From NCBI GenBank assembly GCA_002205965.3, contig NADL03000740.1, positions 1-64,000 on the forward strand: a stretch of DNA of 64,000 nt, read 5' to 3'. Positions 1-64,000 of this stretch are shown here, piece after piece. The DNA comes from Kappaphycus alvarezii. Its lineage: Eukaryota; Rhodophyta; Florideophyceae; Gigartinales; Solieriaceae. The first letter of the stretch is position 1. Every line of letters starts with the position of its first letter. The notes under the pieces were generated by a model, which ran no database searches, had not been told where the DNA came from, and worked only from the letters and a program-made list of their open reading frames with translations. Position numbers and translations under genes: made by a program.

Positions 1-1595
1 GCATGGACTGCGGAAAGAAGGACCATGTTCTTGGAGATTCGAAATGCCAGCGTCCTAGCTTTGCCACTTTGAAAATATGTGAAGCGAATAATCGCCGTGA
101 CGAAGGGTTCGCTGCGAACTAAGACCCCGAAAAATTCGACGGATATTTTCGTCCGGGCTCCAAGCATTCCAAGGGAAAGGAGCCTGAAAAGCGGAATCCC
201 TACCAAGTCCGATCTGATTCCATTGCACGAAGACCCAAATCCTATATTGGACGGGGTATTCCTCAAATTTGTTGGCCGAATAATGTCAGCAATAGCGGTG
301 TTTTGGCGATGGGCATCCAATTCAAGTTGGAGTCCTTAGATTGTGAGCCATTCTACCATGGTTATGAACAGAACTGCAGAGATGCGGAGCTTATATTGGG
401 CATAGAGAGACTACCTCTTGAATTTGAAAGGGAATAAAATCGTTTTTCTGTTCTATGTCACGAACGGCGATGGTCCTCTTCTACTAGGAATTGTGTTTTG
501 GGCAAACCGATGTGCTCAATTCTCATACACCTCGTGTTCTTATTAATTCCAGGTAAACAGAAGAATTGGGTAGCAAAACCGTGCTTCCGATCTACGTACT
601 GAAGGTAGAGAAACTAGAACTCATCTTCATGTCGTCATGAGGCAAATATCAAATTCCAAAGCTATCTGCGAAATAGCGGGCTTTGCTCGGAAAAAATGGA
701 GATTGAGACAACTATAGTAACAAAAATTCGCGCTTCATGGGAAAATCTGCGAAATAATTTGCATCAAAACTTCGCCTGTACTCGCACTTACCTCTGAAGG
801 ACATGGAGATATCTACAAACTGGGCAGAGTTCTTTCGCCAGTCTTGGAGCAAGCTCTAGAGGAAGTCGTGCAGAAGTGCTCTGGCTGAAAAGAAGACTGG
901 AAGGCCACTAGACGTGCGCAAGATATCCTTGCGAGAGTCCACTTCGAACCTTTAACGCGGAAGTGAAAATCGATTTTATGTACGAGGTTCAATTAACAAG
1001 TAACCAATTATTCTATGAAATATCTGTCTTCACGCTTTTGCAACGCAGTCGTTGTGTCGACCAGAGATATGGAAGAAGCTGCAAGACTCATTGGAACTCA
1101 CTGGATCGCGGTGAATGGAGCGCCTGCATCAATATCGTTTGATCAGGAATTCGATTATGATGATTTTGCAAAACGTTTGCAAAAACATGGCATCAAACCA
1201 AAACCTCGTCCTGCGAGGAGACGTAGCAAAATAGGTTCAGTAGAAAGTGCAAACTTCACTCTACGTCAGATGTAACTGCATATTCTCAAGGATGCAATGA
1301 GCGAACGAAACACACGTGGTACTGCGTTTCAAGTACAAGAAATCGTCTCAAGAGCCGTACTTGTAAAGAACCTTTTCGTGGAAATAATCGTTTCAGTGCA
1401 TTTTGAACTTGCAAGAGGATACACACCATCTATCCTTGGTCTACTAGAGATGCCAGTGTATTCTAAGTTAATTGACTCACATTATGAGCAAGTTGCACGT
1501 CGCACGCTTTCAAAGATGCTGTAATCCGATCACCAAAAACTGTTCCCTCAAACATTCTCACACGGGGACTCCATTATATTTCTCCGAGAAGAAAA
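1..1595 (+). mobile_element. LTR-retroelement pol fossil (zinc knuckle and integrase parts), cut by window edge
   Basis: The first 50 bases read as a CCHC-like zinc knuckle (CMDCGKKDHVLGDSKC). From about 970 to 1530 the translation matches a retroelement integrase core: an IDFMY start, the block WIAVNGAPASISFDQEF with its acidic residue, and then PARRRSKIGSVES, which corresponds to the P-RRHNK-G-VES motif of stramenopile and algal LTR elements. The segment near 1390-1520 fits the region just after the core. The order of parts and the motif style point to Ty1/copia-like. The element continues off the left edge and is interrupted at 1596 by the chromovirus LTR. It is an old fossil, broken in many places. 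The family placement is from memory of motif patterns, not from a search. Confidence 0.6.
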
Positions 1596-2115
1596 TGTTG
1601 TATTTCACTTCACAGACCTTACAGCTTTACACGAATTCACTGCATCTACAGTACTGTAGATTCAAACCACTGGTAACCTTGCAACCAGGGCTACTAGGCA
1701 CTTTTCTGTCATTACACCTTCCTTACAGTTCTGAAACACAGCGTTTGACCCCATTGGTACACTTGGAATAGTCACGGGCGAGTTGCACACTGGGATAGTA
1801 TATCATTGCTTTACAAATCAAAAGTCGCCTTGCTATCCCATGCCACCTGGACCAATGTACTTCTTACATCTTGTCAGAGTATGTCACTCGTGCCGACTAC
1901 AATTCTGAAAGCGCTACTTACCATATACCGTCAGGGCTGTTTAACGGGAACAACTTTGAATTCGCTACTGTTAGACTTCATTTTCCTTTAGTTTGTAGCT
2001 ATCTTCAGTTCTATATAAACCTTAGTTTGGAGCGGCCGGCTTAATCCAGCCAGCCTCAACCAAAGTTTCAACCACAGTTCTACCTTGATCTGCTCGTGTG
2101 CGCTTAAACCCCACA
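1596..2115 (+). repeat. 5' LTR of the chromovirus
   Basis: About 520 bp, starting TGTTGTATTTCACTTC and ending CCCCACA, repeated in the same orientation at 9999-10509. The shared core includes TTACAGCTTTACA, the GCCTTGCTATCCCATGCCACC block and the GGAGCGGCCGGCTTAA segment. The GTATAAACC-like stretch near 2011 could be the promoter or TATA region. The bases left of it (GAAAA) do not match those right of the 3' LTR (CTGTC), so no target-site duplication is seen. Confidence 0.85.
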
Positions 2116-2266
2116 TCGTGGTAGCATCGCAAGTAAGTTTGCCTTATTGTGCGTTTTTTCGATCCGCCAGCTGGGAAAAATCTCTACTAGATTTATCTCA
2201 GCTGCCTGATTGCAAACAGAGACTAGCCCTGTGTTTTTCACTCTGACACTTACGTGGTAACCCACA

Positions 2267-2993
2267 GTGTCGTACAACAGCAAGTCAAAGGGCCGCCCTC
2301 TGTCGCCGTCTGAGTACGACTCAGAAGACCTCGCCGACTTTCGTTCCCCGCCCACCTTGCCATTAGTACCGATTGGCGAGGAAGAAGGCCCCAAGACTCC
2401 GCCTCGTCCGTCGACTCCGAGAACCCCGATCGCCTTACTCAGCACCGAGGAGCCCAAGACTCCGACGCCGACTTGCCAAGCTCTTGTCTTACCCCGAGCA
2501 CTTGCAGGGGCGCCTGCCTTTGTTACGGTCGAAGAGCCTCGCACCCCTTTTCGATCGTTTGCCCCACCCCCATCGACCGGCCTTCGATCCTTACCCCCGG
2601 TCCGAGAAAGTCGTCGCATCCGACCGTCTCGAACCCTTCAAGGCCACCGACAAGTCCAAGGGCTACTCCGAGAAGGCTTCAAGTACTGCCGGCCGCCACC
2701 TCTGTGTCGATCCAAAAGGTGGTAAACCATCGAATCCGCAAGGCTAGGCCCTCGAAAGGCTGCGGATGAACAAGAATCCGAAGTCCTCTCCGTTCCATTG
2801 TCGTCATTGCCAAGTGACCTGTTCCGGTCGCGTTCAGTACTTCGAGCACCTCCGTTCCCGTCGTCACATCCGCCGTACAAGCAAGAAGGAGTACAAGTGC
2901 AAGGACTGCAATATTGAGTTTTTCAGTGAACAAGACCTTGTCCGCCATCAGAACGGGGCTCAGCATCGACTCACAGTCAGAGGTCACAATTAG
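2267..2993 (+). other. Proline-rich frame followed by paired C2H2 zinc fingers, inside the chromovirus leader
   Basis: This lies between the 5' LTR and gag. The first part is rich in Pro, Ser, Thr and acidic residues, with recurring (E)EPKTP/PRTP motifs. The last part (ATG at 2766, 75 codons, stop at 2993) encodes two matching C2H2 fingers of C-x2-C-x12-H-x5-H form (CRHC...H...H and CKDC...H...H). That spacing is typical of matrin/U1-type fingers that bind double-stranded RNA or DNA. Chromoviruses usually have no such protein before gag, so this is either an extra element gene, a host transcript fragment captured in the leader, or a separate insertion. It is treated as part of the fossil; the reading frame is not intact throughout. 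Confidence 0.5.
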
Positions 2994-3287
2994 TATCTTT
3001 ATTTTCCATTAAAATTGCTTGTTTTTAGTAAGAAAAAGGAAAATAGAGCATAAGTTCATTTCTCAATCGACTTCGTGTGTGTGTTGTGTTCACCCTTCGG
3101 CTGTGATTGCAAGCTTTCCTTTGCTGCCCCCAGATCCTTGTAGTAGGACTTACAATTGTAAGTCCGTATCGCCATCAGGACCTAGACAGGACAACCACCG
3201 CAAAGCAAGAATCGGAAGAAGGTCTACTATAACGCACCCGACGTGACTGACGTCAACCCTTACGTCAGAGAAGGAACTTTTTGTAAG

Positions 3288-3358
3288 TGCTCCTGGCGGA
3301 TTTGAACCCGCGACCACTTCATCAGGAGCTGCTTACACTTAACCACTAGGTCACCAAG
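3288..3358 (-). repeat. tRNA-like sequence, probably a SINE head
   Basis: On the minus strand an A-box-like TAGTGGTTAAG (3338-3348) is followed 30 bases later by a good B box, GGTTCAAATCC (3298-3308). These are the two internal RNA polymerase III promoter boxes of a tRNA. The flanking sequence does not form a proper 7-bp acceptor stem and the body is a few bases short, so a working tRNA is unlikely. A tRNA-derived SINE head or decayed tRNA fits better. It ends about 60 bp before the LINE relic begins. Confidence 0.45.
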
Positions 3359-3420
3359 ACCGGAATTTGAAGGTGCAAGGAGAGCCAATCAGGTTATAAA
3401 TCACAATTTTTTCAAAAATC

Positions 3421-5241
3421 ATTCCCGTCATACCAAGTGCCCAGGGCACCCAACAGGGTGACCCGGCCAGCACGTTGTTGTTCTCGCTAACGATCCAACC
3501 CCTCATCCGTCGGGTTGCTGAGATCCCCAACATTGCTCTCTGCCAATGGTACGCCGATGACGGCACGATCGTCGGGAACCTTGGCGCCATCCGTCAGGCG
3601 CTCATGCTCCTTGCCCGAGATGGTCCACGGTTGGCTTCCATGTCAACCCACGAAAGACACGCATACACTGGCCTCACGTCATGCCGCAGGATCGAGCAGC
3701 CCTCTTAGCGGAATTCCCTCTCGCAGAATGCTCGCGGGACGGCTTTCCGCTTCTAGGGGCCCCATTGGGAACAAAGCGTTCACGGAGAGTTTTCTCCGGT
3801 CCGAGATGCTCAGTGCCGCCGGACCCTGGACCGCCTCCTGCTGGTCCGCGACGCCCGCGCCCGGTTCCACATGCACCGGATCTGTGCCTCTGCATGCCTC
3901 CTATCGCATGCATTCAAGCTCTCAGATCCGCGCTTAGCCGAGTCCGCCGCAGAAGAATTTGATGATCTACAACGGTCATCATATGAAAAGTTACACGGCA
4001 TAGCTCTCACGGACCGAGCCTGGGACCAAGTCTGCCTCCCCATGCACCTCGGAGGTCAGGGCTTCGAAAGCATCGCCTCGTGCCTCCACGGCGCTGCCGC
4101 CGCCAGCATCATTGATGCTGCGCCCGCACGGCAGCGAACTTCCGCATACGCCACGCCGCGTGCTTGTGCACTTGCTTCTGGCCGCTACCGCGGCGACCGG
4201 TCCTTCCTCCTCCGTCAGGCTGGGCCTTCTCTCCGCCGTTTCGCCCTCTCCATCCCCGGGATAGTCGACCTTTCCACCCTTGACCCTCCAACTCTAGCTG
4301 CTTCACCCACCAACACTCTAACCCTTCTCAAACGGGTGCAGCAAGGGCGCGGGCAAGAGTACATTGGCACGACGACTCCTGGGCGAATGCCCCAAACCCG
4401 ACCGCACACAGCGACGCCGACATTCGACATCGCATCCGTGGCTTAGCGTTCCGCCGCAGCCCCGCTGCGGCGTTTCTCTTCGCTCACCCCACGGCAGCTA
4501 CGAAGGTCCACACCACACACTGGCAGACCATGCTCCGCCGTCACCTCGGACTGCCAGTGTATGATGACTCCATGCCCCTCAACTGCCACCACTGTGACCA
4601 CCCCTTGGACACCCTCGGGGATCACGCCGCCGACCTCTGCTGCCCTGGTTTCGGCCGTCGTCACCGCCATAACTCGCTCTGTAATGCGATTGCGACACAC
4701 GTTACCCGCGCCGCGGGTCTGGATACTCGGCAAGAGGTTCCGTTCCTCGTCCCGGGCACTGAGCTCCGGCCCGCCGATATCCTTGTACAACCGCCCCCAA
4801 CCCCGGAAGGCACAACGTTGCGCCCCATTGCCTGTGACATCACTGTCGTCTCACCGTTTAAGGCCGCAGTTCGCACCAAGGCGACCCAGGTGCCGGAGGC
4901 GCTGCTGAACTGGCGGCCCGCGATAAGGTCACAACCCTGGAACGCAACATCGCCCGACGCCTCCCCGCTCCCTCAACTGGTCCATCTTCTGCGCCTTACA
5001 CGCCGAACTTCACGTTTCGACCTCTGGCGTTTGATTCCCTAGGTGCCCCTTCCCCTGGAACTATTGCATTTATCGAGGAGTTAGTTCCGCGGATCGCGTC
5101 CAAGTGTCACTCGACAGTTGGCGTTATCCGCCGCCGTATCTACCAGCGACTGAGTTGCACCCTCTGGTCATCCATCGCTGAAGCTATCCTGTCGCGAGCC
5201 CCGATGCGCATGGACGACGAAGCACACCCGGTTAGATCTTA
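3421..5241 (+). mobile_element. Non-LTR retrotransposon (LINE) relic, 5'-truncated, with C-terminal endonuclease-like domain
   Basis: The relic starts inside the reverse transcriptase domain: GTQQGDPAS, then the catalytic CQWYADDGTIVG at 3541-3576 (the DD pair of the palm). It continues through a long thumb region to a Cys/His-rich segment (CHHCDHPLDTLGDHAADLC, from 4583) and RRHRHN. Next comes a conserved acidic block with ELRPADIL (about 4761-4784) and CDITVV, which resembles a restriction-type endonuclease fold of the kind found at the C-terminus of older LINE clades. A final helical stretch ends at a stop near 5241. Open stretches lie in several frames (for example 3475-3708, 3681-3962, 3871-4446, 4530-5042), so at least three frameshifts are present. 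GC content is far above the neighbours. It sits inside the chromovirus leader as a nested insertion. Confidence 0.8.
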
Positions 5242-5498
5242 ACCGTATAGTTAGGACGTGCGCAGTCCCCAGTAGATACTGAACGCATTAAACTTCTTCT
5301 TTCTGGCATTTTGAAAAACCAGCTTGCTGGAGGCTTCGCATCGTGGGTAGTTTGCCCAGAACCATCTAGGAGACTCTCTGTTACTCCAGGTGTTACAGAA
5401 ATCGTGTACACGTATCACCACGTGTACACGTGTAAGGTCGGAAACTTCTCTCAGATACCAGGCCAAATACTGTTACTGGCTTTGTGAACCTAATCGCT

Positions 5499-6430
5499 AT
5501 GGATCAGCCGCAAGTCACCCTAGAGTCCCTTACGCAAATGGTGCTTCAGTTGCAGCAGTCTCGAGCATGCCAATAACCAGATTGCGGCACACAGATCAGA
5601 GCTTTCTATTGCAGCGCAAAAGGTATCCTCCTTAGAATCTGAACTCGTAAACGCCCGAAACCAGGCCAGTTCGTCAAGTAATCCCAGTGGATAGTCAGGC
5701 TGGCCCAAAGAAAAACAAGCCAACTACATTCACTGGGAAAGGATCAATTGCAGCTGGTGTTCAGATGGACAACTACCTCGGAGAAATGATGGCAATGGAC
5801 CCCTACACATAGCGCTCAGCTACTTGGCTGGCAATGCCCATGAATGGTGGATGGTCCACTCCAAGACAGCAGAAGGGAAAGGAATAAATTCCTGGCAGAC
5901 CCTGAAGGATGCTTTGATCCAGCGTTTTGAAACACTGAACAAGAGAAGATCGCTCGAGACAAACTCGCCCGCTGGAAACAAGTCAAAGATGTTCCTACCT
6001 TCAACGAAGACTTCAACAAAATTATACTCGACATCCCCGATATTGGAGTTAAAGACCAGATAGATCGTTACTCTCGCGGTTTGAAGCCCTATATCTGGAA
6101 GGCGTTGTGCACCAAAGAATACGTCAACCTCTCCGACCTAATGAGGGATGCTGAGCGAGGAGTCGGCCTATCGGCGTTCTGGACCCGGTAACCTACCAAA
6201 GTCTTCTGGAGGAAGAATGGAAATGGAAGCTCTTTTGCTGGAACCAGCAGTCCAGTACCAATGGAAATTGGGAACGTAGAAGTGATACCGGGGCTGAAAA
6301 GAAACACTCCCAACTTACAGAAGCTTGACAAAGAAGAACGTGAAAGATGTATGCGCGAAGGTCTCTGTCTCAGGTGCAGACAGAAAGGACACATGGCCAA
6401 GAACTGCCCAAAAGCCCGGAGGAACTGATT
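5499..6430 (+). other. gag part of the chromovirus
   Basis: The frame opens at an ATG (MDQPQVTLESLTQMV...) about 260 bp after the LINE relic. Its middle matches the retrotransposon gag capsid region (the LAGNAHEWW-type block near 5825). It ends with a CCHC zinc knuckle, CLRCRQKGHMAKNC, near 6364-6410, the nucleic-acid-binding motif of Gag. The start was chosen because it is the first ATG before the capsid-like region. It belongs to the broken chromovirus. Confidence 0.8.
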
Positions 6431-6548
6431 GAAGGTCCCCAGTCAGTTCCAGTCATGAAGAACCATTAAAAACCTTGTGTTAGACAAAAAAGTCGAGATT
6501 TATCATTGAATCAAACAAAAAGGTCCATCGTGTCCACCATCAGATCGA

Positions 6549-8480
6549 ATGCAACGTTCATTGAAACATTCTCCCCTGCATTCGAGAGAAATCACAAGGT
6601 CTTCTCATTGTCAAGGGTACAATTGCTGGTGGCCAGCAAAAATCCTCATAGACCCTGGTGGTGAGATCAACTTCTTGAGTGAATCATTTTGCAAGAAACA
6701 TCAAATAAAGACCAGAGATTCCAGAGAGCTTGCTGAAATGGCCAATGGTGCGGACCAGATATCTTCAAGAATTGGTACGTGCTGTCAGTTTACATATTAA
6801 CGCCTATACTGAACCTGTTACTTTGCCGTAAGCCTATTGAAGCGTTATGATGCGATTCTTGGGAAATAATGGTGCGCCTCGCATGGGGCAAAAATCAATT
6901 GCCTTAATAATGAGGTGAAAATCGAACATAAGGAAATTCATTCATATTTATTGCTGATGATGCCGTAGTGAGTCCTTTTGTATCTTTCAATACCATAGTT
7001 AGTGATTTCGATGAGAAAAAAGAGTTTATTTGCAGTTTTACTTAGACCTTTACATTCTAATGAACCAAGAGCACCAGTATACCTCGAGAATAAAGAAGGT
7101 TCTGGAAACATTTGCTGATGTGTTTCCAGAGAAGCTCCCAAGAGGTTTGCCACCGAGAAGGAACCAAAAATTTGAAATAGAATTAAAGGAAGGAGCAGAA
7201 CCACAGAAGAAAGGTCTCTATAGACTTTCTGGCAAAGAAATGTCAGAACTCCGAAAACAGTTGGACGAGCTACTGGAAGCTGAGTTTATAAGACCAAGTA
7301 GGAGCCCCAGGGGTGCTTCTATTCTATTCTTGAGCAAGAAGGATGATAGTCTACGGATGTGTGTGGATTACAGGGCCTTAAACTGGCTTACTGTAAAAAA
7401 TAGCTATCCTTTACCACGAATTGACGACATTTTCGACAGCTTAAAGCAGCAAAGTTCTTTCAGCAAAATTGATCTTAGATCTGGTTATCACCAGATTTGA
7501 CTACACGAAGAATTAGATTCCATTTACGCCCTTCAGAACAAGATACGGACACTTTGAATATTCTTGTTCTGCCATTTTGGACTCACTAATGCCTCGGCAA
7601 CTTTTATGAACCTAATGAGATGATATTTTCAAGGATCAGCTCGACTTATTTGTGATCGTCTATCTGGATGATATTCTTCTCTACAGTAAAGACCTGAAGG
7701 ATCACTTGGATCATATTCGAACTGTACTCGAAGTCCTCAGAAAAGAAAAGTTGTTTGGAAAATTATCTAAATGTGTTTTTGGAGTTACAGAACTGGAGTG
7801 CCAAGGACACACCATTTCTCAAAGTGTATTTCTGTTGATCCAAATAAGTTAAGTGCAGTCATGGAATGGCCGATACCAAAGAATAAGCAACAAGTACAGT
7901 CTTTTCTTGGTTTTGTCAATTATTACCGGAGTTCATAAAAGGCTGTTCAATTCTTGCAAAAATCTCTGACAAAATTGACGAAAAACGTGAATTTCCAATG
8001 GAGCCGCACTCAAGATGGTGTCTCCAAAGTACTCAAGCAAACACTTTGTAGCGCCGGTTCTCAGAACTTTCGACGCCACACTGCCTATCTACGTAACCAC
8101 AGATGTATCCAGTATGCAATTGGTGTAGTGCTGAAACCGGAGAATTAGGTTCTAAAATGCCGGTCGCTTTTGCTTCCAGGACTCTAATGATTGCGGAAAA
8201 AAACTATGCGGCCCATGAAAGGGAACTTTTGGCCATTGTAGATCCTGAAGTGGTGGAGATCCTACCTTTATGGTAATTCATTCACCCCATTCACTCGGAT
8301 CACTATCCCTTAAGATACCTAGAAACCCAAGAAAACTTGTCCCTAGACAAAAGAGATGGCTGGAAAGATTAATTAATTTCGACTTCAAGATAATCCCCAT
8401 CTCAGGAAAATCAAATGTAGTGGCGGACGCACTATCGAGGCAACCACAGGATGTGCCGTCATCTGATCACCGAAACAATT
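6549..8480 (+). other. Protease, reverse transcriptase and RNase H parts of the chromovirus
   Basis: Protease-like: an LIDPGGEINFLSE segment near 6648-6690, the counterpart of the LIDSGA active site. Reverse transcriptase: from about 7080, with the fingers block [19 protein letters not shown], then [20 protein letters not shown] and the palm motif VYLDDILLYS at 7655-7684. RNase H: runs to about 8440, closing with SGKSNVVADALSRQ, the standard end of the Ty3/gypsy RNase H/connection region. Together these convert element RNA into DNA in the cytoplasmic particle. Fossil, broken. Confidence 0.85.
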
Positions 8481-8639
8481 CATTACTCCAAGAAGTTATT
8501 ACAAAGACATCCTCAGAATCAACAACATCTCGACCATATCATTCACGAACACTGAGGTAGTGGGGTTGGCAGAAAGAATATGGTAGGGATGAGAACCTCG
8601 AAACCCATTATCAAGATCATAGAGCTCCCTTTGAGCGTC

Positions 8640-9989
8640 GAGGGGTGCTTCTACTTAGGAACAAGAAGATCTGTGTACCAGAAGGAAATTTCAGAGTCAA
8701 GCTCCTGCATGACTATCATTCCACGCCTAACACGGGACACCTAGGAATAAGCAAACTATCAACAGAATATCACCAAAGTTTTATTGGAAAATTTAAGATC
8801 GGATGTAATCCGATACGTACGTTCCTGCCAATGCCAGAGAACCAAAGCAACCAATCAGAAGCCCGCAGGTCTTTTACAAGCACTGGAACCACCGAAAACC
8901 AAATGGACCCACATAACCATGGATTTCATCACACTTCTCCCAAAGTCGAGAAGTGGAAACAACAGTGTGTTAACAGTCGTTGACAGACTTTCTAAGATGA
9001 TCAGAATAATTCCAACGAAACCAAACACAGATGCTTCTGAAACAGCACTGCTGTTCAAGAATCACGTATACCGAAATCATGGATTAACAGAGAATATCAT
9101 ATGTGACCGAGATCCCATCTTCATGAGCAAGTTTTGGACAAAACTTTTTGCTCTATTAGGAATAAAGATATCCCCTCCTCTGCATACCACCTACAAACTG
9201 ATGGACAATCGGAGATAATGGACAGGAAAATAGAGGAAATGATCCGTGCTTTCGTTAGCTTGGACAAATCAGATTGGGATAATTTCCTGGTAGACTTTGA
9301 AGTTGCTCACAACTCCTCTGTGAATGTAACCACAACTTTCTCACCATTTTTCCTCAATTATGGAATTCAACCACGAACAGTACCCCTAGATGTTTTAGCG
9401 TCAGACAATCCAGCGGCAGCAGGTTTCCTAAAAGATATGCAAGAAGCATTAAGGAAAGCTCAGAATCAGATCCAAAAATCGAAAGGATTCCACCGCTAAA
9501 TATGTAAACAAGAAAAGAAGGCCCTCTACGTTCAAGATTGGTGATAAGGTTTGGCGGTCAACGAAGAACTTATCATTTGAAGATGCGGCTGGATCACGCA
9601 AACTGAACCCAAAGTATTGTGGTCCCTTTGAAATAACAGAGGATATTAACGGTGTGACGTACCGTCTTCACTTATCTCAACCGATGATTGACAGATTAAT
9701 TCATAATGAGTTCCACGCTAGCCTCTTGAAACCGTTCTTTGAAGATGAATTCAACCGACAAATTCCACCTCCGCCACCTCTCCAATTTCAAGATGGACAT
9801 GAGGAATACGAAGTTGAATCTATATCAGCTCATAAGAAAGAACATAGAAAAAATAAATTCCTTGTCAAATGGAAAGGGTACGAAGATCATGAGAACTCGT
9901 GGCTTCCCGAATCATATCTCAAGAACTCACAAGAACTTTTGAATAAGTACAAGCAGCACCTCAAGAATCGGGGCGATTCTTCTCTGTAG
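8640..9989 (+). other. Integrase and chromodomain parts of the chromovirus
   Basis: The integrase begins with an HHCC-type zinc region (TPNTGHLGISK ... CQCQRTK). The core follows with MDFITLLPKSRSGNNSVLTVVDRLSK and CDRDPIFMSKFW. A GPY/F-like module lies near 9600 (NPKYCGPFEI). The last part, about 9800-9960, is a chromodomain: YEVESI, FLVKWKGYEDHENSWLPE and a closing helix. Chromodomains steer insertion toward chromatin carrying particular histone marks, and they define the chromovirus lineage. The frame stops directly before the polypurine tract and 3' LTR. Confidence 0.85.
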
Positions 9990-9998
9990 GGGGAGTGA

Positions 9999-10509
9999 TG
10001 TGTATTTCACTTCACAGGCCTTACAGCTTTACATGAATTCACTTCATCTACTGTAATTTATATTCAAACCACTGTTAACCTTGCAACCAGGGCCACTAGG
10101 CACTTTGCTGTCATTACACCTTCCTTACAGTTCTGAACACAGCGTTTGACCCCATTGGTACACTTGGAATAGTTACGGGCGAATTGCACACTGGGATATT
10201 ATATCATTGCTTTACCAATCAAAAGTCGCCTTGCTATCCCATGCCACCTGGACCAATGTACTTCTTACATCTTGTCAGAGTATGTCACTCGTGCCGACTA
10301 TAATTCTGAAAGCGCTACTTACGATACCTTCAGTGCTGTTTTACGGGAACACCTTTGAATTCGCTACTGTTAGACTGCATTTAGTTTGTAGCTATCTTCA
10401 GTTCTGTATAAACCCTGGTTTGGAGCGGCCGGCTTAACCCAGCCAGCCTCAACCAAAGTTTCAACCACAGGTCTCCCTTGATCTGCTCATGTGCGTTTAA
10501 CACCCCACA
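9999..10509 (+). repeat. 3' LTR of the chromovirus
   Basis: Direct repeat of 1596-2115: starts TGTGTATTTCACTTCACAG and ends AACACCCCACA. It is preceded by the GGGGGAG polypurine tract just after the chromodomain stop. Divergence from the 5' copy is modest and includes a few small indels. Confidence 0.85.
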
Positions 10510-12779
10510 CTGTCTTCAGAATATACTTTACCCTGTATTAGTAAATAGATGAGAGGCCACGCCACTCGGTGATGTAATTTATCAGTATGGTGCCCAAATT
10601 TTTCTTCATGCTGTTCATTTTTACGTCGAGCATGGCCATTTGAAGAGATATAATTTTATAGAGAACTTTTCTCTATTCAGAGCTCGGACATAAGGACCCG
10701 AGTTGTCTACTTTAATCTCTATTTTATAATCAAGCATGGGACAAATTTAGATCACTTCAAGCATATTTGGGTGGAAAGATGGAACACAATCAACTAATAA
10801 CTATATTTTAAACTATCTAGACGATCGAATGTGACTTTTCTTGTCTTACAAGAGCTTAGGGTCACGATCTTGAACAGATACTTCCCCAGCAGACTTATTT
10901 GCGCCGGTAGTATCCAACTTCTCTTTTAGAGGTAGAAATTTGGTCCTGTGTTCCACTCCTGTCTCATGAGACACAGTATTTCTGTACTGATAGAGGGTAA
11001 AGCAACCGAACAAATTTTTGACCGAGTCGGAGCATAGAATTTCAAATGCAGTAAATTTTCAGAGACGAAGAGTATGCTTCACAAATAACGTGATCCTCGG
11101 TAGACGAGCATCTGAAAAACTGCACCTAAACCATATTTCTTTCTATAATATTTGCCATGTCAATAAAAGTCTGAATGGTCTCACGTATTATGTGTTTATA
11201 GGTGGTAATACTGTACTTCTAAAGGGAAAAGCTATTTGTGGCGCCAAAATCGATCAAAGTGTCTTTGGACTTCTTTTTCCTAATACGACTACTTTGTCAC
11301 GGAATATCGCAATATTTGTGGCTTCGAAGTCGCGTAGATTACCGAACCCGAGATATTTGATGTCATAAAACTAGGAAAAAGTGTGTAGTGACGGTTCCAT
11401 GTGGCGAATATCGGCAAATAAGTAATCCTGGCCTTTTAAGCGATTGCTTTGGAAAAATTGGTCTTTCTGGTTTTCTTGGGTGCTTTCTAAGTTTTTTTAT
11501 TCCTTCGAATGCCCTCAAAGAATAGATTCTTGAAGATGATGGACAGTTGGACCACCTACAGGGCACCTCCCACAGGGAGGAATCCAAACACGATCTAAAT
11601 CATTTCTTGAAGAGTCAGAAGCTAATGCAATTACCAGGTGTATCACAATAATAACATCTATGGTTGTTTACATCATTGTCCGCTGACTTCAACAAATATG
11701 GCGCAAATTTATTTCAAGCTGTGTAAATTTTGCCTACCTGCTGAAATCCACTGTTTTTGGATTTCGACGGAGAAAGCTTGTTTCCCTTATCAGCTTTTGT
11801 GGATTAATATTAGATTTTATTGAGTTGTTCGGATTTGAACTTCACTTCAGCTCTGAGTTGTCTTTACTTTCCACTTATTCCTTACGAATCAGCGTTAAAA
11901 ACACATCTTTTCCGGACAGATCTTTAATGTAAGTATCGAGCTCATAGAAGAGCTTATAAATTAGGACAAATGCTTCTCAAAATGCTTCCTTTCGTCATAT
12001 ATTGTGACAAAGATTCTGTTTTAAGTTTTAGAACAGTTGTGCTGATGAAGTGGTGTGAAGTGGAGAAAATTCCTCCCACAAGTTTTCTCTGTTTTTCATC
12101 GACATTGACGATTTGCAAGGTCTGGGAAAGAACGAAAAGGCCAAAGCACAGTAAAATATCGCATTCGAATTCGGCGTAATTCCTAAGCCGTCCAGTGAAA
12201 CAATTTGTGGTTATAGATCAAAGGGGATCATTGATGTCAACGATTAATGATGCTCGTGGTACTGTTAAGAAGTGTCGTCATCGAATCAAAAGAGTGGCCC
12301 TGCATTTCGATATCGAATATTAAAATTCAAGCTAGTCAACACACTTCATGAGTAAATCAAAAATTCGTGCCAGATCCACCTCCTTTCCGGCTGATACTGG
12401 AGCTTCTAAATTTATATGATCTGATACTGTCATTTGGGACAAGTGAAACATTTTAATCATCAATTATTTGTTAAACAATGTGATCATGGTCGTTGCCAGA
12501 AATTGCTCATTGTAATTGTCTTTCAAACTCAAATTACGCGGAAAAGTGAAGCCCTTAATTGTAAGTCGAGTCAAAAATGTTCCTTTGGGGAGATTAGGCA
12601 TACTCTTTTCGCATAATTATGGAGGTGATTCTTCTACATTATAATGGACTAATTCATCAAGTCAGAGTAAACAATTGCCTGAAAATCCAAAAAGAATCTT
12701 GGAAGACCACCTAGATAGGTTGTATTGAAAAAGGGCCTTATTGATCGTGACTGCCATTTCACAGACATGGAAGAGCCTT
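10510..12779. other. AT-rich stretch without a recognisable gene; faint retroelement leader signal
   Basis: No frame here resembles a known protein. A short GAGTCGGAGCATAGAATTT near 11026 closely matches the sequence at about 32,683, just before copia fossil 32.6-37.8 kb, so an old leader or LTR end may lie here, upstream of the copia protease region at 13.1 kb. The 116-codon frame at 11,018-11,368 starts within that match and is probably chance. Confidence 0.35.
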
Positions 12780-14000
12780 TGGTAGAAGATTAGGTGCTTC
12801 AAGAAGATAATATATTCGAGAACTTTGAATATGGCATACCACTTCCCTATATCACTCCGGCGGTTGCTGATGCTAATCGGAATATCCCAAAATTTCTTCT
12901 AGGTGGCGAGGAAACTTGGAGCCACCTCGTCATTGTAATGAAAATTTTCGCTTTTCAAGAAGACAAGGGCCCTTATGGGGGGTATATTCGTCTCTAATAT
13001 ACAAAGATAACCTTGTAAAAGTCTCACTGTCGGGTTTCTACGCGATATAAGAGCTGCCAAATCAGCCATCAGGGAGTGATAAATCCTATTTATACCTTCT
13101 TCATATAGTATGGTCCGAGATAACTCCATCTAAGGATCTTTTCAGATTCGCTGAGGCGACTTACGATTCCATTGGCCGCGTTTTCACCCTAATTGATACA
13201 ACTCCTGATGTATCACCCATTCAAGTGAAATTGGACATTGTAGATGCCTAATTACCAAACTTTATTGGAATATACTTCCTTTAAAAGAACTAAATGAGCT
13301 ATTTTAATATATAATTAGAGCTTCCCGCTCATGAAACAAAAAATCATTTTTTGTGTATGCGTAGTGTGCGCCAATGTTTGGAATTGCAAGTAATTACTTA
13401 TTTGTTCTAATTAGCTTTGTAAAGTAAAATCAGTTTAAAAGCGCTCAAATATCCAAACTAAACCGTCAGCTACCCCACAAATCTGTAAAACATCTTTTGA
13501 AACTTATCAAGAAGTCAGACCAGAAAGATTCTATGATGGAATCTCTGCACAATCTTCAAGATACACAGAGAAAATTCTATCCTTGTCAAATAATGTAACG
13601 TTACACAAATCTTATCTACTTCATAACGCTTGAAGAAAATGTACGCTTCAACAGGCGTATGCTCTTTGGAATAATATATATTAGTGTAACACCGGTTTTG
13701 CACATCTCACAGGAAGGAACGAGTTTTCCTACTGCTATAATACTTAGAATAGTTTCGACAGAAAACGTTTGGAGATTTATCATGAAATTACTGGTAAGAT
13801 TTTATAAAGGATTTCCTACTCTAATCTTGACCCGTCACGGATCAAACATATGAGAAGATTCATCTTTAATGCTCGACTATCATATTTTGAATTAAAGAAA
13901 CAGGCATAACGTAGCACCCAAGCCTTGGATCAGGAGAATGGTAACATGAAACGTCAACTAGTACATATCGCACGATTATGAAGAGTACACTCAATACAGG
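12780..14000 (+). mobile_element. Ty1/copia-like fossil: protease, pre-integrase and integrase parts
   Basis: Three consecutive blocks match the diatom-type copia pol order. About 13,140-13,255: FRFAEATYDSIGRVF followed by SPIQVKLDIVDA, the end of the protease region. About 13,440-13,590: SKLNRQLPHKSVKHLLKLI and a closing CQIM, the pre-integrase zinc region. About 13,630-13,860: PVLHISQEGTSFPTA and a VSTENVWRFIMKLL block ending in GFPTLILTRHGS, the integrase core. It is an old fossil with many breaks. Its reverse transcriptase is not recognisable downstream. The upstream boundary is not resolved. The match is from memory of the family, but three ordered blocks make chance unlikely. Confidence 0.65.
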
Positions 14001-16449
14001 AAGTTAAATTGACCATTAATACTCTGTAAAGGGTACAAATAATAATCTCGTACCGAAACTGTTTGCTCCCTCGGCCCCCTTATTATTTGATCGAACGTGG
14101 CAGAAGAGAAGAAAATGCAGCAACTGATATGGAAATCTATACTTTCAAACTCATACGTCAGGGCATACATAATTTTGTTCCCCGTTAACAGCCTGATACT
14201 GCCACTGGGCTGAACTCTTCCTTATTTGGTGCTAGGGATCGTTTTTTTCTGTATCAGCGAATAGATATGAACGTTTGTAAAATTTGTCACTGATTAAAAA
14301 AGGAATATGTCTTCGTTCGCATTTGGAAAGTCGGTCCAGCAAAAATGGAAAATTTCGTTCAATCCAAGCCGGAAATTACTTTGGAGAAACTCTCTTCTAC
14401 TTAAGTACCTAACTTTTGCCAGCTTTTTGCAATTTTGAGTTAAAATTAGAGACTTTTATTTTATTAAAGGTATATAAATTAAATCAAAGAGATAATAAAG
14501 TAACAAGCTTAGAAATAAATACCGTGAAGAATAAGGAAATAGTTCCATTTCTCCGTCGCGTAACGTTCAAATTCAACCTTAACAAGGACAAAAGTCCCTA
14601 TAGAATTTTATAAACAATCCTCTTAGACCTTTTGGTCAAGTCTTACAGCAACTGGAAAATAAAGTAAATTTTCCGGGATTTCATGGGTCCACATTGCTAT
14701 AAGATGAACAGTATACTGTTTCACCTCTCTTCGAACTTTCAACTACATTCAGTCTAGTTACTACTTGAGATAGCAGAAATTTATGGATTAGATAGGTGCG
14801 TTGCTGATATCATGTAACGTTACTTTCAATCTTCAGAGCCGCTTGCAAGAGATATGTTAATCAATAATCTCATTCAAAAGTTCCAGTTCGAGCGTATCCG
14901 TTGTTTGAAGTTTCCTCGCCCACGTTATGGTCTATATGACTGAAAAAAGCATATGAAAAAAAGTTAAGACAAACACCAAAGCTACATAATAGAGAATAAT
15001 CTCTCCTTATTTACCCTGTACTATACTTAATACCAGCTGATAGATCTCTGAAGGTTCTGAGAGAAAAGTGAGTGGATAAAATAAGTTGTTGTGGTGATAA
15101 GTATTTCTGTAAGCTCTCGAAGCTAATGAATGAGATTATCAAGACTAAAAAAAATAAATTTTACCATACGAATTAGCTGGGGTTATTATAGGCGGAAAAG
15201 GGTGATCGCTACATCAATCAAATCGAAAACCCGCGCAAAATTCCTGTGAATGCGTCTTTCAATAAATTTAAATCTATTCTATGGTACTGTTTTAGCTGTA
15301 AATTTTAAGAAGCAACTCCTTATTGTAAGTATTGTAGATATGAATATTAAAGAGAAGTTGCTCGCCTAATGTAGACCGCAGATCATAAGGATGATAAATA
15401 AGACAATAAAGCATTCAGTACAAAATCGCGTTAGCCTCTAGATTCTATGATTGGCCTTGAACATAAAAATCATTGTCATAGTATAGAGATCTTCATTTGC
15501 GAGGAACCAACACCTGACTTCAAAAAATATGGCATGCGCTATTTACTTAAGATACAGAGAAACTGAATACTATATACCCCAAGTATTTCAAGTCCAGGTG
15601 CGTCATAATGTATGCAATATCTGGATTTTTAATCGAAATAAGCAATATGCCTAACGTAGGAATCTAGATTTTAGAAAACTTGAAGACATTTATTATCGAA
15701 CTCCTATCATTTTAGCTACTTAACTAAAGCGAGAGTATGTGTAACTTTATTTAAAATTGTTCACTCCACTTTAACAGAGGAAATTTCTGGACATTGCAGC
15801 ACCCGGAAAAAGTTTTGAGGACTTAGAAATCTCTGATATAGGTTTCCTTTGAAACAGCAAAAATATTTCAGATGAATTGAAAAAATCAATTATCGAGGCT
15901 CTTACTAGAAGAGTTATAAACATATGTCAACTTAATGTGCAACCTTATCAATAGATCACTCGCTCTGAAGAAGCATCTTGAGGATATATGCTTTATCCGA
16001 AATGTATTTCGAAAACTTCGACCATAATTGCCCGGACAAAGGGCCATCACGAAACCTATATCAATGAGAATAAAGTTAAACTATTAGAGCCTCTTCAGAT
16101 TCTAAAATAAATTAAAAAGCGTTGCCGTCAGAGTTGACGGACGCAGTGATCAACGCGAGGACTTTTACTGAGTTAGGTTACGAAGAGAACAATCCAAAAG
16201 CCGCTGCAGACACTCAAAAATAATATGAAAGTCCATCTTGCCGCAAATGTCGTAGAACCAAACTGATCTTCGGCTTTTAAAGACTCAGCTGCATACCCAT
16301 CTCGGGCACTATTTTCCCGGTCTGTTTTGGATTTTTGCAAATGATGTGTCCTAGTAGCCACTCTCGCTGGCCTCTCTTCACCCTCGCTTATAAATTAACT
16401 AATCTTATTTACTATTTATGGCGTTACACAGCTCTGCTGCTTGCTAGAC
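14001..16449. other. AT-rich stretch, no gene seen
   Basis: Strongly AT-rich with dense stops in all frames. It probably holds decayed remains of the copia fossil to its left, but I cannot match any reverse transcriptase or RNase H motif. The 181-codon plus frame at 16,335-16,880 is the antisense shadow of the pogo-like relic. Confidence 0.4.
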
Positions 16450-17650
16450 ACGAACTTTTCAATCTTTCCAGGAAGATTGTAATTGAACAACTGCTGCTGA
16501 GCCTTAAAAGCTCCTGGACTACCAGCCAATACGGTAACATCGGTTCATTTACGGCAGAATCATTTCAAGTCAGGTCGGATACGCGTCCTTATTCTCCCGA
16601 TGTCCCTCGAATTCGTACCGAGTATATTGAAGTGACCTACACTACTGAGAACATGTTCTCTATTTTCTATTATTATCTTCTCAAATTCAAGACTAATTCT
16701 GTTTCGAGACACGCGTCCATCAAGAATCAGAACTATAGTATCGTCCCAATATTATTCCGAATAAAACCATTGACTTGTTCAATGGCAGCATGGAGTACAT
16801 CTATTTCCATCAAACCGTTATCGTTGACCTCAACAACTACCGGAGACGAGGGGAACTATCCTCCAGATGAAAGACGGTAGGCAACCATTAAAAGCTCCCC
16901 TGTAATTTCCATTAACAGGATCAAAGCAGCGCTCATTGAGTTTCATTCCTTGCACGATGGAGAAAGGATCATCTTTAAACCACTGACAGAAACAAAAAAA
17001 CAACCGTAACGTGTTTATAGGCCTCTTTATTAACACTGGACGCCTTGTGCTCTCTTGCATGACTATACACAGGACTACAGACTTCCTCCCTCGCTCCCCA
17101 TATCCCATCAATCGCTGTTTCGTCCATGTTCCAAATTCGGTCGGGTTTGGCAAGGATACCGGGGTGGCTCCCTTTTTTTAACAGAAGTATACGAAAAAAG
17201 CGATCGATTTGCTCTAAATCTTCTGTATTTAGTTTTGAGAGTTCTTCGCATTCCTGAGCTCGAAATCTCACTTACCGATCGCGTGCTCGAAAAACCCGCA
17301 ACGTATCCTGGCAAATAATACTTTTCTCGAGACTACGAGGACCACTCGAAGAAATCCTTGCCATCATATATCGAAGTGGGTCATACCCTAGGGCGGCTAA
17401 ACGACTCGCCCGAAAAGAGAAGGCGCTGGACAATTACCTGCTCCTCGTCTCCTGTCAACACAGTTATTCTTCCCCCTAACGCTTTCCTCTGAAAAATCCT
17501 TTGGAAATTTTCTTCATCCCCCTTGTCCAAGCACTACCTCGTTTCTCTAGCGACACTCTTGCTTGCAGATACGATGCCCGCTAACGCTCTGACAGAGAGC
17601 TTCTTTTCAGCTTTGATGGCGCTCTTTATGTTGCATTATAATAAGCGCAT
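16450..17650 (-). pseudogene. pogo-like (CENP-B/Tigger-type) DNA transposase relic
   Basis: Read on the minus strand the parts come in the family order. Near 17,640-17,550: a psq-type helix-turn-helix (IKAEKKLSVRALAGIVSASK). Near 17,480-17,400: a CENP-B-like helix region (LGGRITVLTGDEEQVIVQRL). Near 17,140-17,110: the first catalytic motif, KPDRIWNMDETA. Then a HVTVV strand near 17,010, a SIVQGMKLNE block near 16,950, and DDTIVLILDG near 16,750 with the second catalytic aspartate. These cut-and-paste transposases bind element ends through the N-terminal domains. The coding region is broken by several frameshifts and stops: the helix-turn-helix, CENP-B and DDE blocks lie in different frames. 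No terminal inverted repeats were found by eye. A host CENP-B-like gene is less likely because of the decay. Confidence 0.7.
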
Positions 17651-18918
17651 TTTCACAGGATTTCAGTCTGAGTGTCTGGCACTTGCCTTTGCTTGAGTTG
17701 CACTCTGCATCCTCATGGATCGAGATATCGTTCACTGGGTCCTTGCATAGTTTGTGTTTTTACTCGCGGACCGAGTGGTACCCAACTGGTTCATTGCTAT
17801 GAGATTGCAGGAGGAACTTGGTATAGAAAAGGCGGAGGGCGCGCTTTGGCAGTTCGTGTTTGGCGGGATCACACTAATTTTGTCCCAAAATTTTCCTGCT
17901 GTCCAGAATTGACCTGGTCTCAAGAGGTACGTACTGTACAGTACAGTTGCGGAAGAATATGCAGCGTGGCATATGTGGATAGCTTTATTGGAAGCGATGT
18001 AGGACACAACTCGAGCATTCCAGAAGCTCAAACATACATAAATCAAGGGTCAAGGCCAATTGCAATATGAGCTTAGCACTGGTTGACGCAAAAGAGCAAG
18101 TCAAGCATATTCAATTGCAACATCCAAGAAGGGAAAGAGCAAGGAAATGAGTATGTCGGAAATGAAGAGTAGACATACGAATTGAACAGATACGAGCAAA
18201 GGAATCAAACAATGGCAACAAGCGATGCGTCATCAAAGGACTAGCATCTACTGATGTGATCGTAGCATGAAGTGAGAAGTGTAGTGAATGAATGCAAAGT
18301 GGTATAACCGACCACATCTTCCATGCATTAAAATAACCCAAAAATTCCCCCTGAGTGGTATATAAACGATAGAATAGCGGCCCTGGCCAGCAACGGAAAG
18401 GGAGCAACCGCCGGCAGCCTTGTGCCGATTCACTTCGCCTTTGCCTGCAGGTACAAAATAGCATCTCTATCCTCTGAACGCGAATCGGCCCCTCCCACAA
18501 TCTGTCAGAACAAGCATTACAGCTAGCACATCGATAACAGTACATTACTGTACATGTAGCACAGAGTCTATTGATAAAGCACAACCAAACTTGGAAAGAG
18601 AGTTAACTGTAAAATTTGTTTGTGCTGTTCTAATTGTTTAATTCACAGTCAAAATCGCTATCATTGCTGGTGCTCTATTAGCACAAGCCCCAACCCCTTC
18701 CGATGAGTTGATTATAATTTACTGTACTGTACACTGTATTGTTGTACATACAGTATTGCTGCGTGGCAAATGGGTCGTCGCACGGACTAGACCGGGACAA
18801 GTTTTGACACAGAGCTTTGTCTGGAAAACAAACACCTCAACGGAGCACATCAAAAGTACTCTTAGCTGGGAGAAAGCTCTCGCCTCTTCATCAGGCGAGT
18901 TGGTGGAGAGCAGTGCCG
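17651..18918. other. Intergenic region upstream of DPH2 with TACAG/TACTGTA repeats
   Basis: No credible coding frame. Base composition is more balanced than in the AT-rich regions. Short TACAG/TACTGTAC microsatellite motifs occur at about 17,930-17,946, 18,538-18,556 and 18,718-18,755; the last lies 160 bp before the DPH2 start and could be part of the promoter region. A conserved 41-bp repeat lies at 18,303-18,343 and is followed by TATATAAACG near 18,359. Confidence 0.5.
18303..18343 (+). repeat. 41-bp conserved repeat, single copy here, also in both palindrome arms
   Basis: The 41 bases starting TATAACCGACCACATCTTCC and ending in AATAACCCAAAA occur identically at 51,931-51,971 (same strand) and 58,650-58,690 (opposite strand). 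Sequence on either side is unrelated apart from a following TTCCCC. On the minus strand the tails of the LINE fragments at 27.9 and 46.8 kb carry a relative of it (about 29 of 37 positions the same). The best guess is the 3' tail of a LINE or of a SINE using that tail; a shared promoter element is the alternative. Confidence 0.75.
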
Positions 18919-20472
18919 ATGGCCAATTTACCAGAGGTCAGTTTGCTCTCGCTCTCCAAGTGGCTCGGAAGTGAGAAGGAACAGACCACAGAAGATCTCC
19001 TCCAGCAAACGATTCAAGTTATCGATGATTTCCGAGTGGAACCGACTACCCGAACTTTATGCGACTCGGCGACAGGAGCATCCTTCGTCGTTGCGTTGCA
19101 GTTCCCTGACAGTCTTCTTCATCGTGCCCCGATTGTATGCGAAGCTTTTCGACTCTTTGCTGAAATGCTACGACCGCAAATTGGGATCTCGACCTCTCTC
19201 AACTTTTTCATACTTGGCGATACATCCTACGGGGAATGCTGCATTGATGAGGTTGCGGCAATGCATGTCAACGCCAATATCGTTGTTCATTACGGGAACG
19301 CATGCTTCTCGCCAACCCGATCCCTACCTTGCATTTACGTATTCCCAAGATGCAATTTTGGCGAGCCCGATACCACGGCAGCAGTTCTAAAGAGTGCCAT
19401 AGAGAAAACCCTCCTTCACGGAAACACGGAGCGCCTCGTCATCTTGTATGACTCCGACCTGAGCCCATGCATTCGTGGAGATGCATTCGCGGTGAACGAC
19501 AAGCTCATACCCCTATGCCATTCCAAGAACAGCACAGAGATATCCATTGCATCTTTGCTCGTAGGGCATCTTGACACCTGTCTCCAGCCCGGCGATCATG
19601 AAAGTATGAATGAAAGCTTTGAGCATATTGGAGCTCTCCGTTACGAAAAGAACGACGTACCAATCCAACTCACAACATTCCTGTGGCTTACTTCGCAGTC
19701 GATATGTGAAGGGTGGCCCTCAGCTGTCCGAAATGCTGCATTAAAGCTGAGCACCGGTCCAGAACCACATTGTGCGGGATTTTTCGGCGTTTGCATAACA
19801 GAGGATCCAGGATCCGGCCCTCTTTTGGTTAATGCGTCGAAAATAATTCGGAGGCGATATAGCGTGCTTTCAAAGGCCAAGCATGCAGAGCGCATCGGTA
19901 TTGTTCCTGGGACACTGGGAATCTCGGGCAATATGAGTATTATTCAGCGGTGCCAGGATATTGCATTGAAAGCGGGGAAGCGGTCCTACATGATATTGGT
20001 TGGAAAGCCAAATCCATCCAAACTTGCAAACTTTCCTGAGATAGACATATTTGTCTTGGTTGCTTGCCCACAGAACGCCATATTGGATAGCAGAGACTAC
20101 TTGCGGCCGATCGTTACACCGATGGAACTCGAGGCAGCTTTGCTGCAAGATGGGGACATTTTCAGTGAACCATATTCGGTTGATTTCAGGGATCTTCTGA
20201 GAAGAGAGCCCTTAGGCAAGCATGCAGATGTTGTTGAGCAGGAAGGAGTGGTGAATGAAGCGTCCTTGACCACTCGCGGAGACTGGTCGGTATCAGTAAT
20301 AGGAAATGAAGCTGGAGCTGATTATCTTAAGAATCGTCATTGGAAGGGTCTTAGCTACAGTTCCGGAGGTACAGAGGATGATATCGATATTTCGCGTCTG
20401 TCTCTGGATGTCAAATTGGGCCAAAGTGGGATCGCATTCAAGTATGACAGAGAGGTCGCCCTTTCCCCATAA
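18919..20472 (+). CDS. DPH2: 2-(3-amino-3-carboxypropyl)histidine synthase subunit 2 (diphthamide biosynthesis protein Dph2)
   Basis: This is the partner subunit of Dph1 in the iron-sulfur radical-SAM enzyme that transfers an aminocarboxypropyl group from S-adenosylmethionine to a histidine of elongation factor 2, the first step of diphthamide formation in the cytosol. The frame is uninterrupted and, from the ATG at 18,919, gives 517 residues, close to the yeast length. Signatures include GDTSYGECCIDEVAAMHVNA (residues about 100-119) with the first cluster-type cysteines, VVHYGNACFS (about 122-131), GKPNPSKLANFPEID (from about 361), VACP with Cys about 383, and a C-terminal GQSGIAFKYD. The frame is open 34 codons further up to an ATG at 18,817, but that extension looks unlike Dph2, so the inner start is preferred. 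No intron is seen. It converges with the Sec14-like gene. Confidence 0.93.
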   Translation: MANLPEVSLLSLSKWLGSEKEQTTEDLLQQTIQVIDDFRVEPTTRTLCDSATGASFVVALQFPDSLLHRAPIVCEAFRLFAEMLRPQIGISTSLNFFILGDTSYGECCIDEVAAMHVNANIVVHYGNACFSPTRSLPCIYVFPRCNFGEPDTTAAVLKSAIEKTLLHGNTERLVILYDSDLSPCIRGDAFAVNDKLIPLCHSKNSTEISIASLLVGHLDTCLQPGDHESMNESFEHIGALRYEKNDVPIQLTTFLWLTSQSICEGWPSAVRNAALKLSTGPEPHCAGFFGVCITEDPGSGPLLVNASKIIRRRYSVLSKAKHAERIGIVPGTLGISGNMSIIQRCQDIALKAGKRSYMILVGKPNPSKLANFPEIDIFVLVACPQNAILDSRDYLRPIVTPMELEAALLQDGDIFSEPYSVDFRDLLRREPLGKHADVVEQEGVVNEASLTTRGDWSVSVIGNEAGADYLKNRHWKGLSYSSGGTEDDIDISRLSLDVKLGQSGIAFKYDREVALSP

Positions 20473-20827
20473 AGCAAATGAGTGGAGACTTGGGATTCAT
20501 TACCTGAACTACGCAACTTCTACGGTACCAGCTCAATTCATTCAAAAATGTAGCCTATAAAGCTCTACTGTCAATCTTTAAGACAGCCTGAGTCCACATC
20601 AAGAGGCCTCACGTCTATTTGTATGGACTCATGTGTGATCCGGTTTCCCTTTCACAAAACTAAGTGCTCAGGAGATGTCCCGTGGAGATCCCTAAACCCT
20701 CCAATATCAAATCGCTACTAAGAGAAATATTGAGCCGCTCCGGTGCGCCCATCTGGAATTTTCGAACGTCGCCTTACACTCGGAGGACAGTGATGAAATC
20801 TCGATCTAATGTGTCTTTCCTAGTCCA
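20473..20827. other. Short intergenic region between convergent host genes
   Basis: About 355 bp separate the DPH2 stop from the extended end of the CRAL-TRIO gene. No coding frame, hairpin or clear poly-A signal stands out; it must hold both 3' ends. Confidence 0.5.
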
Positions 20828-20901
20828 TCATACCCAGGACTTTTGCAAATTTCCACCAAACTCAGCGGCGATATCGGGCCAGGTGGATGGAAATGAGGCT
20901 T

Positions 20902-21615
20902 CTAACTCACCACCAAGGAAAGAGGGATCGACTTTGGAGATACATACTTTCGAAGCGTAGTAGAGGGATCAGCGTCACCAATCCAGACAATCTTTTCCTT
21001 TGCTCCAGCGTCAATGATTGGACTAATTGCAGTGTATGCCGCACGGATCGTTGTCGGGTAATTTACCAGGAAGACTCGACCTAGCCGCTCAGGGTAGTAG
21101 TCCTGAAGCATTTGAATGCCGTCCTTGACAAGCCTGTATGGGGCATTGCGTCTGATAGACCACTCCCGGAAATCGAGAATTACGATCATCTCATCCAACA
21201 CATAAGTCTCACCGAAATACACCGACTCCAAGAATGAAAGTAAAGCATTTTGGAACGGTACCCTCTCCGCCTTTTTCTTATCAAGCAAACGAATTAGGCC
21301 ATAAACGACTGGCTGCTTGCATGAATTGGGGTTAGAGATGATGTGCATCGGAAAGCAAGCAGAGGGTTTGATAAGATTGGTCCCACTATGAGCCAAAAAG
21401 TTTTCAATGCTCACTGTCCTCCGCCATTGCAATGCATTCTTCATCATTAAAAAGGCTTCTCGGGCATTGTGATGTCTTGCGCGAAGAAACTGGAGCAAAA
21501 GTCGCTCACGTTCCTGGGCGCCGGCGTGAAGAATATCAACAAGTCGATCTTGACCCAAGCGCTTGACAACGTGTTGATTGGGATTGCCAATAGGTCCAAA
21601 GGTTCCATCCACCAT
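20902..21615 (-). CDS. CRAL-TRIO (Sec14-like) domain protein
   Basis: From the ATG at 21,615 the frame gives 237 residues with the two-part Sec14 fold. The N-terminal helical CRAL-TRIO-N part (ERERLLLQFLRARHHNAREA, then MMKNALQWRRT) is at about residues 35-69. The lipid-binding part follows, with VYGLIRLLD, MIVILDFREWS and the hallmark DYYPERLGRVFLVNYPTTI. Such proteins bind phosphatidylinositol or other hydrophobic ligands and move or present them at membranes. The frame stops at 20,902 just where the family's FLGGELE-like end is expected. That end is present in another frame, which reads PSFLGGELEASFPSTW and stays open to 20,828. So the gene has a one-base frame change near 20,918-20,925, either a real lesion or a sequencing error. 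The start could lie in an upstream exon. Confidence 0.82.
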   Translation of the reverse strand: MVDGTFGPIGNPNQHVVKRLGQDRLVDILHAGAQERERLLLQFLRARHHNAREAFLMMKNALQWRRTVSIENFLAHSGTNLIKPSACFPMHIISNPNSCKQPVVYGLIRLLDKKKAERVPFQNALLSFLESVYFGETYVLDEMIVILDFREWSIRRNAPYRLVKDGIQMLQDYYPERLGRVFLVNYPTTIRAAYTAISPIIDAGAKEKIVWIGDADPSTTLRKYVSPKSIPLSLVVS

Positions 21616-22478
21616 GTTGCTCAGTTCAGGCAAGGATGTCGGGGCTTTGTTTCCGCACGGGCATTTGATGACGCTGCGGGTTCGTGAGTTGAGGCGCCGC
21701 CGCTATGGCGACGACGAGATTCATGAGTTGTGTGTTGCGCGGAGGCGGTTCCGCCGGCAAAAAGGTACTTTCGTACGGATGGTAGAGCGGGAACGCTAGG
21801 GAGATAGGATGTGCGGTGGGCATGGGTTTCTGAGTCATTGGTAGTGTGAGGCTGCCGATGTTCGTCGGAGTCTGGTCGAGTTGGGGTTTGAGGGGGGTGG
21901 AATGATTTGGTTGAGTTTGTGGTTGGGGATCGTGTGGGGAATTGTTGCCAAAGTGCATCGAGGGCATTGCCGGAATGGAAGGCATGTAGCGACGCATCGT
22001 TGATGAAAGTTACCAGCACGGAGAATGGGAACGTTAGAGGGCGGTCAAGATTGGCGGTGGGAGGAGTGCGGTACGCGTTGATTAAGGGAGCAGAGGAATA
22101 CGAGCAGGGAGTGAAGGTTTTGCTGGTTAATGCCAAAATTAGCGAGTGTGTTAACGGAGGGAAGAAACGGTCCCTCCAACCAACAGAGCGGAGGACGCGG
22201 TTGATTGGAGAAGTAAGGTGAGGTGGGTGGATAGATTTTTTTCTGACTCGACGAAGATGCAATGTGCAAGCTGAAAAGAAACGATGATTATTATTCTGAG
22301 GTAGAGAACAAGAAACGAAATGGCGGGGCCACGCAAGTGTCTATGAAAGATAATCAGTATGGGGCTTGGGCGGGAATGAAGCATGGATTCACCCTGACCT
22401 CTTGGTGCTCAGAAAAGTCTGGCCAGTAGAAGGGCGGGTACGGAGGCGTAATGAGTGACGGGGCGTGGATGTATGGAT
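21616..22478. other. Upstream region of the CRAL-TRIO gene; two long Pro/Thr/His-rich minus frames
   Basis: Two overlapping minus-strand frames (21,621-22,262 and 21,626-21,997) end at the CRAL-TRIO start. Both are low in complexity (Pro, Thr, Ser, His), and neither resembles a family I know. One could be a first exon or a 5' leader of the CRAL-TRIO mRNA, because an in-frame stop closes the CRAL-TRIO frame near 21,705, but I see no firm splice pair. Base composition is GC-skewed, as in a host promoter or leader. Confidence 0.35.
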
Positions 22479-22480
22479 GG

Positions 22481-22518
22481 TACAGTACAGTACAGTAAAG
22501 TACAGTACAGTACAGTAC
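22481..22518. repeat. (TACAG)n microsatellite
   Basis: Seven near-perfect TACAG units with one TAAAG-type interruption. The same pentamer appears in short runs on the other side of DPH2, so the host gene island is bracketed by it. Confidence 0.9.
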
Positions 22519-25271
22519 CGGAATTTGTCAGCGATCGAGAGCGATGCTTGTTTTCATTGGTTCAGGGAATAGGGCAATCAAAGGATTTCCGTTTGCCTGT
22601 CCCTAATTGAACCACCGTTTTTACTCTGCAAACCGCACAGAATGAAATGCTGCTATTCATATCAATACCGTCAGCGCAGTTCCACACTGAAAATTTTCAT
22701 GAAAAATTGCAATTCGATATGAGACACTACAGTACCTTGTATGACGTGTGCATCCCAAAAAGCTTAGCTTTCCAGGGTGCAAAAAAATCCTGTAAATTCT
22801 GTGCGCTTCAAGCCATCTCCACCTCACTCCCGCAGGCCTACAGGACTGCGTCCCATAACGAGAAATTCCGAATTGCAGTCAAATTCTATTTCTTCTAATT
22901 TCTGTAATCAGTAACGTGCAGTAAAGGCGTTCCCAAAGAGCAGACCCTCAGCAGCACCTACCCACTCACAACATTCCGACTTACAGTCATTCGGTTCCAC
23001 AGCAAATATTCCAAGGTGCAATGATGATTTTTTGGAAGGTTGCAACCGTATACAACATGTGAATTTGGGGGGAATGTACAATATTCTCCTAGCCGTAAAC
23101 CTCCCTGGTTTTCAAAACACATTTGACAAAAGTTTGCTATCATGCCCTTGTGGCATGACAGCATGCCCTTGTGGCATGATAGCAATTATAGTACTTTGTA
23201 TTACACCTCCAAATATTCCACATTGGAATAATACAAACTTTATGGCATTATTACCGTAGTATCTGTTGAAGGGATTGTCGCTGGGCTTGTCGCCCGAAAA
23301 ATTAGCGACCCGAATAAATCAAATCAGAGCGGGTCAAACTGTAAGACCTGAAAGGATGAAAAGGCCCCGCTCTACAGGTATGAAGTAGCATGTGAGGACG
23401 AGAGTGGCACGCGAGGATGAAGAGCGGTTGCGACATCGGATCACGCAGCGTATCAAGCGTACCTCATCCTCTCCTGAAGTAGCAGCTTTGCAATTTTACG
23501 TACCAAACAACAACTGTACATTGCTATGCAGCTCTGACCGAAATGGGACTCGCGAGAGTGTCTAGAGCCCGTGGCAAGCGCGCAGAGGGTACGCCAAGAG
23601 GATTCAAGGCGAGGGGCACGTGTGCCAATGCCTCACCACATTGCCACACATGTTGCCATCACGAGGCATCAAAAGTGGACCACGCACAGTTTTACAAATG
23701 CCGCCGAGCTTGGCGTGATCTGCAGGCTAGTTAGCAGCAGCACACTGAGTAAGCAACTTGTCGAATCTAGACTGGAGCAAACAGCGCTTGCATCGTACTT
23801 TCACACCCTGTGCGCATATCTGGTAGGCAGCCTGGAGAACATGTGTGTGGTTGGACGAGGGAGAAGGCATCCGCGATCATATTTGACAGGAATCAAGAGA
23901 GGCACCGCTTGCTGACAGGTGGGATCGCACAGCTTGAACACGTTCCTGTCAAGGAGGCTGCAGGTTTTGTAATGCTGCTGCTCTATCCCAACGCCGGACT
24001 TGCATTTCATGCGTGGTAGGATTGGCCACTACTACTCGGCGGTGGTTGCAGCGCAGAGATAAGCCGGAGTCATTGTATGAACGCAGCTAAACATGTTGGC
24101 GCAACCTGACCGACCAGACTGCATCGTAGACCTGGTGGATGGCGGACAGGCGAGCGGTGAGACATTAAGCTGCACCGCCAGTGAGAATGTGGCCCCCGCG
24201 AGCGCGGCAAGGGTCAGATGCAGCTGAAGAGGGAATTTGGTTGGATGTTACGATAGATTAGGCGCTGTTCCCTCCTGCATACCGGAATGTTCCTATTGTT
24301 TATGGTACAATTCGTAACACCGGTGGTGCGCGCCTCTGAACACTTCCTTAACGACTCCAATTCTCCAGTTTTCTGAAACGAGACCTTGAGCCCGACCCAT
24401 GTGGCAGAGTAATCGCAGGGGATAGTTTGCGCAGCTTTTTGGTAGTCTTACCAGGACGTGTGGAAAGAACTTAATGGGCATTGAATTACTGTAATAAGGG
24501 TATTCATGACACGGTGCATTTCGCGTTGGAATTTCTAGACTTCTAAAATTGAGTGCTGATAGATCAGATCGGCTTGACAGGCTGTCTTATCAGGAGGGTA
24601 GTAATTCTAAAAGGAGAAGAAGAATGACGCTTTATTGTTTGAAGAAAGTCCGCACTACACAGGACCTCGGGTTCTGCTAGACGGACGACTCCGGGCAATG
24701 GCTGAACCAATTGCCCACTCAAGCAAGAAAGGGACCGGAAGAAAACTCCACCACCTGAACCGAGGATTCAGGAGGCTTGAAAAACTCCCGCTGTAAGCAC
24801 ATAGGCTTACAGATAGAGACGGCGACGACAACGGCGAGAACTCCGGACGAGCGAGATTGACGACCAACCCGCAAGGCTGTGAAGACCGCAACCCCTCGCG
24901 GTCCGTCAAAATGACATAATTCTAAAATGTGTGGCTTTCAAAATGAATTGTACCAAATGGAAATTTTCAGATATCAAAGTTATCGGCATTTATTTAAAAC
25001 TTTCACTTTTTTTATTATTAAGGATTTGTAGAACTTTTAATTATGATTGCACTGCATTTTTGAGTGGCAAAATACCATGAATATTGGAGAAGTTATGGCA
25101 ATATTTCTGATCGTTGCCGGATTTTTTGACGTGATTTTAAGAGAACTCTTGTCGCAGAAAATCCTTGACATCCATTCTGAAGAATTTTCAAATTTGTTGA
25201 AATGAAAGTAAAACAAACAGAGGCCTTCTGGGAGATGCGGGAAAATTCGAATTTTAGTAGGAGGTTCTATT
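22519..25271. other. Host-like intergenic DNA, no gene recognised
   Basis: Mixed composition without a recognisable protein. Frames at 23,543-23,734, 23,571-23,915 and 24,293-24,481 (minus; contains a Cys/His/Arg-rich GAHHRCYELY end) are short and unmatched; the last is the most protein-like. A double hairpin lies at 23,134-23,185. The GC-rich patch at 24,640-24,910 stands out between AT-rich neighbours but shows no tRNA or known RNA motif. Confidence 0.35.
23134..23185. repeat. Nested inverted repeat, two copies of a 15-bp hairpin
   Basis: Outer arms of 13 bp (TTGCTATCATGCC and GGCATGATAGCAA) enclose two direct copies of ATGCCCTTGTGGCAT, itself a 5-bp-stem hairpin. The flanks show weaker mirror similarity (ATATTCCAAGGTG on the left, ATATTCCACATTGG on the right), so it may be the middle of a small MITE-like element. 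Confidence 0.7.
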
Positions 25272-25673
25272 TCATCCAACAACCTCGAGGGCCTGATTGT
25301 AGTTAAGTAGTCCATATGTATCCACAGAGGCCTTTAGCTCAACATATAGGAGCTTGGTGTCATTTAGCCGCCAAGCTAAGTTGAAATTATCGTGGACGTG
25401 AGTTACAACTGCAAAAGGCAGAGGTATCTTCCAAACAGTTAAGACTGATTCGTCCTTTGTCCCCCGCAACTTTTTTAAAGCCGCTTCAAACGCTAACATC
25501 TTCGAGTGGTAGTGCGTTATTTTGTCAACACCCGAATACTGCAGCCACTTAGTGTAAAGGACTTTTGGATCTATCAAAGGCTGGGACCATGTAAGTGATA
25601 CTTGAAATGAAATTCGATGAAAAGGATCGACACGATAACTAAATTCACCAGACAGGACCACGGAAGGCAACAC
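25272..25673 (-). CDS. Hypothetical protein frame, 133 codons, possible exon
   Basis: I do not recognise this frame. It is open over about 133 codons in fairly AT-rich DNA and reads like a folded protein with mixed hydrophobic and charged residues (for example WKIPLPFAVVTHVHDNFNLAW). It starts with a hydrophobic stretch, SLAIVLPSVVLSG. No ATG lies at its upstream edge; a stop lies a few codons further up, and an acceptor-like AG (GCAACAAG) precedes the open part, so it may be an internal or last exon. It lies just downstream of, and on the same strand as, the spliced gene at 25,787-26,073, so the two may be parts of one transcript unit. Confidence 0.35.
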   Translation of the reverse strand: MLPSVVLSGEFSYRVDPFHRISFQVSLTWSQPLIDPKVLYTKWLQYSGVDKITHYHSKMLAFEAALKKLRGTKDESVLTVWKIPLPFAVVTHVHDNFNLAWRLNDTKLLYVELKASVDTYGLLNYNQALEVVG

Positions 25674-25786
25674 AATAGCAAGAGAAAACCGCTTGTTGCA
25701 GTTTCAGGCTCAATACATTAGGCTACCAAATACATAGGATGCACAACAACCAACTCGAAACTGGAGACTGATCCTGTACTCAAATC

Positions 25787-26073
25787 TTAGTCACTGTCAC
25801 CAGAAATCACATCATCGAAAGATCTTTTCCCCCCACAGACTTTTTCAGTCGGAATAATACACCGTGGAGTGAGAGAAACACCCAATGCTCCATCTGTATC
25901 ATCTGAGCGAAATCAAATGTTACATACAGAATTAAAACCCATATGCGAAGTAGATAGACCTTTAAAAACTTACCATCGGGACTGTTATCAACGAATTCGG
26001 ATCTCATTCTGTTGTAACAGGACAGAAAAGCACTCAGAGAATACTCCTGAAACGGCTTAGAAAGGTTATACAC
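25787..26073 (-). CDS. Small spliced gene, unknown product (last exons)
   Basis: The product is unidentified. On the minus strand the frame ...MRSEFVDNSPD is followed by a textbook donor (GGTAAGTTTTT) at 25,973. A 71-bp AT-rich intron ends in TTTCGCTCAG at 25,903. Joining the exons keeps the reading frame, which runs 37 more codons (DDTDGALGVSLTPRC... SFDDVISGDSD) to the stop at 25,787-25,789. Without splicing the frame becomes a hydrophobic read-through, which argues for the intron. The ATG at 26,007 gives about 49 residues. The frame is also open above it, where a second acceptor-like site (CCGTTTCAG near 26,045) could join an earlier exon. The acidic C-terminus suggests a flexible tail. 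Confidence 0.5.
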
Positions 26074-26702
26074 AAATTTTTGTTTCTCTTGGCCGGTTAT
26101 TTTTTTGTTTCAAATAGGCGCCGTAAATACAATACTGCTTTGGAGTTCTTTGTTAGCCTTTTGGCTTGGGTGAGTGGCATGGTGAGATAGATGGTAGGGT
26201 TGAGGAGGGGGTCAACAAAAGAGTGGCTGCAAATGGAAAACGTCAACTGCTAAGTCTGAAATTTTAGCGCTACCAAAAAACGCAATGTTCACATGTTCAC
26301 AGTGCGTTTTTTGTGTATATTAAATTTGGCCTTGTCCGTTGTTCGTTTTTTCGTGAGAACGAAAAACAAACAAGCCACGCCACTCCATAAATGTTTGGGT
26401 TAGCGCGGGTTTTCCCGCAAACATGACTAGATCGGAACACTTTTAGTATGATTGTAGTGCATTGATGCAATACAATTTATTAGAAGCTTCTTAATAGAAC
26501 GATACAAAAAAGTGAATGTTCGCATTTATAGCGAATATCCGGGATTGTGAACGGTTTGTTTTTAATCAAAGAAATAGTCTTTTTAGAAGCATTTTGCGCA
26601 TAGTTTTTACAGTGCCTCAAGGATTCAATATTAGCTGGAAAACTTGTTATTCAGCTAATCAAGCACATTTTATTGAAAAATACGTTTTACAAAAACGATA
26701 TG
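26074..26702. other. AT-rich spacer with hairpins, no gene
   Basis: No coding frame of note. An 11-bp stem (CAAAAAACGCA / TGCGTTTTTTG) spans about 26,275-26,313, and a second weaker one (CGTTTTTTCG / GAACGAAAAAC) follows near 26,345-26,370. Both lie upstream of the IS5-like transposase and could be part of that element's left end. Confidence 0.4.
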
Positions 26703-26733
26703 TTCGCCAAATATTCGTCGAATATTTGGCGAA
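26703..26733. repeat. Perfect 31-bp palindrome upstream of the IS5-like transposase
   Basis: TTCGCCAAATATTCG and its exact reverse complement surround a single T. The sub-motif TTCGC...GCGAATAT recurs at 26,518-26,538. It lies about 110 bp before the first good ATG of the transposase and may be a regulatory or end-binding site. Confidence 0.85.
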
Positions 26734-26841
26734 TATGTAATGTTCGTTTTCAAAATTAAACAATTTTTTTCGGACCAGATTGGGGGGTTGCCAAATCAAT
26801 ATTTCTATCATGGTTCCTTTGTGCGAAGGTCAGTTGGCGTC

Positions 26842-27762
26842 ATGACCAACGGGCCCTTGCACAGCATCGAGAGCATGACACTTCCTGCCGTCACCATCGA
26901 AGGAATTATGGCAGCCACATTGACTCTCAGACTCTGGGAAAGAACAGCTACTAACGCGCTCGAAGTGAGGCGTTTTCGAGTGCCTTCTGGTGTCAGCCCT
27001 CAAGTGGCAGCGAAAGCATGGAACCTCTCTAAGGCGCACCTGCCTGCTTCGGCGGAAACGCGGCATCTACTGTGGGTACTGCTGTTTCTCAAAAGTTATA
27101 ACAACGAGCACATTAATGCCGCGCTTGCCGGCATTGACGAAAAGAAATTTCGGCTTTGGTGCTGGAGGTTTGTCAGGCAATTGGACTCTCTTGATGTTGT
27201 AATTTTTTTTGGAAGGAACAGTTTAAGTTTTATTTACCAACTGAATACTGGTTAACTTTGCAAAACATCTTGACGGACGTGACCATTCTGCTTTTAAGAT
27301 ATCTGTTGATGGCACATATTTTCTTATATTCGAACCCAGACCATTTAGTCCAGCCTGGTGTAGTCATGAGTTCAGAGGTCCAGGGGTTCGCTATGAACTC
27401 AGAGTGAGTATTAAAGGGGTAGACACAGTTTGGGCACATGGGTCTTTTCCATGCGGTCTTTATTCTGACCTAAGCATTTCCATATTGGATAAAAACGCCA
27501 TTTGGAGTCTAATGAGAAATAAGTGGTCGATAAGGGATATCCTGACAATAAGTGCTCTTGACAACAGACGTTTGATGGCAACATAAGTTTTGGATTCATT
27601 CGAGCTAGGCACGAGACCACCAACAAGAGGCTCATGCAGTTAAAAGTTTTGGGGACTAGATCTAGGCATAGGCTGGAGCTGAATGAATCATGTTTCTTTG
27701 CAGCTATGAACCTCGTACAGCTCTCTATTGAGGCTGGAGAAAGGGTATTTTTCGATGAATAG
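26842..27762 (+). pseudogene. IS5-like (DDE_Tnp_4 type) DNA transposase, frameshifted
   Basis: From the ATG at 26,842 the frame contains a helical N-terminal region (AETRHLLWVLLFLKSYN, then DEKKFRLWCWRFVRQLD), typical of algal and stramenopile members. The catalytic region follows in other frames: ISVDGTYF near 27,299 (first D), WCSHEFRGPGVRYEL and WAHGSFPCGLYSDL (second D) to about 27,470, then RARHETTNKRL near 27,610 (E), and LVQLSIEAGERVFF to the stop at 27,760-27,762. All three acidic residues are present, but at least two frame changes separate the parts (near 27,240 and between 27,480 and 27,600), so it is inactive as read. The family is the cut-and-paste IS5/Harbinger-like group. I found no flanking terminal inverted repeats by eye. 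Confidence 0.8.
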
Positions 27763-27866
27763 TGTTTCAATTAAATTGTGTCATAGTTCGATTTTTCCCG
27801 CATATCCCTGCACTACTTTCAAACTAGCCTCGACGGATACCGTTTTGGTTTGTACAGGGGAGGGTA

Positions 27867-28140
27867 ATATGGGGTGATTTAATATTTGAAAGATATGGTC
27901 GGTTGTGGCCCGGAATATCCTACAGGGTGCCCAGTAAAACCTCTGAAGTTACCCTAAAAAGCAGGCTCAAGTCCCCCAGCAGACAGGCTGCGTTGGACAT
28001 TACTGCCTCTGACTACGTACCGTACGGACCTTACCATGTGCCTCCATCGCTCTAACGGCCACTTTCCGCGAGACGTCGGTTAGCACCCTATAGGCGTCCG
28101 GATGCCAACCTCCGAGAGTAGATGTAGGGATAGGCACAAG
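27867..28140 (-). mobile_element. LINE 3' end fragment, copy 1
   Basis: The minus strand reads LGGWHPDAYRVLTDV ... AVRAMEAHGKVR, matching the extreme C-terminus of the RPADI-type LINE proteins. It is followed by about 170 bp of 3' tail ending in ACAACCGACCATATCTTTC and ATTAAATCACCCC. A diverged copy in the same orientation is at 46,752-46,955. Strong 5' truncation is normal for LINE insertions. It abuts the C-terminal end of the DUF7869-like relic. Confidence 0.6.
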
Positions 28141-28232
28141 CTTACTTGTACAGTGCCTGTTTAAAATGTTCACTTGTAAATATTTTTTGCGAGTTACTTC
28201 GTTCGCAGACGGGAATTCATTCAATGGACTAA

Positions 28233-30050
28233 TCATTGACCTAAAGTCTTCACCTTAAAGTCTTCACCTTGTTTTAAACGAGTCCAACTAGTTTGTATTA
28301 CATCAACAGATACACTTTTCTTGAGCAAAGTCAAACTATCCAATTCTTCGGAACATGTAAAATCTTTGACTTCAACGCACCCAACTGCCCTTTCGGCAAA
28401 TTTAAACACATGAGGGACGGAAAGTTTGAATCTTGACGACATAGTAAAGAAATGCGAGAGGTAACATTTCCGATTTATCCAGTCCACAGCTGTGCACGGC
28501 ACACATTCCGTATTTTTTGCACTATCGGGAACCTATATCATCATCTGGACTGGTAATACTACCTCCGTACGGGCCAATATACGCTTTACTTACCCAAAAA
28601 GCCAGTCATATACATTTTTTGTGTGTCCGGCAACGAGAAAGAAGAGCTCAATGGAGTAATTAAAGCCGAAAATTACCCTCCACGACATTTATCAAAGGAA
28701 GAACCGATTCTCATCCTGTCCACTCCAGTTGTCCGCATGCAAATGGAGTGTCTTTGCATTCTCGGTAAGCTGCCCTGGAGCCTTACAGGCTCCAAGAACA
28801 TGATTTACCATAGAACAGACAACATTTACCGTTTTGGTATTTGGCCAGTGCCCCTCTGTAAATCCAAATAAAAAATTGGTCTTAAAATTGGAGCACAAAA
28901 CACCAAATATATCAAATATGAGACTTGTTATGTAATTCAGCTGCCCTGGCTGTTTTGAAATCCTTGGTAAAAGGACTTTCTCAGCGAAATCAAAAACGAT
29001 GTGTATCACATCTGGCGAACCCGCGGCCTGCTCTTGACAGGACTTGTAAAGCATGAAATCCCCTTTGGCCTGAATCCGATGCTCCATCAACGTGCTGTTG
29101 AGGCTTTTAATTAACGGAATTTTCCAATTAAAACCCTGCATATTATTATTTAGCGTAGTGCAAGTGTCGCAAAAATCTGAGCCACTTTTGGCAATTCTAA
29201 GTGTAGGCAGCGTTTTCTTCCAGTACTGTATGAATAAATTGTAAGAAAGTGGTTCAGGAGGTGGTTTCTGCAATGGTTTTCAGTCTACTTTTCCGTGTAA
29301 AATACTTTCCCATGCGTCTTCGTACGTCTCATGAATTTCAACTTTGGTTACGTCACTCTGTAATATTCTTAGTGGAGCATCCTCCTCGGAGCCTCTTCCC
29401 GATGGGTACTCTAGTGCAAATATGTTTGCATATTGCCGCAGCAATGCTGCTACTATTAATTTTTGCACACTGTGTCTATTCTTTGCACTTCTAGAGCGCC
29501 CACTTGAATACAGAGTTGGTACAGAAGACTGTGACATATTTCAGCATCGCGCTCAACGATTTTGTCGAAAACCTGCAGAATTGCTACAAAATCATTTCGA
29601 CACATTATTCCCTCTAATAAAAAACCATTAAAGTAATGCATCAGTATCGGCACTTTCCGTCCTCTTTTTCTTGTTCATAAAAGTTCGGCTGAACCGAAGC
29701 AACTAGTTTTGCTGGTTATGATGGACGCACGTTGCAAAAAAATGTTCCGAGCACATGCAATCAGATCCGTTTCATTCAATCCCATGAACGCCACAGCAAT
29801 ATACTTTATTCCAGTTTTTTCACAGGATGGAACGCGCTTGCAGAGCGAAATATTCTTTTCATAGTGATTTTCGACCTCCTTATGTCTCTCACTTCCAAAT
29901 TGGCTACCTAATGCAACTCTAGATTCCGCATAGTTGAGTGCAGCACTGCTCTGAACAGCACTAGATGCTACATTCGAACTTGTATGGAGCGGTGCTGTTC
30001 CATCGTCGCTATAAGTGGATTTTTTCTCACTTCCGTCGCAATTATAAGGT
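28233..30050 (-). pseudogene. DUF7869-like transposase relic
   Basis: Minus-strand reading gives, in order: a region near 29,930-29,780 (ALGSQFGSERHKEVE ... CARN); a block with SRSAKNRHSVQKLIV and LRQYANIFALEYPSGRG (29,500-29,370); the Cys motif SDFCDTCTTL (near 29,170); the core at 29,273-28,692 with HIVFDFAEKVLLPR, TEGHWPNTKTVN and HLHADNWSGQDENR; and a C-terminal part, 28,502-28,233. These are the hallmarks of the proteins I remember as DUF7869, a presumed RNase H-fold, DDE-type transposase group common in protists, algae and some animals. The acidic D...D pair (DFAEK, HADN) is present. Frame changes and stops separate the parts. It is related to, but clearly distinct from, the transposase in the palindrome arms. 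Confidence 0.65.
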
Positions 30051-30099
30051 TCTTCCTGTCTATGAAAGACCTCATTTAAATTTTACTCTTTCATTAGTT

Positions 30100-32579
30100 C
30101 AGCTTTCACTGTAAACTGCAGCCCAACTTCCCGCATATGCGCATTTTAGCATAGTTCTTTTGGTGTTACAAAGTAGCAACTGAGAAACGGTTGTTATTGG
30201 GGTAAATTGGAAGGGGTAAGGAGGGTACGGTCTTGAAGGTATGGGCTCTTGTTTTATTAGAAGAAGTTAAGTACATTCAATTTATCTAAATAGAGCTCAA
30301 TGATTTTGAACTCGTTCCAAAAACATTGTTTTTTAAATCCTTTCACGGTTTTTGGTATCTTCCCGGCAACTTCTAAAACAGAGCTGCTCCCTATTATTAC
30401 CAGTTGCCCCGCAATTCTCCAAAAAGCCATGGCTAAATTTAAAAAAAATTGCGCGGCGGGTTGCTAGCGTCTAAATGCGTTAAAAAATGCAGCAGAATGA
30501 AAATGTCCAAAAATAACGAATGCATTAGGTTTGAAGATTATCATTGCTTTTGAAACAGAGATGAAGTGCGGTATGTAAAACCCAGAGCGTCGATAAAATA
30601 AACTGTTTGTGCTGATAATTTCATCAATTTTGTCTCTTTCAATTTCTGGAGCGATTCATGCCCTCAATTTAAGACCTCCGTCATCATTGCTAATCAGTTA
30701 TTTGATGATAAAACTTTCAAAAGAATTAAAGCATTTCAGAAAAACGTGACAGGCAGAGGAACCAGGTCGAAATCACGAGCACGTAACATGATGATCTTCT
30801 CATTTCATAAATTACTTATTGACGGCAAGTTGCACTTATTTCTTGCCTGTTTGTGCTGAAAATATTAATATTCAGTGAAAATTGACTATTAGAAGGGAAT
30901 TTTTTGCTAGCATAATCGCAACAGTTTCATTGGTCATTTAGAAATCATTTAAAATATTTTTATCATGCTGAATGTGCAACTAAAGGGGTTTGAATCGCGT
31001 TTGATGTATATTGTGAAATATACAGCTAAAAATGAATATTTGATAGATCGAACCGATAAAATAACCGTTTCCGTGCTTAGTTATCACATTTCATATTTAA
31101 ATGCCATCCGTTATACTAATTCTTCGACTTTTATTACAATTGCTGCATTCACTATCACATTTGAGTTTTTTGTAGAAATCTTTTTGAAAAAAGTTTCCAA
31201 GTTTCTCATCTCGATTTTAAGGTTGAAGAACAGTTATATATTTTAAAATCTTGTTGACATCTTCCTTTAAAACTGTTTTCAAACATTCCTGTTATCAAAA
31301 AACTGTTTCCGTTACAGCTCTGCGATTGATTCAGATCATTGGTTTGATTTTGTAATGTTTTCCGAGCTTTTAATTTTACTATGGGAATTGAAAGCAGAAA
31401 TTATCTGAAGTAAAACTGACCTCGTGTAGAAATTTAGATGAAAATTAAGTTGTGGAAGGCTTTTATCTCAGTTTGGGATTAACAAAAAGCTTTTAGTATA
31501 GATTTCATGGTATTTAATACTTATTAATCCTTAATGCGTTCCTTTTTTGCTGAACATGAGGTACTGCGCGGCAGATACTTTCCCCCCTATACTATATTCC
31601 CAAATTTATATGATTTAAAAAACATTGCCCGCTCGAATGTTTAAGGTGCATCACTCATATTTTTATGCTAGTAAGAAAAGCCCCTGAATAATGAACCACT
31701 TAATATAGATAAAAGTGTTTATATTCACACATTAAAAATAAATAATGAGATCATTAAGGAGAAAGATCACTGTTGCTTGAATGTAGCTAGAGGTATTGAG
31801 TGGAATCATTTAATTTTCCAGGCGGTTAAATCCTAAGTGATTTCATTGTTATTTAAAACTAAGCGCGCTCGAGCAATGAAATAAAAATAGCATTAATTTC
31901 ATTGACAAAAAACTAGTAACCCAATTTTCGTTAACTTTTCTTAATTATCAATGAAAATAATTAAAGAAAGACAATAAATTCATTTTGCATACGTAACTTA
32001 AAGACGTAACGTAGCTAATTACAATATGGATGAACCGCAGATTGATTTTCTTACATTGCCTGTTATACATATGCAAAACTATGACTAAAAAATGTGGCCA
32101 ATTCTGTAATTATGTAATAATGTGTAATGATGAGCCGTAACAATCATCGCAAGGAACCGTTCAGTTTCAATCAATTTGAGTGAAATTAAGATGAAAATCA
32201 GAAAATATTGAAAAAAAGGAAAAAGAACTCACTAATTTTCATTTTTTTTGTCTTAGTCACATTCACTACTCAAAAAAATTCAAGCTTTTTAAAATTTGAT
32301 CAAGTGTGAAATTTGTATCAAAAAATATGACTTTCTGCAAGTATTCTAACTTGAAACTGGTCGTTGGCGCTGTCACAAGTAAGTTCTTTCTACATGGAAC
32401 TAGAGTTTGGGAATGAGCTGAAAGACTGATGTTACCAAAATAATCGAAAATTTCGTTTATTACTCTTGATTTTGAAAGCCGCACAAATTTGGAAAGTCCA
32501 AAAAACTGCTTTGTAAGACAAGGCTGATTTACTGAGCACGTTTTTGTAAACAAATGGTACGACGACGGAACTACAGATT
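30100..32579. other. AT-rich stretch, no gene seen
   Basis: Very AT-rich with stops in all frames. The 93-codon plus frame at 30,965-31,246 resembles no family and is probably chance in low-GC DNA. No repeat or RNA motif was recognised. Confidence 0.4.
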
Positions 32580-35500
32580 AAAAGAACAATAATTGCTCCC
32601 CTTTATTTCCCTGTGTCAATTGGCTATCATATGTACTTTAGATTTGAACATATTGGTGTAACGTTGATTTTGAGCAGATAGTTGAGTCGGAGCACAGAAT
32701 TTTACCCGTCCTCCTTACCGATCTCCGTCACCTGAGGGTACCAGTTTTTTTTGAGAAGCGTACTTAGTTGACGTTGAGCCCGGGTTGTCTACCGTTTCGT
32801 TCAGTACTGGCCATTCTTTATTACAGTCTATTATCACCATCTGTTATACCAGAACCACTCTTATCCCTTTAATCTGATTGTACAGGCCAAGAAGAAAGAC
32901 TCAACGAACGATATCTCACGAAAATCATGATTCGAGACATGTTTATTTCATCTTTGCTGCTCGTAAAGTAATCAAGCTTCTCAAGATGAATATCTTAATT
33001 TCACAGATCAAAGCACAGATTGATAAAGTTCTCAAGATAATCGATTCATTCTCGCTTCGTGATGACCTATTGGTTTCCCTCTTGGCTGTCACAAGGTAAT
33101 CGCTGAATTTTTCGTCCTGATAAAACCTCAAGGAGGAAGCTTTTCAGAGTCTACCACATTAATTTTACCGATGATTAAGGTGTGAAACTGTAGCTACTGG
33201 ACTTATTATCGCCACTGTCATATAGCTGTATGCTCAGTTTTTAAAGATGCCAATGTTTGCTCTCACAGTCCGGAAGGATGTTGCGTATTTTATTTGTCTG
33301 ATGTTTTCCTCCTCAACAGGGAAAGAACTATTCTATCGGAATCTGGAAAGGCAGAATGTCGAGTCCTCCGTATCTGGTTCTGCAATTTAATTAAATGCAA
33401 TGGTGATTTATGCCAGTTTGTATCGAAGAGTTGAAGACAAGCCGCGGAACTCTATCTGAAAACCGGACCCCCGAATTACCCCACTCAAAATGCGACTCCG
33501 AATAACAAATTTGGAGCTTCCATTTATCTCTTGGCTTACCATAAGCATCACGAAAACTTTTCCGGTCACAGACCTGTTTATCTTCGGACAAATAAGCCAA
33601 CCTTTGGTAACAATAATACTGCCGAAGATGCCGGACAATAGCTTGAATCGCCAGCACCATCTTTTGAGAGCCCGATTTTTTAGTTTACTATTATGGAAAG
33701 GTGTGATGTAAATCTGATCATCATAAAGCCCGTAATTGCATCTTTAACAATGTTCCGGAATAGTAAGAACCAGGGCGACTACTCTCGTAAGGGAAAAAAT
33801 GTACTTGCGACTTTAAAGGAATGCAAATTTTACGGTGTTTTCGTGCAGAAAATCATGGAAACGATTAAAATTTTCTCGACTTGCTTTCTTCAGTATCTTA
33901 TATCTCCAGCGCTGAAAGCATATTTCTTTGTTTACGTATTTTTTGATGCAGCGAGGAAGTTATTCGTTGATTTCCATGGCTATAATTAACTCAATGGGAT
34001 GTAGAGGACTATGCTAACAGAGTATATAAGTTATGTCCGATTTCTGCAGAATAAGAAAACCCTGGAGACGTTTTATCTTCATAATTCCATGAAAATCATA
34101 AATATTAATGATTCAACTGAGGTATTGAGTAAGATATTTGAGCATGTTAACGGGTTTTCCCTATAGTTTCCGCCTGACTTCCGATAGTACCCCACAAGGA
34201 AGATTGGTTACGTGAAGCAGTGACCGAATTCCAGAATTTTTCATTCATTTCGATCCAGAACATCACATCGCAGAACAGCCCCTACAATAAATGCGTAACT
34301 AAGCAGGAATAGTACAGCATTAAGATGGATATTGGATCAATGTGATGTGCTTTGGCTGGAGCAATAGAAAAATCCGTTGATTCGACCGCTATCCTCGATA
34401 GAAATATAAAATTGCATCATTTCGTAAAGTTATTTGAGAAAAGAACGCCGAAAGAACAAATGGATCAAGTGTTTCGTTCCAGATTGGAGTTAAATACACA
34501 TTTGTTCACCTTCACAGTTGTTGAAGAACTCCATGAGATTTAAGAAATCAGAGGAGTCATCAGTCCATGTAAAGGCTGGTTTTATCAAGATAGAGCAAGA
34601 TAAGTACATGGAAGCAGATGAAATTTCGGATTAGGAAGAGGATTTTATATATAAAAAAGAGCTGTATACCTTACAATCTCATTTCGCGAAGAAAAGGTAC
34701 CAAATATATCCTATTAAGATCATAGATTAAGTTCTTTTACTCACTTATGCTGACTCTACTATGGATACACAACTAAGAACATTAGCCTCTTCCGTAGAGT
34801 ATTTTTGGCTGCTCGAAGAGAGCCAAATCGAATTTCCCCTCGTCACCACTAATGATGAGGAGATAGGACACAGTATACAGCTATATATGTCTAGGAGATT
34901 ACAGAGAGTGGAAGTAAATTCAAATGAAAGATGGTTATGTCTGGAAGATCAGCTTAGAGGTAGAGTAGAGGAAATATGTGAGTTTCCTTCGTGAAATAAT
35001 CGGCCTAAAGTCCCTCGTTGGTAGGAAAGAATTGAAAATAATCATTAACACAATAGATATGCTCAGTGAGAGGATCCTTCAACGACCAAGCGCTTCAGGT
35101 TCGCTGATGCTACGTGTGTCTCCCTTGTTCGTGTTGTCAATCCTTGAAAACCCCCATCAAAATAGCACGAGTCTTCTTGGAATGTTATATTGCTAAAGCT
35201 GAAATTCCAGCCCTGCCTGGGAGTAGGAATCAATGAAGCAAAGAGTAGTGCTATTGATTCATTCTCGATACATGTTGAGACCTGAATATTAATTACCCGA
35301 GACGATGAAATATCTGGAGGATTTGGCAAAAATAAGCAAGCCCTGCTGGCGAATCCGGAATGCACGGAAGAGATTCATGTTTCGCCTGGTGCAGAAAATT
35401 TGATCTTCAAATCTCTGCAGAGTAATTTAACTGGGATAATGTACCTGGACGATGACCCGTGCTGCATATTGTATATGAAAGTACGATGTGTACAGTAGTC

Positions 35501-37800
35501 AGACTCTCACAGAGTATATCGAGCGGCGCGATTTGGGATGCTCTCGTCCATTTTAGGGCCTCTTTGTACACTATACTACAAAAAAATACTTACTGATCAA
35601 GATTAACAATTAGGAGAACGATTTATCCACGTTGCCAAGTTTGCTGATGCCGAATTGAATCAGACCGGTGTCGAGGATCATAAATGTTTGGGATTAGCGG
35701 AGCACTACTACGAGCCGCTGAAGTGTTCTTTTCGCAATATAAAGATATGTCAGATGGAATTTTAAGGAGGAAAAAGCCCTTTTATGTACAATAAAGTCTA
35801 AGCATGATAATCTGTGACCAGAGGGTATCGTAAAACCAGCATTGGTGTTCAGAAAAGTACCAAAAAAATTATACGTGATCTGAAGCGCTTCCAGTGCGTA
35901 ATACTCTACAAGAAGGATCCGGTATAAAAAGTAGAGCCTGGAAGGAATCGGAGACCAAGATTGATGCAATTAAGATCAAACAACTCCCTAGTTATTCCGA
36001 CCCATCTGCAGTTGATTGTATCTATTGATCAGAATAAAATGTGGTTTTGTGGAAAGAAGAGACCTTTTCTGGGCGTATTGGAGAATTAATTGGTCCCTTT
36101 GAGGATTCACATTTGGATAACGACAAGATGCTGTTTACGTTTGGGATGATTCTAACAGCCCGACATTTCCATTAAATTTAGCACAAGTGAAACCGTGCTA
36201 AACGCCTGAATTTATGCCTTACTGGGTACTCCTCTATCTATATAAAGAGGAGCTTAAATTAATTAAAACCGTCCGATGATGATCGTTTACTGCGACCAAA
36301 GTGCTTCACCTTAATGACGACGGGGGCTAAAGCCGAGAGATGGAAGATGCTAAGAAAAGGTCGATTTGGGGATTTTGAAGTGAGTCACGCCAGATTAATC
36401 CCTAAGGAGGACATAAATCTGGATGTCAACTTTTTTCCCAGCCGTTTTTTACTCGCTATCAAGTCATGTATCGATTTCAAGACTTAGCATAAGGCACCTT
36501 ATTCCATAGGAAGTCACTTTGATAGGGTCGAGAATCTTTTACATCTGCGCTACAACTTAAATCTGTCCGACTGATTCTTTTTGTTAGCGTCCATGTATGA
36601 GATTAAAATTTGAGCTTCTAATATGAAACATATTTATTTTCAATCATCCGAGCCGCTACTTATAGAATTCTATCAAAAAGCCATCATCGTAATTTAATCT
36701 CAGTCTTGATCAGTTTCTGCAGTTGCTCTGGCCACTAAATGTACTTTTGATGCAGTGAATACATGACATTAAACATTCGATAAACATGACTGAGGGGATC
36801 CACGCATGAAGACTTTTAGAATTGACCGTTAATTGTACTATCTACTTCGAAGAAGAGTACAAAAAGGTTTGAATGTTACACAAGTCGACAAATTTTGGGA
36901 TATTGGGAATAATAAATGCTCTAAAGCATCTAAGGAGACCAAAAAAGACGTGAAATGTCCGACGATACAAAGCTCCATCTGATTTTACATGATTTATGAT
37001 TTGTATTAGTGAGGATGGGATTATTTTAGCCGACCAGAGGCGATTTCTTAAGAATTTGGAATGTATACAGTCTCATTCATCGTTCTACCAGTATCGATGC
37101 TAATGGGTTAAACGCTTCTACGAAACTCCAGAACCTGCTTCCTGTTTGAAATAACTCAGCTGGCACAGATTTCCAAGGATTATTTCGAAGTTAAACGTGA
37201 CTTAATTATTCGAAGGATCAAGAGAAGAATCGGACGGATGTGGAAAACAGATTTTCGTCGAAAAGAGGCAAACTGGACAAGAAAATGGTGGAGTTCATCG
37301 GATTTTCGCATTCTTGTCTCCCACACAACAAATATTTATCGTCTCAACTTAAGAATATACTATTCCTTGGTGATTGAAGTAACGCTGTTGTAACGATTCA
37401 ATTAAATTTCTCAAAGTCAAAGAAAGCGACCCAATCAGCAATTTACGTGTTTTTGATATCCTTTAATTACATGTCCGATGCTGCCATAGCTGCCGCCCAG
37501 AAGTTTCATGTAGTGATAAGTCAGGACTTACCGGTAAAGTTTCTTATCAATACTAAAAGTTTGTCTGATGTAATATCAAAGGGCTCATAGACATAAGAGA
37601 AGAGAAATATATTTGATAATGCTGCGGAAGGGAAAAAATTTAGAAATAAGCTGATATCTGACATCTCTTTCGTGAAGGGCAGTGAAAACGTTGCAAATGG
37701 AATCAGAAAGTTCAAGAGTCAAGCAGTACTTCGGAATGTCATCGGAACGGCGGATATATATATTTGGAACCACATAAATGGATGATTCATAGTTCGGTAG
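32580..37800 (+). mobile_element. Ty1/copia-like fossil with protease to RNase H parts
   Basis: An LTR-end and leader-like segment (32,580-32,920) is repeated at 39,150-39,480. Downstream the parts come in copia order. Protease end near 35,090 (RFADAT). Pre-integrase and integrase near 35,330-35,760 (TGIMYLDDDPCCILY, then ELNQTGVEDHKCLGLAEHYY). Reverse transcriptase fingers near 36,420-36,670 (VNFFPSRFLLAIKS, PYSIGSHFDRVENLL, YFQSSEPL). RNase H near 37,540-37,740 (INTKSLSDVISKGS, KLISDISFVKGSENVANGI). The last motif is characteristic of diatom-type copia elements. It is heavily decayed, with several dozen breaks, and old. The 3' LTR is not delimited. Confidence 0.7.
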
Positions 37801-39149
37801 TACCTTGACGTTTATTTGAATTTATTGCACCACAACTAAACCTCTTACCTGATTTTTTGGTATTTTGGGGATATTTGCACTGCCGCATGACCTCAATCTC
37901 GTACGGCAAAGCTGGATTGGAAATATTTCTGCAGAAATCAGTATCAAGCCCTCTTACGCGTTGACCAAAATGAATTTATCCAATAGATGAAGTCAGGTTC
38001 GTAGAAAACGAACAAACCACACTCCTTTCTTTAAATAGCCTACAATTTCGAAAGCCGCAATAATACCCACGCTGCTGGTTTCCTTCTATTCCTTCGATTC
38101 TGACAAGTTGAGACTCATATTGTGACTTTGCACGAGGGTACGGCCGTCGCAACACTTGTTTGCCTCTGAGTACGGCTGTTTCATGACCTAGTAGATAATG
38201 ACCGCCATTAACAATTGATGCCGGTATTCAGTCCAAGATCCAGTTCACACCATCAATTTCTTCGTGGCCCTCGACTTTAAACTTCCCAAATTTATGGTTC
38301 GCATCTCGAGACTCACACACTCCTGTGAGAACGGGAATGCCGTATTACAGGTTACCAAAATAGATTATTGCGTTGAGACCTGACCTTTCCAGTCTGTACC
38401 GTGCCCATATCCCGGAATTATCAAACACCTAGTATAAAACACTGCCACGGTGATTGCTTATCATTTTTTGGTCCTAGAGACCTCTCTCAAAAGCAATAAA
38501 CAGGAAATAATACAGAGACAATGTTTGGATGTCAATTGCAAAATAACTCGACGTATCTCGAATCTCTGAAGAAGATACATACTAAATTCTCTTCCAGAAT
38601 TCATTCCCGCTTACAGTCTCGTTGTGTTATTATATGATTACGTCGATTTCCCATTAGGTATGCTCATTACTACCCAAAAAACTTATTCCCTTCACTATGG
38701 TTCTTGCAACAGTCTTGTTGTCGCCACCTTATTCAGCCGGCAGAGTTCCACAAGGCGCTTGAGCAACTCTCAAAGTCAGGAGCGCGCTTCGAAATCTCTA
38801 TTTTTCCCGCAATTTTTCTCTGCGATTATGGAACTAGTTTTTCTATACTTTGGGAATCTTCCACTGGTAGCTGTAGTCTTCACAGCTCTGGAGCTAACCT
38901 GCTGATTCATTCAGTGCACCATGGTTATTAATATTTTGTCGAATACCAGAAAAAAAGGGATAGTGTGAGACAAACGGAACCGCATCGCCACTTCAACAGG
39001 CATCGGTCAAGCGAAGGAGAGGGAGAGGTTTCTAATAGCTAGCAACACCTAAATCACGCTCTTTTGCGGTTTTTGAATCATAGGTGGTCATTACATGATG
39101 CTTTAGATGATGCTTCATATTAATATTCTCTTGTTGTATCCTTGCTTTG
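37801..39149. other. Probable LTR and flank remains between copia fossils, no gene
   Basis: Lies between the RNase H end of one copia fossil and the leader of the next, where a 3' LTR would be expected. No coding frame is recognised; the frames at 38,624-38,931 overlap each other and are unmatched. The segment near 39,000 has somewhat higher GC. Confidence 0.35.
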
Positions 39150-39480
39150 GTAGATGGAATGTTCAAATCGGAATAGTTTCAGTTGGGTATTATATTATAG
39201 ATTTGATTATAGTGATCTAAAGATAAGCTTTGGCCACATGGCCGAGGCACGAGAAAGTACTTATCCATCCTACTTACCAATACAAGTCACCTGATGGCAC
39301 TTTTTTTTTTTGAAGAAGGCTGCTGCTTCGACGTTAAGTCCGTAGTGTATTCCGTTTTGTTTAGTACTGACCTTTCTTTACGAAAGTCTATGATCACTAT
39401 CAGCTCCACCTGAACCTTTTTATCCCCTTAGTTCAAATTTACAAGCCAAAGGTAAGACTAAACTGAGCGGTTATTACGAT
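39150..39480 (+). mobile_element. Second copia-type LTR-end/leader fragment
   Basis: Aligns by eye, at roughly 70%, with 32,580-32,920, including TATTATAGATTTGAT-like and ACTTACCAATACAAGTCACCTGA segments and CTTAGTTCAAATTTACAAGCCAA. Same orientation. It marks the beginning of another strongly decayed copia copy whose coding parts I cannot recognise to its right. Confidence 0.5.
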
Positions 39481-42400
39481 ATGGTGAGATGCATTCGAGG
39501 TGGGTTCTTATTCAGAAGAAAGAAAGAGGGGATAACTTCGCTACAAGTCTGAATCCATGCATTCATTTTGAAATATGCTTCCCCTTTAGCTCACCATTCA
39601 TAGGACGCAACATTACCTACTAGGTATAATCTGGGGGAAATCACACATAAACTGCGCCGAGAATTTGGTGCACTTGACATGTGATTAGCTGACAAGGGAT
39701 TAAATCAGGAGCAATGTTTTCACTTCTTTAAATTCGTGCAGATTGCATAAAACCGTTCAGATTGGATTTTCGCACCTGTGAAAGTTATCAATATGTTTTA
39801 AATTAGTCTTTCTTGAACAGTTGTTCAGTCATGTGACAGGAAACCAGAGGAAGGTATATCCTGCGGTACTTTTCTAGAAGCTCGTTTAGCTCTCATACAA
39901 AAATTCAATCCGACACAAGATTCCAAAATCGCTTTCCTGAACCCCAATTCCCAGTTTTGGTTTTTCCTTCGCCATTGTGATATTTAATATAGCCCCTTCT
40001 CCCAGTTGTGATGCTATGTAAAAAATCTGTGCCATATGTGGGTTGATTCAACTCCACCTTATCATGATACATTTGATTATTTAATGTTTTGCTTTTGAGA
40101 AGCAGTGCAGGGAAGAACAAGGTAATGATGATAAAGAAAATGTTCTTCCGAATACTTGCAATATTAGAAACATTTCTTCCACTGCAATTTAGACCAAAAA
40201 AGGGAGGGGAAATTTGAGCTTTTCGTAGGTCAGTATTGAAGCTCAACGCAAGATTGATGAATTCTCATTGATTCAAGCGCAAAATTCATATTTGGGAGCT
40301 CATTAAAAAGAGCTTAATTTATTCGAAATAAAGGAGGAAAACTCCGGAATAAGGTATCAAAACTCAGAAAATATAAGCATTACGAAAAATTGAACAATCT
40401 AGCACAGATAGTAGAGCACAGATAGTCTACCAAAGATGAGAAAAATTTGCCCAACTTCTTGGATTCTTGGTATGCAGAGAATAAACTCTCCATGAAGTTA
40501 AAGTTTTCGAGGCAGGCCATAAAGAACCTGAATTATAAGTATAGGAAGATCAGCGGGAAGGGAACCGTTTCTTTGGAGATCGAAAAAGTTTTTTCGAAGC
40601 TTAGATACTTTTTTTCTCACAAAGAGAACCTTTTTACAGTTTTTAAAGCTCCAATATTAGTTTTGAGCTGGGAGAAGGAGTCATTACTGCTGCATATTGC
40701 GAGGGATTTATCATTTCGAGTCGTTCCATCCATGATTATCAGAAAAGACTGAAAAGTAACACTTTTAACTGTGAAAAGCAGAAAATTACACCCAAAAGAG
40801 GACACGTAACAAGGTTATGTACGCAATAAGCCTTGCCAAACCTCGGAGGGCGCTTAAATTGCTTAGCCAAGGACACAGGACATTCAAAGCCAGCTTTGAC
40901 GGGATGGAAGGACCCCTAATCAAGTACAATTGATTGAATAATATTCCGAAGATATGCAAAATGAGTCGTTCAATGCTGCTCAAACCATGCAAAAAGGCAT
41001 TGTTTGATGCTATTAAAGCTATTTAAGGGAATTATTTGGTTGAAAAAGTTAGCCCCGGAGTTCATGTGATTGAAGCAGGCTTACAGGGAACCTTAGAAAA
41101 GTAAACTAATAATAGCTTGGGTTAGAGGTGCAAGGGAAAAGAGTCGAAATAATAGACCCGATGAATTCAGTAAAGAATTTAGACAAAAAGTGGAATGAGC
41201 CTCACAATTCTCAGCACGAAATGTCTCAAAAGACGTGGGAGCATATATCGTCTAAATGTAATGCCTAGGGTCAATAAATTTTGTATCACGGTGAGGATAC
41301 ATGGATTCAGAAGGCCTATCCAGCAGTGGAGGAAACAATTTTTGTTCTTCACAAGCGCTCTTTAGATATCAAAGAAACAGAAGTGTATGTTTTGAAGACA
41401 ATAATTTCATTGCAAAAAGATCGGATAGAGATAAAGATGAAGGAGGGACGCAGTGAATACAGGTAGGACCAAATTAAGAGTTTATGAGAGACTCCAACAT
41501 GGAGTCTTATAGAAGAAAAGATAGTTTTAGGGAGAAAATTTACCACCAGAAGAATTTGCTGCAATATAAAGATGCCAAATAACAAACCAAGACCTATAAC
41601 AAGGCTGCAGTCTTTTCAGTTTTACTATCTTAAATTAAATTCGCTCGCTGCGTATGAATGGATGTATTTAATTTCGACAGGCTTAAAAATTGAGAGAAGA
41701 TATCTTGATTTATCGAAAGAAATATTTGCTAGAATTCATTCTACGAAAGCACTTTTTAAATTGAAGTTCTGACGTTCAACTATTTTGTAGCAAACTTTGT
41801 TAAACATTTGTTCCTAGCATGACATGAATGAGGTTGCTTGTTTTTGACCGCTGACGTGTGCAGGTACCGAAAATTGCTCTCTACGATGTCGAGTCCCCAT
41901 CTTGAAGAGCTCTACCTAAATAGGATAAATAATTGCCGTTGAAAGAGGGCACCTTACTTTTCACCTCCTCCATCATATTCCTTCCTTTGGCCATTTTTAC
42001 ATCCCGAAAGACTTCCTAGGGATATTTATTATATTAATTTGCTCCTCTTTTCCCTTTTTCATGTCAATTTCGTTTGGTATTAAACCTATCCTCTTGCAAA
42101 AAAATATTCTCGAACTCATCCCCAATTTCATTCAATAAATTGTTCAGCATATCCGGACAATATTAACTTTAATGAATTCTCGTAATCCTCCTTTTGATTA
42201 AGTCGAGATACAGCAGACTACAATAATTGAAAAATACTCTTTACAAATTCAAGATCTAGGCTCGGGCTTTATGCACAGGTAACTATGCAAATACAATGTA
42301 TATCACTTTGGTCAAATTTGTTATTATAGAGCCTTACATTTGAAAATTATTCTGGAGTAAATCTCAAACGCTGTGTATCTGAGATCTTCATTGAATCTAG

Positions 42401-45400
42401 TTAAAAACTTGTCCTCATTATCATGATTTAGAAATGCGGCAGAGCGTGCCCATCGAGATTCGTGTATGGATACCGGCCAATCGAAAACGATAAAGCGGAT
42501 GCGAAGTTTGTGGTAATTCGAAACCAGTGAATTTATGCTGAATTCGAATTTTATGTCGAATAAAGTCTCTTTCTCGAAGCAAGGAACAAATGAGAAGGTA
42601 TGGTTTATATTGGCACTGATGAAAAACCCCAGTTGTATCCAAAATTTGCTTTAGGTGTGACAAACAAAAATTTTTGGGGGCCCGTGAAAGTTTAATGAGA
42701 AAGGGTTTTTCGATTATTTATAATGGAAGTCAAATGGTGCTCCGTATTTTCTATCCTTAACACATCCGCCGAAACAATCCACATACTGGTACTGAAAGGA
42801 TATACTGTAGGTAATTTAACCAAAAATTGAAGATTAAAAGATGGATAAAACTTGTTGGGACTGCAGAAAGTGTAAAATTCTCGTGAACTTTTGTCTTGAT
42901 CGAGCTTCTCTATTGTTAAAATCATAGGGCTTAGCAAGAAAACAGCAGAAAAATTTTTTTATTTTGGAAAAGACGCCAAATTGTGGGCTTAAATAATTAA
43001 AGTAGCTAGAGAGACTCTAGAATTCCATATTGCATCACCGCAAAAATTTCTGGGATATTCGAACTTAGTCGATTCCAACGATGAAGCAGCAAAGCTTTAG
43101 TATTTAATGAAGATTTCATGAATATCTTGTGGTAGATAAGAGTGAGACAGTAAAACATGCTACTAAACTGGACTACAACAAGGAGATAGCAAAAAAGCTC
43201 ATTCTTTCAAAAAAAACCTTATAACTGATTTTGCTGCTTGCAAATTCATGAAAAACCCAAGCTAAACATATTCAAGAACTGAGACCCAGCAGAATAGTCT
43301 TAATGTCATCTATTATATCAATTTAATTTATTTGACAATGACTACTTCTTGTGTTTGTCTCGAGTAAAGGAACAGCACTTCATGATTTTGCGTAAAACTT
43401 TTCCCTGGCTTAAAACTCAATGTGGTACCCAGAAAAAGATACTCTGACGAATACATACTGGCTAATGCGTTATAATAAAAAGTATTGTAGCTCCCGCTAA
43501 ATCATGCGAGACACATTTTGGTAAAAACGCATTTATTTTTCAGAAATAATTTTTGAGTATCTATAGTAGCTGTTGATGATATAAAAATAGTTTTTGACTA
43601 TAGAACTGGGCACAGAAATCATAAATCACTGAGGTTTTTCGAACGCGGAAGCTATTTAAATGAAAAGCCTTCCTGAAAAAGTGTGTTATGTTTATTGATT
43701 TAACATTTACTAAAATTGAGGAGCCTTGAAATAGCCACAGGATACTGTTGGTTGCCCAAAGTAGATACAAGGTGAAATTCACGATGAATTTTCAGCCGAT
43801 AACTGCCTCTGGTGGACTTATTTTGCGATCATTCTATCTGATGGCGGATCTATGGCGAAAGTAGTGCTCCCTACCAATATAAGCTAGCGATCGAATTAAT
43901 TATAGAATGACTTTATAGTTTGAATACCTGATGAGTAAGATGTCCACGATGACGATAGAGTAATGATATGTATGCTGATATAATTGAAAGATTTATTGCA
44001 CTGGAAATGGAGACAATACAGCACAAGATGTTGAATAAAGCTTAATAGTACAGTACCTCTGTAGTTACAGGGAACTAAGCGGTAGAGACCTAAATGTTTT
44101 GTGCCTTGCATTGCATGGAGAGAAGTGAGAAATATGGTTTTGTCTACACACTGCTCAGTTGGTTGAGGGCACTGTTTGACTACGTATAATGACCCACAAT
44201 CAACATCAGGAGCGTTTTGTGAGGAATATACATTTGGAGTACTGATTAATTCTGTTTATGCAGTACAAAGATACTTGTTATACAGGGGAAAATTATGATT
44301 ACTTTACGATAACCCACAATGAAATGAGGCATGATGTTAAAGAGCGTTTCCATCAGTATTAAGAATTATTTCGCAGAAATAAATCGAAGTCTGAAAAATA
44401 ATTCCATTTTAAAAGAGTATAATCGTCATTGAAGTCTCAATTGAGTTAAAATAGTCATGAAGGCATCATTTCTCGGAATTTTCGAAGTGTTGATTGAGAA
44501 AGAGATGGTTAATTAGGTCCCAAACTGACAAACTTGAAGTTGTGACTGGATTGGGGCTTTAGATGAGTTGAAGTCGGAAAAATTACAGCTAGTGACATAT
44601 TCTCTGCGAAAATTATTTTGCTATACACTTAACTGACTTTTCTCTGCTTTTGCATGGGGTTGTGCCGAAGAACAGGAGCAAGAAGCCAAGGAAATTCAGC
44701 AAAAACAAAGCACAAGGGATCAATTTTATTTATACTATTTCAAGTTGTTTTACTATTTCTATTGCAAGAAAAGGTATGATTATTTATAACTATAATATCT
44801 CCATTGACCTTTGATAATTTTATATTCTGTCCTCTTACCTCGAGTCAATCGGGCAGAAAGAGTTTCTTTAAAATGCTTCTATCAAGGCCCTGGATCAATG
44901 GAATTAATGTCTACTGTACGAGCAACCAGTTAGTGCTGGTTTACTGAAACGTTTTACAAAACTCATTGCTTGTCTAAAGCCATCTATTTATTCCGTTGAA
45001 CTTGTTGTTACTCGCCAATATTTTAACCATTTCTTGACAAAATACTTTTGGAACCATTTATTAATCGAATAGATAGCCACCGAGTATACTAAGCGCAGTC
45101 TATATGAGCCCTCCTGCAAATCTTTACGCGTTTATATACACGTTCAAAGCAGTTTAATCATTTAACCTGTGTCACTACCTAGAATTATTCGTGTTTGAAG
45201 GCACCACATCTTTCCTGTGCGTGGCGCTCAATAGTCACTTGGACTAATCAAGCCATTAGCTTAAGGTCTGTGATAAATAGTCTTGTATTGACCAAACAGA
45301 TTTATGAAGCGGTGCAAATACTTGGTTAGGAGCTTTTCAAGACAACTAAAGTCTGCTTTTAATACGAAGGGAATTTTTTTATGCAGTGATTGAATTTTAG

Positions 45401-46751
45401 ATGAGGAGTCCGATAGTTGAACCATATCTAGGGTGTATTAGGATGGCTGATGCACCATGATTCCTTCTGCCAGCTGAAATCCTGGCGTCAGGTAAGTGAA
45501 GCTCCATTGCGTCGTGATATAGGTCGAAGTAAAGGGTTAGAAGCGGAGCTGATTCTACGATGAGCGATTTGGTAGTAATGACCGAGCCGCTTTATTCTCC
45601 AGCCGGGCTGGTAGAACTCAGTAAGGTGAGATTCTGCATGATGTCTGAGCAGTCTGCAGTGGTGCCTGGCGAATTCAAAATTCATGTTTTTGGATTGGTT
45701 GACATCACGTCATTTTTCATCCATTTTTTCTAGTTTTTACGATACCTACGCCAATATTCTGCTATCATACAGTAGTTTTAATGGCGGGATGGAATGTTTA
45801 TTTTGATATTATCGGTTACTTCTAGTCGCCCGGAGATCTCATGAGGAGCCGGTGCTGTTGTTCCATTAGCGTACTGGGATGCATGATATGAAATTTAACC
45901 ATGCAGATGTAAAGCGTGGAAGGATAGATAGACTCAGGGTGAATTACTTGAGATCCTTGGATTTGTAGTTGTAGATACTAATGCCAATTGAATGGACGGA
46001 GGTTTTATGCAGTAGGCCTCCCATCATGAGATATACCATCAAAGTGGGTTTTTAGAGGTGTATAGTTGGAAGGTAACTTTATGGTACTGAATCCTTCATG
46101 AGCGCGATTTCAATCGGAGATATCCCCCCTTCTTTTACGATAATGAATTCGGTGAGTGCCTTGATTGAATCAGACCGATATATTGTGCTAGGTATAGACA
46201 TAATTTAAATTCTTCCATAAATTGGTGGTGAGAGACGGACGTTGATGCTTTTAGTATGTAAGGAAATGACTGCAAGGATTGATTAGGTATGAGCTTCGAC
46301 CAATATTCCTTCTGTTTTGGAAGGTTCGGTGTGCTTTCACATCATTCTGGATAAAATGGTATCCCATCGTTTTTGTAGTGGTATCCAGTTGGGTCAGCGG
46401 CACCGAAAATGGACAGTATCCATGGATAGTACCAAGATCTATTGAGAATAGTGATTTTGTAGTAGAAATTTTTTACGTTGTATCAATATAAAATAATGTC
46501 GTTTTGCCAGATGTAAGCTGTAAACTGGAGGTAGGAAGTCTTGTATATTGTATTATGTCCTTGTGCCAGCACGTAAAACTTTGTTTCGTTTGCTTTGTTA
46601 GCGTCACGGATGCCAAGAGCAGTGGACGTGATTGATAACCTTTGCAGTTGCGGGGTGGGAAGGGCGGATCGGGGGTGGGCGTGTGTGCCGCTGTGAGTGG
46701 AGCCGTGGAAGAAAGAAATTTAGCAATCGCTCACCAGTTGTTACCTAGTGG
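39481..46751. other. AT-rich repeat graveyard, no gene recognised
   Basis: Seven kilobases of AT-rich DNA with dense stops. The longest frames (40,447-40,752 plus; 39,905-40,246 minus; 41,572-41,772 plus) match nothing I know. Given the leader fragment at 39.2 kb, much of this is probably the worn body of a copia element. No tRNA, microsatellite array or hairpin worth listing was seen. Confidence 0.4.
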
Positions 46752-46960
46752 GAAACGTGGGGCGATTTAATATTTGAAATATATGGTCGGTTGTGGCCCG
46801 TAATATCCTACAGGGTGACCAGTAATACCTCTTCAATTTCCCTAAAAAGCCGGCGTAAGTCCTCCCAGCAGACAAACTGCGTTGGAAATTACGGCCGCGG
46901 CAGCGTGCTTCTGAGTAATTACCGCTCGGACCTTACCATATGCCTCCATCGTTGTTACCT
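46752..46960 (-). mobile_element. LINE 3' end fragment, copy 2
   Basis: Same orientation and order as 27,867-28,060, at about 80-85% identity by eye. The minus strand reads MEAYGKVRAVITQKHAAAAV and SNAVCLLGG, then the non-coding tail with ATATTTCAAATATTAAATCGCCCC. It is more complete in the coding tail than copy 1. The 5' truncation lies close to 46,960. Confidence 0.6.
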
Positions 46961-47604
46961 GTAACCTGCACAAATTTCTTTTGATTACCTTCTTATTTTT
47001 ATAATGTTTGATACGATAAAGGGCTTTAACACGTCTTTTAAACATTGGAAATTCTATCTTGCAAGGACTGAAGGTATACAGTTGAAGACAGACTGAAATT
47101 ATATAATTGAGGGTTATCAGACTCAAATTTATAGTGTAAATGTAACAAAGAGGCGCACTTAGTACGTATTAAAATCAATAAAATGTAAAAATGAGACTAA
47201 ATTAGACCACTAATAAATCAAATTTATTAAAAAAACTGATTCAATCGACATTCACCACATAAAAAGTACCCCAAGCGAGTAATGTCTATTTAACAATTAA
47301 TTTATAGAAGATGTATTAAAAAATTCAGAAATCAGACAGTAACCCCCGATGGGAAATTCATAGCGTATAGTATTGTCCAAAGGACCATTGTCCTCATATT
47401 AGGACATAGCTTAGGGCCCCTTTTTAAGTAAAAATTATTGCTTTACTTGATTTTTTTGCTAACCTATAGATTCAACAGTATTGTTGAAGCTCGATAAAAA
47501 TAAAATTTTCTGTAATTTTACCGCTAGTTTTGGAACGAACTATTTTATTCCACTTGATAAACTTTGATTTTGGTGCAAATTTGCCACAATTTATCCTTTC
47601 TTGA
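46961..47604. other. AT-rich spacer left of the palindrome, no gene
   Basis: No frame or motif recognised. It shares no sequence with the right flank (63,016 onward), so the palindrome boundary at 47,605 is sharp. Confidence 0.4.
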
Positions 47605-48135
47605 ATAACAAGATAATGTTTTGGAGGATGCCGAATCTTTTGATGGAAGGTACAATATCATCGGTCAACATATTAACACCCATTTCGGGAACATAAGGAT
47701 CACTGGGAAAATTGGGACCCTCGGATAAATTTTAAGTCTGACCAACAATCAGCATACAATTATCTTCAGCTGCTTAAGTAAATAATAATTGTGTGCATTT
47801 TATTGGTAATACTTAAGTTGGTGAGGAGTTATGGCTGCTTATGTGGTGTGCATGGTGTACGGACCAAAGCGTAATGCCAGGAAATTGGAAAAAGTAAAAA
47901 ATATATATTATTTCTGCATCACATTTGCTGTAGATGCTCAAGCTGAGACCAACGATATGCAGATTGTGGGAAATAGTTGAGTAGGTGAGGATTTATGTTT
48001 GATTATGTGGTGTGCATGGTGGACAAATCAAATGATAATGACCGAAAAGCTGAAAAAAATAAAGAAAAGTACATCTGCAAAAAAGCAGGTAGCACAGGAT
48101 TAATAAAGCAAAAATGTTATATTTTCAGTTATTTT

Positions 48136-48639
48136 TCAGCATTGTGCAAAGGGTATACCGCTAACACGGTTGGTGCGTCTTGTGCATTCACCGGGTCTAG
48201 GGACGCATACTGCAGTAGGAGAGCTCAGGACAGGGCCTGAAGGTGTGGGCAGGACGAATTCCGTTCCGTCTGACGGTTTGACCGGCATGATGGAATTTCC
48301 ATTTGGTTCGAGTCGGTTCCCGTCGTCTGTTCCCGTGTATTGGACTATGATTGACGGGAGTAGTGCTAGCGGAGGACACTGAGTCTGTTCTTCATTCCGT
48401 TCATTCTGTTGAACAGCTTGAGGAGCAATATGTATTTGAGAATTCCCGACCGGAGGTATGACAGACTGGACTGGAAATTCCTCAGAGGGCAGTTCAGATT
48501 GGACATATTCGTTCTCCTGACGACTACTAACACCTGAAACTATGCTGCGCTCCCTCGTTAATAGAGAATTCATTGTTGCGAGAGTTATGCGGTCCCTGCT
48601 TTCTGTATCTTCCTGGTTTCTGTGACGAGTAGTATCCAT
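48136..48639 (-). CDS. Disordered 167-residue protein, left-arm copy
   Basis: Exact mirror of 61,981-62,484: an intact ATG-to-stop frame, 167 codons, rich in Ser, Pro, Gln, Glu and Thr, with no hydrophobic core, membrane segment or motif I recognise. It starts MDTTRHRNQEDTESRDR and ends GIPFAQC. It follows the GxHR-box gene by about 30 bp in the transcribed direction and may be its last exon or a separate small gene of the element. Confidence 0.5.
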   Translation of the reverse strand: MDTTRHRNQEDTESRDRITLATMNSLLTRERSIVSGVSSRQENEYVQSELPSEEFPVQSVIPPVGNSQIHIAPQAVQQNERNEEQTQCPPLALLPSIIVQYTGTDDGNRLEPNGNSIMPVKPSDGTEFVLPTPSGPVLSSPTAVCVPRPGECTRRTNRVSGIPFAQC

Positions 48640-48672
48640 TTGAATGCGGTCGCGGATCTAAGCGCATAATGA

Positions 48673-49347
48673 TTAAATACTCCTAAATAATCTCTTATCA
48701 TGTAACATGACTGTACCATAGCCCGCAATAGCAGTGAACGCAACTTTGTCGCCTTCATTAAGAGCAGGATGCTCCTCAGACATCAGCTTGTGTATGAACT
48801 GTATTGATTCAGTGGGAAGCCTCATTACTATAACATACAACAGTCTAATGCTGTTAATGTGGTTGCGGTCTCTCCCTCCACATTAAAGCCTAGCCACAGA
48901 TTCTTGAGAAGGTTTCTCGACATCTCCACCAAGCTCGACAATCATTACAGACACGATGCGTTATAGCTCCCTCAGCCTGTCCCCAATTATCACATAAATG
49001 TAGTTGTCCTCAGTCTGATTTTCGTTACAATCCTTTGCGAATAACCGCAGGGCGTCAAAGTCCGAACAGTTGGCAATATCAACCCACTACTTGTACCCAA
49101 ACCAGCGAGTGTGATTCTCCTCCTCTAGACGAGCCAACGCTTGGCACCGGTGGGCTCCATTGAAAATTCTAAACCAGTTGTTAAACTTTTGTAGCCTTGC
49201 TTGGCTCCTTTCCGATGAAATCCCTTGAGCCACAAAATCTGAGAGAACCTGTTCCTCTGTAATGTTCACAACTAAGGGCCCCCCATACTGGAACTATATC
49301 CCACCACACTGCTAGATGTCTTTTCAATGCTTTCGAAGGTTGCCATG
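48673..49347 (-). pseudogene. GxHR-box (ParB-like) gene, left-arm copy
   Basis: Mirror of 61,273-61,947; see that entry for motifs. The frame runs MATFESIEK ... FNGAHRCQALARL ... HTRWFGYK to an in-frame TAG, then continues in the same frame through two more stops. The arm copies agree with one another. Confidence 0.5.
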
Positions 49348-50000
49348 AGGTACTCAACACCACTGGTCAGGAAGCTGCTACGCTATGAGCTTTAACGGTT
49401 TTGTCTGCATACTGAAAATAAACTCTCTCTCTCTCCCCCCCTGGACTTATACGTTCAATTGCATTTTTCATTACTGTGATTGGTTCGTGAAGGAATGGGC
49501 CAAGCAAATAACGACATTGAAGCTTTAATTATTGATTTAGGGCACTAGGACCGGCGTGCCCGTTTAGGAGTGCACAGAGCGCTAGATTTAAGTATAGATG
49601 TGAGGCATCTGAAGCGTGAGCGATTTTCTAGAACCCAGGAGCGCATACACCATTCTCTGCTTGCTTTTACTTTTTCCCCGGAATTACTCGCCAATATTGT
49701 TCCGCGGAACAATTTCCTAGTGCTGATACATCTGTGAACGAATATTTTTCTTATCAGCAGGGTGAATGGTGTGCCTTGCGGTTAGCCCGTACCCCAGCCT
49801 GCACAGAATGGTGTTGACTTGTAACTCCGCCACATACGCCCTGCGTTGATAACTAACGATCCATGCAAGCCTCTATGGTCCATTAAAAGCATCACTGCCA
49901 CGTGTCAGCTTCACTATTGTAGATGGCTCAATCCATTGAATATTCAAAAAGACAGGGAACCCTTGTGTATTCTGCGGTGAATTGAATGCACGGTAGCCAA

Positions 50001-51749
50001 CTAGAATCGTATGTTTGGCCTAGACTCTGGAAGGGGAGCCCTAACATCCGCGATATCCCCTCTTGAATATTCGTGATTATCAATAACTTCCTTTGTGTCC
50101 ACGTGAGCCTTTTCAATTTGTAAATTACCATTGTCTTCAGTCGTATCACCAGTAGTATTCATAGTGCCTTCATTATGTTTTTCCCTATACCTTCCCGTCA
50201 TCTCAAAAGTAGTAGCCAAGTTCCAATGGGGTGTTACAGTGCGGGAGCGGAAAATCTCATCCCGAAGTCCACGCAGAATTCCGCTTTCTTCGAGCCTCCG
50301 GGAAGACTCTATGCACTCTCGATACATCTATTGATCTCCCCCAAATGCGGAGGAAAGCTGACTTGTAGGGATGGAAGTACGTTAAGGTCAGGCACGGTGT
50401 CATCAGCAAGAACGCCATTACCATCAGCCCAGGGAAGGGGTTCCCACTCATCATAATACTGAATTTGACTTGACACTGCGGGCGATAGAGGCTAAGTTCT
50501 GTGGTCGGAATCTCACCATCTTTTTGTGGCCCTTGTAGCAAACCAGATACTCCTGAAATGAGAGGAGGCATCTAAGTTTCGGAGGTAAGACTCTTCCCTC
50601 ATTTCCATGGGTGCAGACCAGTATACCATGGTCTTCATTCGAGAAAAAATGGGCTGCGGTGTGTATGAGGCCCTTAACTATTGGTTCATATCATCGAGAG
50701 TTACAGCATCATTACCATACAGCCTTATCTTGATCCGGGAGAGAACTTTATCGATATCCTCGTCAGTATGGCCGGCGGGTTGAAAATTCACCATCACCTG
50801 CTTGAATACCCCTCTGGTAACCAGAATTTCCAGATATGAGAGAAAATACCGTTTTTTGTTCTCGCTTGTACAATTTTCCAATTGGACAAAGAACACCTGA
50901 GGCAACCCACCAGCAGTAATTTTCTTGTTGAGAACTCGATGGAACGTCTCATTGCTATGGTTTGCACCAGTGCCATGTTCCTCGCTGAGAGTGAAGAGGG
51001 AAAATACTTTTGATGCGCCGTGCTCTAACGAACCAATCAGCTTAATCTTGAGTTTCCTACCCCTGTCTTCCTTTTTGGATGTTACGGAGTGAGGGATTCC
51101 GTAGGCGCGCTTGTCTGCTCCGTCTATTATTATCGAGCAGTACATCTCTGGGTGAGAAACAGCCTCGGCCCGGCGCTCAAAGTATGCCTGCCTCTCAAAC
51201 GATATCTTCTCTAAATGCTCCCTCTTCTTCGACACGAGATCAGTCGAGGCCAGCCTGAACAACGCGCTTATTGATAGTGGCACAGGTAGTGCAGATTGTA
51301 AAACGACTAGTCTGGCGAATAATAACGTTGGGCATGAACTCGTTTCCATAGCCTATAAAAATATGCCTCAGTGGGGAGTTTCATATGCTCACCCTTCTTA
51401 TCAAGGTGGCTGAAATACTTTTCGAAAACCTCGAAGACATGTTTCTTTTGCTGCTGTGTCGAGCGCTTGGCATTCTATCCCCAACCAAGTCAGCATACTT
51501 ATGCAAGAACTTGAGGACAGCGTCACGTTGAGTAAACGTCTTTACTTCAAGTGGCATGAACTCCACTGTGCTAGGGGCTCCAGTGGATGGAAGTCCCTTC
51601 ACGGAAGCCCTGAGACACTTCGAGAATCCGAAAGGCTTTACGAGGAATTTTTCGCAAACGCGACGCCCGTTAAATCGAGAACAATCCATTTCTCTGTTAA
51701 ACATATCCCTCAGTGCCCTCTTTGTGGTCGCACGGTCTGCTCCGATCAA
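50001..51749 (-). pseudogene. DUF7869-like transposase, left-arm copy
   Basis: Mirror of 58,872-60,618. In this copy the core frame (51,349-50,678) stays open 16 codons longer than in the right arm, through DIDKVLSRIKIRLYGNDAV, because the right arm lacks one T at about 59,876. The N-terminal frame is 51,749-51,381 and the C-terminal frames are 50,571-50,257 and 50,327-50,001. As in the right arm, the N-terminal, core and C-terminal parts lie in different frames, so it is either spliced or broken; no clear intron consensus was found at the joins. Confidence 0.65.
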
Positions 51750-51820
51750 TCGCTTGTATTATCCAAAAGCATACTGAGTATCTACTTCCATGAAACATTG
51801 GGCAACACATCATTTTCTCT

Positions 51821-51871
51821 ATGACCTTCCTTACAGAGCCGGCATTGAGCCGGCCCTGTAAGGAAGGTCAT
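51821..51871. repeat. 51-bp hairpin, left-arm copy
   Basis: ATGACCTTCCTTACAG and CTGTAAGGAAGGTCAT pair over 16 bp, then one mismatch, then GCCGGC with GCCGGC over 6 bp, leaving a 5-base loop. It lies about 70 bp upstream of the transposase reading frame. Mirror copy at 58,750-58,800. Confidence 0.9.
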
Positions 51872-51930
51872 GTACTGTAGTGTTACCCATCAGCGACGAC
51901 TTATCCCGCATAACACATTAGCCGCGTGGA

Positions 51931-51971
51931 TATAACCGACCACATCTTCCATGCATTAAAATAACCCAAAA
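51931..51971 (+). repeat. 41-bp conserved repeat, left-arm copy
   Basis: Identical to 18,303-18,343 over 41 bases and to the mirror position 58,650-58,690. It lies 60 bp on the far side of the hairpin from the transposase, where a promoter would be expected. Relatives form the tails of the LINE fragments at 27.9 and 46.8 kb. Confidence 0.85.
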
Positions 51972-52260
51972 GTTTCCCCTTTTCTCTCTTGCTCGAAAGG
52001 GTTACCCTGTCGTTGTACAGCGGCAACCCGTCGGGCGCGAAGTGTCGTTGGAGTTATTACCCTTGCGTTACCTTGCCTGCTCGTTTTGATATACCTCCTC
52101 TTCTTTCTCCATGAATCAATTCATGCTCCGATTGCTTCCTGCTCCCCCTCATTTCTTCCTCTCTTCCCCTACCCCTTGCAACAGTTTCATCATAAATCTC
52201 ACCCTCCTATTCACCCTCCTCATGTGAACCCTCGCTGCCATCAACATAATCCTCCTTTAA

Positions 52261-52635
52261 TTACTCATAGAAGCCTGTTTGTCTGCGAGAGGTCCTCAAA
52301 CCTCGACGACTAACGACTCTGGAAGAATGCATGGCTTCCTCTTTTCGGACGTAGTTTTCATTCCTTCCAACTCTATACAGAGAGCTTGCACCCCGCTTTC
52401 TTGCAACCACAGGCTCGATGCGATCCAAAGCTTTTGCGGTGGTCTCTACTTTCGAGACGGGCTCGATGCGATCCTCATCAGTTGTGCCCTGCCTCTCTAA
52501 AACAACTGGCTCGATGCGATCCTCATCAGTTGTGCCCTGTATCTCTAAAACAACGGGTTCGATGCGATCTTCACTAGTAATATTTCTAGATCCCACACCA
52601 CCAAGCAGGTCCACCGCCCATTCTGGGGAGGTCAC
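52261..52635 (-). CDS. Repeat-containing frame, left-arm copy
   Basis: Mirror of 57,986-58,360, described there. The DNA repeat (48-bp unit) lies at about 52,405-52,575. Confidence 0.4.
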   Translation of the reverse strand: MTSPEWAVDLLGGVGSRNITSEDRIEPVVLEIQGTTDEDRIEPVVLERQGTTDEDRIEPVSKVETTAKALDRIEPVVARKRGASSLYRVGRNENYVRKEEAMHSSRVVSRRGLRTSRRQTGFYE

Positions 52636-54789
52636 TTGCCGAGGTTCAGATTGTAGGGCAATTTTGTGGTCTAAAGCTTGCAGGCAGTATAAGTCCTAGG
52701 CAAAAAATGCCTTGAAGTACTTTCCCGCATCGGAAGGAAATAGTGGAGGGAGTCTGTGCGATAGTTGGGAGAGGTTTGGATCGGAGCAGAAAGGGAAATG
52801 TCAGTGTGGGGAATACGTGAAGGGAGGGAAACGGGGAATTGTTGTGGGGAAGACGAAGATTACGATGAAAGAGTGTTTTGACGTCTATATATAGATAACG
52901 TTGGGACATCAACGGTGAAGGATTATCAAGCAGAGCGTTGAGTCTTTATTTTCGGGTATGCCCAAAATTGCTCAGTGTCGGGCCAAAAATCACTGATAAT
53001 GTATAGTAATACGTCATATCACTGCAAGTATAATATAATGCATCAAGGGAGTGTAAATAGAACAAGTAGTGATGGTATGGCCAATATTCTCCAGCATTGT
53101 GTATACTTACGTACGTAATCGAATATCAGCATGTATAGTGGTATGTAACCGTAGAAAAAAATTTATTAAAATCAGGATTAGGATATCATTGGTGATACGA
53201 CGAGTTTATCAAAAATAGCGGTAGTCATGTGATACTTCTATTTATAAAAGTATAAGTGAACGGCTACGTGGAACTTTGGAAACAAGGGGATTGAGAAATA
53301 CGAACAGACATTCCGGAAATGCTCTGGGAGAACCAGGTCCATAAATAGAGGTAAGGGTAGCATTCCAGGAGGAAATTAATAACAACTAAAGCAAAGTATC
53401 ATTTTTAATATTGAAAAAGCCAACTCATGTATGGAACTCATCATTTCATATAACTTCGATGTATTGGTAGCTAGATTACAATGATATGGTTATATTGTTT
53501 ATAAATGTGTATAAACACACTGGGTGCCACGGGTATGCCGGTGGGTAGGGGAAGGAATGTACAGGAGCAGGGATGTACTGGTGGGAGGATGTTGGTTAAA
53601 GGATTACAATGCCAAAAAAAAATTAAAATTTTAATGCATGATCATCATCAACTGTTGACGATAAATTTGAGAACAGCGCCATGATTAAGTGCACAACATC
53701 ATGACATGATGCAATGATGCGGAATCAAATTTTCTGGGTCTGGTACATGTTATTGATGGAAGACCTGAGGGCCATGTAGTGCTATACGTCATATGTATCA
53801 TACATGTGTCTGATCGGATGGGGTAGTTTGGTAATAAAAAGTAGGGTGATCATAATCTTTGTTATAAAAAGGTACGTAGAACCATCACCATAAAGCATGG
53901 CCAAGTCTGGAACGAAAGATCAGCCTTGTAGCCCCGTTTATGCCCACCACGTACAAATGGCGCTGGTTAGGAGTAATGCTGACTCATCGTGGGGACTATG
54001 AAGACCCCATCGGTGTGCAGGGGTCATCTGAAAGGGACGTAAATTGGAAGATATATGGTTTTGAGTGCTTGGGAGGGGTTCAGCTTTTCGCGGAAATTAA
54101 GTAAGGTATGGTACGGATTCTCGTTCGGGAATGAGAACCATATCCTTGATCGGCAGATCAAAATAAAGAGTGAATTTTGCTTCCCCCTAGAATATTCATT
54201 TCTAGCCTTTTTTGCTGGTAGGCAACAATTTCTGTTTCCCTTCTGTATTATGGTAAGCATTCGCGATCCTAAAAAACATTCCAAATTTAGGTTTTTTTCC
54301 TTTGGCCCATGCCACCCATACTTTTGATTTCCTGATCAAACTTCAAGTCATTTCGGCCTACCTAAAGAGCATTCTCTGGAATAAGTGGAGTATGGGGGGT
54401 CTGACCCCCCTCAATCTCATTTTCATGAGACCAGAGGTTTTAGTATTCACCATTAGTGCCTCCACAGCAAAATTGTTCCACCCTCACAACTATAACTCTC
54501 CGCCGTCGTGGTCCTAAGGCATTGGGCGTATGACCCCTTCACCCTCCCCAAACAAGCTCATCGAGATCGGCATGAAAGCTTTTCAATGAAATGGGGTTAA
54601 TTAATATTACACGCTGCGCACCAGTGCCTGAAAGTTGGTTTAGTACTTAATTCTAACAACAGTGAATGTCAACCACTGACCCTCCTACCTGCTCTCATAC
54701 ATATGGTTGGACATAAGTCCAATTCAGTGCTCAGGACCACATCTGTCCCAACCCTGCCACTGCCTTCAAATTGGACATTGCTCAGACTC

Positions 54790-54970
54790 AGCCACCACCA
54801 CCTCTCCTCTCCCTCCAAAAAACCCCTGTACTTTACGCAGATTTTTCCATCCCCTCTCCCCTCCTTCCAAACTCTCTCTTTTCTTGATCCAGAAATTTTG
54901 CCATACCCTCTATCCTCCCTCCAATATCTCTCATTATTTGATCTATATATTTTCCTTATCTCTCCCAATT
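54790..54970. repeat. Degenerate CT-rich tandem repeat
   Basis: About three units of roughly 54-60 bp. Each has CCTCTCCCCTCC- or CCCTCTATCCTCC-like pyrimidine tracts followed by ATTTT or ATCTTTCC. On the minus strand it translates to repeating (Y/W)REDRGYGKI-type blocks in frame, but there is no evidence that it is expressed. Confidence 0.6.
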
Positions 54971-55188
54971 AAATTCAGAAGTGGTAAACGAACCCCTACC
55001 TGATCCTTTCCTTCTTTAATCTCACCTCATCCCCATTACCTTAATCCTCATCGTTACTACGGTACTTATTCTGTCGATACAGCTCCCTATCAGAACCATA
55101 CCAGCAGCGAGGGAATCAACGTCGGCACCTGATAACGTCTACACTTTGGAGCAAAATGCATTCCATGAGCTCATGAAAACCATTAGGA

Positions 55189-55738
55189 TTGGAACAGTGG
55201 ACCTCAGCCTGTGTATCCCACACAAAAGTACGGGAAATTGTGAGCAGGGATGTTGAGTACCTCATGGCAACCTTCGAAAGCATTGAACAGAAATCTAGCA
55301 GTTTGGTGGGATATAGTTCCAGTATGGGGGGGCCCTTCGTTGTGAACATTACAGAGGAACAGGTTCTCTCAGATTTTGTGGCTCAAGGGATTTCATCGGA
55401 AAGGAGCCAAGCAAGACTACAACAGTTTAACAACTGGTTTGGAATTTTCAATGGAGCCCACCGGTGCCAAGCGTTGGCTCGTCTAGCGGAGGAGAATCAC
55501 ACTCGCTGGTTTGGGTACAAGTAGTGGGTTGATATTGCCGACTGTTCGGACTTTGACGCCCTGCGGGTATTCGCAAGGGATTGTAACGAAAAGCATACTG
55601 AGGACAACTACATTTACGGGACAATTGGGGACAGGCTGAGGGACTTATAACGTATCGTGTCTGTGATTATTGTCGAGCTTGGTGGAGATGTCGAGAAACC
55701 TTCTCAAGAATCTGTGGCTAGGCTTTAATATAGAGGGG
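55189..55738 (+). pseudogene. Partial GxHR-box gene in the palindrome centre
   Basis: From 55,250 to 55,738 it matches 61,262-61,747 with about 25 differences over some 485 bp (about 95%). Upstream of 55,250 it carries 60 or more bases of extra open frame (EQWTSACVSHTKVREIVSRD) that the arms lack, so this copy keeps more of the gene's 5' part. It has the same FNGAHRCQALARL box. It also has the same three in-frame stops as the arms (after GYK, after the DRLRDL segment and after ESVARL). Most differences from the arm copy change the amino acid, which indicates drift without selection. Similarity ends just after the third stop. Confidence 0.6.
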
Positions 55739-55816
55739 TAATTTCTCGCACCACTCCGAAAATACCCAAACGCCGCCGATTGGATCCTTCAGTGGCTCTT
55801 CGCGGCTTATCCTTCC

Positions 55817-56131
55817 ATGCAGGATTCCGCTAATCTCGATGTAAAACTCTCCCGCGGTTTTCGCTTTCTGCACGTCTGCGGAGCTCGTGAATTCATCTAC
55901 ATTGATGGTGGAACCATTCTCCAAAACAGGTCCACTATCCTCTTACCTTTCGAATGCAAGGGGGCCATCGTTTGCGGTTACTTCACCGAAAAAACCTTTG
56001 ATCACGTTTCTTCGCTGCAACTTCTCTCCGGCAAGTACGTTTTTTGCCCACAAGCGAGAGAGCTAATTGTGGTTTCTAAAGTACATATTACACGATCGGT
56101 GCCTAACGACCACGACGGCGGAGAGTTATAG
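55817..56131 (+). CDS. Hypothetical frame crossing the right palindrome junction
   Basis: 104 codons from an ATG (MQDSANLDVKLSRGFRFLHV ...), and the frame is open upstream to about 55,750, so it could be longer. It reads like a compact folded protein, with several hydrophobic strands and Cys residues (FLHVCGAREFIYIDGG, AIVCGYF, YVFCPQARELIVVSK), but I do not recognise it. The last eight codons (VPNDHDGGEL region) lie inside the right arm. Only one copy exists in the window, since the left arm's junction continues into different DNA. Confidence 0.45.
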   Translation: MQDSANLDVKLSRGFRFLHVCGAREFIYIDGGTILQNRSTILLPFECKGAIVCGYFTEKTFDHVSSLQLLSGKYVFCPQARELIVVSKVHITRSVPNDHDGGEL

Positions 56132-57727
56132 TTGTGAGGGTGGAACAATTTTGCTGTGGAGGCACTAATGGTGAATACTAAAACCTCTGGTCTCATGAAA
56201 ATGAGATTGAGGGGGGTCAGACCCCCCCATACTCCACTTATTCCAGAGAATGCTCTTTAGGTAGGCCGAAATGACTTGAAGTTTGATCAGGAAATCAAAA
56301 GTATGGGTGGCATGGGCCAAAGGAAAAAAACCTAAATTTGGAATGTTTTTTAGGATCGCGAATGCTTACCATAATACAGAAGGGAAACAGAAATTGTTGC
56401 CTACCAGCAAAAAAGGCTAGAAATGAATATTCTAGGGGAAGCAAAATTCACTCTTTATTTTGATCTGCCGATCAAGGATATGGTTCTCATTCCCGAACGA
56501 GAATCCGTACCATACCTTACTTAATTTCCGCGAAAAGCTGAACCCCTCCCAAGCACTCAAAACCATATATCTTCCAATTTACGTCCCTTTCAGATGACCC
56601 CTGCACACCGATGGGGTCTTCATAGTCCCCACGATGAGTCAGCATTACTCCTAACCAGCGCCATTTGTACGTGGTGGGCATAAACGGGGCTACAAGGCTG
56701 ATCTTTCGTTCCAGACTTGGCCATGCTTTATGGTGATGGTTCTACGTACCTTTTTATAACAAAGATTATGATCACCCTACTTTTTATTACCAAACTACCC
56801 CATCCGATCAGACACATGTATGATACATATGACGTATAGCACTACATGGCCCTCAGGTCTTCCATCAATAACATGTACCAGACCCAGAAAATTTGATTCC
56901 GCATCATTGCATCATGTCATGATGTTGTGCACTTAATCATGGCGCTGTTCTCAAATTTATCGTCAACAGTTGATGATGATCATGCATTAAAATTTTAATT
57001 TTTTTTTGGCATTGTAATCCTTTAACCAACATCCTCCCACCAGTACATCCCTGCTCCTGTACATTCCTTCCCCTACCCACCGGCATACCCGTGGCACCCA
57101 GTGTGTTTATACACATTTATAAACAATATAACCATATCATTGTAATCTAGCTACCAATACATCGAAGTTATATGAAATGATGAGTTCCATACATGAGTTG
57201 GCTTTTTCAATATTAAAAATGATACTTTGCTTTAGTTGTTATTAATTTCCTCCTGGAATGCTACCCTTACCTCTATTTATGGACCTGGTTCTCCCAGAGC
57301 ATTTCCGGAATGTCTGTTCGTATTTCTCAATCCCCTTGTTTCCAAAGTTCCACGTAGCCGTTCACTTATACTTTTATAAATAGAAGTATCACATGACTAC
57401 CGCTATTTTTGATAAACTCGTCGTATCACCAATGATATCCTAATCCTGATTTTAATAAATTTTTTTCTACGGTTACATACCACTATACATGCTGATATTC
57501 GATTACGTACGTAAGTATACACAATGCTGGAGAATATTGGCCATACCATCACTACTTGTTCTATTTACACTCCCTTGATGCATTATATTATACTTGCAGT
57601 GATATGACGTATTACTATACATTATCAGTGATTTTTGGCCCGACACTGAGCAATTTTGGGCATACCCGAAAATAAAGACTCAACGCTCTGCTTGATAATC
57701 CTTCACCGTTGATGTCCCAACGTTATC

Positions 57728-57739
57728 TATATATAGACG
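57728..57739 (+). promoter_or_regulatory. TATA-like element in the right arm
   Basis: CTATATATAG lies about 250 bp before the repeat-containing frame in the outward direction. The mirror copy is at 52,882-52,893. It is the most promoter-like site in the arm, but no start-site evidence exists. Confidence 0.35.
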
Positions 57740-57985
57740 TCAAAACACTCTTTCATCGTAATCTTCGTCTTCCCCACAACAATTCCCCGTTTCCCTCCCT
57801 TCACGTATTCCCCACACTGACATTTCCCTTTCTGCTCCGATCTAAACCTCTCCCAACTATCGCACAGACTCCCTCCACTATTTCCTTCCGATGCGGGAAA
57901 GTACTTCAAGGCATTTTTTGCCTAGGACTTATACTGCCTGCAAGCTTTAGACCACAAAATTGCCCTACAATCTGAACCTCGGCAA

Positions 57986-58360
57986 GTGACCTCCCCAGAA
58001 TGGGCGGTGGACCTGCTTGGTGGTGTGGGATCTAGAAATATTACTAGTGAAGATCGCATCGAACCCGTTGTTTTAGAGATACAGGGCACAACTGATGAGG
58101 ATCGCATCGAGCCAGTTGTTTTAGAGAGGCAGGGCACAACTGATGAGGATCGCATCGAGCCCGTCTCGAAAGTAGAGACCACCGCAAAAGCTTTGGATCG
58201 CATCGAGCCTGTGGTTGCAAGAAAGCGGGGTGCAAGCTCTCTGTATAGAGTTGGAAGGAATGAAAACTACGTCCGAAAAGAGGAAGCCATGCATTCTTCC
58301 AGAGTCGTTAGTCGTCGAGGTTTGAGGACCTCTCGCAGACAAACAGGCTTCTATGAGTAA
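57986..58360 (+). CDS. Repeat-containing frame, right-arm copy
   Basis: 124 codons ending in a stop at 58,360, with no ATG near the upstream edge, so it is probably an exon or starts at an internal ATG. Residues about 21-66 are a tandem repeat of 16 residues: EDRIEPVVLEIQGTTD, EDRIEPVVLERQGTTD, then EDRIEPVSKVETTAKA and a partial DRIEPVVARKRGA. The rest is rich in Arg and Ser (SSRVVSRRGLRTSRRQTGF). I know no family like this; the basic tail could bind nucleic acid. It lies about 500 bp before the transposase, on the same strand, and may be an N-terminal accessory protein of the element. Confidence 0.45.
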   Translation: MTSPEWAVDLLGGVGSRNITSEDRIEPVVLEIQGTTDEDRIEPVVLERQGTTDEDRIEPVSKVETTAKALDRIEPVVARKRGASSLYRVGRNENYVRKEEAMHSSRVVSRRGLRTSRRQTGFYE

Positions 58361-58649
58361 TTAAAGGAGGATTATGTTGATGGCAGCGAGGGTTCACATG
58401 AGGAGGGTGAATAGGAGGGTGAGATTTATGATGAAACTGTTGCAAGGGGTAGGGGAAGAGAGGAAGAAATGAGGGGGAGCAGGAAGCAATCGGAGCATGA
58501 ATTGATTCATGGAGAAAGAAGAGGAGGTATATCAAAACGAGCAGGCAAGGTAACGCAAGGGTAATAACTCCAACGACACTTCGCGCCCGACGGGTTGCCG
58601 CTGTACAACGACAGGGTAACCCTTTCGAGCAAGAGAGAAAAGGGGAAAC

Positions 58650-58690
58650 TTTTGGGTTATTTTAATGCATGGAAGATGTGGTCGGTTATA
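58650..58690 (-). repeat. 41-bp conserved repeat, right-arm copy
   Basis: Reverse complement of 51,931-51,971 and 18,303-18,343, identical over 41 bases. It lies 60 bp before the hairpin and 180 bp before the transposase frame. Confidence 0.85.
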
Positions 58691-58749
58691 TCCACGCGGC
58701 TAATGTGTTATGCGGGATAAGTCGTCGCTGATGGGTAACACTACAGTAC

Positions 58750-58800
58750 ATGACCTTCCTTACAGGGCCGGCTCAATGCCGGCTCTGTAAGGAAGGTCAT
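58750..58800. repeat. 51-bp hairpin, right-arm copy
   Basis: Same structure as 51,821-51,871: 16 bp plus 6 bp of pairing with one mismatch and a 5-base loop. Its position just before the transposase suggests a transposase-binding site, a structured mRNA leader, or the relic of a small inverted-repeat insertion. Confidence 0.9.
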
Positions 58801-58871
58801 AGAGAAAATGATGTGTTGCCCAATGTTTCATGGAAGTAGATACTCAGTATGCTTTTGGATAATACAAGCGA

Positions 58872-60618
58872 TTGATCGGAGCAGACCGTGCGACCACAAA
58901 GAGGGCACTGAGGGATATGTTTAACAGAGAAATGGATTGTTCTCGATTTAACGGGCGTCGCGTTTGCGAAAAATTCCTCGTAAAGCCTTTCGGATTCTCG
59001 AAGTGTCTCAGGGCTTCCGTGAAGGGACTTCCATCCACTGGAGCCCCTAGCACAGTGGAGTTCATGCCACTTGAAGTAAAGACGTTTACTCAACGTGACG
59101 CTGTCCTCAAGTTCTTGCATAAGTATGCTGACTTGGTTGGGGATAGAATGCCAAACGCTCGACACAGCAGCAAAAGAAACATGTCTTCGAGGTTTTCGAA
59201 AAGTATTTCAGCCACCTTGATAAGAAGGGTGAGCATATGAAACTCCCCACTGAGGCATATTTTTATAGGCTATGGAAACGAGTTCATGCCCAACGTTATT
59301 ATTCGCCAGACTAGTCGTTTTACAATCTGCACTACCTGTGCCACTATCAATAAGCGCGTTGTTCAGGCTGGCCTCGACTGATCTCGTGTCGAAGAAGAGG
59401 GAGCATTTAGAGAAGATATCGTTTGAGAGGCAGGCATACTTTGAGCGCCGGGCCGAGGCTGTTTCTCACCCAGAGATGTACTGCTCGATAATAATAGACG
59501 GAGCAGACAAGCGCGCCTACGGAATCCCTCACTCCGTAACATCCAAAAAGGAAGACAGGGGTAGGAAACTCAAGATTAAGCTGATTGGTTCGTTAGAGCA
59601 CGGCGCATCAAAAGTATTTTCCCTCTTCACTCTCAGCGAGGAACATGGCACTGGTGCAAACCATAGCAATGAGACGTTCCATCGAGTTCTCAACAAGAAA
59701 ATTACTGCTGGTGGGTTGCCTCAGGTGTTCTTTGTCCAATTGGAAAATTGTACAAGCGAGAACAAAAAACGGTATTTTCTCTCATATCTGGAAATTCTGG
59801 TTACCAGAGGGGTATTCAAGCAGGTGATGGTGAATTTTCAACCCGCCGGCCATACTGACGAGGATATCGATAAAGTCTCTCCCGGATCAAGATAAGGCTG
59901 TATGGTAATGATGCTGTAACTCTCGATGATATGAACCAATAGTTAAGGGCCTCATACACACCGCAGCCCATTTTTTCTCGAATGAAGACCATGTATACTG
60001 GTCTGCACCCATGGAAATGAGGGAAGAGTCTTACCTCCGAAACTTAGATGCCTCCTCTCATTTCAGGAGTATCTGGTTTGCTACAAGGGCCACAAAAAGA
60101 TGGTGAGATTCCGACCACAGAACTTAGCCTCTATCGCCCGCAGTGTCAAGTCAAATTCAGTATTATGATGAGTGGGAACCCCTTCCCTGGGCTGATGGTA
60201 ATGGGGTTCTTGCTGATGACACCGTGCCTGACCTTAACGTACTTCCATCCCTACAAGTCAGCTTTCCTCCGCATTTGGGGGAGATCAATAGATGTATCGA
60301 GAGTGCATAGAGTCTTCCCGGAGGCTCGAAGAAAGCGGAATTCTGCGTGGACTTCGGGATGAGATTTTCCGCTCCCGCACTGTAACACCCCATTGGAACT
60401 TGGCTACTACTTTTGAGATGACGGGAAGGTATAGGGAAAAACATAATGAAGGCACTATGAATACTACTGGTGATACGACTGAAGACAATGGTAATTTACA
60501 AATTGAAAAGGCTCACGTGGACACAAAGGAAGTTATTGATAATCACGAATATTCAAGAGGGGATATCGCGGATGTTAGGGCTCCCCTTCCAGAGTCTAGG
60601 CCAAACATACGATTCTAG
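58872..60618 (+). pseudogene. DUF7869-like transposase, right-arm copy
   Basis: N-terminal frame 58,872-59,240: GRRVCEKFLVKPFGFSKCLR and a FTQRDAVLKFLHKYADLVG block, typical of the family's N-terminal region. Then EYFSHLDKK/KLPTEAYFYRLWK-type text and a TICTTCATI Cys motif in another frame (59,200-59,370). Core 59,385-59,895: REHLEKISFERQAYFERRAE, the catalytic-type YCSIIIDGADKRAYG, TGANHSNETFHRVL, VQLENCTSENKKRYF and FQPAGHTDEDIDK. C-terminal part to about 60,618, with WADGNGVLADDTVPDLNVLP and SFPPHLGEINRCIES in another frame. Members normally have QLDNC; here it is QLENC. A presumed RNase H-fold, DDE-like transposase. The parts lie in different frames, and this copy lacks one T at about 59,876 relative to the left arm. 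It is non-functional unless spliced. Confidence 0.7.
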
Positions 60619-61261
60619 TTGGCTACCGTGCATTCAATTCACCGCAGAATACACAAGGGTTCCCTGTCTTTTTGAATATTCAATGGATTGAGCCATCTAC
60701 AATAGTGAAGCTGACACGTGGCAGTGATGCTTTTAATGGACCATAGAGGCTTGCATGGATCGTTAGTTATCAACGCAGGGCGTATGTGGCGGAGTTACAA
60801 GTCAACACCATTCTGTGCAGGCTGGGGTACGGGCTAACCGCAAGGCACACCATTCACCCTGCTGATAAGAAAAATATTCGTTCACAGATGTATCAGCACT
60901 AGGAAATTGTTCCGCGGAACAATATTGGCGAGTAATTCCGGGGAAAAAGTAAAAGCAAGCAGAGAATGGTGTATGCGCTCCTGGGTTCTAGAAAATCGCT
61001 CACGCTTCAGATGCCTCACATCTATACTTAAATCTAGCGCTCTGTGCACTCCTAAACGGGCACGCCGGTCCTAGTGCCCTAAATCAATAATTAAAGCTTC
61101 AATGTCGTTATTTGCTTGGCCCATTCCTTCACGAACCAATCACAGTAATGAAAAATGCAATTGAACGTATAAGTCCAGGGGGGGAGAGAGAGAGAGTTTA
61201 TTTTCAGTATGCAGACAAAACCGTTAAAGCTCATAGCGTAGCAGCTTCCTGACCAGTGGTG
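60619..61261. other. Non-coding spacer in the right arm
   Basis: Holds the transposase 3' end, a TTCCGCGGAACAATATTGGCG stretch containing the palindrome GTTCCGCGGAAC (60,908-60,919), and a short (GA)n run at 61,183-61,197. Mirrored at about 49,359-50,001. Confidence 0.5.
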
Positions 61262-61272
61262 TTGAGTACCTC

Positions 61273-61947
61273 ATGGCAACCTTCGAAAGCATTGAAAAGA
61301 CATCTAGCAGTGTGGTGGGATATAGTTCCAGTATGGGGGGGCCCTTAGTTGTGAACATTACAGAGGAACAGGTTCTCTCAGATTTTGTGGCTCAAGGGAT
61401 TTCATCGGAAAGGAGCCAAGCAAGGCTACAAAAGTTTAACAACTGGTTTAGAATTTTCAATGGAGCCCACCGGTGCCAAGCGTTGGCTCGTCTAGAGGAG
61501 GAGAATCACACTCGCTGGTTTGGGTACAAGTAGTGGGTTGATATTGCCAACTGTTCGGACTTTGACGCCCTGCGGTTATTCGCAAAGGATTGTAACGAAA
61601 ATCAGACTGAGGACAACTACATTTATGTGATAATTGGGGACAGGCTGAGGGAGCTATAACGCATCGTGTCTGTAATGATTGTCGAGCTTGGTGGAGATGT
61701 CGAGAAACCTTCTCAAGAATCTGTGGCTAGGCTTTAATGTGGAGGGAGAGACCGCAACCACATTAACAGCATTAGACTGTTGTATGTTATAGTAATGAGG
61801 CTTCCCACTGAATCAATACAGTTCATACACAAGCTGATGTCTGAGGAGCATCCTGCTCTTAATGAAGGCGACAAAGTTGCGTTCACTGCTATTGCGGGCT
61901 ATGGTACAGTCATGTTACATGATAAGAGATTATTTAGGAGTATTTAA
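61273..61947 (+). pseudogene. GxHR-box (ParB-like) gene, right-arm copy
   Basis: 225 codons in one frame from the ATG at 61,273 to the stop at 61,945-61,947, interrupted only by three in-frame stops (a TAG near 61,531, a TAA near 61,658 and a TAA near 61,735). The segment NITEEQVLSDFVAQGIS ... KFNNWFRIFNGAHRCQALAR resembles the ParB/sulfiredoxin-like fold motif in which a G-x-H-R box (GAHR) binds a nucleotide. Downstream text (EEHPALNEGDKVAFTAIAGYG) is protein-like. No family assignment beyond that is justified. It lies directly after the transposase on the same strand, as a second gene of the element would. The centre copy suggests that the arms lack the gene's true 5' end. Confidence 0.5.
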
Positions 61948-61980
61948 TCATTATGCGCTTAGATCCGCGACCGCATTCAA

Positions 61981-62484
61981 ATGGATACTACTCGTCACAG
62001 AAACCAGGAAGATACAGAAAGCAGGGACCGCATAACTCTCGCAACAATGAATTCTCTATTAACGAGGGAGCGCAGCATAGTTTCAGGTGTTAGTAGTCGT
62101 CAGGAGAACGAATATGTCCAATCTGAACTGCCCTCTGAGGAATTTCCAGTCCAGTCTGTCATACCTCCGGTCGGGAATTCTCAAATACATATTGCTCCTC
62201 AAGCTGTTCAACAGAATGAACGGAATGAAGAACAGACTCAGTGTCCTCCGCTAGCACTACTCCCGTCAATCATAGTCCAATACACGGGAACAGACGACGG
62301 GAACCGACTCGAACCAAATGGAAATTCCATCATGCCGGTCAAACCGTCAGACGGAACGGAATTCGTCCTGCCCACACCTTCAGGCCCTGTCCTGAGCTCT
62401 CCTACTGCAGTATGCGTCCCTAGACCCGGTGAATGCACAAGACGCACCAACCGTGTTAGCGGTATACCCTTTGCACAATGCTGA
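61981..62484 (+). CDS. Disordered 167-residue protein, right-arm copy
   Basis: Intact ATG-to-stop frame, the longest undamaged one in the arm. Polar, rich in Ser, Pro, Gln, Glu and Thr, with PSEEFPVQSVIPPVG and VQYTGTDDGNRLEPNG segments and no recognised domain. It begins 33 bp after the GxHR-box frame. It could be the C-terminal tail of that protein joined by splicing, or a chance open frame preserved because the copy is young. Confidence 0.5.
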   Translation: MDTTRHRNQEDTESRDRITLATMNSLLTRERSIVSGVSSRQENEYVQSELPSEEFPVQSVIPPVGNSQIHIAPQAVQQNERNEEQTQCPPLALLPSIIVQYTGTDDGNRLEPNGNSIMPVKPSDGTEFVLPTPSGPVLSSPTAVCVPRPGECTRRTNRVSGIPFAQC

Positions 62485-62596
62485 AAAATAACTGAAAATA
62501 TAACATTTTTGCTTTATTAATCCTGTGCTACCTGCTTTTTTGCAGATGTACTTTTCTTTATTTTTTTCAGCTTTTCGGTCATTATCATTTGATTTG

Positions 62597-62807
62597 TCCA
62601 CCATGCACACCACATAATCAAACATAAATCCTCACCTACTCAACTATTTCCCACAATCTGCATATCGTTGGTCTCAGCTTGAGCATCTACAGCAAATGTG
62701 ATGCAGAAATAATATATATTTTTTACTTTTTCCAATTTCCTGGCATTACGCTTTGGTCCGTACACCATGCACACCACATAAGCAGCCATAACTCCTCACC
62801 AACTTAA
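62597..62807. repeat. Pair of ~48-bp direct repeats near the outer end of the right arm
   Basis: ACCATGCACACCACATAATC...CATAAATCCTCACC at 62,597-62,643 and ACCATGCACACCACATAAGC...CATAACTCCTCACC at 62,760-62,807 differ at a few positions and lie 163 bp apart. Their surroundings are also loosely alike, so a diverged tandem duplication of about 165 bp is likely. Mirror copies are at 47,813-47,860 and 47,977-48,023. Subterminal repeats of this kind are common transposase-binding sites. Confidence 0.75.
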
Positions 62808-63015
62808 GTATTACCAATAAAATGCACACAATTATTATTTACTTAAGCAGCTGAAGATAATTGTATGCTGATTGTTGGTCAGACTTAAAATTTATCCGAG
62901 GGTCCCAATTTTCCCAGTGATCCTTATGTTCCCGAAATGGGTGTTAATATGTTGACCGATGATATTGTACCTTCCATCAAAAGATTCGGCATCCTCCAAA
63001 ACATTATCTTGTTAT

Positions 63016-64000
63016 CCAAACGTTTCTGTAACGCCTTTTTAATCCATATGAAAGCTTTTTATGAATTCCAGAGAAGATTTTGATATTTTAAAATCAATTT
63101 GTAATACGGAGTTGTTCATTTCGAGTTACGGAATCCCGTCTTAAAATGGATATACAGACACAAAAACACACCAAGACTCATATGGAGCTCGATGTATTTC
63201 TTTCACCTTAAGCGCCCTGCGATTTGGTAGCACAGCTCTCAGATTGAGAGGAGAAGAGCGAGAGTAATTCTATGGAATGGCATCTGGATGGTATATTTGT
63301 CCTTATGGTTGTAAGGCCGGACGGTTATCCGCGGAATATGAGAGCATTGCGACGAATCGTTCAAAAGAAACGATGACAAATAGGTGCAACAAAGGACTAT
63401 AATCGATGTGTAAGTTGCTCGGGAGCACTGAGTATCTCCTTCGAAGATAAGTATGTTTTCACTAAAAAAAATCTTGAAGCTTCTATTTATATCTATACGC
63501 CAGATTACCTGGCACAATGCTTACTGAATATCAGAGATGAACAATAAAATCCATAATGTAATATGGGATAGAGAGGGACAAACATGGTAGCAGGAGCAGA
63601 TAAACAAGGCTATAGGCAAAGTTGTCGTTGGCATGGAGTTGCGAAGTTGAAATTTTTTTTCATATTTAGAGCGGATACTGACATGCCTGTTAATTATTGA
63701 GCCCCAGTTTCAAGGTATGTATATAAATTTTAGCGGATTGGTAATCACGGGTTGCCATGAAGAGTACCAGGTAACGCTAGCTATCTTCGATGAAACGTTC
63801 CACACGGTCGGGGATGAAAAATAAAGCATCGGGACAAGGTCAACTTACTATCGGGAACAGTCGTCTTGTTCGAAAGTGGCGAAGAGATCCGCAGCGAGGC
63901 ACCGCCTCGTTAAAAGCTAAATTTCAAACTATAAACCGTAAAATGGTTTTATAAGGAGGATAAAAGGTAAATTTGAGAGTAGAAGGGTAGGGCAAATGGT
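63016..64000. other. Right flank of the palindrome, no gene recognised
   Basis: Unrelated to the left flank. On the plus strand near 63,270-63,375 a short frame reads HLDGIFVLMVVRPDGYPRNM, which looks protein-like, but I cannot assign it; it may be the remnant of another element. The rest shows no frame, repeat or RNA motif. Confidence 0.35.

What the first reader, a model, noticed from the sequence alone, without database searches (positions are those of the whole stretch)
47605..63015. 15.4-kb near-perfect palindrome with outward-facing transposase genes
Two 6.9-kb inverted arms, more than 99.8% identical but not identical (at least three substitutions and three single-base indels), flank a 1.6-kb unique centre. 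Each arm carries a full multi-gene DNA-transposon-like unit. Ordinary terminal inverted repeats are tens to hundreds of bases, so this is either a composite of two head-to-head copies, a transposon class with giant inverted arms kept alike by gene conversion, or an assembly or amplification artefact.
Basis: partly seen in the sequence, partly recalled or inferred. Interest (0 to 1): 0.9.

Follow-up and report, generated by a model that had tools for sequence, protein, structure and literature searches.

The report
Mirror-image duplication inside a transposon
In a red seaweed genome, one decayed mobile element with unusually long mirror-image ends appears to have had half of itself copied backwards next to the other half, giving a 15-kb mirror-image stretch, and a second such stretch on the same contig hints that this kind of element is prone to such accidents.

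Summary
The palindrome is real: arms w47605-54513 and w56108-63015 (6.9 kb) differ by 3 substitutions and 5 one-base homopolymer indels. The host is a red alga. Each arm carries a decayed, outward-facing DUF7869 gene. The assembly holds the simple form at the homologous site on contig C585: one ~10-kb element with 1.7-kb terminal inverted repeats (TIRs). Against it, the palindrome is two tail-to-tail, unequally truncated copies; its centre holds a 497-bp TIR remnant; the left arm overruns the TIR end by 74 bp of copied right flank; C585's left flank has no counterpart. This fits an inverted duplication with deletion. TIRs are also more alike within than between loci, so arm-to-arm copying operates too, and the age is unsettled. 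A second palindrome with the same anatomy (9.8-kb arms) lies at C736:544821-571284; related loci C131 and C41 have inverted arms of at least 5.1 and 4.6 kb. Verdict: composite of two copies, not a mobile 15-kb unit, probably not an artefact (reads not available). New variant of a known kind (Galileo/Foldback-like TIR expansion).

The parts
47605..54513 (-). Left palindrome arm (copy of right flank + 1.7-kb TIR + element body)
56108..63015 (+). Right palindrome arm, inverted copy of the left arm; this side has the flank shared with C585
47601..47674 (+). 74-bp inverted copy of the right flank (w62946-63019) lying outside the left TIR end: overrun
47675..49369 (+). Left TIR (1.7 kb); end AACACCCATTTCGGG
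61250..62945 (-). Right TIR, 0 of 1695 substitutions from the left TIR
50678..51349 (-). DUF7869 (PF25273, E=8.4e-30) gene piece, probable transposase, left arm; E in place of the second conserved D
59272..59895 (+). Same gene in right arm; its open frame ends earlier than in the left arm, at the one-base indel at 59876
51821..51980 (.). 160-bp MITE-like high-copy repeat in left arm, absent from the C585, C509 and C837 copies
58641..58800 (.). Same MITE-like repeat in right arm
54514..54563 (+). Left inner edge: 21 bp homologous to the right arm and C585 but diverged, then filler where segment X (about 340 bp) is missing
54564..55240 (+). Segment Y, part of the element present only in the left half
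55241..55738 (+). T: inner part of the far TIR, truncated at 55738; 5.2% diverged from the arm TIRs
55742..56107 (-). Segment X, only in the right half; holds a fragment shared (89-90%) with C513 and C627; the right half ends here

Best explanation
The stretch is one long-TIR DUF7869 transposon locus rearranged by an inverted duplication with deletion. Ancestral state (as kept at C585): flank - TIR - DUF7869 body - X - Y - TIR - flank. A break or stalled copy inside the element joined the half that kept its flank (right flank - TIR - body - X) to the middle of the far TIR (T) in opposite orientation, so that T - Y - body - TIR follows as a mirror copy. Copying ran 74 bp past the TIR end into a second copy of the same right flank and was then joined to other DNA at w47600, with loss of the original left flank. 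The long TIRs (inverted homology), and possibly transposase cuts, make such events likely. Shown: anatomy, order of segments, overrun, no counterpart of the C585 left flank, one copy found in the assembly. Inferred: that one event made both joins, the repair route (sister fusion, strand switch or gap repair), and that it is recent rather than an older palindrome made alike again.
For: C585 holds every piece of the palindrome in one plain order with two TIRs. The right flank from w63019 on is collinear with C585 to w72.9 kb, so the right half is in place. w47601-47674 is a copy of that right flank outside the left TIR. The C585 left flank (first 2.0 kb) has no match in C736 and only short weak ones elsewhere. 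The join at w55738-55742 is inside a TIR and shows no long homology. A MITE-like repeat sits at the same place in both arms and in none of the C585, C509 and C837 copies. The same anatomy recurs at C736:544821-571284: arms 9.85 kb, 98.4%; one half stops inside DUF7869 and is joined, with about 1 bp shared, to a point inside the far TIR; the other half is complete and runs on into a copy of flanking repeat DNA that stops abruptly at 571284.
Against: At the left inner edge 5 of 21 positions match C585 and not the right arm (3 the reverse), so there L and R do not look like recent copies of each other. Segment X is missing from the left half, which needs a separate deletion. The origin of the DNA just left of w47600 is unknown (one search scored only 40 of 2385 candidates). 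No reads, no population data.
Confidence: 0.55

Rival explanations
1. Older palindrome of the same composite kind whose arms have been kept alike by arm-to-arm gene conversion; the near-identity dates the last conversion, not the origin.
For: TIRs within a locus are far more alike than between loci: window 0/1695, C585 38/1701, C509 23/913 substitutions, against 215-221 of about 1690 between window and C585. T is closer to its own arms (5.2%) than to C585's TIRs (14.5-14.9%). The 21 bp just inside the identical tract are diverged. In the second palindrome 3.5 kb of arm has no substitution while 7 of 20 bins have 1.0-2.6%, as conversion tracts would give.
Against: At the outer edge identity runs to within 4 bp of the boundary. 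9 of 21 differences is more than the roughly 12-14% divergence from C585 would give by age alone, though 21 bp is a tiny sample.
Confidence: 0.3
2. A transposon class with giant TIRs: the whole 15.4-kb unit moves and its 6.9-kb arms are its TIRs.
For: C131 and C41 have inverted arms of at least 5.1 and 4.6 kb that share segments at two places.
Against: Outer edges lie 74 bp beyond the TIR end in flank shared with C585; no target-site duplication seen; one copy found. Single relatives have TIRs of 0.9-1.7 kb. The C131 and C41 arms hold other repeats and their outer ends were not reached, so they too may include flank.
Confidence: 0.08
3. Assembly or library artefact (fold-back chimera, mis-joined repeat, or two haplotypes joined).
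For: All five arm indels are one-base homopolymer differences, typical of noisy long-read assemblies (the read type is not known to me).
Against: A fold-back chimera gives a perfect palindrome; here X, Y and T sit asymmetrically, the outer flanks differ, and the right flank is collinear with C585 for nearly 10 kb. No third near-identical copy (haplotype contig) was found.
Confidence: 0.05
4. Two independent insertions of the same transposon side by side in opposite orientation, later trimmed.
For: Two outward-facing copies.
Against: The inner ends are not transposon ends, the left copy carries 74 bp of the right copy's flank, and both share the MITE-like repeat and 99.96% identity.
Confidence: 0.02

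Closest known systems
Galileo / Foldback long-TIR DNA transposons of Drosophila (PMC3573991; passages read)
   Same: Long TIRs of very variable length; TIRs extended by recruiting internal sequence; the authors propose a break in one TIR repaired from the other with a tract that runs on into the body (TIR1-F1-F1-TIR2), which predicts this kind of structure.
   Different: Galileo TIRs there range from 18 bp to 1.25 kb and its transposase is of the P superfamily; here arms reach 6.9-9.8 kb, the gene is DUF7869, a remnant of the old TIR is left in the centre, and the copy overruns into flanking DNA.
Human inverted duplications adjacent to deletions, formed by fold-back (PMC3907307; abstract and passages read)
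   Same: Inverted copies separated by a single-copy spacer (there 766 bp-70 kb; here about 1.2 and 6.9 kb) and loss of sequence on one side; in 3 of 21 junctions homologous inverted repeats were used.
   Different: Here the event is local (kilobases), inside a transposon, and in both loci the half that stops early is on the kept-flank side.
Breakage-fusion-bridge at maize Ds / double Ds (recalled, nothing read)
   Same: Transposon-associated inverted joining of sister copies.
   Different: No evidence of transposase action was obtained here.
KDZ (Kyakuja-Dileera-Zisupton) transposons (search listing only)
   Same: Large eukaryotic DNA transposons (recalled).
   Different: The Pfam scan gave DUF7869 and no KDZ model.

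Membership tests
Class II (TIR) DNA transposon | Terminal inverted repeats on a single element | tested here: met
   C585 1707 bp at 97.5%, C509 923 bp at 97.1%
Class II (TIR) DNA transposon | Target-site duplication | tested here: inconclusive
   C585 reads TATT on both sides (by eye); C509 shows none; the palindrome shows none
Class II (TIR) DNA transposon | DDE/D-type transposase | tested here: inconclusive
   DUF7869 alignment columns D276 26/26, D358 26/28, D398 26/27, D400 27/27; no PDB relative by profile at E<=1; the fold job never finished
KDZ superfamily | Match to a KDZ transposase model in Pfam | tested here: not met
   For the DUF7869 piece only DUF7869 and one unrelated weak hit at E<=1
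Foldback/Galileo-like element | Long TIRs of variable length between copies | tested here: met
   0.9, 1.7, >=4.6, >=5.1, 6.9 and 9.8 kb inverted arms; arms at C131, C41 and the second palindrome may include flank
Foldback/Galileo-like element | P-superfamily transposase (Galileo proper) | tested here: not met
   Pfam gives DUF7869
Inverted duplication with deletion | Single-copy spacer between inverted copies | tested here: met
   Y+T (about 1.2 kb) in the window; 6.9 kb at C736:554643-561536; T itself repeats part of the TIR
Inverted duplication with deletion | Loss of the sequence beyond the break | tested here: met
   First 2.0 kb of the C585 left flank has no counterpart in C736. Assumes that C585 keeps the ancestral flank
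Inverted duplication with deletion | Short inverted homology at the fold-back join | tested here: inconclusive
   About 1 bp at the second locus; none evident at w55738-55742 (by eye)
Assembly artefact | No spanning reads / single-copy depth | not testable with these tools
   No reads held

The most novel reading that the evidence does not exclude
DUF7869 elements of this red alga are a palindrome-generating machine: their inverted ends repeatedly seed repair that copies half an element (and some flank) backwards, so inverted ends grow from under 1 kb to nearly 10 kb, and palindromes with homogenised arms arise again and again as ordinary family evolution, not as one accident.
Probability: 0.35. 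Interest if true: 0.6.

Novelty: new variant of a known kind. Interest (0 to 1): 0.45.

Why it matters
It gives a before-and-after pair (C585 against the window), plus a second case, for a step proposed for Galileo: growth of terminal inverted repeats by break repair from the opposite end. It also shows DUF7869, a domain whose Pfam name gives no function and which no paper of the searched library names, sitting in multi-copy elements with long inverted ends, which points to a transposon role. Large palindromes are easily taken for artefacts or for special chromosome features (general knowledge); here a transposon repair route accounts for one. I did not search specifically for earlier reports of palindromes in red algae beyond one mixed query (listing only).

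Tried and rejected
Rejected: giant mobile TIR unit (edges overrun the TIR, one copy found); two plain insertions; simple fold-back chimera. One TIR-to-TIR gap-repair event was considered: it explains the X/T join but not the 74-bp flank copy or the missing left flank without a second event. Simple deletion of X from a fresh perfect palindrome was considered: it does not explain the 21 diverged bases at the inner edge; a 30-base string from there (w54520-54549) has no other match within 3 mismatches in the assembly. My early reading that long inverted arms were confined to the palindromes was wrong.

Led nowhere: Rfam (0 matches at gathering scores); DUF7869 in papers (0 papers); Kappaphycus papers (nothing usable in the listings); paper query on template switching (2 listed, not read); protein search with the window DUF7869 piece (0 of 372 candidates at E<=0.001); PDB profile search; structure prediction, not finished in 18 collecting calls between 96 and 124. 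Self-comparison of the 8 loci L026-L033 (3.4-3.6 kb each) found no inverted repeats, but they are too short to test.

Inverted arms of 0.9 kb or more were found at 6 of 9 loci of this element group that I looked at: window, C736:544-571 kb, C131, C41 (coordinates only), C585, C509; not at C837, C744 (10 kb searched) or C662 (only 1.5 kb on each side compared). C509, C837 and C41 gave no DUF7869 match, so they are relatives without that gene. The sample is biased: the second palindrome was picked as an outward-facing pair among 144 matches (150 of 187 candidates scored), and C131 and C41 as its relatives. In the other DNA fetched up to then (180 kb outside the window, plus w1-47000) the only inverted repeats of 300 bp or more (200 bp in the window) were the C585 and C509 TIRs.
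Full report
WHAT IS THERE. The window is bases 1-64000 of contig C736 (2,606,893 bases) in an assembly of 336,021,096 bases and 884 contigs. The DPH2-like ORF w18808-20469 has its best matches in a transcript without species name (72%) and, among named ones, Gracilariopsis chorda (46%) and Gracilaria domingensis (42%), so the host is a red alga. Size and contig number fit Kappaphycus alvarezii as I recall its assembly; I could not verify that.

THE PALINDROME. Arms w47605-54513 and w56108-63015 are reverse complements with 3 substitutions and 5 one-base indels, all indels in homopolymers. The indels may be assembly errors. Each arm carries a DUF7869 gene piece (left arm: PF25273, E=8.4e-30) reading outward. 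The family is conserved for DGAD, DNC.RENKN and GHTHEDIDQ; the window copy has E for the second D and other changes, so it is probably dead. Homologues exist among public proteins (45 with E<=0.001 of 737 candidates for a C169 copy), none of them named. DUF7869 has 144 matches in this genome (150 of 187 candidates scored), and none in 14 control genomes.

THE SINGLE-COPY RELATIVE. The closest relative outside C736 is C585:3865.1-3875.2 kb, 86% (one search scored 40 of 2291 candidates, all of theirs). C585 and C736 are collinear in inverted order over C736 10.5-72.9 kb and C585 3899-3856 kb, 78-95%, so this is a duplicated or homoeologous region, and the shared insertion point says that the transposon was there before the split (inference). 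The C585 element is single: TIRs 3865196-3866899 and 3873508-3875214 (1707 bp, 97.5%), order TIR_L - body - X - Y - TIR_R. Its ends read AACAC..., with TATT on both sides (by eye). C509 has another single element with 0.92-kb TIRs (97.1%); C837 a truncated relative. Within 3 mismatches of the end pattern the assembly has five hits: one at C585, two in the window, two at C509.

HOW THE WINDOW DIFFERS. Left half: TIR - body - (X missing) - Y - T, where T is the inner 497 bp of the far TIR, cut at w55738. Right half: TIR - body - X, cut at w55742. The halves meet there. The right flank is the C585 flank and stays collinear to w72.9 kb. The left arm also ends in 74 bp of that right flank (w47601-47674), after which unrelated sequence begins. 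The first 2.0 kb of the C585 left flank has no counterpart in C736 and only short matches of 67-81% elsewhere. The last 2.2 kb left of the palindrome matched only a high-copy 200-bp repeat (but only 40 of 2385 candidates were scored there). So the right half is in place, the left half is a mirror copy that overran, and the original left flank is gone, if C585 keeps the ancestral flank.

COPYING BETWEEN ARMS. TIR substitutions: window L against R 0/1695, C585 38/1701, C509 23/913; window against C585 215-221 of about 1690. T differs from its own arms by 5.2% but from C585's TIRs by 14.5-14.9%. So the two ends of one element have been made alike within the locus. A MITE-like repeat at w51821-51980 is in both arms and in none of the C585, C509 and C837 copies. 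At the inner edge 21 bases are homologous in L, R and C585: 11 all the same, 5 L=C585, 3 R=C585, 1 L=R, 1 all different. This speaks for an older split of L and R at that spot and against a wholly fresh duplication, but it is only 21 bases.

A SECOND CASE. Among the 144 DUF7869 matches I looked by eye for close outward-facing pairs; the only other one was on C736 itself. It is a palindrome: arms 544821-554643 and 561536-571284, 9.85 kb, 98.4%, spacer 6.9 kb. Against C131 its right part is an element in C131's order, cut inside the far TIR at 554643; its left half stops inside DUF7869 and is joined there with about 1 bp shared (by eye). Its arms run on into a multi-copy repeat (gypsy-like by eye) that continues beyond the left arm edge but stops at the right one. 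So, as in the window, the half that stops early has the continuing flank, and the half contiguous with T has the overrun. Arm identity is uneven: no substitution in 545821-549320, 1.0-2.6% in 7 of 20 bins of 500 bp.

FAMILY BACKGROUND. In 10 contigs the DUF7869 module and a ParB-like/methyltransferase-like module lie on opposite strands kilobases apart (40 of 48 candidates scored; counted by eye). The ParB-like call rests on motif resemblance and a weak GmrSD_N hit (E=0.067, below the cut-off), the methyltransferase on a DPPYG motif, recalled and without a database hit. C131 has inverted arms of at least 5.1 kb, 98.1%, running off the fetched DNA. C41 has paired inverted matches to the same arms over at least 4.6 kb (coordinates only). 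Both hold other repeats, and their outer ends were not reached, so they may include flank. A segment downstream of the DUF7869 domain is in both arms of C131 and of the second palindrome, on one side only in C41, and gives one match each in 11 further contigs: in the first two the arms seem to have taken in coding sequence. The ParB-like segment is likewise in both TIRs of the window (25-26% identity, E 9e-8 and 5e-7) but at one place in C131. C131 has a 2.65-kb insertion in both arms that both arms of the second palindrome lack; this suits arm-to-arm copying but could also predate the arms. C662 showed no inverted repeat in the 1.5 kb compared on each side and C744 none in 10 kb, so long inverted ends are not shown to be universal.

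MECHANISM. Best reading: inverted duplication with deletion inside a long-TIR transposon; one side kept, the other half a mirror copy that runs out through the TIR into flank and is joined to other DNA. Whether by sister-chromatid fusion, replication strand switch or one-sided gap repair cannot be told. A paper on Galileo proposes the closely related step (break in one TIR repaired from the other, tract running into the body; PMC3573991, passages). Human inverted duplications show the spacer and the deletion (PMC3907307, abstract and passages). The age is unsettled: recent duplication (0.55) against an older palindrome with conversion (0.3).

VERDICT. Observation confirmed with corrected edges; interpretation partly supported; new variant of a known kind; interest 0.45.

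Noticed in passing
C736:544821-571284 (L034-L037): Second large palindrome on the same contig, arms 9.85 kb at 98.4%, centre 6.9 kb, also built on a DUF7869 element.
   Followed up: yes
C131:148001-166000 (L039-L041) and C41:401444-415203: Related loci with inverted arms of at least 5.1 and 4.6 kb; arm ends not reached.
   Followed up: partly
C317:2486-30253: Five copies of a 1.1-kb arm segment: three direct at 7.6-kb steps, then two inverted 7.6 kb apart; looks like an inverted tandem array.
   Followed up: no
window 18565-24611: Gene block (DPH2-like, CRAL-TRIO) is 4.2% diverged from C585 while other collinear pieces are 11-22% diverged; selection or gene conversion between the two regions.
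   Followed up: no
window 28380-28928: A second, degenerate DUF7869 match with several stops, about 19 kb from the palindrome.
   Followed up: no
window 55742-56082: Fragment of about 340 bp shared at 89-90% with C513 and C627, whose own flanks resemble each other: looks like a captured gene piece inside the transposon.
   Followed up: partly
C736:555970-556500 and C131:159184-159878: DPPYG methyltransferase-like ORF beside a ParB-like ORF in DUF7869 elements; no Pfam hit for it.
   Followed up: partly
window 1-10000: LINE-like (w3.5-5 kb) and gypsy-like (w7-10 kb, reverse transcriptase hit at w7015-7497) retroelement pieces (names partly by eye).
   Followed up: no
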